Shown: positions 1 through 43,472 of the stretch, one piece after another
How positions within the stretch are numbered: position 1 is the first letter of the stretch
Layout: each line of letters opens with the position of its first letter
DNA from: a virus
DNA length: 43,472 nt
Reading direction: 5' to 3' (one strand)
Virus record (IMG/VR): IMGVR_UViG_3300021601_000003
Span: 1-43,472 of that record
Program-made: the position numbers and the translations under genes
Notes under the pieces: model-generated
Databases searched by the model: none
What the model saw: the letters and a program-made list of their open reading frames with translations, nothing else
Told to the model about the DNA's origin: nothing

Positions 1-150
1 ACCGGGTACAGGGGCTCGGCATCCAGCACCGGGGCCAGTGGCTCGGCATCCAGCACCGGGGCCAGTGGCTCGGCATCCAGCACCGGGGACATGGGCTCGG
101 CATCCAGCACCGGGTACAGGGGCTCGGCATCCAGCACCGGGGTCAGGGGG
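1..150 (+). repeat. 27-bp tandem repeat array at the left edge
   Basis: The core GGCTCGGCATCCAGCACCGG recurs at 13, 40, 67, 94 and 121, exactly 27 bp apart, and a partial unit precedes position 13. The last 7 bases of each unit vary (ACAGG, CCAGT, ACATG types). The period is a multiple of three and the array is open in frame 1, so it is probably a coding minisatellite. The array runs off the edge, so its copy number is unknown, and such an array may be why the contig ends here. Confidence 0.95.
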
Positions 151-381
151 GTAGCCTCAATCTGCGGCGAATTTGGAACAATTCACATCGGGGAAAATGC
201 CATTGGTTGCTCCACATCGAACCGGCTTTATTGGCAAGCCATTCCCGGCGCTCAACTGCTGTGTAAATGGTCCGAGGATGGCAAAAAATATAAGCATCGC
301 ACCCTGGACGCGAAGAAGCTGAAACTGAGTGGCACTGTCAAAATCGAGTTTGGAAAAGTGGTTAAGGAGTTCAATGTATGA
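1..381 (+). CDS. Partial ORF with N-terminal 9-residue tandem repeats, unknown function
   Basis: The frame is open from the first base of the window to the TGA at 379-381, so the true start lies outside. A methionine at 91 would give 96 residues but cuts through the repeat array. Residues up to about 50 are copies of a 9-residue unit, core GSASSTG followed by two variable residues. A non-repetitive domain of about 70 residues follows with two cysteines, a central WQAIPGAQLLCKW stretch and a basic C-terminus. I do not recognise the family. The repeat part is Gly/Ser/Thr-rich without the strict Gly-X-Y of collagen, so a flexible linker is the most I would infer. The stop overlaps the next start by 4 nt (ATGA), so it heads a three-gene coupled operon. 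Confidence 0.5.
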   Translation, partial: TGYRGSASSTGASGSASSTGASGSASSTGDMGSASSTGYRGSASSTGVRGVASICGEFGTIHIGENAIGCSTSNRLYWQAIPGAQLLCKWSEDGKKYKHRTLDAKKLKLSGTVKIEFGKVVKEFNV

Positions 382-548
382 TTGATCACCCTATTCCTCC
401 CGCTCTGTCCGCCGCCCGTTCCCGCGCCGGCCAAAAAGGTGGTCTCACGGCAGGGCTGGTCAAGGCCCGTGGCGATGCTGAGTATTACAAGGTCCTGGCC
501 GCCAAGGCTGTGGCCAAGCGACGGGCCAAGAAAGGTGGTGCCAAGTGA
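378..548 (+). CDS. Small basic protein, 56 aa, unknown
   Basis: The ATG at 378 overlaps the previous TGA by 4 nt, and the frame closes at the TGA 546-548. The product begins MIDHPIPPALSAARSRAG and ends in a lysine/arginine/alanine-rich tail (AVAKRRAKKGGAK). It is strongly basic and probably helical. No catalytic motif is visible and I do not recognise it. A nucleic-acid-binding role would fit the charge but is only inference. Its stop overlaps the GTG start of the next gene by 4 nt, which supports both small genes being real. Confidence 0.6.
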   Translation: MIDHPIPPALSAARSRAGQKGGLTAGLVKARGDAEYYKVLAAKAVAKRRAKKGGAK

Positions 549-856
549 GCGCGTTCATGAGCCTTCCCGATGATAAACGTTTCACCTTGCGCTGCGCCCT
601 GGAGCAAGCCGGGGCAGACTGTGCCGGCTACGACAATAACGGGTTCACTATGGCCATCAAACGCGGAAAATTCTGCGACGTGGACGAGGCCGCGCGTCGG
701 CTCGGTTTGGAGATGGTCCCCGGCAGCTTGAATTACTTCCCGCTCGGTTCATCCCATGTCAGCGAGGAGTTTCGCCACTGGTGCCCGCCCTACACCAAGG
801 AACGTGGCCACGCGCCCGGCTTCTGGTTGTATGCTACCTATCGGCCCGCCGCCTGA
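545..856 (+). CDS. Hypothetical phage protein, 103 aa
   Basis: The GTG at 545 overlaps the preceding TGA (GTGA) and has AAAGGTGG about 5 nt upstream, so I prefer it over the internal ATG at 557. The product has a helical N-terminus (RFTLRCALEQAGADCAGY), a central basic stretch (MAIKRGKF), a second helix and an aromatic, proline-containing C-terminus (HWCPPYT, GFWLYATYR). I see no known motif. It is the last gene of the short rightward unit and is followed within 25 bp by a strong hairpin. Confidence 0.6.
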   Translation: MSAFMSLPDDKRFTLRCALEQAGADCAGYDNNGFTMAIKRGKFCDVDEAARRLGLEMVPGSLNYFPLGSSHVSEEFRHWCPPYTKERGHAPGFWLYATYRPAA

Positions 857-880
857 CATTGGCTGGCACACCCCACAACC

Positions 881-909
881 CGCCCCGGCCTCATCCGCCG
901 GGGCGTTTT
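881..909 (+). terminator. Rho-independent terminator between convergent operons
   Basis: A perfect 9-bp stem (CGCCCCGGC at 881-889, GCCGGGGCG at 897-905) with a 7-nt loop is followed by TTTT at 906-909. It lies between the stop of the rightward gene at 856 and the stop of the leftward helicase gene at 914. On the minus strand the stem is preceded by AAAA but has no good U-run after it, so it may act in both directions with less efficiency leftward. Confidence 0.85.
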
Positions 910-913
910 CATT

Positions 914-2479
914 TCAATACTTCTTCGCCAGCCGGTAGTAATTCGTGTTCGTGGCCCGGTTGAATTCCACCTTGGCGTCGATGATGTTCTGCAAATGCGG
1001 CAGAACCCGCGCCACCCACCGGCCCGCCTTCTTGGCATTGATCCGCCATGGGTCACCCTTCAACGACTCGTCCACCTCGCCCAGTGCTTCCGCCAGCGCC
1101 GCGCCGTCGCCGGCCCATGCGTTCTCCTTCTCGACCAACGCCAGGACGGCAGATCCCACCGCGTCATTGGCGATGCAGAATTGCGCCTTGTCACGCTCGG
1201 CCGCCACGATGGCCGCGCGCCCGGCTTCCTCCGCGTCCATCGCCTTGGCGAGCCGCAACGCTAGGTTGGCCCAGTCTGGATGCCGGAAGTTGAGCCGCTC
1301 CTTGGTGACCGGCAGGGCCAGCGCCTTCGCCAGCGTGCGCACGATGAACGTCAGGCCCGCGTCGCGCCCGGCCTCGATTTCGGCACTGAGCAGCGAATCC
1401 TCGGTCTCGCTGCCATGGCGATTCATCCGCAGTACCAGCATCCGGTCCGCCAGGCCGGCGTCACTGGCGAACGACGGCTGCGAACTCGTGATGATGCACC
1501 AGGCCCGCGCCCGCATGGTCACCACGTCGGAAGTGGTGTAGAGCCGTCGTACCGGCTTGCCGCCATCCGTGGCCGCCGCTGCGATGGCATCGGGCAACCA
1601 CGAGATTTTCGAGTCCACGTTGTCTAGGATGTAGAGCCCGCCGTTGTCGCAGTTCACCCAGAAATTGCGCTCGGCCTCGGCGGAATTGTCCACGGCGGCC
1701 GCGATCCACGGCACCCCGTACAGCTCGGCGGCGGCCTTGGCGAGCCGGGTCTTGCCGCTGCCCACCTCGCCGATGTTGCCCAGCACCGGCTTCGTCGCGG
1801 TGCAGGAGGGCAGGGAGAAGAGCCACAGCTTGAACAGCATCTTGCCGTGATCCGCCTCGGCGTGGATGCCACGGAAGATTGAGCAGGTTTCCATCGGGTC
1901 CGTTCCGGGCCCATCCAGCAACCGCCACGGGGCGAGCGTTTTCTTGGAGTGGAACAGCACCTCGTCCACGCCGTTGTCCTCGATGCTCACGCCATCGGCG
2001 GTGACCTTGACGATGTGGCCGGCCCCGCACGAGAGATAGACCGCGCCCTTGCGCGCCGTCCAGAACTGCTCGGGGATGATGCCCGCCGTGGAGACGCCCC
2101 GCAGCGCCTCGTTTTCCACGCGCGTCAGAATGAACCGCCAGAACTTGCTGGCCCGGCTCACCCCGCACCAGGTGGATAGCCACGACTGAAAATCATTCGA
2201 GGCAATGAGCATCAAGCTCTTGTCCACGCGGTTGAAAAACATGCTGGAGCCGTGGTCCTTGTGCTCGGCGTGGTAAAAGAACCGGCCCAGGCGCAACGCG
2301 GCAGCGGTCACCATGTCGCCCGCCGCGGTGCCCTTGGCCTCGGCACTGCCCTCGCCGCAGAACACGTTCAGCATCGACTGCTGGAGGCCAAGGGATTCGT
2401 TGTCCACGAGCACTTTGCGGGGCAGGACGATTTCGCCAGTGCGAACGGCTGCAACATCGGCAGCGGTGTTGGTGATCAT
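914..2479 (-). CDS. AAA+ / SF3-like helicase ATPase (replication)
   Basis: The product is 521 aa when started at the ATG 2479, which overlaps the primase stop by 4 nt; an ATG at 2536 lies inside the upstream gene. Walker A is GEVGSGKT (about residues 237-244), Walker B-like LYILDN is at about 282-287, a sensor-like CIITSSQP follows, and ADRMLVLRM supplies a candidate arginine. The N-terminal 200 residues are not recognised; the C-terminal 130 residues are helical. By position just downstream of a PriCT/Toprim protein it is probably the replicative helicase or helicase loader. It is the last gene of the leftward early operon. The exact family (D5-like versus another AAA+ group) I cannot decide. 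Confidence 0.7.
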   Translation of the reverse strand: MITNTAADVAAVRTGEIVLPRKVLVDNESLGLQQSMLNVFCGEGSAEAKGTAAGDMVTAAALRLGRFFYHAEHKDHGSSMFFNRVDKSLMLIASNDFQSWLSTWCGVSRASKFWRFILTRVENEALRGVSTAGIIPEQFWTARKGAVYLSCGAGHIVKVTADGVSIEDNGVDEVLFHSKKTLAPWRLLDGPGTDPMETCSIFRGIHAEADHGKMLFKLWLFSLPSCTATKPVLGNIGEVGSGKTRLAKAAAELYGVPWIAAAVDNSAEAERNFWVNCDNGGLYILDNVDSKISWLPDAIAAAATDGGKPVRRLYTTSDVVTMRARAWCIITSSQPSFASDAGLADRMLVLRMNRHGSETEDSLLSAEIEAGRDAGLTFIVRTLAKALALPVTKERLNFRHPDWANLALRLAKAMDAEEAGRAAIVAAERDKAQFCIANDAVGSAVLALVEKENAWAGDGAALAEALGEVDESLKGDPWRINAKKAGRWVARVLPHLQNIIDAKVEFNRATNTNYYRLAKKY

Positions 2480-3573
2480 AGCGGCATCACCTTGAATTGT
2501 TCCTCCCAGTCGGCGGGCTTGGTTTTGGGTCGCCACTGGTCGCGCTTGGCCATGAAATCGTCGAGGTCATCCGGGTAGCCGCCAGTGTTGGAAGTCCATG
2601 CGGTGAAATCAAACAGATTGCACGCGGCTACGCCAGATTCAACCAACTGCCGCCGCCATTTCTCCGCCCCGGACAGCCCCGCCGCCTCGGCGTGCGCGAA
2701 GATCACCACGCGTTTGCCCTTGAAAAACGGCAGCGCATCCGCCGCGATGGCCGGCGACGCCGACAGCATCGCCACGGGCGCGCAGTTGACCGGCATTGCC
2801 GCCGCCCCCGCGCACAGGTCCACCCCTACCATGCCGTCGAACGCGGCCCGGTGTCCTTGCTCCCACAGCGCCACGTCATGCGCCACGAGGAAGTCCGGCA
2901 GCCCTTCGACCAGCGCGATGGCCGGGTAATCTGCTGCCTCTGGCAAGCCCACAGGCCAAGCCTTCTCGCTGCCTTTGATGCTGTGTGCCTTTCGCTCCCG
3001 CAGCGGCCCCATTTCCGGGAACATCTCGCCATCCACCCGCCGCACCTCCAGGACGCGCCCGCTGGCGTCCGTAACGCCGTAGCACTTCCACTCGCGCCAC
3101 TGGCCCACCACGAGCACGCCCCGGTGCGCGGCCCAGGCCAGCCCCGGCAACCCGTACTCGCGGTAGAACATAATCTCGCGCAGGTCCGCCAGCGTCGGCG
3201 CATGGAACCCGTCACGGGCCGGCGGCGGCTTCACTACTGGCGGTGCGGATGGTGCCGGGGCCGGTCGTGGTGCCGGCACATAGCCGTCATCTTTCGCCAG
3301 CAGGTTGCCCCGTTCGCCGGGCCATTTGTTGGCGGTTTCCAGCAGACGCAGCAGTTCCTTCTCTGGCCAGGGCGGTGTGCAGGACTCGTTCCACTGGCGG
3401 AATGCGCCCAGCCCCGTCTGCGGGTCCAGGTCGAAGCCCAGCATCACGGCTTTTGCCAGACGTGACGTGACGCCGTTGCCGTCCTGCCCACTGACAGCGG
3501 GAGCGCACTTGGTGAGGTAGCTTTCGGCCTGTTCGCGGGCCGTACGCTTGGGTTTGGGTGCGGGGACTTTCAT
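2476..3573 (-). CDS. Primase-like protein with PriCT and Toprim-like domains
   Basis: The product is 365 aa. The ATG at 3573 overlaps the upstream TGA (ATGA), so it is preferred over the long upstream extension. Residues about 14-90 match the PriCT pattern (AESYL..CAPAVSGQDGNG, then PPWPEKEL..LLETA). A proline/alanine linker follows. The C-terminal half carries a Toprim-like glutamate motif (ALVEGLPDFL) and a second motif IFAHAEAAG, where the usual DxD acidic pair is replaced by His/Glu, so metal binding may be altered. Its stop overlaps the helicase start by 4 nt, giving a coupled primase-helicase pair. It probably primes or regulates phage DNA synthesis, which must use the host polymerase because none is encoded here. 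Confidence 0.7.
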   Translation of the reverse strand: MKVPAPKPKRTAREQAESYLTKCAPAVSGQDGNGVTSRLAKAVMLGFDLDPQTGLGAFRQWNESCTPPWPEKELLRLLETANKWPGERGNLLAKDDGYVPAPRPAPAPSAPPVVKPPPARDGFHAPTLADLREIMFYREYGLPGLAWAAHRGVLVVGQWREWKCYGVTDASGRVLEVRRVDGEMFPEMGPLRERKAHSIKGSEKAWPVGLPEAADYPAIALVEGLPDFLVAHDVALWEQGHRAAFDGMVGVDLCAGAAAMPVNCAPVAMLSASPAIAADALPFFKGKRVVIFAHAEAAGLSGAEKWRRQLVESGVAACNLFDFTAWTSNTGGYPDDLDDFMAKRDQWRPKTKPADWEEQFKVMPL

Positions 3574-3821
3574 TTCTGGAACGTCCGTTTGATGATGGCC
3601 ACTTCCCGCCGCTGAATTTCCCGGTCGAGATACCAGCGCGCCTTTTTCAAATCCTCCAGCGCGTCCCCTTTCTCGCCCGCGCGCCAGATGTATTTGATGG
3701 CGTTGCCAAGGCAAAAATTAAAGTGCTCGGTGATGGTGATGCACTCCACGCCGGACGGATGGCCGGTGTAGTGCGATGGGTGGTTAACTGGGTCGTGTTC
3801 TTTGCTCATAAATTGATCCAT
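3570..3821 (-). CDS. DUF3310 family protein
   Basis: The product is 83 aa from the ATG at 3821, which shares one base with the upstream stop (TAATG) and has AGGTAGGA upstream; the ATG at 3809 is an alternative. The core DPVNHPSHYT, then VECITITEHFNFCLGNAIKYIWRAG, then a GDALEDLKKARWYLDREI-type helix is the classic DUF3310 signature found in many phage replication regions. These proteins are sometimes labelled nucleotide-kinase-like, but no function is established from this sequence. It sits between a small unknown gene and the primase. Confidence 0.9.
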   Translation of the reverse strand: MDQFMSKEHDPVNHPSHYTGHPSGVECITITEHFNFCLGNAIKYIWRAGEKGDALEDLKKARWYLDREIQRREVAIIKRTFQK

Positions 3822-4021
3822 TACAGTCCTACCTTCGCTTCCCGAATCCGGTCCCAGCACTCAAGCTGTGTCCGGCCCGTGCCACTGGCGACCACTTCAG
3901 ACTCGATCATCAGCGCCCACGCATAGCCACGGCTGGCCCGGCGGATGACAGTCTGATACGACGTGTGCGGTGTCCGTGGCGTGTTGGTGATGCGCTTGCG
4001 CCAGACGTTGGCTGTGTTCAT
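3821..4021 (-). CDS. Hypothetical protein, 66 aa
   Basis: The ATG at 4021 overlaps the TGA of the upstream gene (ATGA) and has AAAGGATCAGGA as a ribosome-binding region. The product (starting MNTANVWRKRITN) is basic at the N-terminus and has a compact central part (GYAWALMIESEVVASG) and a helical end (LECWDRIREAK). The pattern of two short strands and a helix with conserved Trp looks like a small folded domain. I do not recognise it. It is coupled to genes on both sides. Confidence 0.65.
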   Translation of the reverse strand: MNTANVWRKRITNTPRTPHTSYQTVIRRASRGYAWALMIESEVVASGTGRTQLECWDRIREAKVGL

Positions 4022-4191
4022 TCCTGATCCTTTCTCAAATCACGTTTCAAATCCGACTTCTCCTCCAGCAACCGCTGCCGGTACTCATCTGGCGTCTCGA
4101 TAAAGCCTTGGCCATCGCACTCTTCACACTTCCGAACTAACGGGCCATTTTCTTCATAGGCCCTGCCTTCGCATGATTCGCACCGGGTCAC
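4018..4191 (-). CDS. Small zinc-binding protein with paired CxxC motifs, 57 aa
   Basis: A GTG start at 4191 is chosen because GGAGGAA lies 2-3 nt upstream and the start overlaps the previous stop (GTGA). The product begins VTRCESCEGRAY and has a second pair CEECDGQGF. The two CxxCxG-like knuckles resemble half of a DnaJ-type zinc domain. A charged helix follows (EEKSDLKRDLRKDQE). A zinc-stabilised fold is likely; the role is unknown. It lies in a cluster of three or four tiny genes between the helicase and DUF3310 genes. Confidence 0.65.
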   Translation of the reverse strand: MTRCESCEGRAYEENGPLVRKCEECDGQGFIETPDEYRQRLLEEKSDLKRDLRKDQE

Positions 4192-4352
4192 AGTTCCTCC
4201 TCGAACATGTCGCCCTGACGCCGTGGCAGTTTCGTGTCCGGGTCACTGTGCCGCGTCAGGCACAGCGTCACGTATGCGCCAGCGAAGAACATCGCGCCGA
4301 GGAGCACGGCCAGTTCCCAGCCGGTGGTGGTGAAGGTGAATGGTGTGCTCAT
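4188..4352 (-). CDS. Small single-span membrane protein, 54 aa
   Basis: The ATG at 4352 overlaps the upstream stop (ATGA) and the TGA at 4190-4188 overlaps the next GTG. The product has a short polar N-terminus (MSTPFTFTTTG), one hydrophobic segment (WELAVLLGAMFFAGAYVTL, residues 12-30) and a charged tail ending FEEEL. It is predicted to be an inner-membrane protein with one span. No function can be assigned. The early position argues against a holin, and superinfection exclusion or anti-defence would be possible but is speculation. Confidence 0.6.
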   Translation of the reverse strand: MSTPFTFTTTGWELAVLLGAMFFAGAYVTLCLTRHSDPDTKLPRRQGDMFEEEL

Positions 4353-4585
4353 GCGCGTTCGTCTTTCTCGCGGTCCATGGCCGCGTCGGCTTTGTCGATG
4401 GCGATTTCTTCGCGGGAAGGCGAGAGTATGCTCCCGTTATGGTCACAGAATTTACATCCTTCTCCGTCACAGTCCGGGCAAACTTCAGGGTCAGTCTCGT
4501 TATACGGTGCGCTCAGGTCAAACTCAGCCCCTGCTGGGTAGTCGTAACCCAAGGCTCGGGAGTTGCGTTGGTTCAGCGTGTTCAT
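4349..4585 (-). CDS. Small zinc-knuckle protein, 78 aa
   Basis: The ATG at 4585 overlaps the helicase stop by 4 nt. The N-terminus is MNTLNQRNSRALGYDY. Centrally CPDCDGEGCKFCD gives a CxxCxGxGCxxC zinc motif of DnaJ type in one compact unit. The C-terminus is a charged helix (DKADAAMDREKDERA). It is probably a metal-binding small protein. It is coupled to the Pif1-like helicase upstream and the membrane protein downstream, and with the 4018-4191 gene forms a pair of small zinc proteins. Confidence 0.65.
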   Translation of the reverse strand: MNTLNQRNSRALGYDYPAGAEFDLSAPYNETDPEVCPDCDGEGCKFCDHNGSILSPSREEIAIDKADAAMDREKDERA

Positions 4586-5814
4586 ACTTTGTTCCCTTCC
4601 TGAAACGCCAGCGCCCGCGGGCACACGGCGATATAATTCGGTGCGGCCTTGAGCCACAGCCCGGCCAGCGTCTTGACCCGGCTCAACGCCACATAAGCCT
4701 GTCCAGGTTCCAGTGCCGCGCGGATGTCGATGTACGCGCCCGCCAGGGTCGTGCCCTGCGCCTTGTGAATCGTCATGGCATACGCCAAGCGCAGCGGTAA
4801 CTGCCGCATGGTGGACCCGCCCCGCTCCCGGGGATTCTGGTTCCATTCGAACTGGTCCACTCCCACGGTCGAGCCGTCATCCGTCTCCACGTCCACGTCG
4901 AACGGCGACAACCGCACGACCCGCCCCGTGGTGCCGTTCACAAACCTGCCCTGCTGATCGTTCACGGTGAACATGACCCGCGCGCCCTTGCGCAGATGCA
5001 ACTCCAGCGGCGTGATGCTGTTCTTGGTGAAGAACTCCACGACATGCTCATTGCCCGGCGGCGAGAATTGCGCCAGGTAGGTTTGTTCCGGCCCCGGCAA
5101 GTCATCGAGCATGGCCCGGTTCACCTTGTCCACGTCCCGGTTGTGGGTGCAGAGCCGCGTCAGATTTGACGGCGGGAACATCCGCACGCACTTCGCCAGC
5201 GTCGCGCTCGATCGTGGCGTCAGCCGTCCGCGTCGCACGTCGTTCAAAGTCGCAAGCAGTTCCGGCTCATCCTGACGCCAGTTCTTGGTGAGCCGCACCA
5301 CCGTGAACCCAGCCCGCTCCCAGAACTCGCTGGCGAAGGCCCAGTCATGCGGTTGGCTCTGGTCCCGGCGCACGGGCGGCAGTTGCAGGAAGTCGCCTGT
5401 GGCAATGATTTGAATGCCACCGAACGGCACCATGCGCCCCCGGCACCGCCGCAGCCACACATCCAGGAACGCCAGCAAGCGGCCCGGTAGCATGGATACC
5501 TCGTCGATTACCAGCGTGTGACACATGCGGATGCGACTCTTGGCGTCGCGCACGGCCCGGCTGCCCTGCTCGTCCAGATGGTCCGCGAAGGCATCCAAGT
5601 CTTCACCCGGCTGTGGCCCGAGGCCAATGCCCGCCCAGCGATGGATGGTCATACCCCCGACGTTGAGCGCCGCGATCCCGGTTGGGGCCACCACGTCCGC
5701 GTCGCGGCCACCAGCAAGCAGCCACTGGCGAAGGAGCGTGGACTTGCCCGTGCCGGCCTGCCCAGTCAGGAAGATGTTTTTGCCGGCGTCGGCCAGGGTG
5801 AGGAAGTCATTCAT
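4582..5814 (-). CDS. Pif1-like SF1 DNA helicase
   Basis: The product is 410 aa. Walker A GQAGTGKST is at residues 18-26, motif II DEVSM at 104-108, then GDFLQLPPV (motif III type), an LTKNWRQ element and, near the C-terminus, YAMTIHKAQGTTL followed by AYVALSRVK, the Pif1/RecD2 family signatures. It starts almost at motif I, so it lacks any N-terminal domain. It is expected to unwind DNA 5' to 3' during replication or recombination. The ATG at 5814 overlaps the methyltransferase stop by 4 nt and its own stop overlaps the next start, so expression is coupled. Confidence 0.92.
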   Translation of the reverse strand: MNDFLTLADAGKNIFLTGQAGTGKSTLLRQWLLAGGRDADVVAPTGIAALNVGGMTIHRWAGIGLGPQPGEDLDAFADHLDEQGSRAVRDAKSRIRMCHTLVIDEVSMLPGRLLAFLDVWLRRCRGRMVPFGGIQIIATGDFLQLPPVRRDQSQPHDWAFASEFWERAGFTVVRLTKNWRQDEPELLATLNDVRRGRLTPRSSATLAKCVRMFPPSNLTRLCTHNRDVDKVNRAMLDDLPGPEQTYLAQFSPPGNEHVVEFFTKNSITPLELHLRKGARVMFTVNDQQGRFVNGTTGRVVRLSPFDVDVETDDGSTVGVDQFEWNQNPRERGGSTMRQLPLRLAYAMTIHKAQGTTLAGAYIDIRAALEPGQAYVALSRVKTLAGLWLKAAPNYIAVCPRALAFQEGNKV

Positions 5815-6773
5815 GATGGTTTAATTCGGGAAAGCAACTCCATAAGCGCGACCGCAGCCTGCAACGCCACAACGCCATTTCCGCCGCAGCGCAACTGATC
5901 GGCTCGGCACGCGTCCACCACCATGGCCACCCCATCAACCAGCACACGAACGCCGGGTTCAACCGCCGGCGCAAGGTGGGGGCGGTCGGCGAGGATTCGC
6001 TGCCATACGGCGGTGTCGCTGGGACCTGGGGCGAATACCGGAACTTCACAAAATTCGGCAGTTGATCCAGATGATGCGCCTGCCCGTTCTCCCCCCGGTA
6101 ATCCCTTGCCGCAGGAGTCGGCCAGGCCGACGCCTGCGTCTGAATCGTCACGGACCCGTCCCGGTCGCAATGGTCCGGGCCCGTCATCGCATTGCTTCGG
6201 GGGCTGGCCAATTTCTCCGCCCGCGCGGTAGGCCAAGACGAACACCCGCTCCCGCTTATGCGCTGCGCCCACATCTTCCGCAGCAATGAACACCGGGTCC
6301 GCGATCTCGTAACCCAGTCGGCATAATTCCTCTCCGACTGCCCGGAAGTGTCCGCCCATAACCCAAGCTGGGACATTTTCGAGGAACACCAAGGCGGGCT
6401 CACTCTCTTCGACGATCCGCAGGAAGTGGACAATGGGCCCGTCCCCGTCGCCCCAGCTTCGTCGGTCGCTGTTTCCAGCCTGCTTCCCGGCGAGGCTGTA
6501 CGGCTGGCACGGGAGTCCCGCAACGAGGATGTCCACCACACCACGAAAGGGTTGCGCGTTGAAGTCCCGCATATCGCCGCCCCAAACAGGCGCTGGCTCC
6601 AAGCTCTGGTCTTCCATCCGGGCCAGGAGGACGGCCGCAGCGTAGGCTTCCCATTCACAATAGGCCGCAGTTCGAGCGTCGGGCCAGACGAGCCGCGCGG
6701 CTTCATCGAGCATCCCGACGCCGCTGCAAAGCGAGAGGATAACTGGGGAGGTATCAGCCACATGATGATTCAC
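5811..6773 (-). CDS. DNA (cytosine-5) methyltransferase
   Basis: The product is 320 aa. Motif I is LSLCSGVGMLDEA (about 13-25), motif IV VAGLPCQPYS with catalytic Cys89, motif VI FLENV (130-134), motif VIII AHKRERVF (171-178) and motif X GNGVVALQAAVAL near the C-terminus. The target-recognition region between VIII and X is short, about 100 residues. No restriction endonuclease gene is adjacent, so it is an orphan enzyme, most simply protecting phage DNA from host restriction. It overlaps both neighbours by 4 nt. Specificity cannot be read from the sequence. Confidence 0.92.
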   Translation of the reverse strand: MNHHVADTSPVILSLCSGVGMLDEAARLVWPDARTAAYCEWEAYAAAVLLARMEDQSLEPAPVWGGDMRDFNAQPFRGVVDILVAGLPCQPYSLAGKQAGNSDRRSWGDGDGPIVHFLRIVEESEPALVFLENVPAWVMGGHFRAVGEELCRLGYEIADPVFIAAEDVGAAHKRERVFVLAYRAGGEIGQPPKQCDDGPGPLRPGRVRDDSDAGVGLADSCGKGLPGGERAGASSGSTAEFCEVPVFAPGPSDTAVWQRILADRPHLAPAVEPGVRVLVDGVAMVVDACRADQLRCGGNGVVALQAAVALMELLSRIKPS

Positions 6774-8050
6774 AGCTTTTGCGAGAAATGCCTGATCGAA
6801 GCCATAAACTCTCCACGGGCCAGCATCAGTTCGCCGGCGACCGCTATGCCCGCTTCACTTTTCATCTCAGGCATCTTCAGCTTCGAGATTTCATCCATGT
6901 ACGCCTGCAACCGGTCCTTGTCAGGTGCGCTTGATGCCCTTCTGGCAGTCGCAGCAGCGGCATCCGATTCAGCTTTAGCCTTGGCTTTGGCTTCAACTTC
7001 TTTGGCTCGTTGTGTCGCCAGTTCCTGTTCCGCTTTGCGCCGGGCCTCGGCTTCGACTCTGGCGATTTCAGCCAATCGAAGCTGCTCCTTTTCCAGCCGT
7101 TCCCGCTCCAGTCGCATCTGCTCTTCACGCTTGGCCGCTTCTGCGCGGGCCGCCGATGCCTCGGCTTCATGCTTGGCACGTTCGGCTGCCAGTGCCTGAG
7201 CCTTCTCAGCCTTGGCCTTGGCCTCAGCTTCACGGGCGGTTGCCGCAGCAAGTTCGCGTTCCTGTCGTAACTGCTCATCGCGCCTCGCCTGCTCCTCAAG
7301 TGCTGCTTTGGCGGCGGCCTCCCGCTCCAGTCGCATCTGCTCTTCACGCTTGGCCGCCTCGGCCTTCAACCGCTCATTCTCCAAACGCACGCGCTCACGC
7401 TCCTCGGCCTCGGCCTTTTCCTTGGCGATCCGTTCCTGCTCCTTGCGTTCCGCCTCGCGCTGGCGTGCCTCTGCCAGCAGTCGCGCGCCTTCGAGCATCT
7501 CATTATAGGCTTCATCCCCCATCTCACGCAGTGTCTTATCCTCAAACACTTGCTGCCCATAGTACGCCAGGGCGGACTTGCGCTCGACCAGTTGCGCATC
7601 CAACCGCGCCTGCTCCTTGCGCTCTGCGAACTGTTCCATGGCCAGCAGTTGTTCCTCCAGTGGCGTCACTAGGTATTCGAGCACGTTGTAGATGCCGTCG
7701 ATGGCCTTGCCACGGCGCAGGCTTTCCTCTTTCAGCTTCTTGCGCTGCCGTTCTGCGTTGCAGCGGATTTCCTTGAGCGCCAGCCGGGATTCGCGGGCCA
7801 GCTTCATTTCGAGCGTCTGAGAAATGTCAGTCACGACCAGGCCATCCACACGCTGTTGCCACTGCTTGGCGGCGGTGAACATTGGGGCGAATGCGTCGCG
7901 CAATACGTCAGCACTGGCAGCATCAATGCCAGTCTCCGTTACAACTAGTTCAAGGGTTTGGGGTTTGTCGCTCATGGAATTAGTTTTTGAAAAAGACCCT
8001 CCCGCCGTTGCCGCAACAGGCGGCTGCACTTTCATGGTAGGAATACTCAT
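6770..8050 (-). CDS. Long coiled-coil phage protein
   Basis: The product is 426 aa from the ATG at 8050; an ATG at 7975 (starting MSDKPQTLEL) gives 401 aa and fits my memory of related phage proteins better. Neither start has a clear ribosome-binding site. Residues about 30-170 form an ordered region (AARESRLALKEIR-type helices, GKAIDGIYNVLEYLVTPLE). Residues about 190-370 are a long Ala/Glu/Lys/Arg coiled coil with a repeated KREEQMRLERE block. The C-terminus is ordered again. Proteins of this kind often sit near phage recombination genes, but no activity is visible. A GTAGC array lies just upstream at 8079-8098. Confidence 0.75.
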   Translation of the reverse strand: MSIPTMKVQPPVAATAGGSFSKTNSMSDKPQTLELVVTETGIDAASADVLRDAFAPMFTAAKQWQQRVDGLVVTDISQTLEMKLARESRLALKEIRCNAERQRKKLKEESLRRGKAIDGIYNVLEYLVTPLEEQLLAMEQFAERKEQARLDAQLVERKSALAYYGQQVFEDKTLREMGDEAYNEMLEGARLLAEARQREAERKEQERIAKEKAEAEERERVRLENERLKAEAAKREEQMRLEREAAAKAALEEQARRDEQLRQERELAAATAREAEAKAKAEKAQALAAERAKHEAEASAARAEAAKREEQMRLERERLEKEQLRLAEIARVEAEARRKAEQELATQRAKEVEAKAKAKAESDAAAATARRASSAPDKDRLQAYMDEISKLKMPEMKSEAGIAVAGELMLARGEFMASIRHFSQKL

Positions 8051-8078
8051 GCCGGCGGGAGGGAATGTGTTCTGAGAG

Positions 8079-8098
8079 GCTACAAACGGCTACGCCAA
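8079..8098 (-). promoter_or_regulatory. GTAGC box pair, 10-bp phase
   Basis: In plus-strand reading GCTACAAACG starts at 8079 and GCTACGCCAA at 8089, exactly 10 bp apart; in the sense of transcription these are GTAGC boxes. The left box reaches into the 40-bp gap before the coiled-coil gene, and the exonuclease TAG stop (8092-8090) is embedded in the other. See the finding on the whole family. Confidence 0.4.
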
Positions 8099-8728
8099 CA
8101 ACAGCAACCGTGCCGCCAGTGCCGCCGTCATTTTCAGGTCATTGTCCAGGTAGGCCAGCGCCTTGGCGCGGTCCTCGTTCCAGAGCCGGGCAAACTCCGC
8201 CCCGCTCCCGTTCTTCTCCCCGAGCCCGAGGGCGCGGCAGATGGTGTCCAGCGAGCCATGCGCCTGCTTGTCGCCAAGCTGCCACGTCTCGCGCAGGTCA
8301 ATGAACCAGTCGGCCCAGTAGCGACCCTGGCGCACGTTCGGCGGAATGGGCACCTGCTGCACCCAAGACCGCTTCACCAGAAACGGCAGGTCGAACCCGT
8401 GGATGTTGAAACCTACGAACGTCGGCCGGCGCGAACCGCCAGCGGTGCGGAAGTGGTCCCACACCTTGGCAAGCAACACCTTCTCGTCGTCGTCGCAGAT
8501 GATGATCGACTCAGCCCCCATGTCCGGCAGGAAGCCAACCGCCAGCACGCGGCCCGTGAGCGGCGACAGCGCGGCATCGGCCTTGAACTCGGCGCGTTTC
8601 TTGGCGAGGTTCGCCGCGATCTTCTCCGGGTCCTTCAGATTCGCCGCCGGTTCAAACTCCGGCATGAGCGAGTCCAGGATGATGTCCGGCAAGGGACCGG
8701 TTTCGATGTCGAAGACGGTGGTGTTCAC
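8090..8728 (-). CDS. DnaQ-like 3'-5' exonuclease
   Basis: The product is 212 aa. Exo I motif FDIETG is at residues 6-11 (Asp7, Glu9), an Exo II-like segment FVGFNIHGFDLPFL is near 110-123, and the C-terminal YLDNDLKMTAAL supplies the Exo III acidic residues. This matches the predicted 3'-5' exonucleases related to the PolB proofreading domain. There is no attached polymerase. It probably processes DNA ends in recombination or edits products of the host polymerase. The ATG at 8728 overlaps the upstream stop by 4 nt. Confidence 0.85.
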   Translation of the reverse strand: MNTTVFDIETGPLPDIILDSLMPEFEPAANLKDPEKIAANLAKKRAEFKADAALSPLTGRVLAVGFLPDMGAESIIICDDDEKVLLAKVWDHFRTAGGSRRPTFVGFNIHGFDLPFLVKRSWVQQVPIPPNVRQGRYWADWFIDLRETWQLGDKQAHGSLDTICRALGLGEKNGSGAEFARLWNEDRAKALAYLDNDLKMTAALAARLLLLA

Positions 8729-8982
8729 AGCGCCATCTCCTTCTCCAGCCGACGCGCCTTGATGTGCGCGCGCCGGCCAGCCTTGCCCCGGTAGGGCCGC
8801 TGCGGGTTGTTGCGGATCATCTGTCCGTTGGACATGACCGCGTACCAGACGGTGCCCACCTTGCGGCGTGCCACTGGCGTTGCTTCAGCCTGCGGACGAG
8901 GAACACAGCCACGACTGTTCAGCTTGATGGTCGCAGGCGGCTCAGGCGCGGCCATGGGTTCGCCCCAGAAGTAGCTACTCAC
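8725..8982 (-). CDS. Small basic hypothetical protein, 85 aa
   Basis: A GTG start at 8982 is preferred because AAGGAGGCGG lies about 6 nt upstream, although it overlaps the end of the preceding gene by 8 nt; an ATG at 8955 is the alternative. The product begins VSSYFWGEPMAAP, has a proline-rich N-terminal third and then a basic region (VARRKVGTVWYAVMSNGQM, later RPYRGKAGRRAHIKARRLE). The charge suggests nucleic-acid binding. I do not recognise the family. It is coupled to the exonuclease downstream. Confidence 0.6.
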   Translation of the reverse strand: MSSYFWGEPMAAPEPPATIKLNSRGCVPRPQAEATPVARRKVGTVWYAVMSNGQMIRNNPQRPYRGKAGRRAHIKARRLEKEMAL

Positions 8983-9388
8983 TTGCCGCCTCCTTTTCCT
9001 GCTCGTCCGCGAGCAACTTGCGCTGCATTTCGTCCTGCGTCATGTCCTTCACGCTCACGGTCTCGCCCGTGTCGTCGCGCACGACCGTCTTCTTGCCGGC
9101 CTCGGGCAAGCCAAGGTACTCGGTGCACTTCACGTTCCGGTACTCGTACCCGGTGCTGATGCAACTGGTCAGCCCATTGATGCGGGCCTCCAGCGCGCTG
9201 ATCTTGGCCTTAAAATCGGCCTTGATCCGGTCCAGGTCCTCTTCCAAGCGAACCTTCTCGTTGAGCTTGTCCGCCTGCTCCTTGCCGTACACGAGCAATT
9301 CTTCGCGGGCCAACTGCACGCGCAGATATTCCTGCGTGCGCTTGGTGTCGCTCTTTTTTGGAGGGGAAAGGGTAGTGATGTGATTCAT
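8975..9388 (-). CDS. Hypothetical protein with coiled coil, 137 aa
   Basis: The ATG at 9388 follows the previous stop by 3 nt, with no strong Shine-Dalgarno. Residues 15-75 are a charged helix with heptad character (EEDLDRIKADFKAKISALEARIN). A compact part follows with two cysteines (TSCISTGYEYRNVKCTEYL) that look like a small beta unit (KKTVVRDDTGETVSVKDM), then a helical acidic tail. It is unknown; because it is coupled to nuclease genes, a role in DNA metabolism or recombination is a reasonable guess. Confidence 0.65.
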   Translation of the reverse strand: MNHITTLSPPKKSDTKRTQEYLRVQLAREELLVYGKEQADKLNEKVRLEEDLDRIKADFKAKISALEARINGLTSCISTGYEYRNVKCTEYLGLPEAGKKTVVRDDTGETVSVKDMTQDEMQRKLLADEQEKEAASE

Positions 9389-9391
9389 AAC

Positions 9392-10015
9392 TCAGTACGC
9401 GGGCGCGTCGTTTTTCTTGTCCATGGCGATCTCCAGCGCGCGGATCAACCGCTGATCGTCCGCCGTCGGCTTGCTGTTGGCCTTGGCCGCCGGCAGCCAG
9501 TTCGCCACGATGGCCTCCAACTGCTCGGGCGCGAGGTCGCGCAGGGCCATGCCCTTGCACTTGCCCACATGCACCTTCTGGTCGCCATAGTTGCTGTCAT
9601 TGATGGCGTCGCCGGGGCTGGGTTTGGCAGCAGGCGCAGACGGCGCGGGTGCTTCACCGCCACCAGCCTCCGCACCGATGTCACCAGCACGCGGATTGCG
9701 CAGTCGGATGCCGCCTTTGAGCTGGCCGCCGAAGCTGATCGTCGGGTCTTGGTAGGCCACGATCTTCTTGCCGGTCCAGTGGTCCGTGTCATCGCTCTTG
9801 AGCAGCTTCGCGGCCAGTTCCGTGTTGATGCGGTTGAGCACGAGGGGGTTAAAATCCTCTTCCTCGAAGTGCATCACCCATTTCAACTCCTGCGGTTTGT
9901 CCGCCGGAGCGACGTTCTGCTGGTCCACGCTGAGCACCGTCAAGACGCGACCCTCTTCCCCAACATCGTGCTGCTGAAGAAACCGACTGTTTTTCATCTC
10001 ACTAACTTTAGGCAT
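9392..10015 (-). CDS. Hypothetical early protein, possible ssDNA-binding-like N-terminal domain
   Basis: The product is 207 aa from the ATG at 10015 (or 9997, MKNSRFLQQHDV). The N-terminal 105 residues have alternating strands (RVLTVLSVDQQNV, ELKWVMHFEE, DHWTGKKIVAYQDPTISFGG, GIRLRNP), a pattern I have seen in phage proteins near recombination genes and which could be an OB-like fold. A proline/alanine linker (about 115-140) leads to a C-terminal domain (VHVGKCKGMALRDLAPEQLEAI). The assignment is uncertain. It begins a subcluster after a 69-bp gap in which I see no clear promoter. Confidence 0.65.
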   Translation of the reverse strand: MPKVSEMKNSRFLQQHDVGEEGRVLTVLSVDQQNVAPADKPQELKWVMHFEEEDFNPLVLNRINTELAAKLLKSDDTDHWTGKKIVAYQDPTISFGGQLKGGIRLRNPRAGDIGAEAGGGEAPAPSAPAAKPSPGDAINDSNYGDQKVHVGKCKGMALRDLAPEQLEAIVANWLPAAKANSKPTADDQRLIRALEIAMDKKNDAPAY

Positions 10016-10084
10016 AACTGATTACTCTGCTTTCTGGCCGAGGTTGCCGTCGGCTCGCGGTTGCGGCTCCGTGCCGTAAAATGG

Positions 10085-10612
10085 TTAAAATTGAACGTCC
10101 TCCGACATCCGCCGCGCCAGATGATTGGCCTGCGTTACGATCTCCCGCGCGCACCACGCCACCCACTGTTCCACCCACAGCGCGCCATCCTCTGGCGTCG
10201 CCGCGAACACCACGGGCACCTCGTACCGCACCTCGAACGCCGCCAACGTGTTCAGCACTACATCCGGCTCCACACGGCTACGATACTGGTGAGCGGCAAT
10301 CTCCTCCTGAGATCCAATCACCAGGAAACGCTTGAACGGAAAGCCCCGCATCCGGTGCAGCTCACGTTCCAGCCGCGCCCGGTCCACCCCCGTGCAGCAG
10401 CCCACCAGATCGGCAATGCTCTTACGCTCCACACACATGAACGTCTCGCCACCGCTGAACGAGTAGTCGCCAGTCGTCAACGTGCCCGACTCACTGGCGA
10501 GCCGCGTGAACACCAGCGGCGTCTGCTCCCGCGTGTCCACGATCACGCGCGGCAACTTGCCCGTCAGGTCGGGAATCTTCGTCTTGAGCGGTTTAAGTGT
10601 TGGCAAGGTCAT
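10085..10612 (-). CDS. ERCC4-type (XPF-like) nuclease
   Basis: The product is 175 aa from the ATG at 10612, which overlaps the upstream stop by 4 nt. The core VIVDTREQTPLVF (Asp26), TTGDYS (Asp49) and VERKSIADL (Glu62, Arg63, Lys64) gives the GDxnERKx3D catalytic pattern of ERCC4 nucleases. An arginine-rich helix follows (DRARLERELHRMRG). There is no helicase domain or helix-hairpin-helix tail, as usual for small phage members. It probably cuts branched or flap DNA in replication or recombination. Confidence 0.9.
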   Translation of the reverse strand: MTLPTLKPLKTKIPDLTGKLPRVIVDTREQTPLVFTRLASESGTLTTGDYSFSGGETFMCVERKSIADLVGCCTGVDRARLERELHRMRGFPFKRFLVIGSQEEIAAHQYRSRVEPDVVLNTLAAFEVRYEVPVVFAATPEDGALWVEQWVAWCAREIVTQANHLARRMSEDVQF

Positions 10613-10809
10613 TCCAGCCTCCAGAAGATCACGACCGCACCCGTCTCGATTTCGCGCTTGGTGAACCCGCACTCGCGCAGCACCTTCTCCCGCGCCAAGT
10701 CCAGCGCCCCGGCGCAGTCCGGCACCTCGTCCACGCCAGCCACCACAAGGCCCGCGCAGCGAATCTCCCAACGGTACGTCAGGACAGGGAATGAAAGGAT
10801 GGTGGGCAT
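10609..10809 (-). CDS. Hypothetical protein, 66 aa
   Basis: The ATG at 10809 lies one base after the upstream TAA (TAATATG). The product begins MPTILSFPVLTYRWEIRC, then a hydrophobic strand (AGLVVAGVDEVPD), then a helix (LDLAREKVLRECGFTKREI) and ends AVVIFWRLE. It looks like a small alpha/beta domain. I do not recognise it. It is coupled by 4 nt to the ERCC4 nuclease, which suggests a partner or accessory role. Confidence 0.6.
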   Translation of the reverse strand: MPTILSFPVLTYRWEIRCAGLVVAGVDEVPDCAGALDLAREKVLRECGFTKREIETGAVVIFWRLE

Positions 10810-10810
10810 A

Positions 10811-11011
10811 TTACTTGGCGAGTTCACGCTTCCCGGCATATCCCTCGGATGCCAGATGACGCTTGAGGCTTTGGATCAACCAGTAAGTGCGCTTGGTGCC
10901 CGGGTTCTTGCTCATGGCCCGCTCCAGCATCCGTTCCACATCAGGGTAGGGAGCCAAATCAATGGTCAACCGGGTGCGGCCATCCTTGCTCTTGAGTGAT
11001 GTTCGATTCAT
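10811..11011 (-). CDS. Ribbon-helix-helix-like DNA-binding protein, 66 aa
   Basis: I choose the ATG at 11011 (MNRTSLKSKDGR) over a GTG at 11035. The pattern RTRLTIDLAPYPDVERMLERAM, a turn, then TYWLIQSLKRHL is a short strand followed by two helices, as in Arc/CopG-type regulators. The same pattern (LSVDLDANPEVRDAL, then SRLAIESLRRAL) occurs in the divergent gene at 11102, so the two look related. It is the first gene of the leftward early operon, and a perfect inverted repeat at 11042-11081 lies in the shared upstream region, consistent with autoregulation. Confidence 0.65.
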   Translation of the reverse strand: MNRTSLKSKDGRTRLTIDLAPYPDVERMLERAMSKNPGTKRTYWLIQSLKRHLASEGYAGKRELAK

Positions 11012-11041
11012 TGGCAAAAAGGTAAGACAAGTCACACAAGG

Positions 11042-11081
11042 CTGACAAATTAAAATTACAACACCGCTTGCATTTTGTCAG
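11042..11081. promoter_or_regulatory. Inverted repeat between divergent regulators (candidate operator)
   Basis: CTGACAAA at 11042-11049 and TTTGTCAG at 11074-11081 are perfect inverted copies separated by 24 bp of AT-rich DNA. They lie between the start codons at 11011 (-) and 11102 (+). The symmetry, location and AT-rich centre fit a shared operator or promoter region for the early operon. No unambiguous -35/-10 pair could be fixed. Confidence 0.55.
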
Positions 11082-11101
11082 ACAGATGGCAGTTTCAGTC
11101 A

Positions 11102-11467
11102 ATGATGACGCACAAAAGTAAAATCAGAAAAAAAAGAAACATCCTGTCGGTTGATCTGGATGCAAACCCTGAAGTGCGTGATGCTTTGGCTACTGCATGT
11201 GAAGCTTCAGGGAACACGCCCTCAAGGCTGGCGATTGAGTCGTTGCGTCGTGCGTTGCCTGGTGTTCTTGAGGAGATTTCGCAGTCATCCGCAGAAGCGG
11301 CCTTGCGTCTCAATTCCACCGCACCCGTTGCCGTACCGGACCGCGCTGCTGACGTGGCCCGCGCCGCCCTTGCAACACTCGGCTCGAAATCTCCAACTGG
11401 CGAACCCACCGCGCCAGCTTCCGCGCCAGACAAAGCCGGTCGAACGGCGAAAGTTCGCCAGCAATAG
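11102..11467 (+). CDS. Ribbon-helix-helix-like regulator, 121 aa
   Basis: I choose the ATG at 11102 (MMTHKSKIRKKRN); the frame is open from a TTG at 11075. A basic N-terminus leads to NILSVDLDANPEVRDALATAC, a turn and PSRLAIESLRRAL, similar in pattern to the divergent protein at 10811-11011. The C-terminal half is Ala/Pro/Ser-rich and probably disordered. It is a plausible DNA-binding regulator of the early-lysogeny switch, transcribed away from the replication operon. The C-terminal coding part overlaps a minus-strand reading frame at 11310-11516. Confidence 0.55.
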   Translation: MMTHKSKIRKKRNILSVDLDANPEVRDALATACEASGNTPSRLAIESLRRALPGVLEEISQSSAEAALRLNSTAPVAVPDRAADVARAALATLGSKSPTGEPTAPASAPDKAGRTAKVRQQ

Positions 11468-11516
11468 CCTCCAGTTCAGGTTCCAGCACCACTTGCTTCC
11501 TCTTGGGGTTCTTCAT
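11310..11516 (-). CDS. Possible antisense-overlapping small protein, 68 aa
   Basis: The ATG at 11516 starts MKNPKRKQVVLEPELEAI, followed by GELSPFDRLCLARKLARWV and RQLEISSRVL, two amphipathic helices that look like a small phage protein rather than random frame. The end (RRGPRQQRGPVRQRVRWN) is less convincing. It overlaps the low-complexity 3' part of the plus-strand gene 11102-11467 by about 158 bp. Both may be expressed, or only one is real; conservation of this frame in relatives would decide. Confidence 0.35.
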   Translation of the reverse strand: MKNPKRKQVVLEPELEAIAGELSPFDRLCLARKLARWVRQLEISSRVLQGRRGPRQQRGPVRQRVRWN

Positions 11517-11757
11517 TCAACCAGCATCCGCAAACCACCCGGACACCTGTAGTCCTTGTGAATAACTTTCTGCGGCCCACCGCTGGCACACTTCCGTTGT
11601 AAGTCGTTGTCAACACGCAGTCGGAAAAATTCTTCTACAACGTGCAGTGAGGTTGTGGAAACCCCTGTAAAAACGGGCCAAATGCCACAAGTCGTTCCCT
11701 GGACGCCTGTTCAAAAGTGTCTGTTTGTGATGCCAATGGCTACGAAAGGATACGAAT
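11517..11757. other. Intergenic region downstream of integrase (candidate attP)
   Basis: About 240 bp without a convincing gene. AAGTCGTT occurs at 11601-11608 and again at 11689-11696, and several GTTGT/ACAAC words (11596-11700) could be integrase arm sites. Position next to the integrase stop suggests an attachment region, but no tRNA-like core is visible, so this is inference only. Confidence 0.25.
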
Positions 11758-11758
11758 T
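11739..11758 (-). promoter_or_regulatory. GTAGC-type box pair after integrase stop
   Basis: Plus-strand GCTACGAAAG starts at 11739 and GATACGAATT at 11749, 10 bp apart, directly downstream of the integrase stop codon. The second box is degenerate. It is a member of the phased array family and could serve the leftward frame starting at 11516, although that lies 220 bp away. Confidence 0.3.
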
Positions 11759-12822
11759 TATGCCGCTGCGACAGGCATCGGGCACACCATTGGCACACTG
11801 TCCGCATACGTGAGCCGCGCCAGATGGGGGGCCAGGGCGTCGGCTTGGGAGTGCGTGTAGTGGCGGTGCACGTCGGCGCTGGAGTGGTTCGCCAGCAGTT
11901 GCGTGACGCGCTGTTCCACGCCGGCTTGGGCGAGGCGGCTGATGAACGTGTGGCGGAACAGGTGAAAGTGAGCACGGGGCACGCCGGCGCGCTCGCAGAC
12001 TCCCTTGAACATGGTCGAGAAGTAGGTGCGCGACTTGGTGAGCAGTTCGTCCGGCATGACGCTGCCCGACGGCTTCCGATGCGGTTGCAGGGCGAACGCC
12101 AGGCGCGGATGCAGGGGCATGGTGAACGCGGTGGTCTTGCTGATGCGGAAGTGAATCACGGTGTCGGTAATGTCTTCCCAGCGCAGCCCCTTGATGCTGC
12201 TCGACCGGGCACCAGTGTAGCGCGCGATGTCCACGGCCAGGCGCATCCAGTCGGGCATGGGTGCCGCCAGCAGCGCGGCCAGCTCGGTGTCGGTGAACGG
12301 TTGCTTCTCCTCCTGATCCTGCTTGAAGGTGAACGTCCACGGGTTCTCTTCGAAGTCGCAGAAATGAAGCTTCTTGGCCTCGTCCCAAGCCGCGCGCAGG
12401 AACTGCACATCATTCCGCAGGGTGCCCGGCCCGATGCCACTGGTGCGGCGGTGCGCCACGTAGCGGGCTGCCACGGGATAATTCACGTCGGCCATGAGTG
12501 CCAGCTTTTCGCCAGCGAGCCAACTGGTGAACGCCTTGACGGTGTAGCTGTACCGGCCGCGCGTTGATTCGCGCAGGCCCTGGAGATTCGCCAGATGGCC
12601 GGTGAGGTAGTCCGTCACGGGCTTGGCTTCGATCATGGCCGCGACGCCGAACTTGGAACGGGCCTGACGTTCCTCGATGGTCCGGCGCAATTCCAGCACG
12701 GACGGCGTGGGCTTGGTGCGGTTCTCGTGGCGAATGCCAGTGGACACACGCACGCGGCCCGTGGCGGTGGTGTAACTGATCCACCAGAAGGGCGAACGGG
12801 ACCGTTGAAAGAGGTTGGCCAT
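11758..12822 (-). CDS. int: Tyrosine recombinase (phage integrase)
   Basis: The product is 354 aa. The N-terminal arm-binding part contains SPFWWISYTTATGRVRVSTG; a SAM-like core-binding domain spans about 65-150. The catalytic domain has Arg206 in YTGARSSSIKGLRW, Lys229 (ISKTTAF), His287 and Arg290 in HLFRH, His313 in ANHSS and the nucleophile Tyr322 in HRHYTHS, so all six catalytic positions appear present. It should integrate and excise the phage genome. The ATG lies 2 nt after the stop of a small DNA-binding-like gene. Its place between replication and structural modules shows that the genome here is not cut at attP. Confidence 0.95.
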   Translation of the reverse strand: MANLFQRSRSPFWWISYTTATGRVRVSTGIRHENRTKPTPSVLELRRTIEERQARSKFGVAAMIEAKPVTDYLTGHLANLQGLRESTRGRYSYTVKAFTSWLAGEKLALMADVNYPVAARYVAHRRTSGIGPGTLRNDVQFLRAAWDEAKKLHFCDFEENPWTFTFKQDQEEKQPFTDTELAALLAAPMPDWMRLAVDIARYTGARSSSIKGLRWEDITDTVIHFRISKTTAFTMPLHPRLAFALQPHRKPSGSVMPDELLTKSRTYFSTMFKGVCERAGVPRAHFHLFRHTFISRLAQAGVEQRVTQLLANHSSADVHRHYTHSQADALAPHLARLTYADSVPMVCPMPVAAA

Positions 12823-12824
12823 GG

Positions 12825-13100
12825 TCAGCCTTTCCGCCCGGCGACATTGCCCACGACCGGCTTCTTGATGAAGCGCGCCAAGGCGACCACCTCGGGCTCT
12901 TTCATGGGCTGCCCGTCTGGCGTCTCGATCATGGCGCGTCCGCCGTCCACTAGCATTCCCACGAGCTTGCCAACGGAGTAGTGCAGTTCACTAGATTGAC
13001 GCTCCAGCCAGTCGCGCTGGTCACGGGTGAAGCGGATGCTGATGGGGTCGGTGGTGGAGTCAACTGACGGGGCAACACGTTTGGTGGCGGTCGATTTCAT
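12825..13100 (-). CDS. Small DNA-binding-like protein upstream of integrase, 91 aa
   Basis: The ATG at 13100 has no Shine-Dalgarno; instead GTAAC boxes end 9 nt upstream. The N-terminus is basic and Thr/Ser-rich, then DPISIRFTRDQRDWLERQS and ELHYSVGKLVGMLVDGG give a strand plus two helices, a ribbon-helix-helix pattern. The C-terminus is basic (RFIKKPVVGNVAGRKG). It is probably a transcription factor or a recombination-directionality helper for the integrase it precedes by 2 nt. It is also the best candidate to bind the flanking phased boxes. Confidence 0.65.
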   Translation of the reverse strand: MKSTATKRVAPSVDSTTDPISIRFTRDQRDWLERQSSELHYSVGKLVGMLVDGGRAMIETPDGQPMKEPEVVALARFIKKPVVGNVAGRKG

Positions 13101-13108
13101 GGGGTACG

Positions 13109-13138
13109 GTTACAACACATTTGAAGAAGTTACAACAT
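13109..13138 (-). promoter_or_regulatory. GTAAC boxes upstream of the integrase operon
   Basis: Plus-strand GTTACAACAC starts at 13109 and GTTACAACAT at 13129, 20 bp (two helical turns) apart, both reading GTTGTAAC in the sense of the leftward operon. The nearer box is 9 bp from the ATG at 13100, which lacks a ribosome-binding site. Confidence 0.5.
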
Positions 13139-13151
13139 TTTTGTTGCATTG

Positions 13152-13176
13152 GTAGCGGAGGGTAGTTATTTGTAGC
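13152..13176 (+). promoter_or_regulatory. GTAGC/GTAGT triple array upstream of the rightward operon
   Basis: On the plus strand GTAGC starts at 13152, GTAGT at 13162 and GTAGC at 13172, each 10 bp apart, the last box ending 2 bp before the ATG at 13179. The boxes face the opposite way to those at 13109-13138, matching the direction of the gene they precede. Confidence 0.5.
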
Positions 13177-13178
13177 GC

Positions 13179-13415
13179 ATGAATTGCGACACCCCAAGAA
13201 CAGATGAATTCATTGGAGAACAAAGTGAGTGGTCGCCAGCACCGTTGAAAAACTGGCCAGCATTCGCCCGCCAACTCGAAAAGGAACTCAACGCCGCGCG
13301 GGCTGAACTCGCCGCCGTGAAGCTGGACCGTGACAACTGGAAGGCTTGGGGCCAGATGCAGAACCGTGACAACTGGAAGGCTTGGGGCCAGATGCAGAAA
13401 CAGGAGAAACCATGA
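13179..13415 (+). CDS. Small protein with duplicated 12-residue segment, 78 aa
   Basis: The ATG at 13179 directly follows a phased GTAGC array; a GGAGGG at 13156-13163 is too far away to be a normal ribosome-binding site. The product has a helix (WPAFARQLEKELNAARAELAAVKLD) and then two copies of RDNWKAWGQMQ, made by a 36-bp tandem duplication at 13328-13363 and 13364-13399. It resembles small phage proteins with an N-terminal CDTPRTDEF-type motif and a coiled coil. The function is unknown. Its stop overlaps the next ATG by 4 nt. Confidence 0.65.
   Translation: MNCDTPRTDEFIGEQSEWSPAPLKNWPAFARQLEKELNAARAELAAVKLDRDNWKAWGQMQNRDNWKAWGQMQKQEKP
13328..13399 (+). repeat. 36-bp in-frame tandem duplication
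   Basis: Two adjacent copies beginning CCGTGACAACTGGAAGGCTT are at 13328 and 13364. They add one 12-residue block to the end of the 78-residue protein. I see no difference between the copies until the last bases, which suggests a recent slippage or unequal exchange. Confidence 0.85.
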
Positions 13416-13705
13416 ACACGCTCAAACTCACCCTGAAAAAGAAGTGGTTCGACATGATCGCCAGCGGCGTGAAGAAGGAGGAATACCGCGCTCCATCTCG
13501 GTGGATTCGGTCGCGACTTGTCCACAAGGTTTGCGCCTACGACGCCGTGGACTTCACGAACGGTTACGGGGCCAACAAGCCGTTCATTCGCGTTGAGTTC
13601 CTGGGCTTTGAGTTCGGTGACGGAAAGCCGGAATGGGGCGGCACCAAGGGCGTGTACATCATTAAGCTGGGCAAGATTTTGGAACGTAGAAACATCAAAC
13701 CATGA
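13412..13705 (+). CDS. ASCH-domain protein
   Basis: The product is 97 aa from the ATG at 13412, with AGGAGAAAC as ribosome-binding site. LTLKKKWFDMIASGVKKEEYR is the conserved N-terminal part of ASCH/PUA-like phage proteins, followed by FTNGYGANKPFIRVEFLGFEF and KGVYIIKLGKIL strands. ASCH domains are thought to bind RNA or modified nucleic acid; the target here is unknown. It overlaps both neighbours in the rightward operon by 4 nt. Confidence 0.85.
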   Translation: MNTLKLTLKKKWFDMIASGVKKEEYRAPSRWIRSRLVHKVCAYDAVDFTNGYGANKPFIRVEFLGFEFGDGKPEWGGTKGVYIIKLGKILERRNIKP

Positions 13706-13890
13706 ACACCTCACCCCTCGACACCATCCTCGCCAAGCCCTGGTGGACTACCTCTGACGTGGCGGCGTACCTTGGCAAGACGCTCACGGCCACTCGCCAG
13801 TTGATGCGCCGGGCCGGGGTGCGGAAGTGCAAGCATGACCGGACCTTAACTTGCCGCGAGTGGGTGGACGCGGCGCTGGGGAGGAAGTGA
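13702..13890 (+). CDS. Excisionase-like helix-turn-helix protein, 62 aa
   Basis: The ATG at 13702 overlaps the ASCH gene stop. PWWTTSDVAAYLGKTLTATR followed by QLMRRAGVRKCK is a winged MerR/Xis-type HTH (DVAAYLG..TAT..QLMRRAGV), and the C-terminal REWVDAAL helix fits the size of phage excisionases. Given the integrase 1 kb away it may be the recombination directionality factor, or a small transcriptional regulator. Confidence 0.75.
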   Translation: MNTSPLDTILAKPWWTTSDVAAYLGKTLTATRQLMRRAGVRKCKHDRTLTCREWVDAALGRK

Positions 13891-13891
13891 G

Positions 13892-14101
13892 ATGAAGCGA
13901 AAGCGTGGAACCCCTTGTCCCCGTTGTGGCCGTCCCATGATCCTGACGCTATGCGCCAAAGCGTGTTACAGAAAGGATTGCCGGACTGATAAGAATCCGG
14001 TTATTTACCGCGCTTCTCCACCTTCGTCGGCACCGAGTTCCGGTAATACGGAATGCCCGTCTGGAGGTTCTGCACCAGCCCGTGCGGATCGCGCCGGATA
14101 A
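13892..14101 (+). CDS. Small cysteine-rich (zinc-ribbon-like) protein
   Basis: The ATG at 13892 is one base after the previous TGA, with GGAGGAAGTGAG as ribosome-binding region. The product begins MKRKRGTPCPRCGRP and has further cysteines (LCAKACYRKDC), a plausible zinc ribbon. From about residue 36 onward it overlaps the 3' end of the convergent polyvalent-protein gene by 101 bp and becomes Ser/Pro-rich. The first half looks real; the C-terminal tail is dictated by the opposite strand. Confidence 0.55.
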   Translation: MKRKRGTPCPRCGRPMILTLCAKACYRKDCRTDKNPVIYRASPPSSAPSSGNTECPSGGSAPARADRAG

Positions 14102-17100
14102 CGTCCCCGTTGGCGTCCTTGTCCATCTGGCGGGCCGTCCATTGCACCGCCTGCGGGATGGCCAAGCTGCGGGCCTTGTCGCCCAGCCACCGATCGCGCT
14201 GGAGCGGGTCACGGAGATTGTCCAGTCCAATGCCCTCGCGCACGAACGGAGACTCATCTACGAGCCCGAGCAACGCCGCCGCCGTGCCAGCAGGCACGCC
14301 TTGCGGTTCACCATCAGACTTCTTGGCCTTCACACCAGCGACACGCGCCACAGTGGCACCCATCTGCACCACGTCCATCAAGGGATAGTGCAACAGGTTC
14401 TTGTCCACGTTCACCCCGTCGAGTTTGGCCGTGCCCGGCTTGAGATCATCCGCCTTGCGCTTCTCGCCATGGACGTAGAACCCGCCCCAGTTGCCGGCGG
14501 TGTAGAAGCCCAGCAGCAGCAGCGCGCCACCCAGTGACCCCTTGCTAAGCTGGCGCATGATGTCATCCGCTTCCTGGGGCTTGAGCGATTCCACGCCGCG
14601 CCGGTAAGCCTGCGCTGCCTTGGTGCCGCCCGTCAGCAAGCCCGTGGCGGTTTCCAGTGCTTCACCAACGATGTTGCTGGGCACCTTCACGATTGGAAGC
14701 ATGAGGCGCGCAGCCGTGGCCGCAGCCTTCCACCGGAGCGGCGTCTTGCCCGTGGTCTTGTCCTTGTCCTCCATGCGCCGGAGCGCGGCCTTGTACACGT
14801 CCACCACGCGGTTGTCTTGCAGGAAGATGGCCCGCTGCGCGTCCTTGTAGGCTTCGACGCCAAGACGCATTTGAACGCCAGGGTCGGACACATCCACGCC
14901 TTGGGCCGCGTTCCACTGCATCCGCTGCTCCATGCTGCGCGCCCACTCCGCGCGCTTGACGGGGGCCTTCAACGCGCCGTGGAGATGGCCGAAGAAATCC
15001 AGCCAGGTCTTGGGCAGCACGGAAGACTCGCCAATGCCGGCGGGGTCTTTGCCCTTGCCGAAAGCGAGGTCGAGATTGCTTTCCCCCGTCCGCAGCATGT
15101 CCCAAGCGTCCTTCATGCCAGTGGTGATGCCCTCGGACAGCGCCTTCACCTCGGCGCTCAACATCAGTCCACCTTGGCGCGGAGCACGATCCGCCAGCGC
15201 GGGCAATGCCTTGGCCCACGCTGCCTTGACGGCTTCCTCCATGGGCATGAACGCGGTGCGGTAGATGGCGGCCGACGTGAGCTTGGCGATGACCGCTGGC
15301 GACGACAGGATGGCCGCCCGGTGCCAGCGCACAGCCGCATCCATGGTCTTTTCCGCCGCCGTGCGATTGGCGAGCCGGTCGAGCAACAGCCCCTTGCGCC
15401 ACTCGCCCTTGGCCCGCTCGGCATCGGCCCGGAGCCGTTCCGCCTCGGGGTCCAGCTTCACGACCTTGCGTTGGCGCGGTTCGAAGTCCTTGTTCGCCAG
15501 GCGTTCGGCGTAATCAGCGGCAAGATTAGTGAGGCGAGTTTTCAAGGATGCCAACTGGCGCTCCTCGGCAGTCTTTACCGGCCCCTTACGCGCTTCCGCC
15601 AACCGGCGGTTCACTTCATCAAGTTGCTGGCGGGCCATTTCCAATTCCGGCGACGCCATGGGGCGGTTCACCTTGGCCGGCGAATTCGTGGACAGGTCGC
15701 CACTGGCAAGCTTGGCTTCCCGTTCAGCGATGGCCTTCTTCATGGACTCAAGCTGCCGTGCAATCGCTTCCGCAGCTTTCTGGCCCTCGGGCTTCTTACG
15801 CGCTTCCGCCAACCGGCGGTTCACTTCATCAAGTTGCTGGCGGGCCATTTCCAATTCCGGCGACGCCATGGGGCGGTTCACCTTGGCCGGCGAATTCGTG
15901 GACAGGTCGCCACTGGCAAGCTTGGCTTCCCGTTCAGCGATGGCCTTCTTCATGGACTCAAGCTGCCGTGCAATCGCTTCCGCAGCTTTCTGGCCCTCGG
16001 GCTTCTTACGCGCTTCCGCCAACCGGCGGTTCAACTCGTCCCGCTTCTGAATCAGCGGTTCAAGCACGGGATCAGCCGGACGGTTCACCGGCTTGTCCGT
16101 CGCCGGTTTCGGTCCATCCTTCAAAGCCTGCTCTTTGTCGGCAATGGACTTCTCCAGACTGCTCCGCTGGCGTTCCATCGCCTGCATCGCCTGCTGTTGC
16201 TGGTACTCGTTCGACAACTCCCGCAACTCCTGCCACTGCGTCCGCACCGCGTCACGCCGGGCCTTGAGCGCGTCCAGTTCCGGGCTGGTGATCGTCGGCT
16301 TGGACTTCTTGATGCCCGTCTCGCCAGCGGCAATGCGCTGCTCGTAATCGGCAATCTGCCGTTCCGTGGCCCGCACCGACGCCGCCAACAACTGCTCATC
16401 CGTCCTGCCCGGCTTCGGCACCAGGTCATCCAACTGGCGTTTCAACTCGTCCCGGCGCGCTTCCATCAACTGGCTTTCCGCATCGAACGGCGCATCCGTC
16501 TTGCTCTTGATGATGCGTTCCTTGGAATTGATCTGGAATTCCAGGTCGGCAATCTGGTTCTTGAGCCGGGTCTTTACCGCGTCCAGCGCGCTGCGCAACT
16601 GCCGGGCCGGGTCGGTCACGACCACGCCATGACGGCGCTTGGCCTCGTTCACCTGCTGAATCAGCCGCCGTTCCTCGTCGCTCTGTGGCCGGCGCTCGAT
16701 GCCGGTCTTTTGCAGCGGTTTCTTGGCCTGAATGTCCTCCAGCTTGGCCACCTGCTGCATCTGGCCCTTCAGATCCCGGAGCGTCGCCTTGGCAACATCG
16801 CGGTCCAGCGGTTTGAAACTGCCGTAACCGCTGATGGCGTCCATCGTCTCGCGCCGGGTGATGTCCATTCCCACCTCCTCGGTCACGACCTTGTGAACGG
16901 CATCCACCAGGGCCTCGCGCTCCGTGATTCCACCCCGGACAAAGCTCAACGCCAGCTTGCGGATGTAGTCGCCGGACAGTTTCAGGGGGATGTCCTCGGC
17001 TTTGGCCTTCTTCAGCCCCTCGATGATGTTCTCGCGACGGCCGGACTCGTCCTGATTCCGCAGCAACCGCTTCACGGGCTCGGCCTTGTCCCCGTACTTG

Positions 17101-20100
17101 GCACCTTCGTTCTCCAGGTGGACGTTCGCCTTGTCCCATGCCGCTTGCAGGTAGGGCTTCACCTTCTCGCCATAGGTTTCGACCATCTCCAAGCTGAATT
17201 TGGTGAAGTCCAAGCCTTTGCGGGCAATCAGTGCCGCGCCCTTGACGCCAAGGTGGTAAAGCAGTTCCGGGTCGAGACCAGAGCTGGCCCGTGACAACAT
17301 CTCGCGGATGGCCGCGTCTGACTTGCTGGCCTGCTTCTCCAGCTTGGTGACAATCTCCTCGGCAATCTTGATGATGCGCGAGTCGTAGGGCGGTCGCTTG
17401 GCTATCTCCCGCTTCATGTCCTCGATGGCCTCGTCCGTCATACGGTTGGCCCGCTCCTGCTCGGTCTTGGCCCGGTACGCATCAAATGCCGCCTGCGTCT
17501 CCTCGATGCGCTGCTGGAGTTTCACCATGTTCTCGCGCTCGGCATCGGACAGCGGGGCACCACCACGGGCGGCCCGCTTCTCAGCTTCCATCTTCGCCAG
17601 GGTGAAATCCTCGTAGGCCAGCATCTTGCGCGCGGCCAGGCCCCGGCCCGTCTCGCTGCCCACGGCCTTGTTCACGTCGTAGAGTTCCAGCAGCTTGTCG
17701 GAAAGGTCCGCCGTGAGCAGGCGCATCTCCTCCACTTCCGCTTTCCGGTTCGGGAACGTCTTGGAATCCTCGTAGGCTTGGGCCATCTCGCGCGTCGCCT
17801 TGGCGTAATCGTTCTGCAGCTCTATTTGGCGATGCAGCAACAGGGCATTCTCCAAGTCCGTCGTGGCCCGTGGATTGGCCTTGAGGCTTTCAATCAGCCG
17901 GTCTTGCACACCAGGCTCGCGGTCGATCGTGGCCATGGCCTGATCCCACACGCCGCCCCATTCCCGATGCGCGGCTTTCATGGCCGGCGGCAGCCCCCGC
18001 TTCACGCGCTCGGCATCCACCGCCGCGTTCTTGGTGCTGATCGTGGAGCGTTGGTCATGCTCGAATTCACCCGGCTTGGCCCCACCCATGCCGAACTTGC
18101 CCAATGCACCAGAGTTGATGTCAGTGCTGGCCTTCGGCGTCGGTGGCGTGAACAAATCTTCCGGCTGCTGGAACATGTCCCCCTGGCCCAAGTCCCCGGT
18201 CGTGCCCGTCAACGGCTTGGCCGCGGCTTCCGCAACCTTGGCCTTGGCCGCCACGGCATCGCGTGCGGCCTGTTCCCGGTCCATCCGCGCCTGCTGCTCG
18301 GCGACGCTCTCGGGCGCGGTCAGGACGCTGGGCTCGGGCGCGCCCCGCACTTTCGCCACGAGGTCGGGCTGCATCGGCCAGTTCTGCCACCGCTCCAGTT
18401 CCGCCTTCAACGCCTCAATGCGCTTCGGAATAGCTTCCGGGTTCGCCACGTCGATGCCTTCACTTTTGGCAATCTCGACCTTGCGCCCGGCCCGCAGCAC
18501 GCTGATCCGGTCACGGATTTCCTTCTGGAACTCGCTCGCCCGCTTGGCCTGCTCGGCCATCGTCTTCATGGCTGAATCGTCGGCCCCGAACAGATCCAGC
18601 GACTGCGCCCGTTGCCCGGACTCTGCCTGGCTGGCCTTGATTACGTTGGTGAGGAAGTCCGGGCTCTTGCCCTCCAGCGCGAACTTGATGCCAATGCGTT
18701 GCGCGTTGGCGTCTCCGGGGGCCGCGTTGGCTATCGCGCGGGTGGCTTCGGGGCTGATTTGCTCGTTGATGAAACTGGTAAAGAGATCATCGCTGGCCTT
18801 GATTCCGATGTCTTCAGCCGCCCGGCCGCGAGAGCCAATGCGTCTTCCCGTTGCCACCGATTCATCCGCTCCATGTGTTGCTGCCGTGTTTCGGAAGAAT
18901 TTTGCTTGGTCATAGATCGTGCCTTTCCCGTCCGCAATGTTCACCTCGGCCGCGATGGTCCGGGCGTCGGCTGCGCTGTAGCCGTCCGCCTCACGCAGAA
19001 CCTGGGCATTGTAACCCTTACGCCCCGCGCGTTGACCAAATTCAAACCGATGGTGACCATTGGCGACAATGTACTTCTGACCCTCAGAAAGTCCATGCGC
19101 TTGCGGACTCAACGGTTCCCACAGCAGCAACACCCCCGCCTTCCGGTCATCCCATTTTCCATCCAGCTTGTCCGTGGTGTTTATGCCAGTGGCGGAATCC
19201 TCCATGTGCTTGAACTGCATCAGGTCCGGCCGCGTGGCAATTTCGCTGGATGGAATCGCCGGCACGGGCTCATCCACCAGTTGCGCGGCGGTTTCGGGTG
19301 CCTTGATAGATTCAGGAACAACCGCTTTCTCGACGGCGGCAGGCTTTTCACCAGGTAGAGGGCGAACCCGTGTGACGGTGAAATCCCCAGCCCGGTAGTA
19401 GGATGGTCCTTTTACCTTCTCCGTTCCGGACTCGCCAGCGGCAGCGCGCACCGCTGCGTCACGGTCATCGAACACGTTGTGGCCCACAGGACCATGCTCG
19501 TCGATGCGCGTGACCCGCCACTTGCCGGGTTCCGATGGTTCTGGGGTCACCAGAAGCTTGCTCGTTGGCGAATCCTTGCTGGTCAACTCCACCGCGCCGG
19601 CATCGCCAGCAGCATCTACCACGACTTGAACCTTGGCTTCACGGTCCGCCCGCAGTTGACGGGTACGCTCCAGGAATGCGTTCTGGCGATCAGTCTTGGA
19701 CTCGGTCTTGAGGCCCAACTGTTCATCGGCTAACGCTTGCCGTTTCGCCCTGTCCGCCGCTTCCTTTTTCAGAGTTTCCGCCAGATTGGCCTCAGTGGAA
19801 CCGGGCTTAAAGAAGTCCTCGTTCAGACCAAGCTGTTCGCGGGCTTTCTGCTTCACCGCTTCCCAGTCCCACCCTTCGGATGCGGCCTTGGCCTTGGCTT
19901 TGGCCAGCATCTGTTGAGCGTGCTCGCTGTTATCCCGAACAGATGGGGCATCATCCGCCGCCGATGATCCAAAGTGCGACGCGGTGTGCTGCTTAAACAC
20001 CTCGGGCGCGGAATCGGCAGCTACGATTCTGGCTAGATCATTGGGCAGAGTCGGGATTGGAGACGGATTCGCTGCCAGTGGTGGAGGATTCTTTCCAAAC

Positions 20101-21704
20101 GCGATGGCGTCTGCGTACTGCTGTGCATCCTTCAGTTTCGGGAAAATCTGAACCACCGGGAATCGCTCGCCAGAATCAACATCCAGAAGCGTGACCGCAA
20201 ACTTACCATCGGCCCTTTCCTTCACGTCAGCCCGGACATTGGTTTCCGGGTTCAGGACTGAATGAATGAACTCACTTGTCGGAGAATTTGCCACCGCCGG
20301 TTGATTGGCAGGTTCAGCGGGAGGAAAAGCAACCACCTCGGCTGGAGCAGCCTTTGCGGGTTCAGGTGCGGTGGTCGCCGGCGGTGGCGAAGGGGGAACG
20401 GTTTCGGCCTTGTCCGGGGTCGCCGGCACAACCTCCGCCGCTGGCGCTGCTTCCGGGGTCGGTTGCGGCGCTGGAAATTCAGTGGTGCCCGTGTCGGGAT
20501 TCACCAGTACGTCCTGGCCGGACTCGTTCTTGGTGGTCTCCAGCGGTTGCGTCGCCACCTCGGCAGCCTTAGCCTTGAGCGCGGCAAAGGTGGCCATGTT
20601 GCCCGCTTGGAAATTGGCCTGGGCCGCCGTTCGCAACGCCACGACCTGTTCCACACGGGGCTGATGCTGATCCACCATGTCACGGCCAGCCTGCTCCAGC
20701 AGCGCGCCAATGTGCGGGTCATTCACCGCCGCATTCAGCATGTCCCCCGCCACCTTCGCCACAGTGGGCGCTTCCGCTGGCGTCCCGGCGTGCTTGGCCG
20801 TCGCTGCCACCATGCTGGCCGTCACGTATGGGCCGATCGCCGCCGTGAACTTGTCCAGCGCGCTGGCGTTCGGGTCGGCCAGTACCGTGCTGGATTCCGC
20901 CAGTTGATCCGGCAACCCGCTGGCCATGTCCGCCGTGAAACCGCCAGCAACCGCCCGTCCGGCCGCGTGTGAAAGTACCTCAGCCTGCGCCGCCGTGGCC
21001 AATTCCGCTTGGAGTGCCGCCCCGGTGGATTCGCTGCCCGCCAAGACTCGAGCAAATGCGCCTGTACCCGCGCCAAAGCCAGCCCCGCCTGCCAGGGTCA
21101 GAATCCCGGGGCCCGTCAGGAAGAAGCGCGGCAAGCCCCGTGCCGTGTTGCTGACTGCGCCAAGGGCAGACTCCAGCGGCTGCAGTTTCGGGTCCACGCT
21201 GGCCACGTCCTCGGCGGTGACCGGTGGCAGCGCACGATCATACACCCCGGCCAGCCCGCGTTCATCGCGCACGGCCTGGTCCTCGGCCTTAATCTTCGCC
21301 ACCTCGGGATCTTCCACGGGTGCACCGCCGTAACGCGCGCCACGATACACGTCCTGGGCCATACGCAGCGGCAATGTGCTCACCTTCAACGCCAGCATGG
21401 GGTCGAGTAGCGTCTTGGCGACCGTTCCGTTGGCCGTCTCACGCAATGCCTTCTTGAAACCAGCCCATGCTCCCTCGCCAGCAGTCGGCGCGGAACTCAT
21501 CTCGGCGTGGAACAGCGGGTCAACAGCGGCGGGGCGCTCCTCGTGGTCCACGGCATCGACTGGGGCCGCCGCTGCCGGCGTGGGCGCATCCACTGGCGTT
21601 TGCGCCTTGAAGATGTCCGCCAACTCAGCCTCGGTCGGGGGCGAGTCGCCAGTCAGCTTCAGCTTCCGGCCCGTGGCCGAATCGGTGACGATGTAGGAGG
21701 GCAT
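14001..21704 (-). CDS. Giant polyvalent virion protein, 2567 aa
   Basis: The N-terminus MPSYIVTDSATGRKLKLTGD is a common opening of phage polyvalent proteins. A Gly/Ala hydrophobic stretch lies near residues 195-235 (FFLTGPGILTLAGGAGFGAG). Near 880 a ParB/DdrB-like motif occurs (YIVANGHHRFEF, then AADARTIAAEVNIADGKGT). Residues about 1715-2055 are degenerate helical-hairpin repeats, including a perfect 70-residue duplication. The C-terminal 300 residues match the LPD38-type large-polyvalent-protein domain, with a hydrophobic segment near 2390 (GGALLLLGFYTAGNWGG). Such proteins are thought to be carried in the capsid and injected with DNA. It is the last gene of the leftward late region, downstream of two likely internal proteins. 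Confidence 0.8.
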   Translation of the reverse strand: MPSYIVTDSATGRKLKLTGDSPPTEAELADIFKAQTPVDAPTPAAAAPVDAVDHEERPAAVDPLFHAEMSSAPTAGEGAWAGFKKALRETANGTVAKTLLDPMLALKVSTLPLRMAQDVYRGARYGGAPVEDPEVAKIKAEDQAVRDERGLAGVYDRALPPVTAEDVASVDPKLQPLESALGAVSNTARGLPRFFLTGPGILTLAGGAGFGAGTGAFARVLAGSESTGAALQAELATAAQAEVLSHAAGRAVAGGFTADMASGLPDQLAESSTVLADPNASALDKFTAAIGPYVTASMVAATAKHAGTPAEAPTVAKVAGDMLNAAVNDPHIGALLEQAGRDMVDQHQPRVEQVVALRTAAQANFQAGNMATFAALKAKAAEVATQPLETTKNESGQDVLVNPDTGTTEFPAPQPTPEAAPAAEVVPATPDKAETVPPSPPPATTAPEPAKAAPAEVVAFPPAEPANQPAVANSPTSEFIHSVLNPETNVRADVKERADGKFAVTLLDVDSGERFPVVQIFPKLKDAQQYADAIAFGKNPPPLAANPSPIPTLPNDLARIVAADSAPEVFKQHTASHFGSSAADDAPSVRDNSEHAQQMLAKAKAKAASEGWDWEAVKQKAREQLGLNEDFFKPGSTEANLAETLKKEAADRAKRQALADEQLGLKTESKTDRQNAFLERTRQLRADREAKVQVVVDAAGDAGAVELTSKDSPTSKLLVTPEPSEPGKWRVTRIDEHGPVGHNVFDDRDAAVRAAAGESGTEKVKGPSYYRAGDFTVTRVRPLPGEKPAAVEKAVVPESIKAPETAAQLVDEPVPAIPSSEIATRPDLMQFKHMEDSATGINTTDKLDGKWDDRKAGVLLLWEPLSPQAHGLSEGQKYIVANGHHRFEFGQRAGRKGYNAQVLREADGYSAADARTIAAEVNIADGKGTIYDQAKFFRNTAATHGADESVATGRRIGSRGRAAEDIGIKASDDLFTSFINEQISPEATRAIANAAPGDANAQRIGIKFALEGKSPDFLTNVIKASQAESGQRAQSLDLFGADDSAMKTMAEQAKRASEFQKEIRDRISVLRAGRKVEIAKSEGIDVANPEAIPKRIEALKAELERWQNWPMQPDLVAKVRGAPEPSVLTAPESVAEQQARMDREQAARDAVAAKAKVAEAAAKPLTGTTGDLGQGDMFQQPEDLFTPPTPKASTDINSGALGKFGMGGAKPGEFEHDQRSTISTKNAAVDAERVKRGLPPAMKAAHREWGGVWDQAMATIDREPGVQDRLIESLKANPRATTDLENALLLHRQIELQNDYAKATREMAQAYEDSKTFPNRKAEVEEMRLLTADLSDKLLELYDVNKAVGSETGRGLAARKMLAYEDFTLAKMEAEKRAARGGAPLSDAERENMVKLQQRIEETQAAFDAYRAKTEQERANRMTDEAIEDMKREIAKRPPYDSRIIKIAEEIVTKLEKQASKSDAAIREMLSRASSGLDPELLYHLGVKGAALIARKGLDFTKFSLEMVETYGEKVKPYLQAAWDKANVHLENEGAKYGDKAEPVKRLLRNQDESGRRENIIEGLKKAKAEDIPLKLSGDYIRKLALSFVRGGITEREALVDAVHKVVTEEVGMDITRRETMDAISGYGSFKPLDRDVAKATLRDLKGQMQQVAKLEDIQAKKPLQKTGIERRPQSDEERRLIQQVNEAKRRHGVVVTDPARQLRSALDAVKTRLKNQIADLEFQINSKERIIKSKTDAPFDAESQLMEARRDELKRQLDDLVPKPGRTDEQLLAASVRATERQIADYEQRIAAGETGIKKSKPTITSPELDALKARRDAVRTQWQELRELSNEYQQQQAMQAMERQRSSLEKSIADKEQALKDGPKPATDKPVNRPADPVLEPLIQKRDELNRRLAEARKKPEGQKAAEAIARQLESMKKAIAEREAKLASGDLSTNSPAKVNRPMASPELEMARQQLDEVNRRLAEARKKPEGQKAAEAIARQLESMKKAIAEREAKLASGDLSTNSPAKVNRPMASPELEMARQQLDEVNRRLAEARKGPVKTAEERQLASLKTRLTNLAADYAERLANKDFEPRQRKVVKLDPEAERLRADAERAKGEWRKGLLLDRLANRTAAEKTMDAAVRWHRAAILSSPAVIAKLTSAAIYRTAFMPMEEAVKAAWAKALPALADRAPRQGGLMLSAEVKALSEGITTGMKDAWDMLRTGESNLDLAFGKGKDPAGIGESSVLPKTWLDFFGHLHGALKAPVKRAEWARSMEQRMQWNAAQGVDVSDPGVQMRLGVEAYKDAQRAIFLQDNRVVDVYKAALRRMEDKDKTTGKTPLRWKAAATAARLMLPIVKVPSNIVGEALETATGLLTGGTKAAQAYRRGVESLKPQEADDIMRQLSKGSLGGALLLLGFYTAGNWGGFYVHGEKRKADDLKPGTAKLDGVNVDKNLLHYPLMDVVQMGATVARVAGVKAKKSDGEPQGVPAGTAAALLGLVDESPFVREGIGLDNLRDPLQRDRWLGDKARSLAIPQAVQWTARQMDKDANGDVIRRDPHGLVQNLQTGIPYYRNSVPTKVEKRGK
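15587..16033 (-). repeat. Perfect 210-bp tandem duplication in the polyvalent gene
   Basis: The block containing CGCTTCCGCCAACCGGCGGT occurs at 15591, 15801 and 16011, exactly 210 bp apart. The first two copies look identical over the full 210 bp, including synonymous positions; the third runs only to about 16033 before diverging. It encodes two identical 70-residue helical units (roughly residues 1899-2039). Confidence 0.95.
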
Positions 21705-21708
21705 GGAA

Positions 21709-22854
21709 TCACTTCACGACTTCGACAGTGAACCGGGACGCGCCAGTGGCGGGCTTCTCCGGTGGTTTCGGCTTCGCTCCCTGCTTCAATTCTTCCTCGA
21801 TCTGCAGACGCTCGGAGCGGAACCGGACCGCCGCCGCGTTGTTGACGCGCTTGGTTTCCTCGTCCACGCCGGGCTTGTTGGCGTTCGCGGTGGCCTTGAT
21901 CTCGGCTTGGAACAAGTCCCGTGCCCGCTGCGTTTTCGCGGCCGGCGTCGTGTCCTTGGTCCGGGGCACCTCGGGCGGTGCATCCCCGGCATTTTCCGGG
22001 TCGGCCGCCAGCTTGAAAGCGTAACGCAGTTCGTCCACAGCCTGCGCCGTGGTGAGGTTCGGATTCTGGCGCATGTGCTGCTCGATGCGCTTGTTGATGT
22101 ACTCCTGCTCCGTTTCCGCTGGCTTGCCATTGGGGCCGCGCAGGAGTTGGTACAGTCCCTTCTCGTCCACCACGGCCTTCTGGCGATCGGTGATGGCCTT
22201 CTGCTCGTCCGTGAACAACGCCAGCTTGTTCGCCCGGTCCTGCTCGGCCTTCTGCTGGCGCAACACTGGCAGGTTCTGGTCCAGCAACGCAAAAGTAACG
22301 CTCGTGGGCTTCCCGTCCTTGAGAGATTCCTTGAGCGTCGGGACCAACGCCGGGTTCAGCGTGGCAACCTCAGCCATGCCAGTGGTGAATGCCGCCCACT
22401 CCGCCCGGTTGGCTTTCTCCAGGTCGAGGCTACCCTTCCACATCTCATGCGCCGCGAGCCCGGTCTTGGTGCTGAACACCGGGCTGTAATTCTCCCCGCG
22501 CTGCCAGGCGGCCTGCGTCTTGGCGAGTTCCGCCGCGTCGCCCAGCTCGTCGGACTTGATCTGGTTCGACAGCCCCTCGCCAACGATCTGCACGCCCTTG
22601 GCCTTGTTCGCCAGTTCCAACTGCTGCACCTGAAGCGGGAACATGGCCGCGCCCAGGTCCAGCGACTGCCGCTGGAGCCGGTTTCCGATGTCCGCCGCCG
22701 CCACCTTGAACGGCTGCAACTCCGCGCCCTGCGCCATCTGCTGACGTGCCCCGGCAATTTCCGTGCTCGTGCGCGCCGCTGAGATGCCAGTGTTGACTCC
22801 CGCGAGAAATCCGCGATCAGCTTCCCCCGTGAGCCATGGTGGTAGGTCTTGCAT
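21709..22854 (-). CDS. Putative internal virion protein, 381 aa
   Basis: The product begins MQDLPPWLTGEADRGFLAGV. Most of it is helical and Ala/Gln/Lys-rich (FPLQVQQLELANKAK, ADPENAGDAPPEVPRTKD linker, then ARDLFQAEIKATANANK), with a basic proline-rich tail (GAKPKPPEKPATGAS). No enzyme motif is visible. By position between the 279-residue glycine-zipper protein and the polyvalent protein it is most likely an internal or ejected virion protein. It starts 4 bp after the upstream stop. Confidence 0.6.
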   Translation of the reverse strand: MQDLPPWLTGEADRGFLAGVNTGISAARTSTEIAGARQQMAQGAELQPFKVAAADIGNRLQRQSLDLGAAMFPLQVQQLELANKAKGVQIVGEGLSNQIKSDELGDAAELAKTQAAWQRGENYSPVFSTKTGLAAHEMWKGSLDLEKANRAEWAAFTTGMAEVATLNPALVPTLKESLKDGKPTSVTFALLDQNLPVLRQQKAEQDRANKLALFTDEQKAITDRQKAVVDEKGLYQLLRGPNGKPAETEQEYINKRIEQHMRQNPNLTTAQAVDELRYAFKLAADPENAGDAPPEVPRTKDTTPAAKTQRARDLFQAEIKATANANKPGVDEETKRVNNAAAVRFRSERLQIEEELKQGAKPKPPEKPATGASRFTVEVVK

Positions 22855-22858
22855 AAGG

Positions 22859-23698
22859 TTAAGCCCGGAGGTCGGGCTGGGTAAGGGGCTGGAGCATCGG
22901 GCTGAAAATGCTGTTGCTGGCCCCCACTCCGCCAGTGGACGTACCGGCAGGCGTGAAAGAATTGCTCATGCCGTAACCCACTGCCAGTCCGCCGGCTTGA
23001 GTCAGGAATGAGCCAATCGCCTTCATGGTCGGGTCCGGGGCCGCTGCCACCGTGTTGGCGTACAGGTCGCGGTTGTACTGGCCCGTGTTGTTCGCCACGG
23101 TCGCGGCCACCCGCTGCGACGGCGAGAGGAACATGCTGGCCACGTCCATTTGACCGGGCACCGCCAGTTGCTTGGTGCTCTGCATCCACCGCTCGGCCGC
23201 ACTCAGGCCCTGCGTCTGGAGTTGCAGGCTGGTCAACCCGAGGTCACGGGCTTCAAGGTTGCGCGACATGGCCGTGTTGCCGTAACCGCCCGACCCGGCC
23301 CGCTCGGCTGCGTTGCGCTGGATCTGCGCGATCACGTCCGGCGACAACTGCCCGCTCAACATCGAGCCAACCACTTCCCCTTGCTTGCCCACCAGTGCGT
23401 CGTAATTGGGAATGGCCGCCCGCAGCATCCTCGACAGTTCGCTTTGGTTGAACGTGTTCGTCTGCGTGGCGAGGTCACCAGCCGCAGCAAAGTTCTTCTG
23501 GTTGCCAGCGATGGCCTTCTGCTGCTCGGTATCCAGATTCACCGGGTTGAACGCCGGCACGACCGGCTTCTTGCCGCTGCTCAACAGTCCTCCCAGCAAG
23601 CCTACCGCGCCGCCCACGACGGTGCCGACTGGGCCAAAGACTGAACCTGCAATCGCGCCGCTGCCGGCTCCGCTTAGTGCTCCTGATGCGTCTGGCAT
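22859..23698 (-). CDS. Putative DNA-ejection/internal virion protein with glycine zipper, 279 aa
   Basis: The N-terminal 42 residues contain GSGAIAGSVFGPVGTVVGG, followed by AVGLLGGLLSSG, a glycine-zipper membrane-inserting segment. A Gln/Asn-rich helical middle (QQKAIAGNQKNFAAAGDLAT, SGGYGNTAMSRNLEAR) and a Gly/Ser tail follow. Similar architectures are common among podovirus ejection proteins that form a channel through the envelope, which is my inference here. It is transcribed with the 381-residue protein and the polyvalent protein. Confidence 0.6.
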   Translation of the reverse strand: MPDASGALSGAGSGAIAGSVFGPVGTVVGGAVGLLGGLLSSGKKPVVPAFNPVNLDTEQQKAIAGNQKNFAAAGDLATQTNTFNQSELSRMLRAAIPNYDALVGKQGEVVGSMLSGQLSPDVIAQIQRNAAERAGSGGYGNTAMSRNLEARDLGLTSLQLQTQGLSAAERWMQSTKQLAVPGQMDVASMFLSPSQRVAATVANNTGQYNRDLYANTVAAAPDPTMKAIGSFLTQAGGLAVGYGMSNSFTPAGTSTGGVGASNSIFSPMLQPLTQPDLRA

Positions 23699-23711
23699 AA
23701 ATTGGCCTTTC

Positions 23712-24686
23712 TCAAATCACGACCGGCATTTCCGGGGCCAGGTTGTCGTTCTGCACCACCAGCGCCGCCCCGTCGCCGATGTAGTGGTTCAACTGCTCGT
23801 TCAACAACGCCAGCGCACGCGCCTCGTACCCGACTGCCTCCTGCAACAGGTTGTTCTCCTCCTTGTAGATGGCCGCGATCATCAGCTTGATGGCCCCGAG
23901 GTTCGGCGGCAGCACGTAATCCGTCCCCACGCTCGCCCGGATGAACCGCAGCTTCGCCATGACGTTGACGTAAATGGGCACCGTGTCCGAATTCACGCCG
24001 GGCACCAGTGACACGCGATAGTTCGGCACCGTCTCCGATGGCTCATAGTAGCCCAGCCGGTTCAAGTATCCAGTCACCGGGTCCACCTCGTACAAGCTCA
24101 CGAAACCATCCGTGGCCGGCTTCTGAATGCCAGTGACGCGCGAGAAGTTCGTCACCGTGCTCATGTAGTTGGTGCCGTTGAGCGTCACGTACTCACCATC
24201 GACGTACACCCCGGCGTCCAGCGTCCGCACCCAGTTCCCCTGCGAATCCATCCCCTGAATCAGCACCCGGTCAGGGCTGATGTCGGAACTCACGCTGCTG
24301 CGAATCTTCAACGTCGTGCCCGGCTGCACGCTCACGTTGGCGAACACGCAGTCCGTGCCCTGGTCCATCAAGGTCAGTCCGTCGTACCCGCTGTGCTCGT
24401 CCCGCAGGCCCCAGCCCGTGTCGATCCACTGATACCAGTCGTTCTGCACCGTGCCCGGCGTGCAGTTGTTGGCCCAGCGTTCGATGGTTTCGATCTGGCG
24501 AGGCCACACGATGCGCCCGTTGCTTGCGGCGATGCTGAAGCTGCCGTAGCAGTTCGGCCATTTGCCTTTCCACAGCAACCGCTCGCACGCCTCGTTGATG
24601 TAGTCCACCAGCCGGGCATCCCCGGGTGTCATGCCCGGCAGCATCTTCGCGCACGGCGTCTTGATCTGGCTGAGAATCAGTTTCAT
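23712..24686 (-). CDS. Tail/neck structural protein, 324 aa
   Basis: The ATG at 24686 shares a base with the upstream stop (TGATG). The N-terminus (ARLVDYINEACERLLWKGKW) resembles phage adaptor-like proteins that begin with helices recognising the connector. The middle is beta-rich with many aromatic residues (NDWYQWIDTGWGLRDEHSG, LYEVDPVTGYLNRLGYYEPS) and the C-terminus is helical (AIKLMIAAIYKEENNLLQ). I see no enzymatic motif. A head-tail adaptor or tail-tube role is likely but not proven. Confidence 0.6.
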   Translation of the reverse strand: MKLILSQIKTPCAKMLPGMTPGDARLVDYINEACERLLWKGKWPNCYGSFSIAASNGRIVWPRQIETIERWANNCTPGTVQNDWYQWIDTGWGLRDEHSGYDGLTLMDQGTDCVFANVSVQPGTTLKIRSSVSSDISPDRVLIQGMDSQGNWVRTLDAGVYVDGEYVTLNGTNYMSTVTNFSRVTGIQKPATDGFVSLYEVDPVTGYLNRLGYYEPSETVPNYRVSLVPGVNSDTVPIYVNVMAKLRFIRASVGTDYVLPPNLGAIKLMIAAIYKEENNLLQEAVGYEARALALLNEQLNHYIGDGAALVVQNDNLAPEMPVVI

Positions 24687-25471
24687 CAGATGGTCCTCGA
24701 TGTGCGGATGACGGGATAGATGCAGTTGAACGGCGGCATGTTCTGGTGCGCCAGTCCGCCGCCCGTGGCGGTGGCTGCGGCAGCGATCTCCGCCGTGACG
24801 CTGCCATTGCTCCCGCTGGACACCAGGTTGGGAGTGCCGACCCCAACGCCAGTGTGAACATCATGCGTGTGCGCTGGGATCTCCGCCACCGCCAGCACAT
24901 GCGTCTCCTCGCCACCGGTTGCACCCTGGGCGCGCACCGTCAGGCTGGTGCCATTGCCGGCCCCGACGATCACCCGGCCCATCAGGTCCGGCGTCGTGTC
25001 GCCTTGTGGCGTGTTGGTGCCATCGCACAGCCACCAGAACGGCGTCGCGTGCGTCGTGGTGGAAGGTGCGCCAGGGTAGGCATCTCCCGTGTCCCGGAAA
25101 CTGATGGCAGCCTTGGCCTCGGCTGGCGTGAGAGATGCCAGTGACGCATCCCAGTAATGCTCCACGGCCCCGACGCTGCTCCCGAGCGGAATTGCCCGGG
25201 TCCACGCCGCGCCCGTCCACAGATACCAGCCCATCGGATTGCAGTCGCTGTCCACGCGATACCAGAGTTTATCCCGGTTCTCCGGCGTGGGCAGTTCCGA
25301 CCCGATGTTGAACGTCCCAAAGTTGCCCGGCAACTGACCGGTCAACGCGCTGATGATCGCTGCCGCCAACGCTTGTACCTGGCTCGATGGCGCGCACCCG
25401 GGAATCGTCACGCTGCCCAGGGTGAATGCCACTGGTGCTCCGTTACCTGCGGTGAAGTTGTTACAGGACAT
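24686..25471 (-). CDS. Tail fibre with tail-collar-type C-terminus, 261 aa
   Basis: Residues 1-95 (AFTLGSVTIPGCAPSSQ, later PENRDKLWYRV, GWYLWTGAAW) correspond to the start of the neighbouring 562-residue fibre, so this is probably a shared virion-attachment domain. The C-terminal part has FWWLCDGTNTPQGDTTPDL, AEIPAHTHDV and a final QNMPPFNCIYPVIRT, the pattern of tail-collar/microcystin-dependent fibres. It probably contacts host receptors. It starts 3 bp after the stop of the 562-residue fibre gene. Confidence 0.8.
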   Translation of the reverse strand: MSCNNFTAGNGAPVAFTLGSVTIPGCAPSSQVQALAAAIISALTGQLPGNFGTFNIGSELPTPENRDKLWYRVDSDCNPMGWYLWTGAAWTRAIPLGSSVGAVEHYWDASLASLTPAEAKAAISFRDTGDAYPGAPSTTTHATPFWWLCDGTNTPQGDTTPDLMGRVIVGAGNGTSLTVRAQGATGGEETHVLAVAEIPAHTHDVHTGVGVGTPNLVSSGSNGSVTAEIAAAATATGGGLAHQNMPPFNCIYPVIRTSRTI

Positions 25472-25474
25472 GGT

Positions 25475-27163
25475 TCAGTATTCGATGCAGACATATCCGG
25501 CAGCCCCGTCGCCGCCATTGCTGCCGTTGTACCCGCCGCCACCGCCGCCACCATAAAGACTTCCATTGCCGCCCACTCCGGCCCCAGCCACCACAGTGCG
25601 GCCCAGACCGCCTCCGCCATAGCCGTTGCCACCGTCGCCACCGTCTGATCCGGTTCCGCCGGCTTCCCCATCGCCACCGTTGAACACCCAGCCAACTCCA
25701 GTACCAACGCTGCCGCTGCCACCGGTCCCGGGATTCACTGCACTGCCGCCGCTGCCGCCGCCCTGGCCGCCAGCCCCATAAGCATTCACCCCCGCCGCGT
25801 CGAAAGTGGAATTCCCGCCATTCGTGCCCGTGGCCCCGTGCGTTCCAGCCGCCCCGACGGACACTTGGTAACGGGTCAGAGGCGTGACCGGCACCAAGGC
25901 GATGACTGTACCGCCCGCTCCACCGCCACCAGCGCCATTGGTCCCCGCCACATTGGCCGCCCCGCCGCCGCCCCCTACCGCAGTAACCCGCACCATCGTC
26001 GTCCCCGACGGGGCCTGCCACGCATACCTAGCCACCGACGCCGCGCCACTGTAATGGAACTCGCACTTGCGCTTGAACGTCACCGTGTCCACGGCGATGC
26101 CATCGAAGTAGCTCACGCCCGTTCCGCCGCCGGTCGTGTTGCCAATGAACCGCAGCTTGAAAAATCTCGCCCCCGTCGCCGGAACCATCGACGCATAGAC
26201 TCGATGCCACTGGTTGGCTACGGCCGCCGTGTTCCAATTCCAGATGGTGGCCGCCGCCCCGAGCGAGGCCCCGGCCTTGTCGTACCACTCCACGGTCACA
26301 CTATCGTCGTTGGCCGCGACCGTGACGTAGTGCCAGAAGTTGAGCACCATCATCTCGCCGTCGGTGTACAGGTCATTGCCCTTGCACGGTTGCAAGTCCG
26401 TCATCGCAATCGTGCCGGTCTTGTTCAGCGCGCCGTTGATCGAGTACGATCGTGCCCCGTGGCCCACCACGGTGGTGCTGATGCTGCCAGCGGCCGGCCC
26501 GGTGAACGTCCATCCATCCGGCACCCCATCGTTATCCCGGTCTGTCTCAAATGACCCGTTGATGATCCGGTTGATCGGCGTGATTTCCGCCTGGGCCGGC
26601 GAAGGATTCAGCAGCTCGAAATCATCGGTCCCATTCCGGTAGGTGAGCAGCAGCAGCGCATTCGGCGCAATCTCGCCACCAGTCAGCGGTTGGCCGCCCT
26701 GCTTGGTGACATCCTTGGTGCCGAGGTTCAACGGCGTCAGCGTGACGGCTCCGTTGTTCACGGTGGCCGCCGCCTTCACAATGAACAGATGCCCGTCGCT
26801 CAGGTACTTGAGCGTGGGCGAAAACGTCACGGTCAGGGCGTTGGCCGTCCCCGCTGCGTCCCCGTTCCACACCGTGTTCGAAACCGGCAACCAGGCCGCG
26901 TACCCGGTGTTGTAGAGGTAGAACCCCACCGGATCGCAGTTGACCGGGTTGACCTGCACCCAAAGCTTATCCCGGTCGGTCGGGTCCGGTTCCGAATCCT
27001 TGATCAGAAACGTGCTGAAATCCGTAGGCAGCGAGCCCTGCAAATACACCGCGATGGCATTGAACATCGCCTGATAGGTGGCCGGACAGAAACCCTCCGG
27101 CAGCGTTCCCATGGCGAACACCACCTGGGGATTCGATCCGTTGCTGTAACTGTTGCACGCCAT
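25475..27163 (-). CDS. Tail fibre with glycine-rich C-terminal adhesin-like region, 562 aa
   Basis: The N-terminal 95 residues (NPQVVFAMGTLPEGFCPATY, PTDRDKLWVQVNP) are related to those of the downstream 261-residue fibre. A central carbohydrate-binding-like beta domain lies at about 200-360 (IINGSFETDRDNDGVPDGWT). The last 200 residues are very glycine-rich (VGGGGGAANVAGTNG, ending GGGGGGGYNGSNGG), like the polyglycine receptor-binding tips of some phage adhesins. It is probably a receptor-binding fibre. Confidence 0.75.
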   Translation of the reverse strand: MACNSYSNGSNPQVVFAMGTLPEGFCPATYQAMFNAIAVYLQGSLPTDFSTFLIKDSEPDPTDRDKLWVQVNPVNCDPVGFYLYNTGYAAWLPVSNTVWNGDAAGTANALTVTFSPTLKYLSDGHLFIVKAAATVNNGAVTLTPLNLGTKDVTKQGGQPLTGGEIAPNALLLLTYRNGTDDFELLNPSPAQAEITPINRIINGSFETDRDNDGVPDGWTFTGPAAGSISTTVVGHGARSYSINGALNKTGTIAMTDLQPCKGNDLYTDGEMMVLNFWHYVTVAANDDSVTVEWYDKAGASLGAAATIWNWNTAAVANQWHRVYASMVPATGARFFKLRFIGNTTGGGTGVSYFDGIAVDTVTFKRKCEFHYSGAASVARYAWQAPSGTTMVRVTAVGGGGGAANVAGTNGAGGGGAGGTVIALVPVTPLTRYQVSVGAAGTHGATGTNGGNSTFDAAGVNAYGAGGQGGGSGGSAVNPGTGGSGSVGTGVGWVFNGGDGEAGGTGSDGGDGGNGYGGGGLGRTVVAGAGVGGNGSLYGGGGGGGYNGSNGGDGAAGYVCIEY

Positions 27164-27166
27164 ACG

Positions 27167-29398
27167 TCAGCTTCCGCACTCGCAGGTAAGTTTCCCACAT
27201 GTTGATTCCGTCACTTCCACCACCGGACTGGCCACCGCTTCCTCCAGTTGCTTCGCGTGCAACCGCAGCAGCTTGATCCGGCACGGTCCTTGCCCGTCCA
27301 GTCGCACGCTAAATTCGTAACCGGTCCGCATGCTTTTGGCTACAACAGGTTCGTCCAATTCGGGGGGCTGTGGCAATATCATTCTGGGACGATACTGCGA
27401 TTCAAACGCCGTGAACGTGCAGCCGGTCTCATCGAACGTGATGCACTTCTCCGCACATGCCTCCCATGCGTACCACGGATTCCAGCACGGATACTGGTCC
27501 GGCCGATAGCGCAACTGGAACGCCACGGTGCCGCTGATCCGGTCCACCCACAGGTCGCCTGTCTCCAGACGCTTCATCTCGGATGCGTTGCTGGACTGCC
27601 CATTGAAACCGTAGCTTGGCGACTCGAAAAACCAGTTGATGCGCTGCTCGACCGGGTTTCCGTCCCCATCCAGATCGTAGTCAAACTGCGCGTCCCGCGT
27701 CAGCTCCCACAACTCCATGCGGAAATCAATCGACGCCACGGCCTTGGCATTGCCCGCACTGAAACTCACCGCCGGCGCGCTCGTGTAGCCTTCGCCCTTG
27801 ATGATCACCGCCACGGACTTGATACGCCATGTGGCATTCAGCCGACAGCCCGTGCCCGATCCCGTTGATGGAATCAGCGGGTTGGCGGGAATGTACGTGT
27901 CATCGCCACGGGTCACCAGTTGCACCGCCGTAACCCCGCCAGAGCCGTTCACCGCTGTGACTACGGCCGTTGGCGTGTGGTTCACCGTGTGGCACGCCAG
28001 CATGTCACCCACCACGTAACCAGTCCCGGCCACGGCGACACTGAACGTATTCACCTCGACATGCGCCGAAGCAATCGCCCCCATGCCGCCCCCACCAGTG
28101 AAAATCACATCCGGCTGTTCCGTGTACCCGCTGCCGTGATCCGTCACGATGACGTTTGCCAAGTACCCGTCCACCTTGCTCCGGGCAAAGGCAAAGCACC
28201 GTTCCACGCCCCCGAACCGGCCTTTCACCAACTGGTAAATCTGCGGCCCCGTCCACACCCCATCATAGGCCGGCGGTGATTTGTCCCCCATGCTGGTCAC
28301 CAGGTCGAAATCCAGTGCGATCACCCCGCCATGATACGCCCCGTTCGGCAGCGGCTCGGGCCGGCACGTCATCAGCATCCGGTTGTCGAACTCCACGGCT
28401 GAACAGAAGTTCAACAGGCCCACCGAGTCCCGGGCAATTACCCGCGTCATCTCCTTGCTCAACGGTGTGTTGCCCCACTGCTGGAAATAGCGCACCGCCT
28501 GAATCACGCTGCGGATTCCGTCCCGCGACCGCATGAACACGTCGCCGTTCACCAGTACCGTGCTGGCCTGCGACTGGCTGCCGTTGTTGATCAGCGTGAT
28601 GGTCTGGACCGGTTGCGTGAGATTCTTCCACAGATCCCGGTCCACCGGAGCCGTGTTGCTGAACACTGCCCCGGGCGTGAAGATGAGCAGTTCGCCCTGG
28701 CCCAACGCCGTGTTTGGCGTCGCCGTGAACCGCATGGCCGTGATGTTGCCGGCCGCCAGTGGCAGGGCAAACTCGCCGCCCTCGGCCAGATACTTGTTCT
28801 CCGTGAAGCTCACCACGCTGGTGGGGCCGCCAGCCACGTCTCCCGCCACGTAAGCATTCCCCTTGGCCACCCACAACCGCAGCATCCCATACGCCATCGG
28901 GCCGCTGCCCACCGGCACCTCGTTGTCCGCCGCCCGGCGCGTGTTCGTGCCGTCAAATATGTAGGGCCGCGACTGCCCATCCTGCACCACCATGTAGTTC
29001 TCCGCCTGTACCATCCACGCCTGGGCCAGCGCGCTGGAACTCGGGTCGCCCGTGGGCGTGATGTCGAGCACGACCGCCGTGTTGTCGGGTGAAATGCGGA
29101 ACAACCGTCCGCCCGCCTGGCAGATCAGGTAGCCCTTGTTGTTTCCCGTGTCGTCGTAGAACTCTGCCCCCTGAAACTTCCCCTCCGCCAACGCCACGGT
29201 GTAATCCACTGACTGGCTGGCCGATAGCAACGCCAGCCTGCGCCACCCCGGACGCGGCACCAGATACCCGCCACGAAACGTGCAATTCTCCGCCCATGCC
29301 ACCTGGTTGCGGCCCAACAACGACGGATTTCGCCCACTGTCCACGCCCCGTTCGAGGGACGCGAACCCGTCGGTCACTCTGCCGGGGTCACGAATCAT
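27167..29398 (-). CDS. Tail tubular/stabilisation-type structural protein, 743 aa
   Basis: It begins MIRDPGRVTDGFASLERGVD, a pattern typical of large beta-rich podoviral tail proteins near the tube. Residues about 30-370 contain repeated strands (AWAENCTFRGGYLVPRPGW, RPYIFDGTN) suggestive of a propeller. From about 420 to 560 there are insertions with GSGYTEQPDVIFTGGGG, AGTGYVVGDML and KGEGYTSAPAVSFSAG. The C-terminus is Cys-rich (WEACAEKCITFDETGC). No catalytic motif is seen. It is the largest tail gene after the polyvalent protein. Confidence 0.65.
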   Translation of the reverse strand: MIRDPGRVTDGFASLERGVDSGRNPSLLGRNQVAWAENCTFRGGYLVPRPGWRRLALLSASQSVDYTVALAEGKFQGAEFYDDTGNNKGYLICQAGGRLFRISPDNTAVVLDITPTGDPSSSALAQAWMVQAENYMVVQDGQSRPYIFDGTNTRRAADNEVPVGSGPMAYGMLRLWVAKGNAYVAGDVAGGPTSVVSFTENKYLAEGGEFALPLAAGNITAMRFTATPNTALGQGELLIFTPGAVFSNTAPVDRDLWKNLTQPVQTITLINNGSQSQASTVLVNGDVFMRSRDGIRSVIQAVRYFQQWGNTPLSKEMTRVIARDSVGLLNFCSAVEFDNRMLMTCRPEPLPNGAYHGGVIALDFDLVTSMGDKSPPAYDGVWTGPQIYQLVKGRFGGVERCFAFARSKVDGYLANVIVTDHGSGYTEQPDVIFTGGGGMGAIASAHVEVNTFSVAVAGTGYVVGDMLACHTVNHTPTAVVTAVNGSGGVTAVQLVTRGDDTYIPANPLIPSTGSGTGCRLNATWRIKSVAVIIKGEGYTSAPAVSFSAGNAKAVASIDFRMELWELTRDAQFDYDLDGDGNPVEQRINWFFESPSYGFNGQSSNASEMKRLETGDLWVDRISGTVAFQLRYRPDQYPCWNPWYAWEACAEKCITFDETGCTFTAFESQYRPRMILPQPPELDEPVVAKSMRTGYEFSVRLDGQGPCRIKLLRLHAKQLEEAVASPVVEVTESTCGKLTCECGS

Positions 29399-29401
29399 GG
29401 T

Positions 29402-29929
29402 TCAAGTAATCGGAAACATCGCCAGCCGGAATTTGCAGGTCCATTTGGCATCGGTGATGACTGCCGGCGTGCCCGTGGTCTTGTCAGGGAGGTAGATGTA
29501 CGTCTGCACCCGGTTCACGGTCATGTTGGCCGTCGTCGGCATCCACACCAGCGGCGGCGCGGAGATGCCCATAGCCGTCCACTCGATCTCGTCACCCACG
29601 GAATAGTTCAGGTCCGCGCTGATGCATTGCAGCGTGGCGTTGATGCTGTCCGGCCGGTAACCCAGCGTGTGCGCCGCCGTGGTCGCGTTGGCGAATCCGA
29701 GCAACGTCGGCACCGCGCACGTCACGATGTTGCGCTGCGCACTCGTCACCCAGCCCGTGTTCCCACTGCCGCTGGCCTTGCACCAGAGCAGGTTCGTAGT
29801 CGTGTCACGGTACAGCCAGCCAGGGTCGCTCGTGACGCTTCCCTCGGGCGAACCAGCGCCAGTGTAACGCACGGGCGCAAAAAGCGTGTCCGTGACCTGT
29901 TGAATGGCGGTTTGAGCGGTAATGGTCAT
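29402..29929 (-). CDS. Hypothetical tail-associated protein, 175 aa
   Basis: The product has an N-terminal helix (TAQTAIQQVTDTLFAPV), then SDPGWLYRDTTTNLLWCKASG and many short beta strands (NATLQCISADLNYSVGDEIE, RVQTYIYLPDK). This looks like a small beta-rich virion accessory protein. It lies between the lipoprotein gene and the tail tube gene, starting 3 bp after the lipoprotein stop. I do not recognise a family. Confidence 0.55.
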   Translation of the reverse strand: MTITAQTAIQQVTDTLFAPVRYTGAGSPEGSVTSDPGWLYRDTTTNLLWCKASGSGNTGWVTSAQRNIVTCAVPTLLGFANATTAAHTLGYRPDSINATLQCISADLNYSVGDEIEWTAMGISAPPLVWMPTTANMTVNRVQTYIYLPDKTTGTPAVITDAKWTCKFRLAMFPIT

Positions 29930-29932
29930 AAT

Positions 29933-30064
29933 TCAGAAGGGGACCGGCGGCTTCGGCGTCGCCTGCCATCCCGGCGGCACACCACTGGGCTGCGTTGGCG
30001 TGCTGGCACACCCGGCCAGCCACAGCAACACCACGACACACAACAAGTTGAACTTCGTTTTCAT
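29933..30064 (-). CDS. Small lipoprotein, candidate outer-membrane spanin (Rz1-like), 43 aa
   Basis: The ATG at 30064 overlaps the upstream stop (ATGA). The product is MKTKFNLLCVVVLLWLAGC followed by a 24-residue proline-rich tail. A basic n-region, hydrophobic core and lipobox L16-A17-G18-C19 predict a signal peptidase II substrate. A tiny proline-rich lipoprotein in the lysis area is typical of Rz1-type o-spanins. The likely i-spanin partner is the TM-plus-coiled-coil protein at 31260-31466. This implies a Gram-negative-type envelope in the host. Confidence 0.65.
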   Translation of the reverse strand: MKTKFNLLCVVVLLWLAGCASTPTQPSGVPPGWQATPKPPVPF

Positions 30065-30642
30065 GAGTCGATCACATCCATGATGTTGAACCCGGACACC
30101 ACCTTGTCCGCGTACTGAACCCACTCCCCGTTCTGCCACTCCCACAGCATCACCGCGATCGTGCCGTCCGGCTGCTCCACCAGAATGGCAATCGTGTCAT
30201 GCCCGCCATCGGTCACCCCGTTGACGCTCAGGCCCGCTGGAATCAGCCCGCGCACCTCGTACACACCCGGGCCGAAGTCGCCCAGTCGCTGCGTCGGACA
30301 GTCATGCCCCTCCGCTTTGGCCTGGTCGATGGTGTCCTGCGGCACCGCTCCGGTGCCCCGGAACGGCTGCACCATGTCCTGAATCTGGCCGATGAACTTC
30401 TTTGCGCCCGCCTCGCACTCACCACTGCCAGGCTGGTACTTGAACCCCGTGACCTTTAAGTGGTCGAGCCACCACTGGGTCACCGCCGAGAGAAACCCGA
30501 CGCTGAACACCAGCACCTGGTCCGTGGTCCTCATGGTGGGAAACACCCGGAACGTCTCGTCATACGTACCGGCCAGCAACCGCTGGGCAATGATCGGCTG
30601 ATCCAGCAGCCGGTCCGCAATATCTCGGGGAATGATTCGCAT
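30061..30642 (-). CDS. Unknown protein in lysis cassette, 193 aa
   Basis: The product begins MRIIPRDIADRLLDQPII. The middle has VTQWWLDHLKVTGFKYQP and an isolated Cys in GSGECEAGAKKF; the C-terminal half has GGHDTIAILVEQPDGT followed by an aromatic strand (MLWEWQNGEWVQY). The Cys-then-His arrangement could suit a papain-like hydrolase, so an endolysin or peptidase role is possible because no other endolysin is visible, but no family match is claimed. It lies between the holin-like gene and the lipoprotein gene, overlapping the latter by 4 nt. Confidence 0.55.
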   Translation of the reverse strand: MRIIPRDIADRLLDQPIIAQRLLAGTYDETFRVFPTMRTTDQVLVFSVGFLSAVTQWWLDHLKVTGFKYQPGSGECEAGAKKFIGQIQDMVQPFRGTGAVPQDTIDQAKAEGHDCPTQRLGDFGPGVYEVRGLIPAGLSVNGVTDGGHDTIAILVEQPDGTIAVMLWEWQNGEWVQYADKVVSGFNIMDVIDS

Positions 30643-30646
30643 GGCG

Positions 30647-31252
30647 TTACAGGCTCCGCGCGATGCGCTGATTGAAACTCACTGGCTCCCCCAGTCCGCC
30701 GGCGGTCGTGTTGTTCTTCGTCAGCGCCTCCTTGAACTTCGCCAGCACCACCGGCTGCAATTCCTCCGGCATCTCCGCGCGCACCCGTGCCGTCAACGTT
30801 TGCCCGATGGCCTCCGGCTGCGTCACCTGCGCGAAAGTAGTCGAGATGATGCCCTGAAGCTTGCCTTCGAACGGCCTTACCTCCTTCACGCTCTGGCCCA
30901 GCTCCTGCACCCCGAACGACAGCGCAATCTTGGCCGCCTGTTGCAGCGCCGTCTGCGCCCCCGGCGAGAGCCCCTGATACCACGCGCACCCGGTCAGCAG
31001 TCCAGACGCCAGGACGAACGGCAGCACCAAACCCGCCGGCTTCACCACCGGCGCGGTCAGTTCCTGCTTGGCGTGGAGCCTTGCCCATGCCGCAGCCAAC
31101 AGCCCGACCCCTTCAATCACCTTGTCCAGCACGGCCTGCTGGGCGGCATCATCCAGCACCAGGCCGAACTTTTGATTGAGCCAGGGGGCCGCCATGCTGA
31201 AGATCAGCGCCCAAATCGTCTTGCTTTGCCAGATCGGCTTCGTGTTGTTCAT
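30647..31252 (-). CDS. Holin-like membrane protein with internal lipobox, 201 aa
   Basis: The ATG at 31252 has AGGAAAGG upstream. The N-terminus SKTIWALIFSMAAPWLNQ, an amphipathic helix, then VGLLAAAWARLHAK matches the common phage holin pattern SKT-W plus a second helix. After residue 68 a second hydrophobic segment (GLVLPFVLASGLLTGC, residues 74-89) ends in a lipobox, followed by a 110-residue helical tail. Two in-frame GTG codons (69, 70) precede it, so a separate lipoprotein could be made from within. It may be a holin, a fusion, or a dual-product gene. Confidence 0.6.
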   Translation of the reverse strand: MNNTKPIWQSKTIWALIFSMAAPWLNQKFGLVLDDAAQQAVLDKVIEGVGLLAAAWARLHAKQELTAPVVKPAGLVLPFVLASGLLTGCAWYQGLSPGAQTALQQAAKIALSFGVQELGQSVKEVRPFEGKLQGIISTTFAQVTQPEAIGQTLTARVRAEMPEELQPVVLAKFKEALTKNNTTAGGLGEPVSFNQRIARSL

Positions 31253-31259
31253 ATATTTG

Positions 31260-31466
31260 TTACCTTTCCTGAAATCTTCGTTCCGCCCCGGCCTCCAGCT
31301 TTGCCACCTTGATCTCCAACTGCCGAATCTGCTCCCTGAGCGGGGCAATGGCCTCCGTGGCCGCGTCCCGCATCACGCTCTTTCCGCCCGCGACCATGAG
31401 CCCCAGCAAGCCCACCACCACCCATTTGCGGGCTTCCTCCAGCAGTGATTTGGTGCGGTCTGGCAT
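31260..31466 (-). CDS. Single-TM coiled-coil protein, candidate i-spanin or holin, 68 aa
   Basis: I choose the ATG at 31466 (MPDRTKSLLEEARKW). One membrane segment (WVVVGLLGLMVAGGK, about 15-29) is followed by a coiled coil (AIAPLREQIRQLEIKVAKLE) and a basic end. N-terminal TM plus periplasmic coiled coil is the i-spanin (Rz) plan, although it is short; an antiholin or second holin is the alternative. It lies 7 bp before the holin-like gene and 20 bp after a fibre-like gene. Confidence 0.5.
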   Translation of the reverse strand: MPDRTKSLLEEARKWVVVGLLGLMVAGGKSVMRDAATEAIAPLREQIRQLEIKVAKLEAGAERRFQER

Positions 31467-31485
31467 ACGTCTTACAATCGTGTCG

Positions 31486-32505
31486 TCACTCCCTCGCAAC
31501 GATTAACAAGTTATTGAAATTCAGAGGTGCTGCTCCGACGGCTGACGAACTCGACAACATCACGTAAAGCACATTGGTGCTCGCCTGCGTATTCCAGCCT
31601 AGTTCCGTCGGCGCGGTAGCAGTAATTGAATTGTTCCCGGCGACCGTCTGGTTAGTGTAGCTGTTGCAATTCAAAAACGGAATCAAAACACCTGCCGCAG
31701 ATGCAGTTTGCGTTGAGGTAAATATGGTTCCGGAATTGAGTATCTGGTAAGACGCAACAATCGTACCATTCGTCGCATTTGCCCTGATCTCAACCGTCCA
31801 TATACACTGGGCCGTCGCATTCGTCCGTGAGGCAAAGTGGCTGATGAATAGTTGTGCGTAAGGCGACCGAAGCGGCGGCACCGGCACCGTGGCAATCAAG
31901 TTGGTTGATGCAGTAACAGTGACCGGCGTCACTCTGAACGGGCCGGTCTGGTAAATAGTCCTCCAGCGAGACCCAAAGCTGATTATATCATTAAGCACGT
32001 TGGTCCCCACCGTGCTGTTCGTATTGAACGATCCATACCACTGGTTGTTGCTGAAACCCCCGCTGTACGTCGTATACCCCACAGTCCCGGTGATGTTGAA
32101 CCCGTTGGTATTGATCCTCACTCCCAAGGAATCCCCGCTCGTCGCATCCGTGTATTTCACCTCGGTGTAGGAGTAGGGCGCAATATTGATCATCGCGTTC
32201 CCGTTGGTGTCGTACACGCTCAACCGCCCACCGCCGCCGGGAATGATCTTCGCCCCGTTCGTCAGCACCAGGGTCTGCGCCGGGTACTGGCTCATCGACC
32301 ATACCACATTGCTCCACGTCATGCTCATTGTGGAACCGTTAGTGCTTTGCGTCACGTTCGCCCGGTTCACGAATGGAATCAGATCGTTAGTCCCCGGCTG
32401 GCCCACATATGAAGACAGCCCGGAAATCGGCTTATCCGCGCCGGCCCCCAGTCCGGCACAAATCAACCCGGCCAACACGATGAAAATGGAAGTGATTTTC
32501 TTCAT
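31486..32505 (-). CDS. Fibre-like protein with N-terminal signal peptide, 339 aa
   Basis: The ATG at 32505 overlaps the upstream stop (ATGA). The first 23 residues, MKKITSIFIVLAGLICAGL and GAGA, look like a Sec signal peptide. Next DKPISGLSSYVGQPGTNDLI is the typical opening of phage tail-fibre proteins. The rest is Asn/Thr/Ser-rich beta structure (NITGTVGYTTYSGGFSNNQW). The gene is visibly richer in A/T than its neighbours, suggesting recent acquisition. A virion fibre with a signal peptide is odd; alternatively it is a secreted or surface protein. Confidence 0.6.
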   Translation of the reverse strand: MKKITSIFIVLAGLICAGLGAGADKPISGLSSYVGQPGTNDLIPFVNRANVTQSTNGSTMSMTWSNVVWSMSQYPAQTLVLTNGAKIIPGGGGRLSVYDTNGNAMINIAPYSYTEVKYTDATSGDSLGVRINTNGFNITGTVGYTTYSGGFSNNQWYGSFNTNSTVGTNVLNDIISFGSRWRTIYQTGPFRVTPVTVTASTNLIATVPVPPLRSPYAQLFISHFASRTNATAQCIWTVEIRANATNGTIVASYQILNSGTIFTSTQTASAAGVLIPFLNCNSYTNQTVAGNNSITATAPTELGWNTQASTNVLYVMLSSSSAVGAAPLNFNNLLIVARE

Positions 32506-33446
32506 AAAATTGCAACAAAAGGCAGGCCGTAATTCACACACATCTCGCGGCGTACCGATAGGTAGTCCGCATCTGAAAGGGATTCGCTGTAGCATCTCGC
32601 TTCGTACACATCGCCCAGGAACTGGTATCCAAACTGGTTCATGGTCCTCACTGTTACCGGTGTAATCGGAGGATCTGCCGTAACCTGCTTGCTCTCCAAC
32701 AAGACCGAGTTCAAATACAACTTCTGATAGAAATATCCCGAACCTGAATCCAGAACCAAACGGTACTCCAGCAGTGCGCGCGACGGAATCGGGGTATTTG
32801 ATGGCCGGTCATCCCACGGAATGTCCGGCTCGATCGCTTGGCCCACCACAGGGTCATCCACCGTGAAAAGCAGCCGGTCGGGATGATCTGGGTAAATTAT
32901 CGGGTCCGTGAACCGTTCCACATGGATCATTCCAACGTCAGCATCAGCAAAATAAGCATAATCCAACGTCACCACCGCAAAGTAGGCCACCCCAATAATC
33001 TGGCCATCCGGTGCTTCTGGTTCCCTGGCTGGAAACGACAATTCCGGTGCGAATACCAGCCGACGGTCCAGATCGTCATGACCAAACCGATCCGCGAACG
33101 TCACCCTTGCCCCGAACCAAGTGTCCGGCGTGTAAGTGGCGTAAGGCGGCACCGATGAGTCATTGGCCACCAACTGCTCGCTATGGTCTGGTGCCAGGTT
33201 TGGCAGCGGTGCAATCGTCTCACCGGCCCCGGTGTGATTGAACGTACCTGACTTTGCGGTGACCCAAAGCACGCACGGCAGATCAACAATCGTCGGATTA
33301 TCAGGCCCCTCCGCTGCCAGGTTATTCCCGTCCTCCGTCAGAATTCGGAAACCATCCTCCTGCAACAGTTTTGGATACACCGATCCGCCGCCGCCCACTC
33401 CGCTGCGGAATTGCTTCGTCAACTGCATTCCCATGCCCAGGCTCAT
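32502..33446 (-). CDS. LamG/concanavalin-like lectin-domain virion protein, 314 aa
   Basis: I choose the ATG at 33446 because it overlaps the upstream stop by 4 nt. The product begins MSLGMGMQLTKQFRSGVGGG, then a phage-tail-type DGFRILTEDGNNLAAEG. The body is beta-rich (VLWVTAKSGTFNHTGAG, TPDTWFGARVTFADRFG) and ends with LDSGSGYFYQKLYLNSVLL and FLGDVYEARCYSESLSDADY, the closing pattern of LamG-like lectin domains. It probably binds sugar on the host or virion surface. Base composition is more AT than nearby structural genes. Confidence 0.65.
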   Translation of the reverse strand: MSLGMGMQLTKQFRSGVGGGGSVYPKLLQEDGFRILTEDGNNLAAEGPDNPTIVDLPCVLWVTAKSGTFNHTGAGETIAPLPNLAPDHSEQLVANDSSVPPYATYTPDTWFGARVTFADRFGHDDLDRRLVFAPELSFPAREPEAPDGQIIGVAYFAVVTLDYAYFADADVGMIHVERFTDPIIYPDHPDRLLFTVDDPVVGQAIEPDIPWDDRPSNTPIPSRALLEYRLVLDSGSGYFYQKLYLNSVLLESKQVTADPPITPVTVRTMNQFGYQFLGDVYEARCYSESLSDADYLSVRREMCVNYGLPFVAIL

Positions 33447-33754
33447 CGCGCGTTGTAGGCTCGCACTGCTCCGCTGGTAAGTGTGATGGCCGTGAAATTC
33501 CCGTAGAGCGTCATGCCCGCCGGGATGGTCAGGCCCGCCAGTGATCCCCCCGTGTCCCCTGAATCGGTCAACGTGGCGAACACCGTGTCCGTCACGCATT
33601 GCACGCTGGACCAGACGCCGGTTTTGGCCGTGGTGTCGATGATGCTCACGCATCCCGCCCCACCCATGGCCTGGCGCTGCAACTGGGCGATGATAAATAA
33701 CAGGTCCCACTGCGAATTCGTGGTGGTCGGTTTGAAGCTGCCCAGTATGCCCAT
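33443..33754 (-). CDS. Small beta-rich structural protein, 103 aa
   Basis: The ATG at 33754 follows ATTTTT and starts MGILGSFKPTTTNSQWDLLF. The product has TDTVFATLTDSGDTGGSLAG and a final strand-rich part (AGMTLYGNFTAITLTSGAVR). It resembles small decoration or fibre-accessory proteins of phages, with no enzyme motif. A 12-bp-stem hairpin and a GTAAC/GTAGC pair separate it from the capsid gene, so its expression may be set separately from the capsid. Confidence 0.55.
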   Translation of the reverse strand: MGILGSFKPTTTNSQWDLLFIIAQLQRQAMGGAGCVSIIDTTAKTGVWSSVQCVTDTVFATLTDSGDTGGSLAGLTIPAGMTLYGNFTAITLTSGAVRAYNAR

Positions 33755-33772
33755 AAAAATTTGAAGAGTTGT

Positions 33773-33802
33773 GGGGCGGTGCGGTTGTGGCCGCACCGCC
33801 CC
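33773..33802 (-). terminator. Strong hairpin after the capsid gene
   Basis: GGGGCGGTGCGG at 33773-33784 and CCGCACCGCCCC at 33791-33802 form a perfect 12-bp stem with a 6-nt loop. On the transcribed (minus) strand it follows the capsid stop by 20 nt, but the downstream T-run (ATTTTT) is about 13 nt away. It may be a partial terminator or an mRNA-stabilising structure that raises capsid expression. Confidence 0.65.
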
Positions 33803-33803
33803 G

Positions 33804-33823
33804 GTTACAAACCGCTACCCGAT
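33804..33823 (-). promoter_or_regulatory. GTAAC/GTAGC box pair after the capsid stop
   Basis: Plus-strand GTTACAAACC starts at 33804 and GCTACCCGAT at 33814, 10 bp apart, between the capsid stop and the 33773 hairpin. It belongs to the phased array family. Confidence 0.4.
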
Positions 33824-35022
33824 TAGCTGCACAGCGCCGTCTCGGTGTCGCCATCGCAACGCGCGAAGATGATCGTGCGCCCGAACTCGCCATAGATTTT
33901 CTCGATGGCGTGGTCGTACTCGGCGAAGTGCCGGCCGTACTTCTTCATCGGATCGAGGCAGGACGTATCCGCCTGAATCTCCTTCGCGCCGGTCACCCAC
34001 ACCCAGTTGCCCATGTAGTCCTTGGGCATCCATGTCATGCTGTTGAGCTTGTTGACCGGCCGCACGATGTGCTCCTTCTGCACCCACGGATGCAGCACGA
34101 GGGCTCCCTCGAACGGGGCGTGCTTGTAGGCGTTGGTGACTTGGGCTTTGTAGCCCTTGGTGCCCGCCACCATCTCCCACGTATTCACGCGGGTGTAGGT
34201 GCCGGTCGCGTAGGTATAGCGCGGGGGGAACAGGGTCACCAGATGGCGGAACGAGCCTAGCGTGGTGGCCGCACCCATGCGCTTGAGCAGCGTCGCGCCG
34301 TCGCCCTCGCCCATCTGCGCATAGCGCACGTCGGAACGCACCTCGGCGTTGTTCTTGAACAACCGGCGGCTCGCCCGCTGGCCGATGAGCAGGGTGTAGA
34401 TCGGCCCCTGATCGCCAAGGGTGAGGAACCCATCCGAGTTCGGCACATTGGCACCATCCTGGTTGAGTTCGATCGCCGTGATGTCCAGCATGTCCTGGGT
34501 CAGCTCGCTCGTGGCCGCCGCCATGACCAGCGTGGACTGCTGATAGCGCGGGTAGGCCGCGGTCGCCACCGCCTTGTCCGAGTTCTGGATGTAGTGCGCC
34601 AGCAGGTTGTTCTCCAGCACCTGCGCCGAGTTCTTGGACAGGGCGTTGATGTAGCCGGCCCAGAACTGCTCGGGGTTGTGCTCGTAGATCAGCGAGTCCT
34701 GGCAGAGAATCGGGCCGGCGAGCTGGTACTTCTCCGGGCTGAACGTGGTGGCGTCGAAACCCACCTGAACGTCGTTGTAGTTGTTCTGGCAGATGGTGGA
34801 ACCAACGTCATTCAAGGAAACGGCGGTCCACGCGGGTTCATCCTGCGTCGGCAGCGAACGGCCAAGCTGGAACGAGGTTTGGGTGACACCCTTGTTGCGG
34901 ATGAACTCCGTGCGCGGCACGAGGTTCATGAACACGGACTGGGGGTAAGCGCGCTTGTACAGGTCGTCAGACAGGTACTCGGTCGCTAGGGGGAGTGAAT
35001 CAAATGCGATCGGACAGCTCAT
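33823..35022 (-). CDS. Major capsid protein, 399 aa
   Basis: The product begins MSCPIAFDSLPLATEYLSDD and is rich in the mixed alpha/beta pattern of capsid proteins (TLVMAAATSELTQDMLDITA, then PIYTLLIGQRASRRLF). The C-terminus (EFGRTIIFARCDGDTETALCS) is beta-rich. Identification rests on size, on lying directly downstream of a scaffold-like gene in the head module, and on overall character; the exact family is not certain. The nearest GGAG to the ATG is about 20 nt upstream, so the ribosome-binding site is unclear. Confidence 0.8.
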   Translation of the reverse strand: MSCPIAFDSLPLATEYLSDDLYKRAYPQSVFMNLVPRTEFIRNKGVTQTSFQLGRSLPTQDEPAWTAVSLNDVGSTICQNNYNDVQVGFDATTFSPEKYQLAGPILCQDSLIYEHNPEQFWAGYINALSKNSAQVLENNLLAHYIQNSDKAVATAAYPRYQQSTLVMAAATSELTQDMLDITAIELNQDGANVPNSDGFLTLGDQGPIYTLLIGQRASRRLFKNNAEVRSDVRYAQMGEGDGATLLKRMGAATTLGSFRHLVTLFPPRYTYATGTYTRVNTWEMVAGTKGYKAQVTNAYKHAPFEGALVLHPWVQKEHIVRPVNKLNSMTWMPKDYMGNWVWVTGAKEIQADTSCLDPMKKYGRHFAEYDHAIEKIYGEFGRTIIFARCDGDTETALCS

Positions 35023-35253
35023 AGGTCAAACAGGTTGAAAATTGCTCCCTGCACCCCGCACCACACGGCGCGGACAGGTCGCTATGTTCTTCCCGATTGG
35101 CCAGTTCGGCTTGAGCCTTCGCCCGCCGTGGCAGCCTCGGCGGGGCTTCTGCTGCTGCCAGTAGTCGTTCCGTGCCCGGATGCAGGGCGTCAACACATCC
35201 GTACTTCGACCGTTCCAACTACGCTACAAAGGAACACCAACGGCTACAAACTG
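35023..35253. other. 231-bp leader between scaffold and capsid genes
   Basis: No convincing gene. A minus-strand frame from a TTG at 35218 (LERSKYGCVDALHPG, 72 codons) runs through the leader and overlaps the capsid start by 23 nt; it lacks an ATG and a ribosome-binding site, so I keep it as a possibility only. The leader holds phased GTAGC boxes at its upstream end and may be a strong capsid promoter and 5' UTR. Confidence 0.4.
35223..35252 (-). promoter_or_regulatory. GTAGC boxes in the capsid leader
   Basis: Plus-strand GCTACAAAGG starts at 35223 and GCTACAAACT at 35243, 20 bp apart. They sit 200 bp upstream of the capsid start, directly after the scaffold stop. Confidence 0.4.
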
Positions 35254-36390
35254 TCAACCCTGATTCGTCGCCTGGGACAAAATCCCCAGGAAACTCTTGG
35301 GCTGCGCGCCCTCTGGCGTCCGGTTTCCGCCCGCGCTGGGCCGCTGCTGGGCCTTCAGATACGGTTCCAACTGCGCCTTCAGGTCCGCCAGTTCCTTCGT
35401 CAACGCCGGCAGCACGTGCGTCTTCAGGTGCAACCCTTCCACGGCCGCCAGCGGCATGAATTGCGCATCCTGCTCGCTGAGTTGACCGGTCACGGCCCCG
35501 CGCACGAAACCCTTGTACGTCTCGATCTGCTGCAACCGCGCCGCGTCCGCCTTATCGCCGGCTTTGAATGCCTCCATCTCGGCCGCCGCTGCCACCAGCC
35601 GGTCCGCCTGCGCCAGCTTGGCCGCCACGCCCGCTTGCTGCTGGGCCTTCGACTCCTGCTGCAGCTGTTCCCAGCGCGTCTTGGCGTTCCCAATCTCCGC
35701 CGCCCGCTCCTGCTGCAACGTCTCCAAGGAAGCCACTACCGCGCCCAGCCGCGTCTGCTTCGCCGGGCTCAGCTCCAACATCAGATCGTCCAGGGCCTGC
35801 GTCCGGGCATCCGGGTCCGACAGCTTCATGATGCGCTCGACCTTCGCCACGTGCTCGGCCCCCACAATGGTCTTGGCCGCCTCGGTAAGCTGCTGGGTCT
35901 TGCCATCGAAATACGCCTTGAACTTGGGATGCTGCTCCACATCCACCAACTTCAACTTCTCGCTGTACTCGTCGCGTTCGCGCTCGAGTTCGGCAATGCG
36001 ATTCGTCACTTCTTCAGGCACCGTCGGGGCCACCTGCTTCGCCAGCTTCTGCTCGTACTCCACCACCTTGGCCTTGTACTCGTCCGCTAGCCGCTGCGCG
36101 TCTGCCCGTGACGCCTTGAGCGCCTTCCAGTCCTCGCGCGCCTTCGGGCTCTTCACCTCGGGCGGAAACTCGTCATCCACCACGGGTTTGGCCGGTTCCG
36201 CAGGCTTCGGCGGTTCAACAGGCTTCATTGGCGCCGCCGGTGCCGCCGGCTTGACACCATCCGGCACGACCGGGGCAGGGGATGTATCGACCGGCTTGGA
36301 CGCCGCTACCATTCGGGACAGGAAACCGCCCGTGTCCGCGTCGCCGATCGTCTGTCCAAACTCTGCTGTAGGTGCTGCTTCAGTGCTCAT
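35254..36390 (-). CDS. Scaffold protein, 378 aa
   Basis: The ATG at 36390 overlaps the upstream stop. Residues 30-75 are Pro/Ala/Lys-rich (APAAPMKPVEPPKPAEPAKP), followed by long charged helices (RADAQRLADEYKAKVVEYEQ, NRIAELERERDEYSEKLK) and a helical C-terminus. Low aromatic content, high charge and coiled coil directly upstream of the capsid gene identify a procapsid scaffold. No protease domain is visible. Confidence 0.8.
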   Translation of the reverse strand: MSTEAAPTAEFGQTIGDADTGGFLSRMVAASKPVDTSPAPVVPDGVKPAAPAAPMKPVEPPKPAEPAKPVVDDEFPPEVKSPKAREDWKALKASRADAQRLADEYKAKVVEYEQKLAKQVAPTVPEEVTNRIAELERERDEYSEKLKLVDVEQHPKFKAYFDGKTQQLTEAAKTIVGAEHVAKVERIMKLSDPDARTQALDDLMLELSPAKQTRLGAVVASLETLQQERAAEIGNAKTRWEQLQQESKAQQQAGVAAKLAQADRLVAAAAEMEAFKAGDKADAARLQQIETYKGFVRGAVTGQLSEQDAQFMPLAAVEGLHLKTHVLPALTKELADLKAQLEPYLKAQQRPSAGGNRTPEGAQPKSFLGILSQATNQG

Positions 36391-36737
36391 GGTGTAGGAT
36401 TCTTCTCCGGTTCAAAAGTCGCTTCCAAAGTGACCCGCTCGCCCGGCGATGACGCCATGGCCGCGAGGTTGTTCAACGCCAGGTTGTAGCCCTCGATCCG
36501 GCCCAGCACCCGTTCCGCGTTGCTCGCCGAGTCATGGTAATTCACCGGCGACTCGTTGATGAGCACCTCCAGCATCAGCCGGCAATGCGGGTCCGCCAGC
36601 ACGCGCGCCGCCGCCTGGACCAGTTCAGGCTTCTCGCGCCACTGCATCAGCGTGATGTCGCGCCGGACCGGCGGGGGCGTGATCCGCACCGCGCGCCGCC
36701 GTTCAATCATCCGCAGGAGAAAGTCAAAGCCGTTCAT
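36387..36737 (-). CDS. Hypothetical head-module protein, 116 aa
   Basis: The ATG at 36737 overlaps the stop of the glycosyltransferase-like gene (ATGA) and the stop overlaps the scaffold start. The product begins MNGFDFLLRMIERRRAVRIT; a helical middle (RLMLEVLINESPVNYHDSAS) leads to GRIEGYNLALNNLAAMA. It is small, helical and without known motifs. It is probably a phage assembly accessory. Confidence 0.6.
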   Translation of the reverse strand: MNGFDFLLRMIERRRAVRITPPPVRRDITLMQWREKPELVQAAARVLADPHCRLMLEVLINESPVNYHDSASNAERVLGRIEGYNLALNNLAAMASSPGERVTLEATFEPEKNPTP

Positions 36738-37438
36738 TTGAGCAACACGTCCGCTACGGAACCATCCTTGCACCGATGCAGCAACGCCGCCGCTGGCGTG
36801 ATCCACTTCGCCAGTTCCTTCTTGTTCTTCACCGTGAGCGGTGCGCCCTCGGGACTGTTCACCGCCACACCGTTGTGCACGTTCCAGACGTGCAAAATCA
36901 GGTGGTTGATCGCGTTCGTCTTGGCCGCCGTCTCCTTCTTCATCGCCACGTCCCATGGCGTCTTCATGCACAGCATGGCATTCGACGAGTGCAATCGCAC
37001 GTCCGCCGGATAGATGCCCACGCCGTTCATGTGCCCCATGCCTTCCACGACGTGACCGCTGAACGGCTTCTTGCTCAAAACATGCGCCATGTCCAAATCC
37101 AGCAACCAACCCCGGCGCAACGGCACCGCATCCGCCTCCCACCACATCCAGGGTGTGGGGTCATTCTTCGACCGCTCACCCAGCTTCCACGCCGTCTGCT
37201 TGAACGCATGGTTCGGCCCCTGTGGCCACCCCGACGGGCCTTTGTAGTAGGTGTGCGTCTCCACCATCGGGAAAATCTCGCTCGCCGCCGCCATCACCGC
37301 GTCCAGCCCTTCCGTCCCTTCCTCGATGACCACCAGCACAGGTGAATCCAGCTTCCCGTCAAACTTCTTCGCCAACGCCAGGTTCTTCAACACCAGCGGG
37401 ACCTCCTTCGTGGTGAACGGCAGGACTACGCGCAGCAT
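36734..37438 (-). CDS. Glycosyltransferase-like protein, 234 aa
   Basis: The ATG at 37438 has GGAGGCGGA directly upstream and overlaps the end of the preceding small gene by 13 nt. The opening LRVVLPFTTKEVPLVLKNLA and SPVLVVIEEGTEGLDAVMAA suit a nucleotide-sugar-binding fold, and PWMWWEADAVPLRRGWL has an acidic E-x-D motif in the place of the DxD of GT-A enzymes. HMNGVGIYPADV and the helical end follow. It is probably a sugar transferase acting on virion, host or DNA; the substrate is unknown. Confidence 0.6.
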   Translation of the reverse strand: MLRVVLPFTTKEVPLVLKNLALAKKFDGKLDSPVLVVIEEGTEGLDAVMAAASEIFPMVETHTYYKGPSGWPQGPNHAFKQTAWKLGERSKNDPTPWMWWEADAVPLRRGWLLDLDMAHVLSKKPFSGHVVEGMGHMNGVGIYPADVRLHSSNAMLCMKTPWDVAMKKETAAKTNAINHLILHVWNVHNGVAVNSPEGAPLTVKNKKELAKWITPAAALLHRCKDGSVADVLLK

Positions 37439-37605
37439 TCCGCCTCCAGTTCGCGCTGCATCCGGGCCGCTTCCTTCAGGGCCTCGGGCTTGCGCGTCTT
37501 CTTGGTGCTCCGGTTCGTCCGCTGGCCTGATGGCAACCGCAAAACCGCCTGCCAATAGGGCGAATTCTTCTGCCGGCGCAGACTCGGCGTGTAGTTCTTT
37601 CTCAT
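37426..37605 (-). CDS. Free-standing integrase-arm-like protein, 59 aa
   Basis: The ATG at 37605 and TAG at 37428-37426 enclose MRKNYTPSLRRQKNSPYWQA followed by VLRLPSGQRTNRSTKKTRKP and EALKEAARMQRELEAE. This resembles the N-terminal arm-binding strand-strand-helix of tyrosine recombinases (compare SPFWWISYTTATGRVRVSTG in the integrase here), but no core or catalytic domain follows. It starts 4 bp after a three-box phased array and precedes a glycosyltransferase-like gene. It may be a DNA-binding regulator; the family link is by pattern only. Confidence 0.55.
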   Translation of the reverse strand: MRKNYTPSLRRQKNSPYWQAVLRLPSGQRTNRSTKKTRKPEALKEAARMQRELEAECCA

Positions 37606-37609
37606 GTCG

Positions 37610-37639
37610 GCTACCGGAGGTTACAACAGGTTACAACGG
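37610..37639 (-). promoter_or_regulatory. GTAAC/GTAGC triple array
   Basis: Plus-strand GCTACCGGAG starts at 37610, GTTACAACAG at 37620 and GTTACAACGG at 37630: three boxes at exact 10-bp spacing filling the gap between the portal stop (37642) and the ATG at 37605. No Shine-Dalgarno sequence is present. Confidence 0.5.
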
Positions 37640-37641
37640 CG

Positions 37642-39906
37642 TCAAGCGGAAACCTGCTGGGCCGCCTTCGCATCGTTCAGCGCGCTGTCCTGCTGGAACT
37701 TCTTCTGCTTCAAATCCATCGCCTGCTGGGCCTTCGCGCCCTTGATCTGCATGTCCTGCTGGGCCTTCTGCACCTTCACCTGCTCCTCGGCGCTCATCGG
37801 CTGGCCCTGCGGTTGTGCCGCCTGCTGTTCCTGCGCCTGCTGTGCGACCTGCTGGTGCAGCTTGTCCGTGAACTGCGCCAGCTTCTTCCAGTGCGCCTCC
37901 AGTTGGCGATAATCATTCGCCCGCGTCTTGTCCGTGGCCAACCGCTGCAACTGCGCCGCCGTCGCCTGCCCGATCAAGTCGAGGAACGCCAGCACATCGG
38001 CCGGATTCGCCCCCTGTTGCAGCGTCGCCGCCGCCGCATCGCCCGCATTCAGGAACGTCGTCGCGTAAATCAGCGCGTTCTGCGTCGGAGTCACCAGTGG
38101 CAATAAGCCTACCTTCATGGCCGCCACCTTGTCTTGCGCCTCGGCCGCCTGATCCATCGCCGTCACGTCCTGTTGAGCGCCCGGGAAGTAGCGCCGCACC
38201 GCCTGCTGGCCTGACCGCGCCGCGATCACGTCCTGTAGGAGATTCTGCCGGCCACCCTCGGGCAGCATCTGCACCATGCCCAGCAGGAATTCCAACGCCT
38301 GCTGCCGCATGAACGGGCTGCCCTGGCCCGCAATCCGCGTCGCCTTCACCGACGACACCTTGCGCAACGCCTCAATGGGCACACCGCGCGCCACGCACCG
38401 TTCCTGGAACTCCACCGCCTCAGTCCCGCCGGGCAGGTTCTTGCGCTGCTTCGAACTCGATGCCCGCTCGTACACCTCCTCGTAAAAGTCATCAAGCTGC
38501 TGGTAGTACCTGTTCAACTGCGTCTTGCCCAGGCGCGCCTGCTCGCTCGCCCGCCAGTTCACCTCGCTGGCCGTAATCGGGTTTCCGCCCTCCTGCTGCA
38601 AATTCTGCCGGTACTGGCTCAGGTTCGACGCCACCGTGTTGCCGATCTCCCGGTTGAACTCCATTCCTTCCTGCAAGAAACCGTTCATCGGGATCTGCAC
38701 CGCGTCCCAGCCCGCCGGCAGCGACCCATAATCGCCCAGATGCGTCAATGCCAGCTTCTGCTTCGAATCGCCAGAGGTCGGACGGAACAGCACCTTCGGC
38801 GCGAACGTCTTGTCCGCCAGATTGCACATCAGCCGGTTCTGCCACTCCATCGCCCCGAACATCTTCACACCCATGCCCGAAACGCTGTGATGAAACCCGC
38901 CGCCGCCGTGGTCGTAGTACATCGGGCTGATCACGTTGCACCACTCGTCGTACTTGCGTTCCTCGTGGAACAACCAGTCCTCGTTCGTCTTGGCGCTCCC
39001 CGTCTGCACTCCGGCATCGAGTGCGATGATCGCGTGCGAAATCTTCCCTTCCGTCTCGCCGGCCTCGGGAAACTCCCGCCAGAACACATGCGCCACGCGA
39101 ATAACCTTGATGCCGAACGAGAAGTAAAGCCCCCCGTTCTTCAACTGCTGCTGCGCCCACTCCCAGTTCCGCGACGGGTCATTGTACTGCCGCTGGTTGT
39201 CGGGCACCGCGTTGATGATCGCCTGCTTCACCGCCTCCACCTTCCAGCCCACCGCCTCCGCCGCCTTCGGGTCCACGATCCGCGCGTACAACTCATCCGG
39301 CTGATACGTCATGATCCGCGCGCACCACTCCCAATACTTGGTGTTGCTCTTCGTCATGTCCGGCACGTACAGATCCCGGTGCTCGCTCGCCATCGGCCGC
39401 CAGTCCGTCGTGTCGTTGAACCACAGGGGCCCGGACCCGTACAACACCATCTCGTTGATCGAAATCTGCATCGGGTAATCCAGCACGTTGTCATCCTTCA
39501 ACAGACGGTCAAACTCCTCCGTTATGATGTTGCTCCAGGCCGTGCGGCTCTCCTCGGGGCCGTATTCCGTCTCCACCTCGGCGTAAGTCTTGGCCTCGTT
39601 GAACACGTCGTAAAATGCCCCCGTCGCCGCCCCCAGATACGCCTCCGCAATCCGCCAGTTGACGTTGCACGCCGTGGCGCGGCCCGCTTCCTTGAGTTTC
39701 CCAGGTGAGTACGGCGGGTTGCCATCCACCAGCCCCTTCACCAGCGCACGCTTCCGGGCGCGCAGTTCGTCGTTGCGCATCAGGCCCAGCACCATCGTCC
39801 GCGCCTGATTCGCATTGGCGATGCGCGTCTGCGGGGCCGCCCCGTCCGGGGCCAGTGTCGCCAACGTGCCGTTTGTGTTCGCCCCGGTGTCAGTTAAAGC
39901 TTGCAT
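37642..39906 (-). CDS. Portal protein (podovirus type), 754 aa
   Basis: The product begins with a polar linker and MVLGLMRNDELRARKRALVK. Typical portal patterns follow (ERKYDEWCNVISPMYYDHGG, FGAMEWQNRLMCNLADKTFA, GFLQEGMEFNREIGNTVA). The C-terminal 150 residues are a Gln/Ala/Lys-rich helix like the barrel or crown of short-tailed phage portals. It lies in a head module with terminase, scaffold and capsid genes. The ATG at 39906 has no Shine-Dalgarno and abuts a phased box array. Confidence 0.85.
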   Translation of the reverse strand: MQALTDTGANTNGTLATLAPDGAAPQTRIANANQARTMVLGLMRNDELRARKRALVKGLVDGNPPYSPGKLKEAGRATACNVNWRIAEAYLGAATGAFYDVFNEAKTYAEVETEYGPEESRTAWSNIITEEFDRLLKDDNVLDYPMQISINEMVLYGSGPLWFNDTTDWRPMASEHRDLYVPDMTKSNTKYWEWCARIMTYQPDELYARIVDPKAAEAVGWKVEAVKQAIINAVPDNQRQYNDPSRNWEWAQQQLKNGGLYFSFGIKVIRVAHVFWREFPEAGETEGKISHAIIALDAGVQTGSAKTNEDWLFHEERKYDEWCNVISPMYYDHGGGGFHHSVSGMGVKMFGAMEWQNRLMCNLADKTFAPKVLFRPTSGDSKQKLALTHLGDYGSLPAGWDAVQIPMNGFLQEGMEFNREIGNTVASNLSQYRQNLQQEGGNPITASEVNWRASEQARLGKTQLNRYYQQLDDFYEEVYERASSSKQRKNLPGGTEAVEFQERCVARGVPIEALRKVSSVKATRIAGQGSPFMRQQALEFLLGMVQMLPEGGRQNLLQDVIAARSGQQAVRRYFPGAQQDVTAMDQAAEAQDKVAAMKVGLLPLVTPTQNALIYATTFLNAGDAAAATLQQGANPADVLAFLDLIGQATAAQLQRLATDKTRANDYRQLEAHWKKLAQFTDKLHQQVAQQAQEQQAAQPQGQPMSAEEQVKVQKAQQDMQIKGAKAQQAMDLKQKKFQQDSALNDAKAAQQVSA

Positions 39907-39907
39907 G

Positions 39908-39937
39908 GCTACAGTGTGGTATCACCGACTACCACGG
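39908..39937 (-). promoter_or_regulatory. Phased box array abutting the portal ATG
   Basis: Plus-strand GCTACAGTGT starts at 39908, a degenerate GGTATCACCG at 39918 and ACTACCACGG at 39928, in 10-bp register. The first box is directly adjacent to the ATG at 39906. Confidence 0.45.
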
Positions 39938-39940
39938 AGT

Positions 39941-40561
39941 TCAATCGCAGAATGGCCTCAGCTTCGGAATCCACTCATGCCGCGGCTGCTTCCCCCGCAT
40001 CCGCGCGTTCGGAAAATGCACCGCCAGGGCCGTTTCCCACCCGGGCGCGCTGAACTCTTCCACCAGCTTGCGCCGGTCAAACGCCTCCGCCGGCAACTGG
40101 TCCAGAATGTTCTGGTCACTGCAATGCTGCCGCCCCTGATGCTCGTCCCGCTCCGTCGGGGTCCACGCCGCGAACATCCTTGACATCAAATGATACTGCG
40201 TCTGCGATCCGCTCACCAGGCACGGGCACGATCCGCCGCTCCACGTCGTCAGCTTGTCCGTCGGCCGCTGGGGCAGCATCCCATACGGCATCACGTCGTA
40301 GTCACTCATCCACCCGCCGCCGACCACCGCCATGGCCAACCACCGCAGGTAACACGCCAGCTCATACCCTGGCGCATTCACCGTCGGCAGATTGGAAAAC
40401 GCCGTAGCCAGCTCGGCAAAGTACGGATGCTGCCGCGCCTCGCGCTCGCTCAGAATCACTGGGTTCCACCCCTCCGCCGTCCACCGCTGCCGCCACAGGT
40501 CCAGCAACGGCAACGCCTCGCGGTCACAGCCAATCGAAGTGTGGTACGTGTAGATGTTCAC
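39941..40561 (-). CDS. Glycosyltransferase-like protein (3' part of frameshifted gene)
   Basis: From the GTG at 40561 the frame gives 206 aa starting NIYTYHTSIGCDREALPLLD. A DxD-containing motif in GGGWMSDYDVMPYG and a preceding LACYLRWLAMAV match capsular or mannosyl-type GT-A transferases. The frame upstream of the GTG is also protein-like (ESCQQWRHSQYYGPVWCPV) but has no start codon; it joins the GTG at 40665 only by a -1 shift. So the true product is probably about 241 aa. It lies between a zinc-ribbon gene and the portal. Confidence 0.65.
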   Translation of the reverse strand: MNIYTYHTSIGCDREALPLLDLWRQRWTAEGWNPVILSEREARQHPYFAELATAFSNLPTVNAPGYELACYLRWLAMAVVGGGWMSDYDVMPYGMLPQRPTDKLTTWSGGSCPCLVSGSQTQYHLMSRMFAAWTPTERDEHQGRQHCSDQNILDQLPAEAFDRRKLVEEFSAPGWETALAVHFPNARMRGKQPRHEWIPKLRPFCD

Positions 40562-40665
40562 AAAAGCATCCCCGCCGCTGCGCCTGACAGGGCACCAGAC
40601 CGGGCCGTAATACTGTGAGTGACGCCATTGCTGGCACGACTCGATCGCGGCGGGAAAATCTTCAC
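40558..40665 (-). CDS. Zero-frame 5' segment with -1 slippery heptamer
   Basis: A GTG at 40665 overlaps the zinc-ribbon stop (GTGA) and has GGAGGAGG upstream, so initiation here is plausible. The zero frame reads VKIFPPRSSRASNGVTHSIT and ends at 40558 after 35 residues. At 40657-40651 the sequence T TTC CCG fits X XXY YYZ; a -1 slip there gives VKIFPAAIESCQQWRHSQYY and joins the transferase frame. It is either programmed frameshifting or a one-base deletion (natural or sequencing). Confidence 0.5.
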   Translation of the reverse strand: MKIFPPRSSRASNGVTHSITARSGALSGAAAGMLL

Positions 40666-41147
40666 GTCAACCTCCTCCACTTCGGCGGATCATCCGGGCA
40701 CTCCTCACTCGCCGCAAACAGCTTGAGCCCGCTGCACCCGCATTTGCCGCACCGACCCATCGCCACGTTCGTGCCGTCTCCCCGCCAGTGGTTGCACGTC
40801 AGGCAGGTATTGCGCCGCTCCTGAAACTGCTCCTGCGACACGATCCGAAACCCGCTCGATGCCCACGACGCCATCGCCAGCGTGAACCGCTTGGCCATCT
40901 CCACCAGCGACGGCAACCCCGTGGCCTCGTCCACGTCCTCGCACAACTCCGGGTGCCGCTCGCAAAACTGGTCCGTGATGCGCTGTTCCAGATGCCGCAG
41001 CGGGTAGTTGTTCGCCTCGCAGTGCGCCCGCACCTTCACCAGTACCACCCCTGGCGTCTGCCCGAGAAACTCCATACCCGACTCCGGCACCACGTACCGG
41101 TAGTTCCCGCCCGGGGGCACACGTTCAGGATGCAGGATGCGTTTCAC
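40662..41147 (-). CDS. Zinc-ribbon protein, 161 aa
   Basis: A GTG start at 41147 has GAGGGAG about 8 nt upstream. The N-terminus is MKRILHPERVPPGGNYRYVV; a helical middle follows (RFTLAMASWASSGFRIVSQE). The C-terminus has CLTCNHW, RCGKCGCSG and a final ECPDDPPKWRR, a CxxC...CxxCxC zinc ribbon seen in small phage proteins that end CP..KW. The role is unknown, possibly linked to the transferase that follows. Its stop overlaps the next GTG by 4 nt. Confidence 0.65.
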   Translation of the reverse strand: MKRILHPERVPPGGNYRYVVPESGMEFLGQTPGVVLVKVRAHCEANNYPLRHLEQRITDQFCERHPELCEDVDEATGLPSLVEMAKRFTLAMASWASSGFRIVSQEQFQERRNTCLTCNHWRGDGTNVAMGRCGKCGCSGLKLFAASEECPDDPPKWRRLT

Positions 41148-41260
41148 TTGATGTACTCCCTCAACCTAACCACGCGCTCCAGCGAACGGCTCGATTACGA
41201 TTCAGTTTCACGGGCGGTTTCCCTTTCTCGCCGTCGCTGAGCTTGGGTCGTTAGGCCGAG

Positions 41261-41641
41261 TCATTTGGCGTGCGTGCCTTCAACCCCGCGCCGCATCCGT
41301 TCCAACGTCCTCTTCTGGAGCCACATCTGGGCTTCCTCAATCTTGGTGAGGGCAACCGCATTGTCTCTGCACGCATACGGCCCAGCCTGAAATGACCGCA
41401 GACGATCCGCGACGATGGCTAGCAGAACCTCCTGCGTCACACCATTTACACCCACCTCGTTGATCGGCCCATTCTGGAACGCGATCAATGTTTCTGCCGG
41501 AATTGCCACACCCCCATTCTCCGGCTTGTAACCAGCGATGAGGTAGTGATGGCACGCACCACCAGCTCCGGGTTGGTCAGTAACAGTGATGGACAACGTA
41601 TCGTTGCACGGGTTGATCTTGTGTTCGTTCAGGGTTCTCAT
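41261..41641 (-). CDS. Tad1/Acb2-like cyclic-nucleotide sponge candidate, 126 aa
   Basis: Residues 9-40 are beta-like (INPCNDTLSITVTDQPGAGG, then CHHYLIAGY). Residues 55-68 FQNGPINEVGVNGV and the helical part from LLAIVADRLRSFQAGPYACR through NAVALTKIEEAQMWLQKRTL to RGVEGTHAK match the family I know as Acb2/Tad1 hairpin-domain proteins, which sequester signalling molecules of Thoeris or CBASS immunity. Ligand specificity cannot be read here. It lies alone between terminase and the zinc-ribbon gene, has an A-rich leader without a Shine-Dalgarno, and is preceded by a perfect three-box phased array, suggesting its own control. Confidence 0.7.
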   Translation of the reverse strand: MRTLNEHKINPCNDTLSITVTDQPGAGGACHHYLIAGYKPENGGVAIPAETLIAFQNGPINEVGVNGVTQEVLLAIVADRLRSFQAGPYACRDNAVALTKIEEAQMWLQKRTLERMRRGVEGTHAK

Positions 41642-41667
41642 TGTTGTTTTTTTGTCGCGCTGGAACA

Positions 41668-41697
41668 GTTACACCAAGTTACAACCGGCTACAAGCA
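41668..41697 (-). promoter_or_regulatory. GTAAC/GTAGC triple array upstream of the Tad1-like gene
   Basis: Plus-strand GTTACACCAA starts at 41668, GTTACAACCG at 41678 and GCTACAAGCA at 41688, exactly 10 bp apart, between the terminase stop (41699) and the ATG at 41641. Confidence 0.5.
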
Positions 41698-41698
41698 C

Positions 41699-43441
41699 TT
41701 ATTGAAAATTTCCCGCCTCGTAACCCGCCACCATCTCCTCCTCGTTGCCAGCGGCATAGTCCACCTCCCGGTACACCGCGCCCGCCGCCTTGTGCACGTC
41801 CGTCTCCACCTCGGCCCGCTGTGCCGTCGCCCCCACCTGCCGCACTACCAGCCCCAGTCGCCGCGCCGCCTCCAGCGCAAAACACGCGCCGTCCGCCAGG
41901 TCGGGACTCCGCCCGTGCCGCTTCTTGTACTCGTCCTTGGTCTCGATCGACACCTTCCGCTTGTCCGACTCGTACCGGCGACTGCAAAATTCCACCGCCG
42001 TCTCCGCGTCCAGCCCTCGCAGTTGCCCTGACATCAGCAGCTCACGCGCCTGATACCACAGCTCGGTCACCTTCCGGTCATACGCCTCATGCGCCGGCCG
42101 GGGATCTTCGTGGCTCACCATGCGGTCGCTCGGCTTCCCGCCCGACTCAATCCGCAGCACCGGCCCCCACTCCCGCTCCAGGATGTCGCAGAACACGCGC
42201 CCGGCCCCGCTCGCATCCACCGCCAACCGGTCATGCGTCACGCCGCGCGCCTCGCACTCCTTCCGTACCTTGCGCGCCATCTGGAAATTCGGCGGCTCAC
42301 TCGCCCGGGCATCCGTCGTGATCTCCACCTTGTCGCCCAGTTGCAGCCCAATCAGCCCATCCGCCACCGGCCCCCACTTCACAAACCGCAACACCGCCCG
42401 GTCGCCACCGCCAAACGACGGATCAAACCCCGCTGCCGCCTGCAACCCCGTCCCTTCCCAAACCCAATCCTTCGTCGCCCGCTGCCGGACAATCTCCCCC
42501 TCCGTGAAAATCGTCGGCACCAGCCCATCCGGCGGCCAGAACCCGCGCACTTCCGACCAATACCGTGGCGAGTTGTCGCCCAGGCCTTTCCGCAACCCTT
42601 CCAGCTTCCGCAACGTGATCAGGTGCGGGTACACGCACCGCCCCTCCAGCACATTCGGGCACCGTTCCGCATCAAACCGCACCACCAGCCCGCGCTTTCC
42701 ATCCAGCTTCGTCTTCGTCTCCCACCGCTCATCATCCACACACACCGATTCCCACCCGTTCGCCGGCTCCGCAAACCGCCCCATCGCATCCAACCGCGAA
42801 AACGGATTTCCAATCACCAGCATCCGAAAATCCTCGGGATACCCACACAAATTCACGCACGCCTCAAACACCGCGTCCGGCGTGCTCGTCGCCTCATCAA
42901 TCACCACCAGTTGACGCTTCGTGTGCAACCCCTTGATGTTGTCCACCGCCTTGTTCACGCTGCCCCCATCCTCCACCGCCAGGCCGATGATCGCGTGCTT
43001 GTCATCCCCCTCCCGCGCCTGCCACATCATCCGCGAATCCACAAAGTTCCCCGTCCGCTGCAACCCCATCTCCCGCCGCAATGACGAAATCTCCGCCCAC
43101 GCGCGCCGGCGAAGGGCCTTGCCCGTCGTGCTCGTCAGGATCACCGAACTCGATTCCGGCTCGCACAGCCACCACAGCAACGCAAACAGGCTCCCTCCAA
43201 ACGTCTTGCCCGCACCCGCGCACCCCGCCCATACCACCCACTTCGATTCCCCAAGGCTCTCAAACTGCTTCTCCAACCACGGGTTCCATTCCTGCCTCGG
43301 ATTAAGCACATCCAGCACATTCTTCAGATGCACCAGCTCACGCATCCCCCCCTTGCTCTCGTCCTGCCCAAACGCCACCGCCGCCCGCTCATAGTCGAAC
43401 TGCGTCATCGCCCCATGCAAGGGCAGGCCATAGGTCCGCAA
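41699..43441 (-). CDS. terL: Large terminase subunit
   Basis: The product is 580 aa from a TTG at 43441; an ATG at 43408 (MTQFDYERAA) gives 569 aa, and the frame is open to the window edge, so the start is unsettled. Walker A GCAGAGKT is at 73-80, Walker B LVVIDEAT at 178-185. The RNase H-like nuclease domain has GFDPSFGGGD (Asp340), VDASGAGR (Asp409) and SPDLADG (Asp514, Asp517). It packages phage DNA. No small terminase was recognised in the window; it may lie off the edge or be divergent. Confidence 0.95.
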   Translation of the reverse strand: MRTYGLPLHGAMTQFDYERAAVAFGQDESKGGMRELVHLKNVLDVLNPRQEWNPWLEKQFESLGESKWVVWAGCAGAGKTFGGSLFALLWWLCEPESSSVILTSTTGKALRRRAWAEISSLRREMGLQRTGNFVDSRMMWQAREGDDKHAIIGLAVEDGGSVNKAVDNIKGLHTKRQLVVIDEATSTPDAVFEACVNLCGYPEDFRMLVIGNPFSRLDAMGRFAEPANGWESVCVDDERWETKTKLDGKRGLVVRFDAERCPNVLEGRCVYPHLITLRKLEGLRKGLGDNSPRYWSEVRGFWPPDGLVPTIFTEGEIVRQRATKDWVWEGTGLQAAAGFDPSFGGGDRAVLRFVKWGPVADGLIGLQLGDKVEITTDARASEPPNFQMARKVRKECEARGVTHDRLAVDASGAGRVFCDILEREWGPVLRIESGGKPSDRMVSHEDPRPAHEAYDRKVTELWYQARELLMSGQLRGLDAETAVEFCSRRYESDKRKVSIETKDEYKKRHGRSPDLADGACFALEAARRLGLVVRQVGATAQRAEVETDVHKAAGAVYREVDYAAGNEEEMVAGYEAGNFQ

Positions 43442-43442
43442 C

Positions 43443-43470
43443 GGGGCAGGGGGTGGGGTGGGGGAAGGGG
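43443..43470 (+). other. Five-run G-quadruplex motif at the right edge
   Basis: G-runs at 43443-43446, 43449-43453, 43455-43458, 43460-43464 and 43467-43470 are separated by 1-2 bases, enough for a very stable quadruplex on the plus strand. It lies immediately upstream of the terminase start in transcription order and may be why the assembly stops here. Confidence 0.7.
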
Positions 43471-43472
43471 AG

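Follow-up and report, generated by a model that had tools for sequence, protein, structure and literature searches.

Oriented, helically phased box arrays at gene boundaries of an uncultured phage

In the literature cited here, repressor sites that act on elongating polymerase in an orientation-dependent manner are described for the cluster A mycobacteriophages. These stoperators are asymmetric, lie in short intergenic spaces with their orientation matched to transcription, and lose repression on reversal (PMC9283540, PMC6550527). A different architecture is described for excisionase/BldC-type proteins, which bind head to tail on direct repeats about one helix turn apart (PMC7498355, PMC5859096, PMC11963761); RdfS is presented as a related filament former (PMC11963761). 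Apl of phage 186 represses both pR and pL, and has five sites at attP besides the seven that lie between these promoters (PMC7498355). The repeats of BldC from Streptomyces, AATTXXXX(C), run in either direction, being reversed at whiI and forward at smeA (PMC5859096). A flip of the array with transcription is not described for known excisionase arrays in the cited portions of these accounts.

The DNA analysed here (the window) is the whole 43,472-base IMG/VR virus record IMGVR_UViG_3300021601_000003, which is classed as linear, has 62% GC and belongs to an uncultured phage. Within it, a gap of 78 bp (13101-13178) is bounded by ATG 13100 on the minus strand and ATG 13179 on the plus strand. The leftward and rightward operons thus start 79 nt apart, as the earlier note had stated, and its second observation holds as well: each operon has its own array facing its own direction of transcription. 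The leftward array (13109-13135, minus strand) consists of two TTGTAAC boxes at 13129-13135 and 13109-13115, in a 20-bp step; the slot midway between them (13135/13115) reads TTCAAAT, which is no box. The rightward array (13141-13176, plus strand) has three boxes in 10-bp steps, TGGTAGC at 13150, GGGTAGT at 13160 and TTGTAGC at 13170, only one of which is a perfect TTGTARC, and also a degenerate TTGTTGC near 13141. The two arrays start 15 bp apart in the middle of the gap and extend outwards to 8 and 2 nt from the leftward and rightward start codons, respectively, and array orientation flips exactly where transcription flips. A scan of 12800-13500 for a TTGACA-16/18-TATAAT sigma70 promoter found no site.

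Six further arrays, all on the minus strand, lie in tandem gaps. The array at 41668-41694 (TTGTAGC 41694, TTGTAAC 41684, GTGTAAC 41674) precedes the ORF starting at 41641, and that at 37610-37636 (TTGTAAC 37636, TTGTAAC 37626, CGGTAGC 37616) precedes a 59-aa ORF starting at 37605. Two arrays use a 20-bp step: TTGTAGC at 35249 and 35229 (array 35223-35249), beginning 5 nt past a stop codon and 227 nt from the putative capsid gene, and TGGTAGT 39934 with CTGTAGC 39914 (array 39908-39934), ahead of the putative portal (ATG 39906). The remaining two have two boxes each and are followed by hairpins, the only strong hairpins between array and next gene among the eight arrays: GGGTAGC 33820 and TTGTAAC 33810 (array 33804-33820), 3 nt past a stop codon and followed by a 12-bp GC hairpin with a T-run, and GCGTAGC 8095 and TTGTAGC 8085 (array 8079-8095), which overlaps the end of the upstream gene and is followed by a terminator-like hairpin. 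Over these six gaps, the first box begins 6, 7, 5, 5 and 3 nt past the stop of the preceding gene in five cases and overlaps that stop by 5 in one, and its distance to the next start codon, as called here, is 31, 28, 227, 53, 65 and 120 nt. Seven of the eight arrays lie in gaps, the other beginning within the final bases of a gene. The eight occur at gene boundaries along 33 kb and are opposed only at the divergent gap. The genes behind these six arrays comprise a 126-aa ORF, a 754-aa putative portal, the 59-aa ORF, a putative capsid gene and two others; the portal and capsid labels follow from gene order and size, without a database match. The 126-aa ORF (41261-41641, minus) scores 24.3 bits for the Acb2/Tad1 hairpin domain PF24729 (E 3.7e-5), below the cut-off of 27, and is possibly a nucleotide-sponge counter-defence protein. 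The 59-aa ORF (37426-37605, minus), with its array directly upstream, reads like the arm-binding N-terminus of a tyrosine integrase lacking the remainder.

The box is far more abundant in the window than expected by chance, with 17 copies of TTGTARC against 3.4 ± 1.8 in shuffled sequences and none of 100 shuffles reaching 17. Four exact TTGTARC pairs occur at 10 or 20 bp, versus none in 300 order-2 Markov sequences; for the relaxed KKGTARY there are eight such pairs, against a Markov mean of 0.04 and a maximum of 1. Same-strand KKGTARY boxes up to 45 nt apart are spaced by 10 bp six times, by 20 bp four times and by no other distance. Spacings of 10 and 20 bp only are consistent with one face of B-DNA, and such a strict register argues for a protein lying along that face. 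Among enriched 6-mers in the sense strand of gap DNA (seen at least four times), nine of the top ten are sub-words of KTTGTARCS. A motif matrix ranks as its top eight the arrays 41694-, 37636-, 13150+, 35249-, 13135-, 33820-, 39934- and 8095-; this matrix was trained on the same boxes that it recovers, which makes the ranking circular, whereas the shuffle, gap and spacing counts are not.

We counted box direction relative to the next gene on a hand-curated list of 17 gaps (1,662 bases), leaving out the convergent gap 11468-11757, which has no direction. TTGTARC is sense in 11 cases and antisense in none, and KGTARY is sense in 19 and antisense in none. With purely mechanical ORF calls, KKGTARC over the window is oriented with the next gene 11 times and against it twice. 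The six TTGTARC copies inside genes (two sense, four antisense) lack the bias seen in gaps, and the sole plus-strand array of the window is the one ahead of the rightward operon. The data show, for this window, the box sequence, its 10/20-bp register, its gap position and its coupling to direction.

Similar arrays are found elsewhere, with no such coupling. A triple-box pattern in 10-bp register was retrieved from 88 stretches of viral contigs, compared with 39 for a permuted control pattern, so part of this signal is background; in genomes it was retrieved from at least 120 stretches. When 73 distinct viral-locus arrays were classified mechanically, 17 ran with and 22 against their same-strand neighbours, the rest lying in divergent gaps (10), in convergent gaps (5), inside ORFs (5) or at locus edges (14). 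Among the matches listed for genomes, 123 arrays gave a similar picture (24 with, 29 against, 19 divergent, 14 convergent, 9 inside and 28 at edges), and a piecewise check of nine records revealed neither direction coupling nor an array set like that of the window. Since the similar arrays elsewhere have no preferred direction, direction coupling is peculiar to this phage, and the possibility that they represent the same system was rejected. The earlier note had proposed that the boxes are oriented elements rather than generic repeats, and the data bear this out; it had named the divergent gap as the strongest evidence, but the whole window and the control on other phages and genomes give stronger support than this single gap.

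What the other arrays do appears to be different. Of 50 array-bearing viral records examined whole, 47 contain a TTGTARC pair, mostly as a single cluster per record, and several have their arrays as opposed pairs 200-300 bp apart. Three of five array-neighbour proteins tested have a PHROG primase match (L043, L049, L031). Many arrays in other phages seem to resemble origin iterons, and the window puts a similar box to another use. At L043, L049, L031 and in other records, arrays beside primase-helicase genes are probable origin iterons common to unrelated phages. In addition, one Paludibacteraceae MAG has TTGTARC arrays on at least five contigs (L160, L175, L192, L207, L215), four of which carry opposed pairs separated by about 270-285 bp, and a Bacteroidetes MAG has such arrays on at least six (L165, L170, L183, L193, L201, L204); both sets possibly belong to a multicopy mobile element.

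The divergent gap separates two plausible operons. The leftward one starts with a 91-aa gene (12825-13100, minus) whose product reads as ribbon-helix-helix-like, has no significant HMM match (Pfam and NCBIfam included) or PDB match, and gives an uninformative structure model (pLDDT 61.6). It is directly followed by a 354-aa tyrosine integrase gene (11758-12822, minus; PF00589 E 2.2e-16, phrog_1 E 9.6e-44), in agreement with the leftward integrase operon that had been proposed. The rightward operon, all on the plus strand, comprises a 78-aa ORF without a family above chance (13179-13415), an ASCH-like phrog_625 protein of unknown function (13412-13705; phrog_625 E 9.3e-20, Pfam ASCH E 0.087; 48% by tblastn to Cellulophaga phage phi19:1), a 62-aa protein that looks winged-HTH/excisionase-like from its sequence and is a candidate box binder (13702-13890), and one further short ORF. 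Overlaps of 4 bp among its first three genes make this operon plausible too. The name ASCH/excisionase operon given to it earlier fits in part: ASCH corresponds to the phrog_625 and Pfam ASCH matches only, and excisionase is without HMM support, the sole Pfam match of the 62-aa protein being Sigma70_r4 (E 0.049, below the cut-off), with no match in NCBIfam or PDB. Neither the 91-aa nor the 59-aa protein gave a model reliable enough for searching by fold.

The same earlier note took this gap for a likely lysis-lysogeny switch. The boxes are not specific to such a switch, because they also precede the putative portal, capsid and other genes, and a CI-like repressor was not recognised: neither operon has a repressor family match of the CI type, and the proteins scanned, a subset of the window ORFs, include none for an L5-type immunity repressor. 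A role of the arrays in a lysis-lysogeny switch is no more than possible. A second divergent pair of small genes, at 10811-11026 (minus) and 11102-11467 (plus), is RHH-like by eye on both sides, and the AT-rich gap between them has TTGTAAT, TTGTCAG and TTGTGTG in the minus sense. Positions 1-135 carry tandem repeats of 27 bp, a short stretch near 13330-13401 is duplicated in tandem, and a 210-bp unit is repeated in tandem (99%) at 15580-15999 inside a 2567-aa ORF. Rfam and tRNA scans of the window returned no matches.

Our tentative interpretation is that a small DNA-binding protein of the phage uses the arrays as operators that are helically phased and coupled to direction, a reading to which we give a little less than an even chance. 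The gap 13101-13178 would hold two outward-facing operator arrays, part of a phage-wide set of eight. The candidate binders are two small proteins, the winged-HTH-like one of 62 aa encoded in the rightward operon and the RHH-like one of 91 aa encoded in the leftward operon. With one protomer for each turn of the helix, the binder would line up head to tail along the 7-bp boxes, and it may in this way control transcription into several structural genes as well as into the int and early rightward operons. We infer that such a protein would bind at the DNA level, that it is one of these two products and that it would repress rather than activate. The sites face only the direction of polymerase travel, as stoperators do, suggesting contact with the polymerase. 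Against this reading, neither candidate binder has a significant HMM or PDB match, and no scan located a promoter for the operons behind the arrays. The best reading is that these operators would work like excisionase/BldC-type operators and mycobacteriophage stoperators, with membership proven for neither. A bolder version, which we consider doubtful, is that of a previously undescribed direction-coupled operator code, in which a small filament-forming protein on phased TTGTARC arrays, located just past stop codons and before divergent starts, would gate the one-way passage of polymerase, joining the excisionase/BldC binding mode to stoperator-like elongation control genome-wide.

The comparison with each known system is mixed. 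Like the stoperators of the cluster A mycobacteriophages (L5, Bxb1, TipsytheTRex), the window arrays are asymmetric, scattered in short intergenic gaps, face with transcription and also stand where operators in promoter regions would. However, stoperators are single 13-bp sites, more than 20 per genome in L5, and the window has no such single site in at least 20 copies, instead having two or three 7-bp boxes in 10-bp register at eight places; the box sequence also differs, and no counterpart of the 183-residue L5 repressor was recognised. Like the Apl, Xis and Cox operators (coliphage 186, lambda, P2), the window has direct repeats about one helix turn apart, at 10 and 20 bp only, between operons corresponding to the lysogenic and lytic sides, with a gene that looks excisionase-like by its sequence (the 62-aa gene) in the lytic-side operon. 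In contrast to those operators, array orientation changes with transcription, arrays also stand before structural genes, and none is clearly recognisable at the likely attP. An excisionase-type operator would be expected to recur at attP, and the likely attP gap, the convergent gap 11468-11757 beside int, has imperfect boxes only, TTGTAAG/TTGTCAA (11597/11607, plus, 10 bp apart) faced by TTGTAGA on the minus strand (11597-11640), which counts against this assignment. BldC is likewise a small winged-HTH protein (68 residues) with direct repeats of varying number at many promoters; its repeats run either way, whereas the direction of the window arrays is fixed. The arrays beside phage primase genes share the box and the 10-bp period, but usually form one cluster per record, without direction coupling. 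The window contains no array of that kind, beside an initiator or primase gene and with a direction untied to transcription.

A serious rival to the operator model, though on the unlikely side in our estimate, is that the boxes are core promoters for an unusual or phage-altered sigma factor, producing leaderless or near-leaderless messages. One box would supply TTGTAR as the -35 element and the box 20 bp further on would supply TARCnn as the -10 element, with a 17-bp spacer; numbered from the A of ATG 13100 as +1, TTGTAA occupies -35 to -30 and TAACCG occupies -12 to -7. Such promoters would account for box direction and gap location. Three stretches that between them span the window contain 0, 0 and 1 canonical sigma70-like sites, against shuffle means of 2.1, 2.6 and 2.3. 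The array-first genes (13100, 13179, 37605, 39906, 41641, 35022, 7975) also show no Shine-Dalgarno word on scanning, but neither do many array-less genes. Moreover, the final T of a -10 element is mostly absent from the TARCnn hexamers, the same rule puts the start inside the gene for 37605, 39906 and 13179 (13150/13170 pair), and the additional box in the middle, at 41684 and 37626, would be left without a function. Hairpins directly after the arrays at 33820 and 8095 also sit badly with a simple promoter for the next gene. The order stop, array, hairpin, next gene at these two places would suit RNA leader or intergenic signals, for example loading sites of an antitermination complex after stop codons and ahead of terminators, modelled on the lambda nut-type sites. 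Strict sense orientation and an untranslated position agree with this idea; the exact 10/20-bp spacing points rather to DNA helical register, and the leaders, folded as single sequences, have no common structure by eye, leaving an RNA signal quite improbable.

Integrase arm sites in other phages are tandem repeats, and an array lies directly upstream both of the int operon and of the 59-aa ORF 37426-37605, which reads like an integrase N-terminus. The boxes could thus be arm-type sites of the integrase, or of this lone arm-like domain, used as operators, and the near-identical loci L034 and L039 (outside the 50 tested records) have an integrase-like ORF about 150 bp from the array. Yet the 59-aa ORF has no Pfam, PHROG, NCBIfam or PDB match, and its model (pLDDT 71) has no beta sheet. 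A PF00589 match occurs in 14 of the 50 other records with arrays, adjacent to the array in only one (G045, locus L086), so arm sites were rejected as a general explanation of the arrays, and for the window we consider them very improbable. Replication-origin iterons or other generic repeats have the lowest probability and are hardly to be expected: the primase-helicase neighbours (three of the five tested) and opposed pairs of other phages speak for them, but the window arrays, spread over 33 kb at gene boundaries and direction-coupled, are unlike those arrays, and the direction control already disfavours this explanation.

No close relative of this phage was found. The searches gave none for the integrase, the 91-aa protein or the putative capsid in the viral contigs searched, for the integrase in the genome contigs searched, or for the putative portal and capsid among named phages; the putative portal was likewise without relatives in eight genomes and in three phyla represented by 285, 392 and 396 genomes. 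Terminase relatives at about 25% identity were found, and none of 84 such loci has a phased TGTARC pair. A search of the open-licence literature found no published account of this box or of an oriented, phased intergenic repeat recognisable as it. If the operator reading is true, the phage would provide a second, unrelated design of direction-dependent sites, with tandem phased boxes, indicating that the principle arose more than once, and its eight natural arrays would form a compact, testable set. If the boxes are promoters instead, this phage, whose lineage is unplaced, would reveal promoters of an unusual class.

Follow-up and report, generated by a model that had tools for sequence, protein, structure and literature searches.

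A Tad1 homologue beside the terminase gene of a phage with few database relatives

Results

The window, by which we mean the whole 43,472-nt stretch of IMG/VR record IMGVR_UViG_3300021601_000003, carries on its minus strand at 41,261–41,641 an open reading frame with an ATG start that encodes a 126-aa homologue of the anti-defence protein Tad1. Immediately upstream lies the gene for the terminase large subunit, terL (41,699–43,441, minus strand; PHROG 2, E 4.7e-25). The original prediction placed tad1 at the head of the late region; it does follow directly after terL, with a gap of 57 bp, but no further gene separates terL from the end of the record. The downstream neighbour (40,662–41,147, minus strand; phrog_13558, E 1.4e-4) is a 161-aa protein in which a CxxC/CxxCxC zinc-ribbon-like stretch is seen by eye. 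Further on, a glycosyltransferase-like ORF (39,941–40,561, minus strand), one of more than one such ORF in the window, was recognized by eye and has no profile match, which holds for the others as well. It is followed by a 754-aa protein (37,642–39,906, minus strand) that is probably the portal by position and size and for which no relatives were found. Just downstream of this is a 59-aa ORF (37,426–37,605) that by eye resembles the N-terminal arm domain of a tyrosine integrase. Elsewhere, a 2,567-aa protein at 14,001–21,704 has no PHROG match.

The tad1 product reads FQNGPINEVGVNG and, further on, ...RMRRGVEGTHAK in translation. Its nearest relative, at locus L002, is 76% identical, and the two genes differ at 27, 17 and 60 first, second and third codon positions; 43 of the codon changes are synonymous and 30 non-synonymous. 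Changes that fall mainly in the third position indicate a genuine gene subject to purifying selection, and the predicted reading frame was recovered at its exact coordinates, on the minus strand, as conserved coding sequence.

When the protein was compared with all PDB chains by phmmer, seven distinct sequences matched at E<1; six are Tad1 structures and the remaining one is gp184 (8y6v; E 8.8e-19), probably the phage Tad1 named orf184 in a review (PMC12043709). The best match was CmTad1 (8kbb, E 1.8e-23), and CbTad1 (7uav/8smd) matched with E 2.1e-20. Among profiles, PHROG 2428 matched with E 2e-34 and the Pfam model PF24729 (Acb2_Tad1_hairpin) with E 3.7e-5 and 24.3 bits, slightly under its curated cut-off of 27, and the NCBIfam profiles gave no match. 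An AlphaFold2 model built from 37 aligned proteins (the window protein and those of related loci) has a mean pLDDT of 87 and shows four strands (residues 2–4, 17–20, 32–36 and 50–55) and two long helices, that is, the four-strand N-terminal sheet and C-terminal helical hairpin described for Tad1 (PMC12043709). Foldseek against the PDB found 20 chains at E<0.001, all of them Tad1, with TM up to about 0.75 and including gcADPR, cAAA and cAAG complexes; the next match had E 0.46. The model superposes on the PDB chains with a high overall rmsd of 4–6 Å, possibly because a lone monomer was set against chains taken out of assemblies. Neither of the two outcomes that would have counted against the original prediction here, absence of a profile match or a fold lacking the pocket elements, was seen.

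The protein has a conserved core. Across 39 sequences that include SBSphiJ7 Tad1, F55, Q56, G58, P59, E62, N66 and G67 are invariant, as are R80, Q85, R111, R115, R118, E121 and G122. F84 and N94 are also conserved and align with CbTad1 F82 and N92, which we take to be needed for ligand binding, a pairing that holds only if the PDB chain has one extra N-terminal residue. By sequence and fold the closest solved relative is CmTad1 (PDB 8kbb, 8kbc, 8kbd), whose FQxGPIxExGxNGV loop and helical hairpin to xGxEGT recur in the window protein, although identity is about 37% and the N-terminal 27 residues lie outside the phmmer alignment. CbTad1, from a Clostridium botulinum prophage (PDB 7uav, 7uaw, 8smd, 8kbe, 8kbf), has the same fold and a nearly identical hairpin (DRLxSFQAGPxxxRxNAxALT) but carries FQKGARKEEKSQHGV where the window protein has its FQNGPI..GVNG loop; the FQxGPI..G.NG loop of the window protein is therefore nearer that of CmTad1. 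The founding anti-Thoeris protein, SBSphiJ7 Tad1 (annotated as Tad1 in OM982674), is 42% identical with the same core residues, differs in its N-terminal part and comes from a Bacillus phage in the family Herelleviridae.

The window gene is a further member of a known family, since other viral contigs and prophages carry more than 100 close relatives of it; one scan alone found 129 viral stretches encoding a relative. In a scan of genomes, relatives turned up in Pseudomonadota, Planctomycetota, Verrucomicrobiota, Acidobacteriota, Bacillota and others. Some are labelled 'ABC transporter ATPase' in phage records, that of OLIVR5 (L083) among them, which is probably a mis-annotation. A tree of 147 proteins pairs the window protein with that of L002 (support 99/98), within a clade made up mainly of viral contigs and Pseudomonadota. 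At L002, tad1 adjoins a family-2 glycosyltransferase gene and has a TylF-type methyltransferase gene nearby. TerL was detected within 5 kb at 21 of 162 related loci, downstream of tad1 in 17 and upstream in 4, and directly upstream of tad1 at L081, at L115 and in the window.

The 126-aa protein is thus a Tad1 homologue, an ordinary and well-supported new member of a known family. The original prediction left the choice between Tad1 and Acb2 open; its family call was right, and the PDB, PHROG and Pfam matches together with the fold narrow it to Tad1. Acb2 has in common with the window protein the sponge mode of action and a hairpin covered by the same Pfam model, so that a short all-helical hexamer binding only cyclic oligonucleotides might be considered. 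However, Acb2 is shorter and all-helical, and the four-strand N-terminal domain that the model places beside the C-terminal hairpin is absent from it (PMC12043709); nor did any Acb2 chain in the PDB match at E<1 by sequence or E<0.001 by fold. The protein is Tad1 rather than Acb2 because of this beta domain, and we regard an Acb2-type sponge as having almost no chance of being correct. A role in virion structure or as a packaging accessory, suggested by the frequent place beside terminase genes, is very improbable too: TerL is on the same strand as tad1 in every one of the 21 loci, but a common strand is frequent among phage genes and by itself counts for little, and at most loci no TerL neighbour was detected and the other neighbours are unrelated, while the solved homologues of tested function are sponges.

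It is unlikely, if less easily dismissed, that the protein has the Tad1 fold but binds mainly another nucleotide, or a signal outside those tested so far. A conserved N-terminal motif (MRxIxxHxxNPANDxLxIxVxDxPGAGGAxH) is particular to this subfamily and is matched less well by SBSphiJ7 Tad1, and the cyclic dinucleotides bound vary among homologues (PMC12043709). Against this, CmTad1, which was solved with cAAA and cAAG, has the FQxGPI..G.NG loop and the hairpin as well. Given this loop and what is known of the family, binding of gcADPR and cyclic trinucleotides is the likeliest property of the window protein.

The region between terL and tad1 holds three TTGTARC-type boxes 10 bp apart (41,668–41,694, minus strand), reading TTGTAGC-NNN-TTGTAAC-NNN-GTGTAAC, with 26 nt between the array and the tad1 start codon. 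The leader that follows (41,642–41,667, minus strand; GACAAAAAAACAACA-ATG) has an A-rich end and no Shine-Dalgarno sequence. This lack, noted in the original prediction, is nothing special, given that an SD-like motif is found in 7 of the 25 phage genes checked and missing from 18. The claim that tad1 has its own phased box array likewise stands in part: the array is real and phased at 10 bp, but it is not private to tad1, because similar arrays phased at 10 or 20 bp lie at about six gene boundaries. On the minus strand, an array lies directly upstream of the 59-aa ORF (37,610–37,636), an intergenic pair has boxes 20 bp apart (35,223–35,249), and a pair 10 bp apart with one mismatch sits just past a stop codon (33,804–33,819). 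Pairs also lie upstream of the ORF at 12,825–13,100 and the integrase (13,109–13,135, 20 bp apart) and, again with one mismatch, upstream of the ORF at 6,770–8,050 (8,079–8,094, 10 bp apart). A divergent plus-strand pair, 20 bp apart (13,150–13,176), precedes an ATG at 13,179. The tad1 array is the most complete in the window, of a kind common to other units.

The boxes are far more frequent than expected, with 17 occurrences of TTGTARC in the window (3.4 expected) and six 10-bp-spaced matches when one mismatch is allowed (0.11 expected). Same-strand TGTARC pairs within 60 bp in the window have spacings of 10 (three times), 20 (three times) and 33 bp (once) only. Of the 17 TGTARC sites on the minus strand, 10 lie at most 60 nt upstream of where a called gene starts, in zones that together cover 3.5% of the window, compared with 0 of 15 on the plus strand (p 1.5e-6 with neighbouring sites merged, approximate because gene starts were hand-picked). 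Apart from the window's own DNA (L001), only two of the compared loci have any pair at 9–11 or 20–22 bp. The arrays look regulatory, and 10-bp-phased direct repeats resemble the binding sites of OmpR/PhoB-class or ribbon-helix-helix regulators.

Two candidates for a protein reading the boxes were rejected: the ORF at 12,825–13,100, ribbon-helix-helix by eye, matches no profile, lacks relatives and gives a low-confidence model, and the 59-aa ORF is not significantly similar to the integrase of this phage (BLASTP E 0.19). The divergent stretch at 13,080–13,420, with minus-strand boxes before the ORF at 12,825–13,100 and the integrase and plus-strand boxes directly before the ATG at 13,179, has the appearance of a region that controls lysogeny functions. 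Inside the plus-strand ORF at 13,179–13,415, a 36-nt direct repeat (13,319–13,390) is present in two copies that are 92% alike.

The phage is remote, its TerL being at most about 25% identical to known phages. Neither terL (six distant matches among viral contigs, the best at 25%), nor the portal protein (no relative among viral contigs and phage records), nor tRNA and Rfam scans (no matches) named a host; the double box had 6 matches in 145 Verrucomicrobiota genomes, in line with a reversed-pattern control. Scanning viral contigs for the box triple gave 53 stretches, mostly low-GC tandem decamers, and these were left out as host evidence because most have no visible kinship to the phage. Many unrelated viral contigs, most of them low in GC (L206, L210, L212, L219 and others), contain tandem decamers with a TTGTARC core, repeated from three to about a dozen times. 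The host may use nucleotide-signal immunity, as the original prediction held, but among related carriers no association with ThsB was seen: ThsB_TIR was found in 11 of 37 tad1-carrying genomes from several phyla and in 30 of 120 random Pseudomonadota, two sets that are not matched by phylum. SMODS was above cut-off in 7 of the 37.

Discussion

Members of the Tad1 family capture gcADPR and cyclic oligonucleotides but leave them intact, and in this way keep Thoeris and CBASS effectors from acting (PMC12043709, PMC12657218). Homology, fold and a conserved core tie the window protein to this family, and its gene is under purifying selection in its place behind terL. By analogy with the family, the protein would most likely assemble as a hexamer of three dimers that binds glycocyclic ADP-ribose tightly without cutting it and probably also holds cyclic di- and trinucleotides uncut. 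With the signals soaked up, Thoeris and/or CBASS effectors would stay inactive and the infected cell would not be shut down before phage replication is done. To this reading as a whole, a hexameric Tad1 sponge that holds its ligands tightly and keeps Thoeris and/or CBASS effectors inactive, we give a probability of roughly 93%.

Separate expression of tad1, as originally proposed, is possible in view of the array and the gap after terL, yet the array is common to other units, and the surroundings of tad1 showed neither a sigma-70-like promoter nor a terminator pattern. A tentative reading, for which we would not quite offer even odds, is that the arrays serve a phage-wide regulon as operators or promoter elements. 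A DNA-binding protein of the phage or its host would read them, and the regulon would switch on tad1 along with a small number of further transcription units, so that tad1 is timed separately from its upstream neighbour terL.

The finding adds to the range of Tad1 a group of integrase-bearing phages that have hardly any database relatives, and shows tad1 as recurrent near terminase genes in phages that are otherwise unrelated. If the box arrays are regulatory, they would show, as is seldom possible, how a phage controls the timing of a counter-defence gene.
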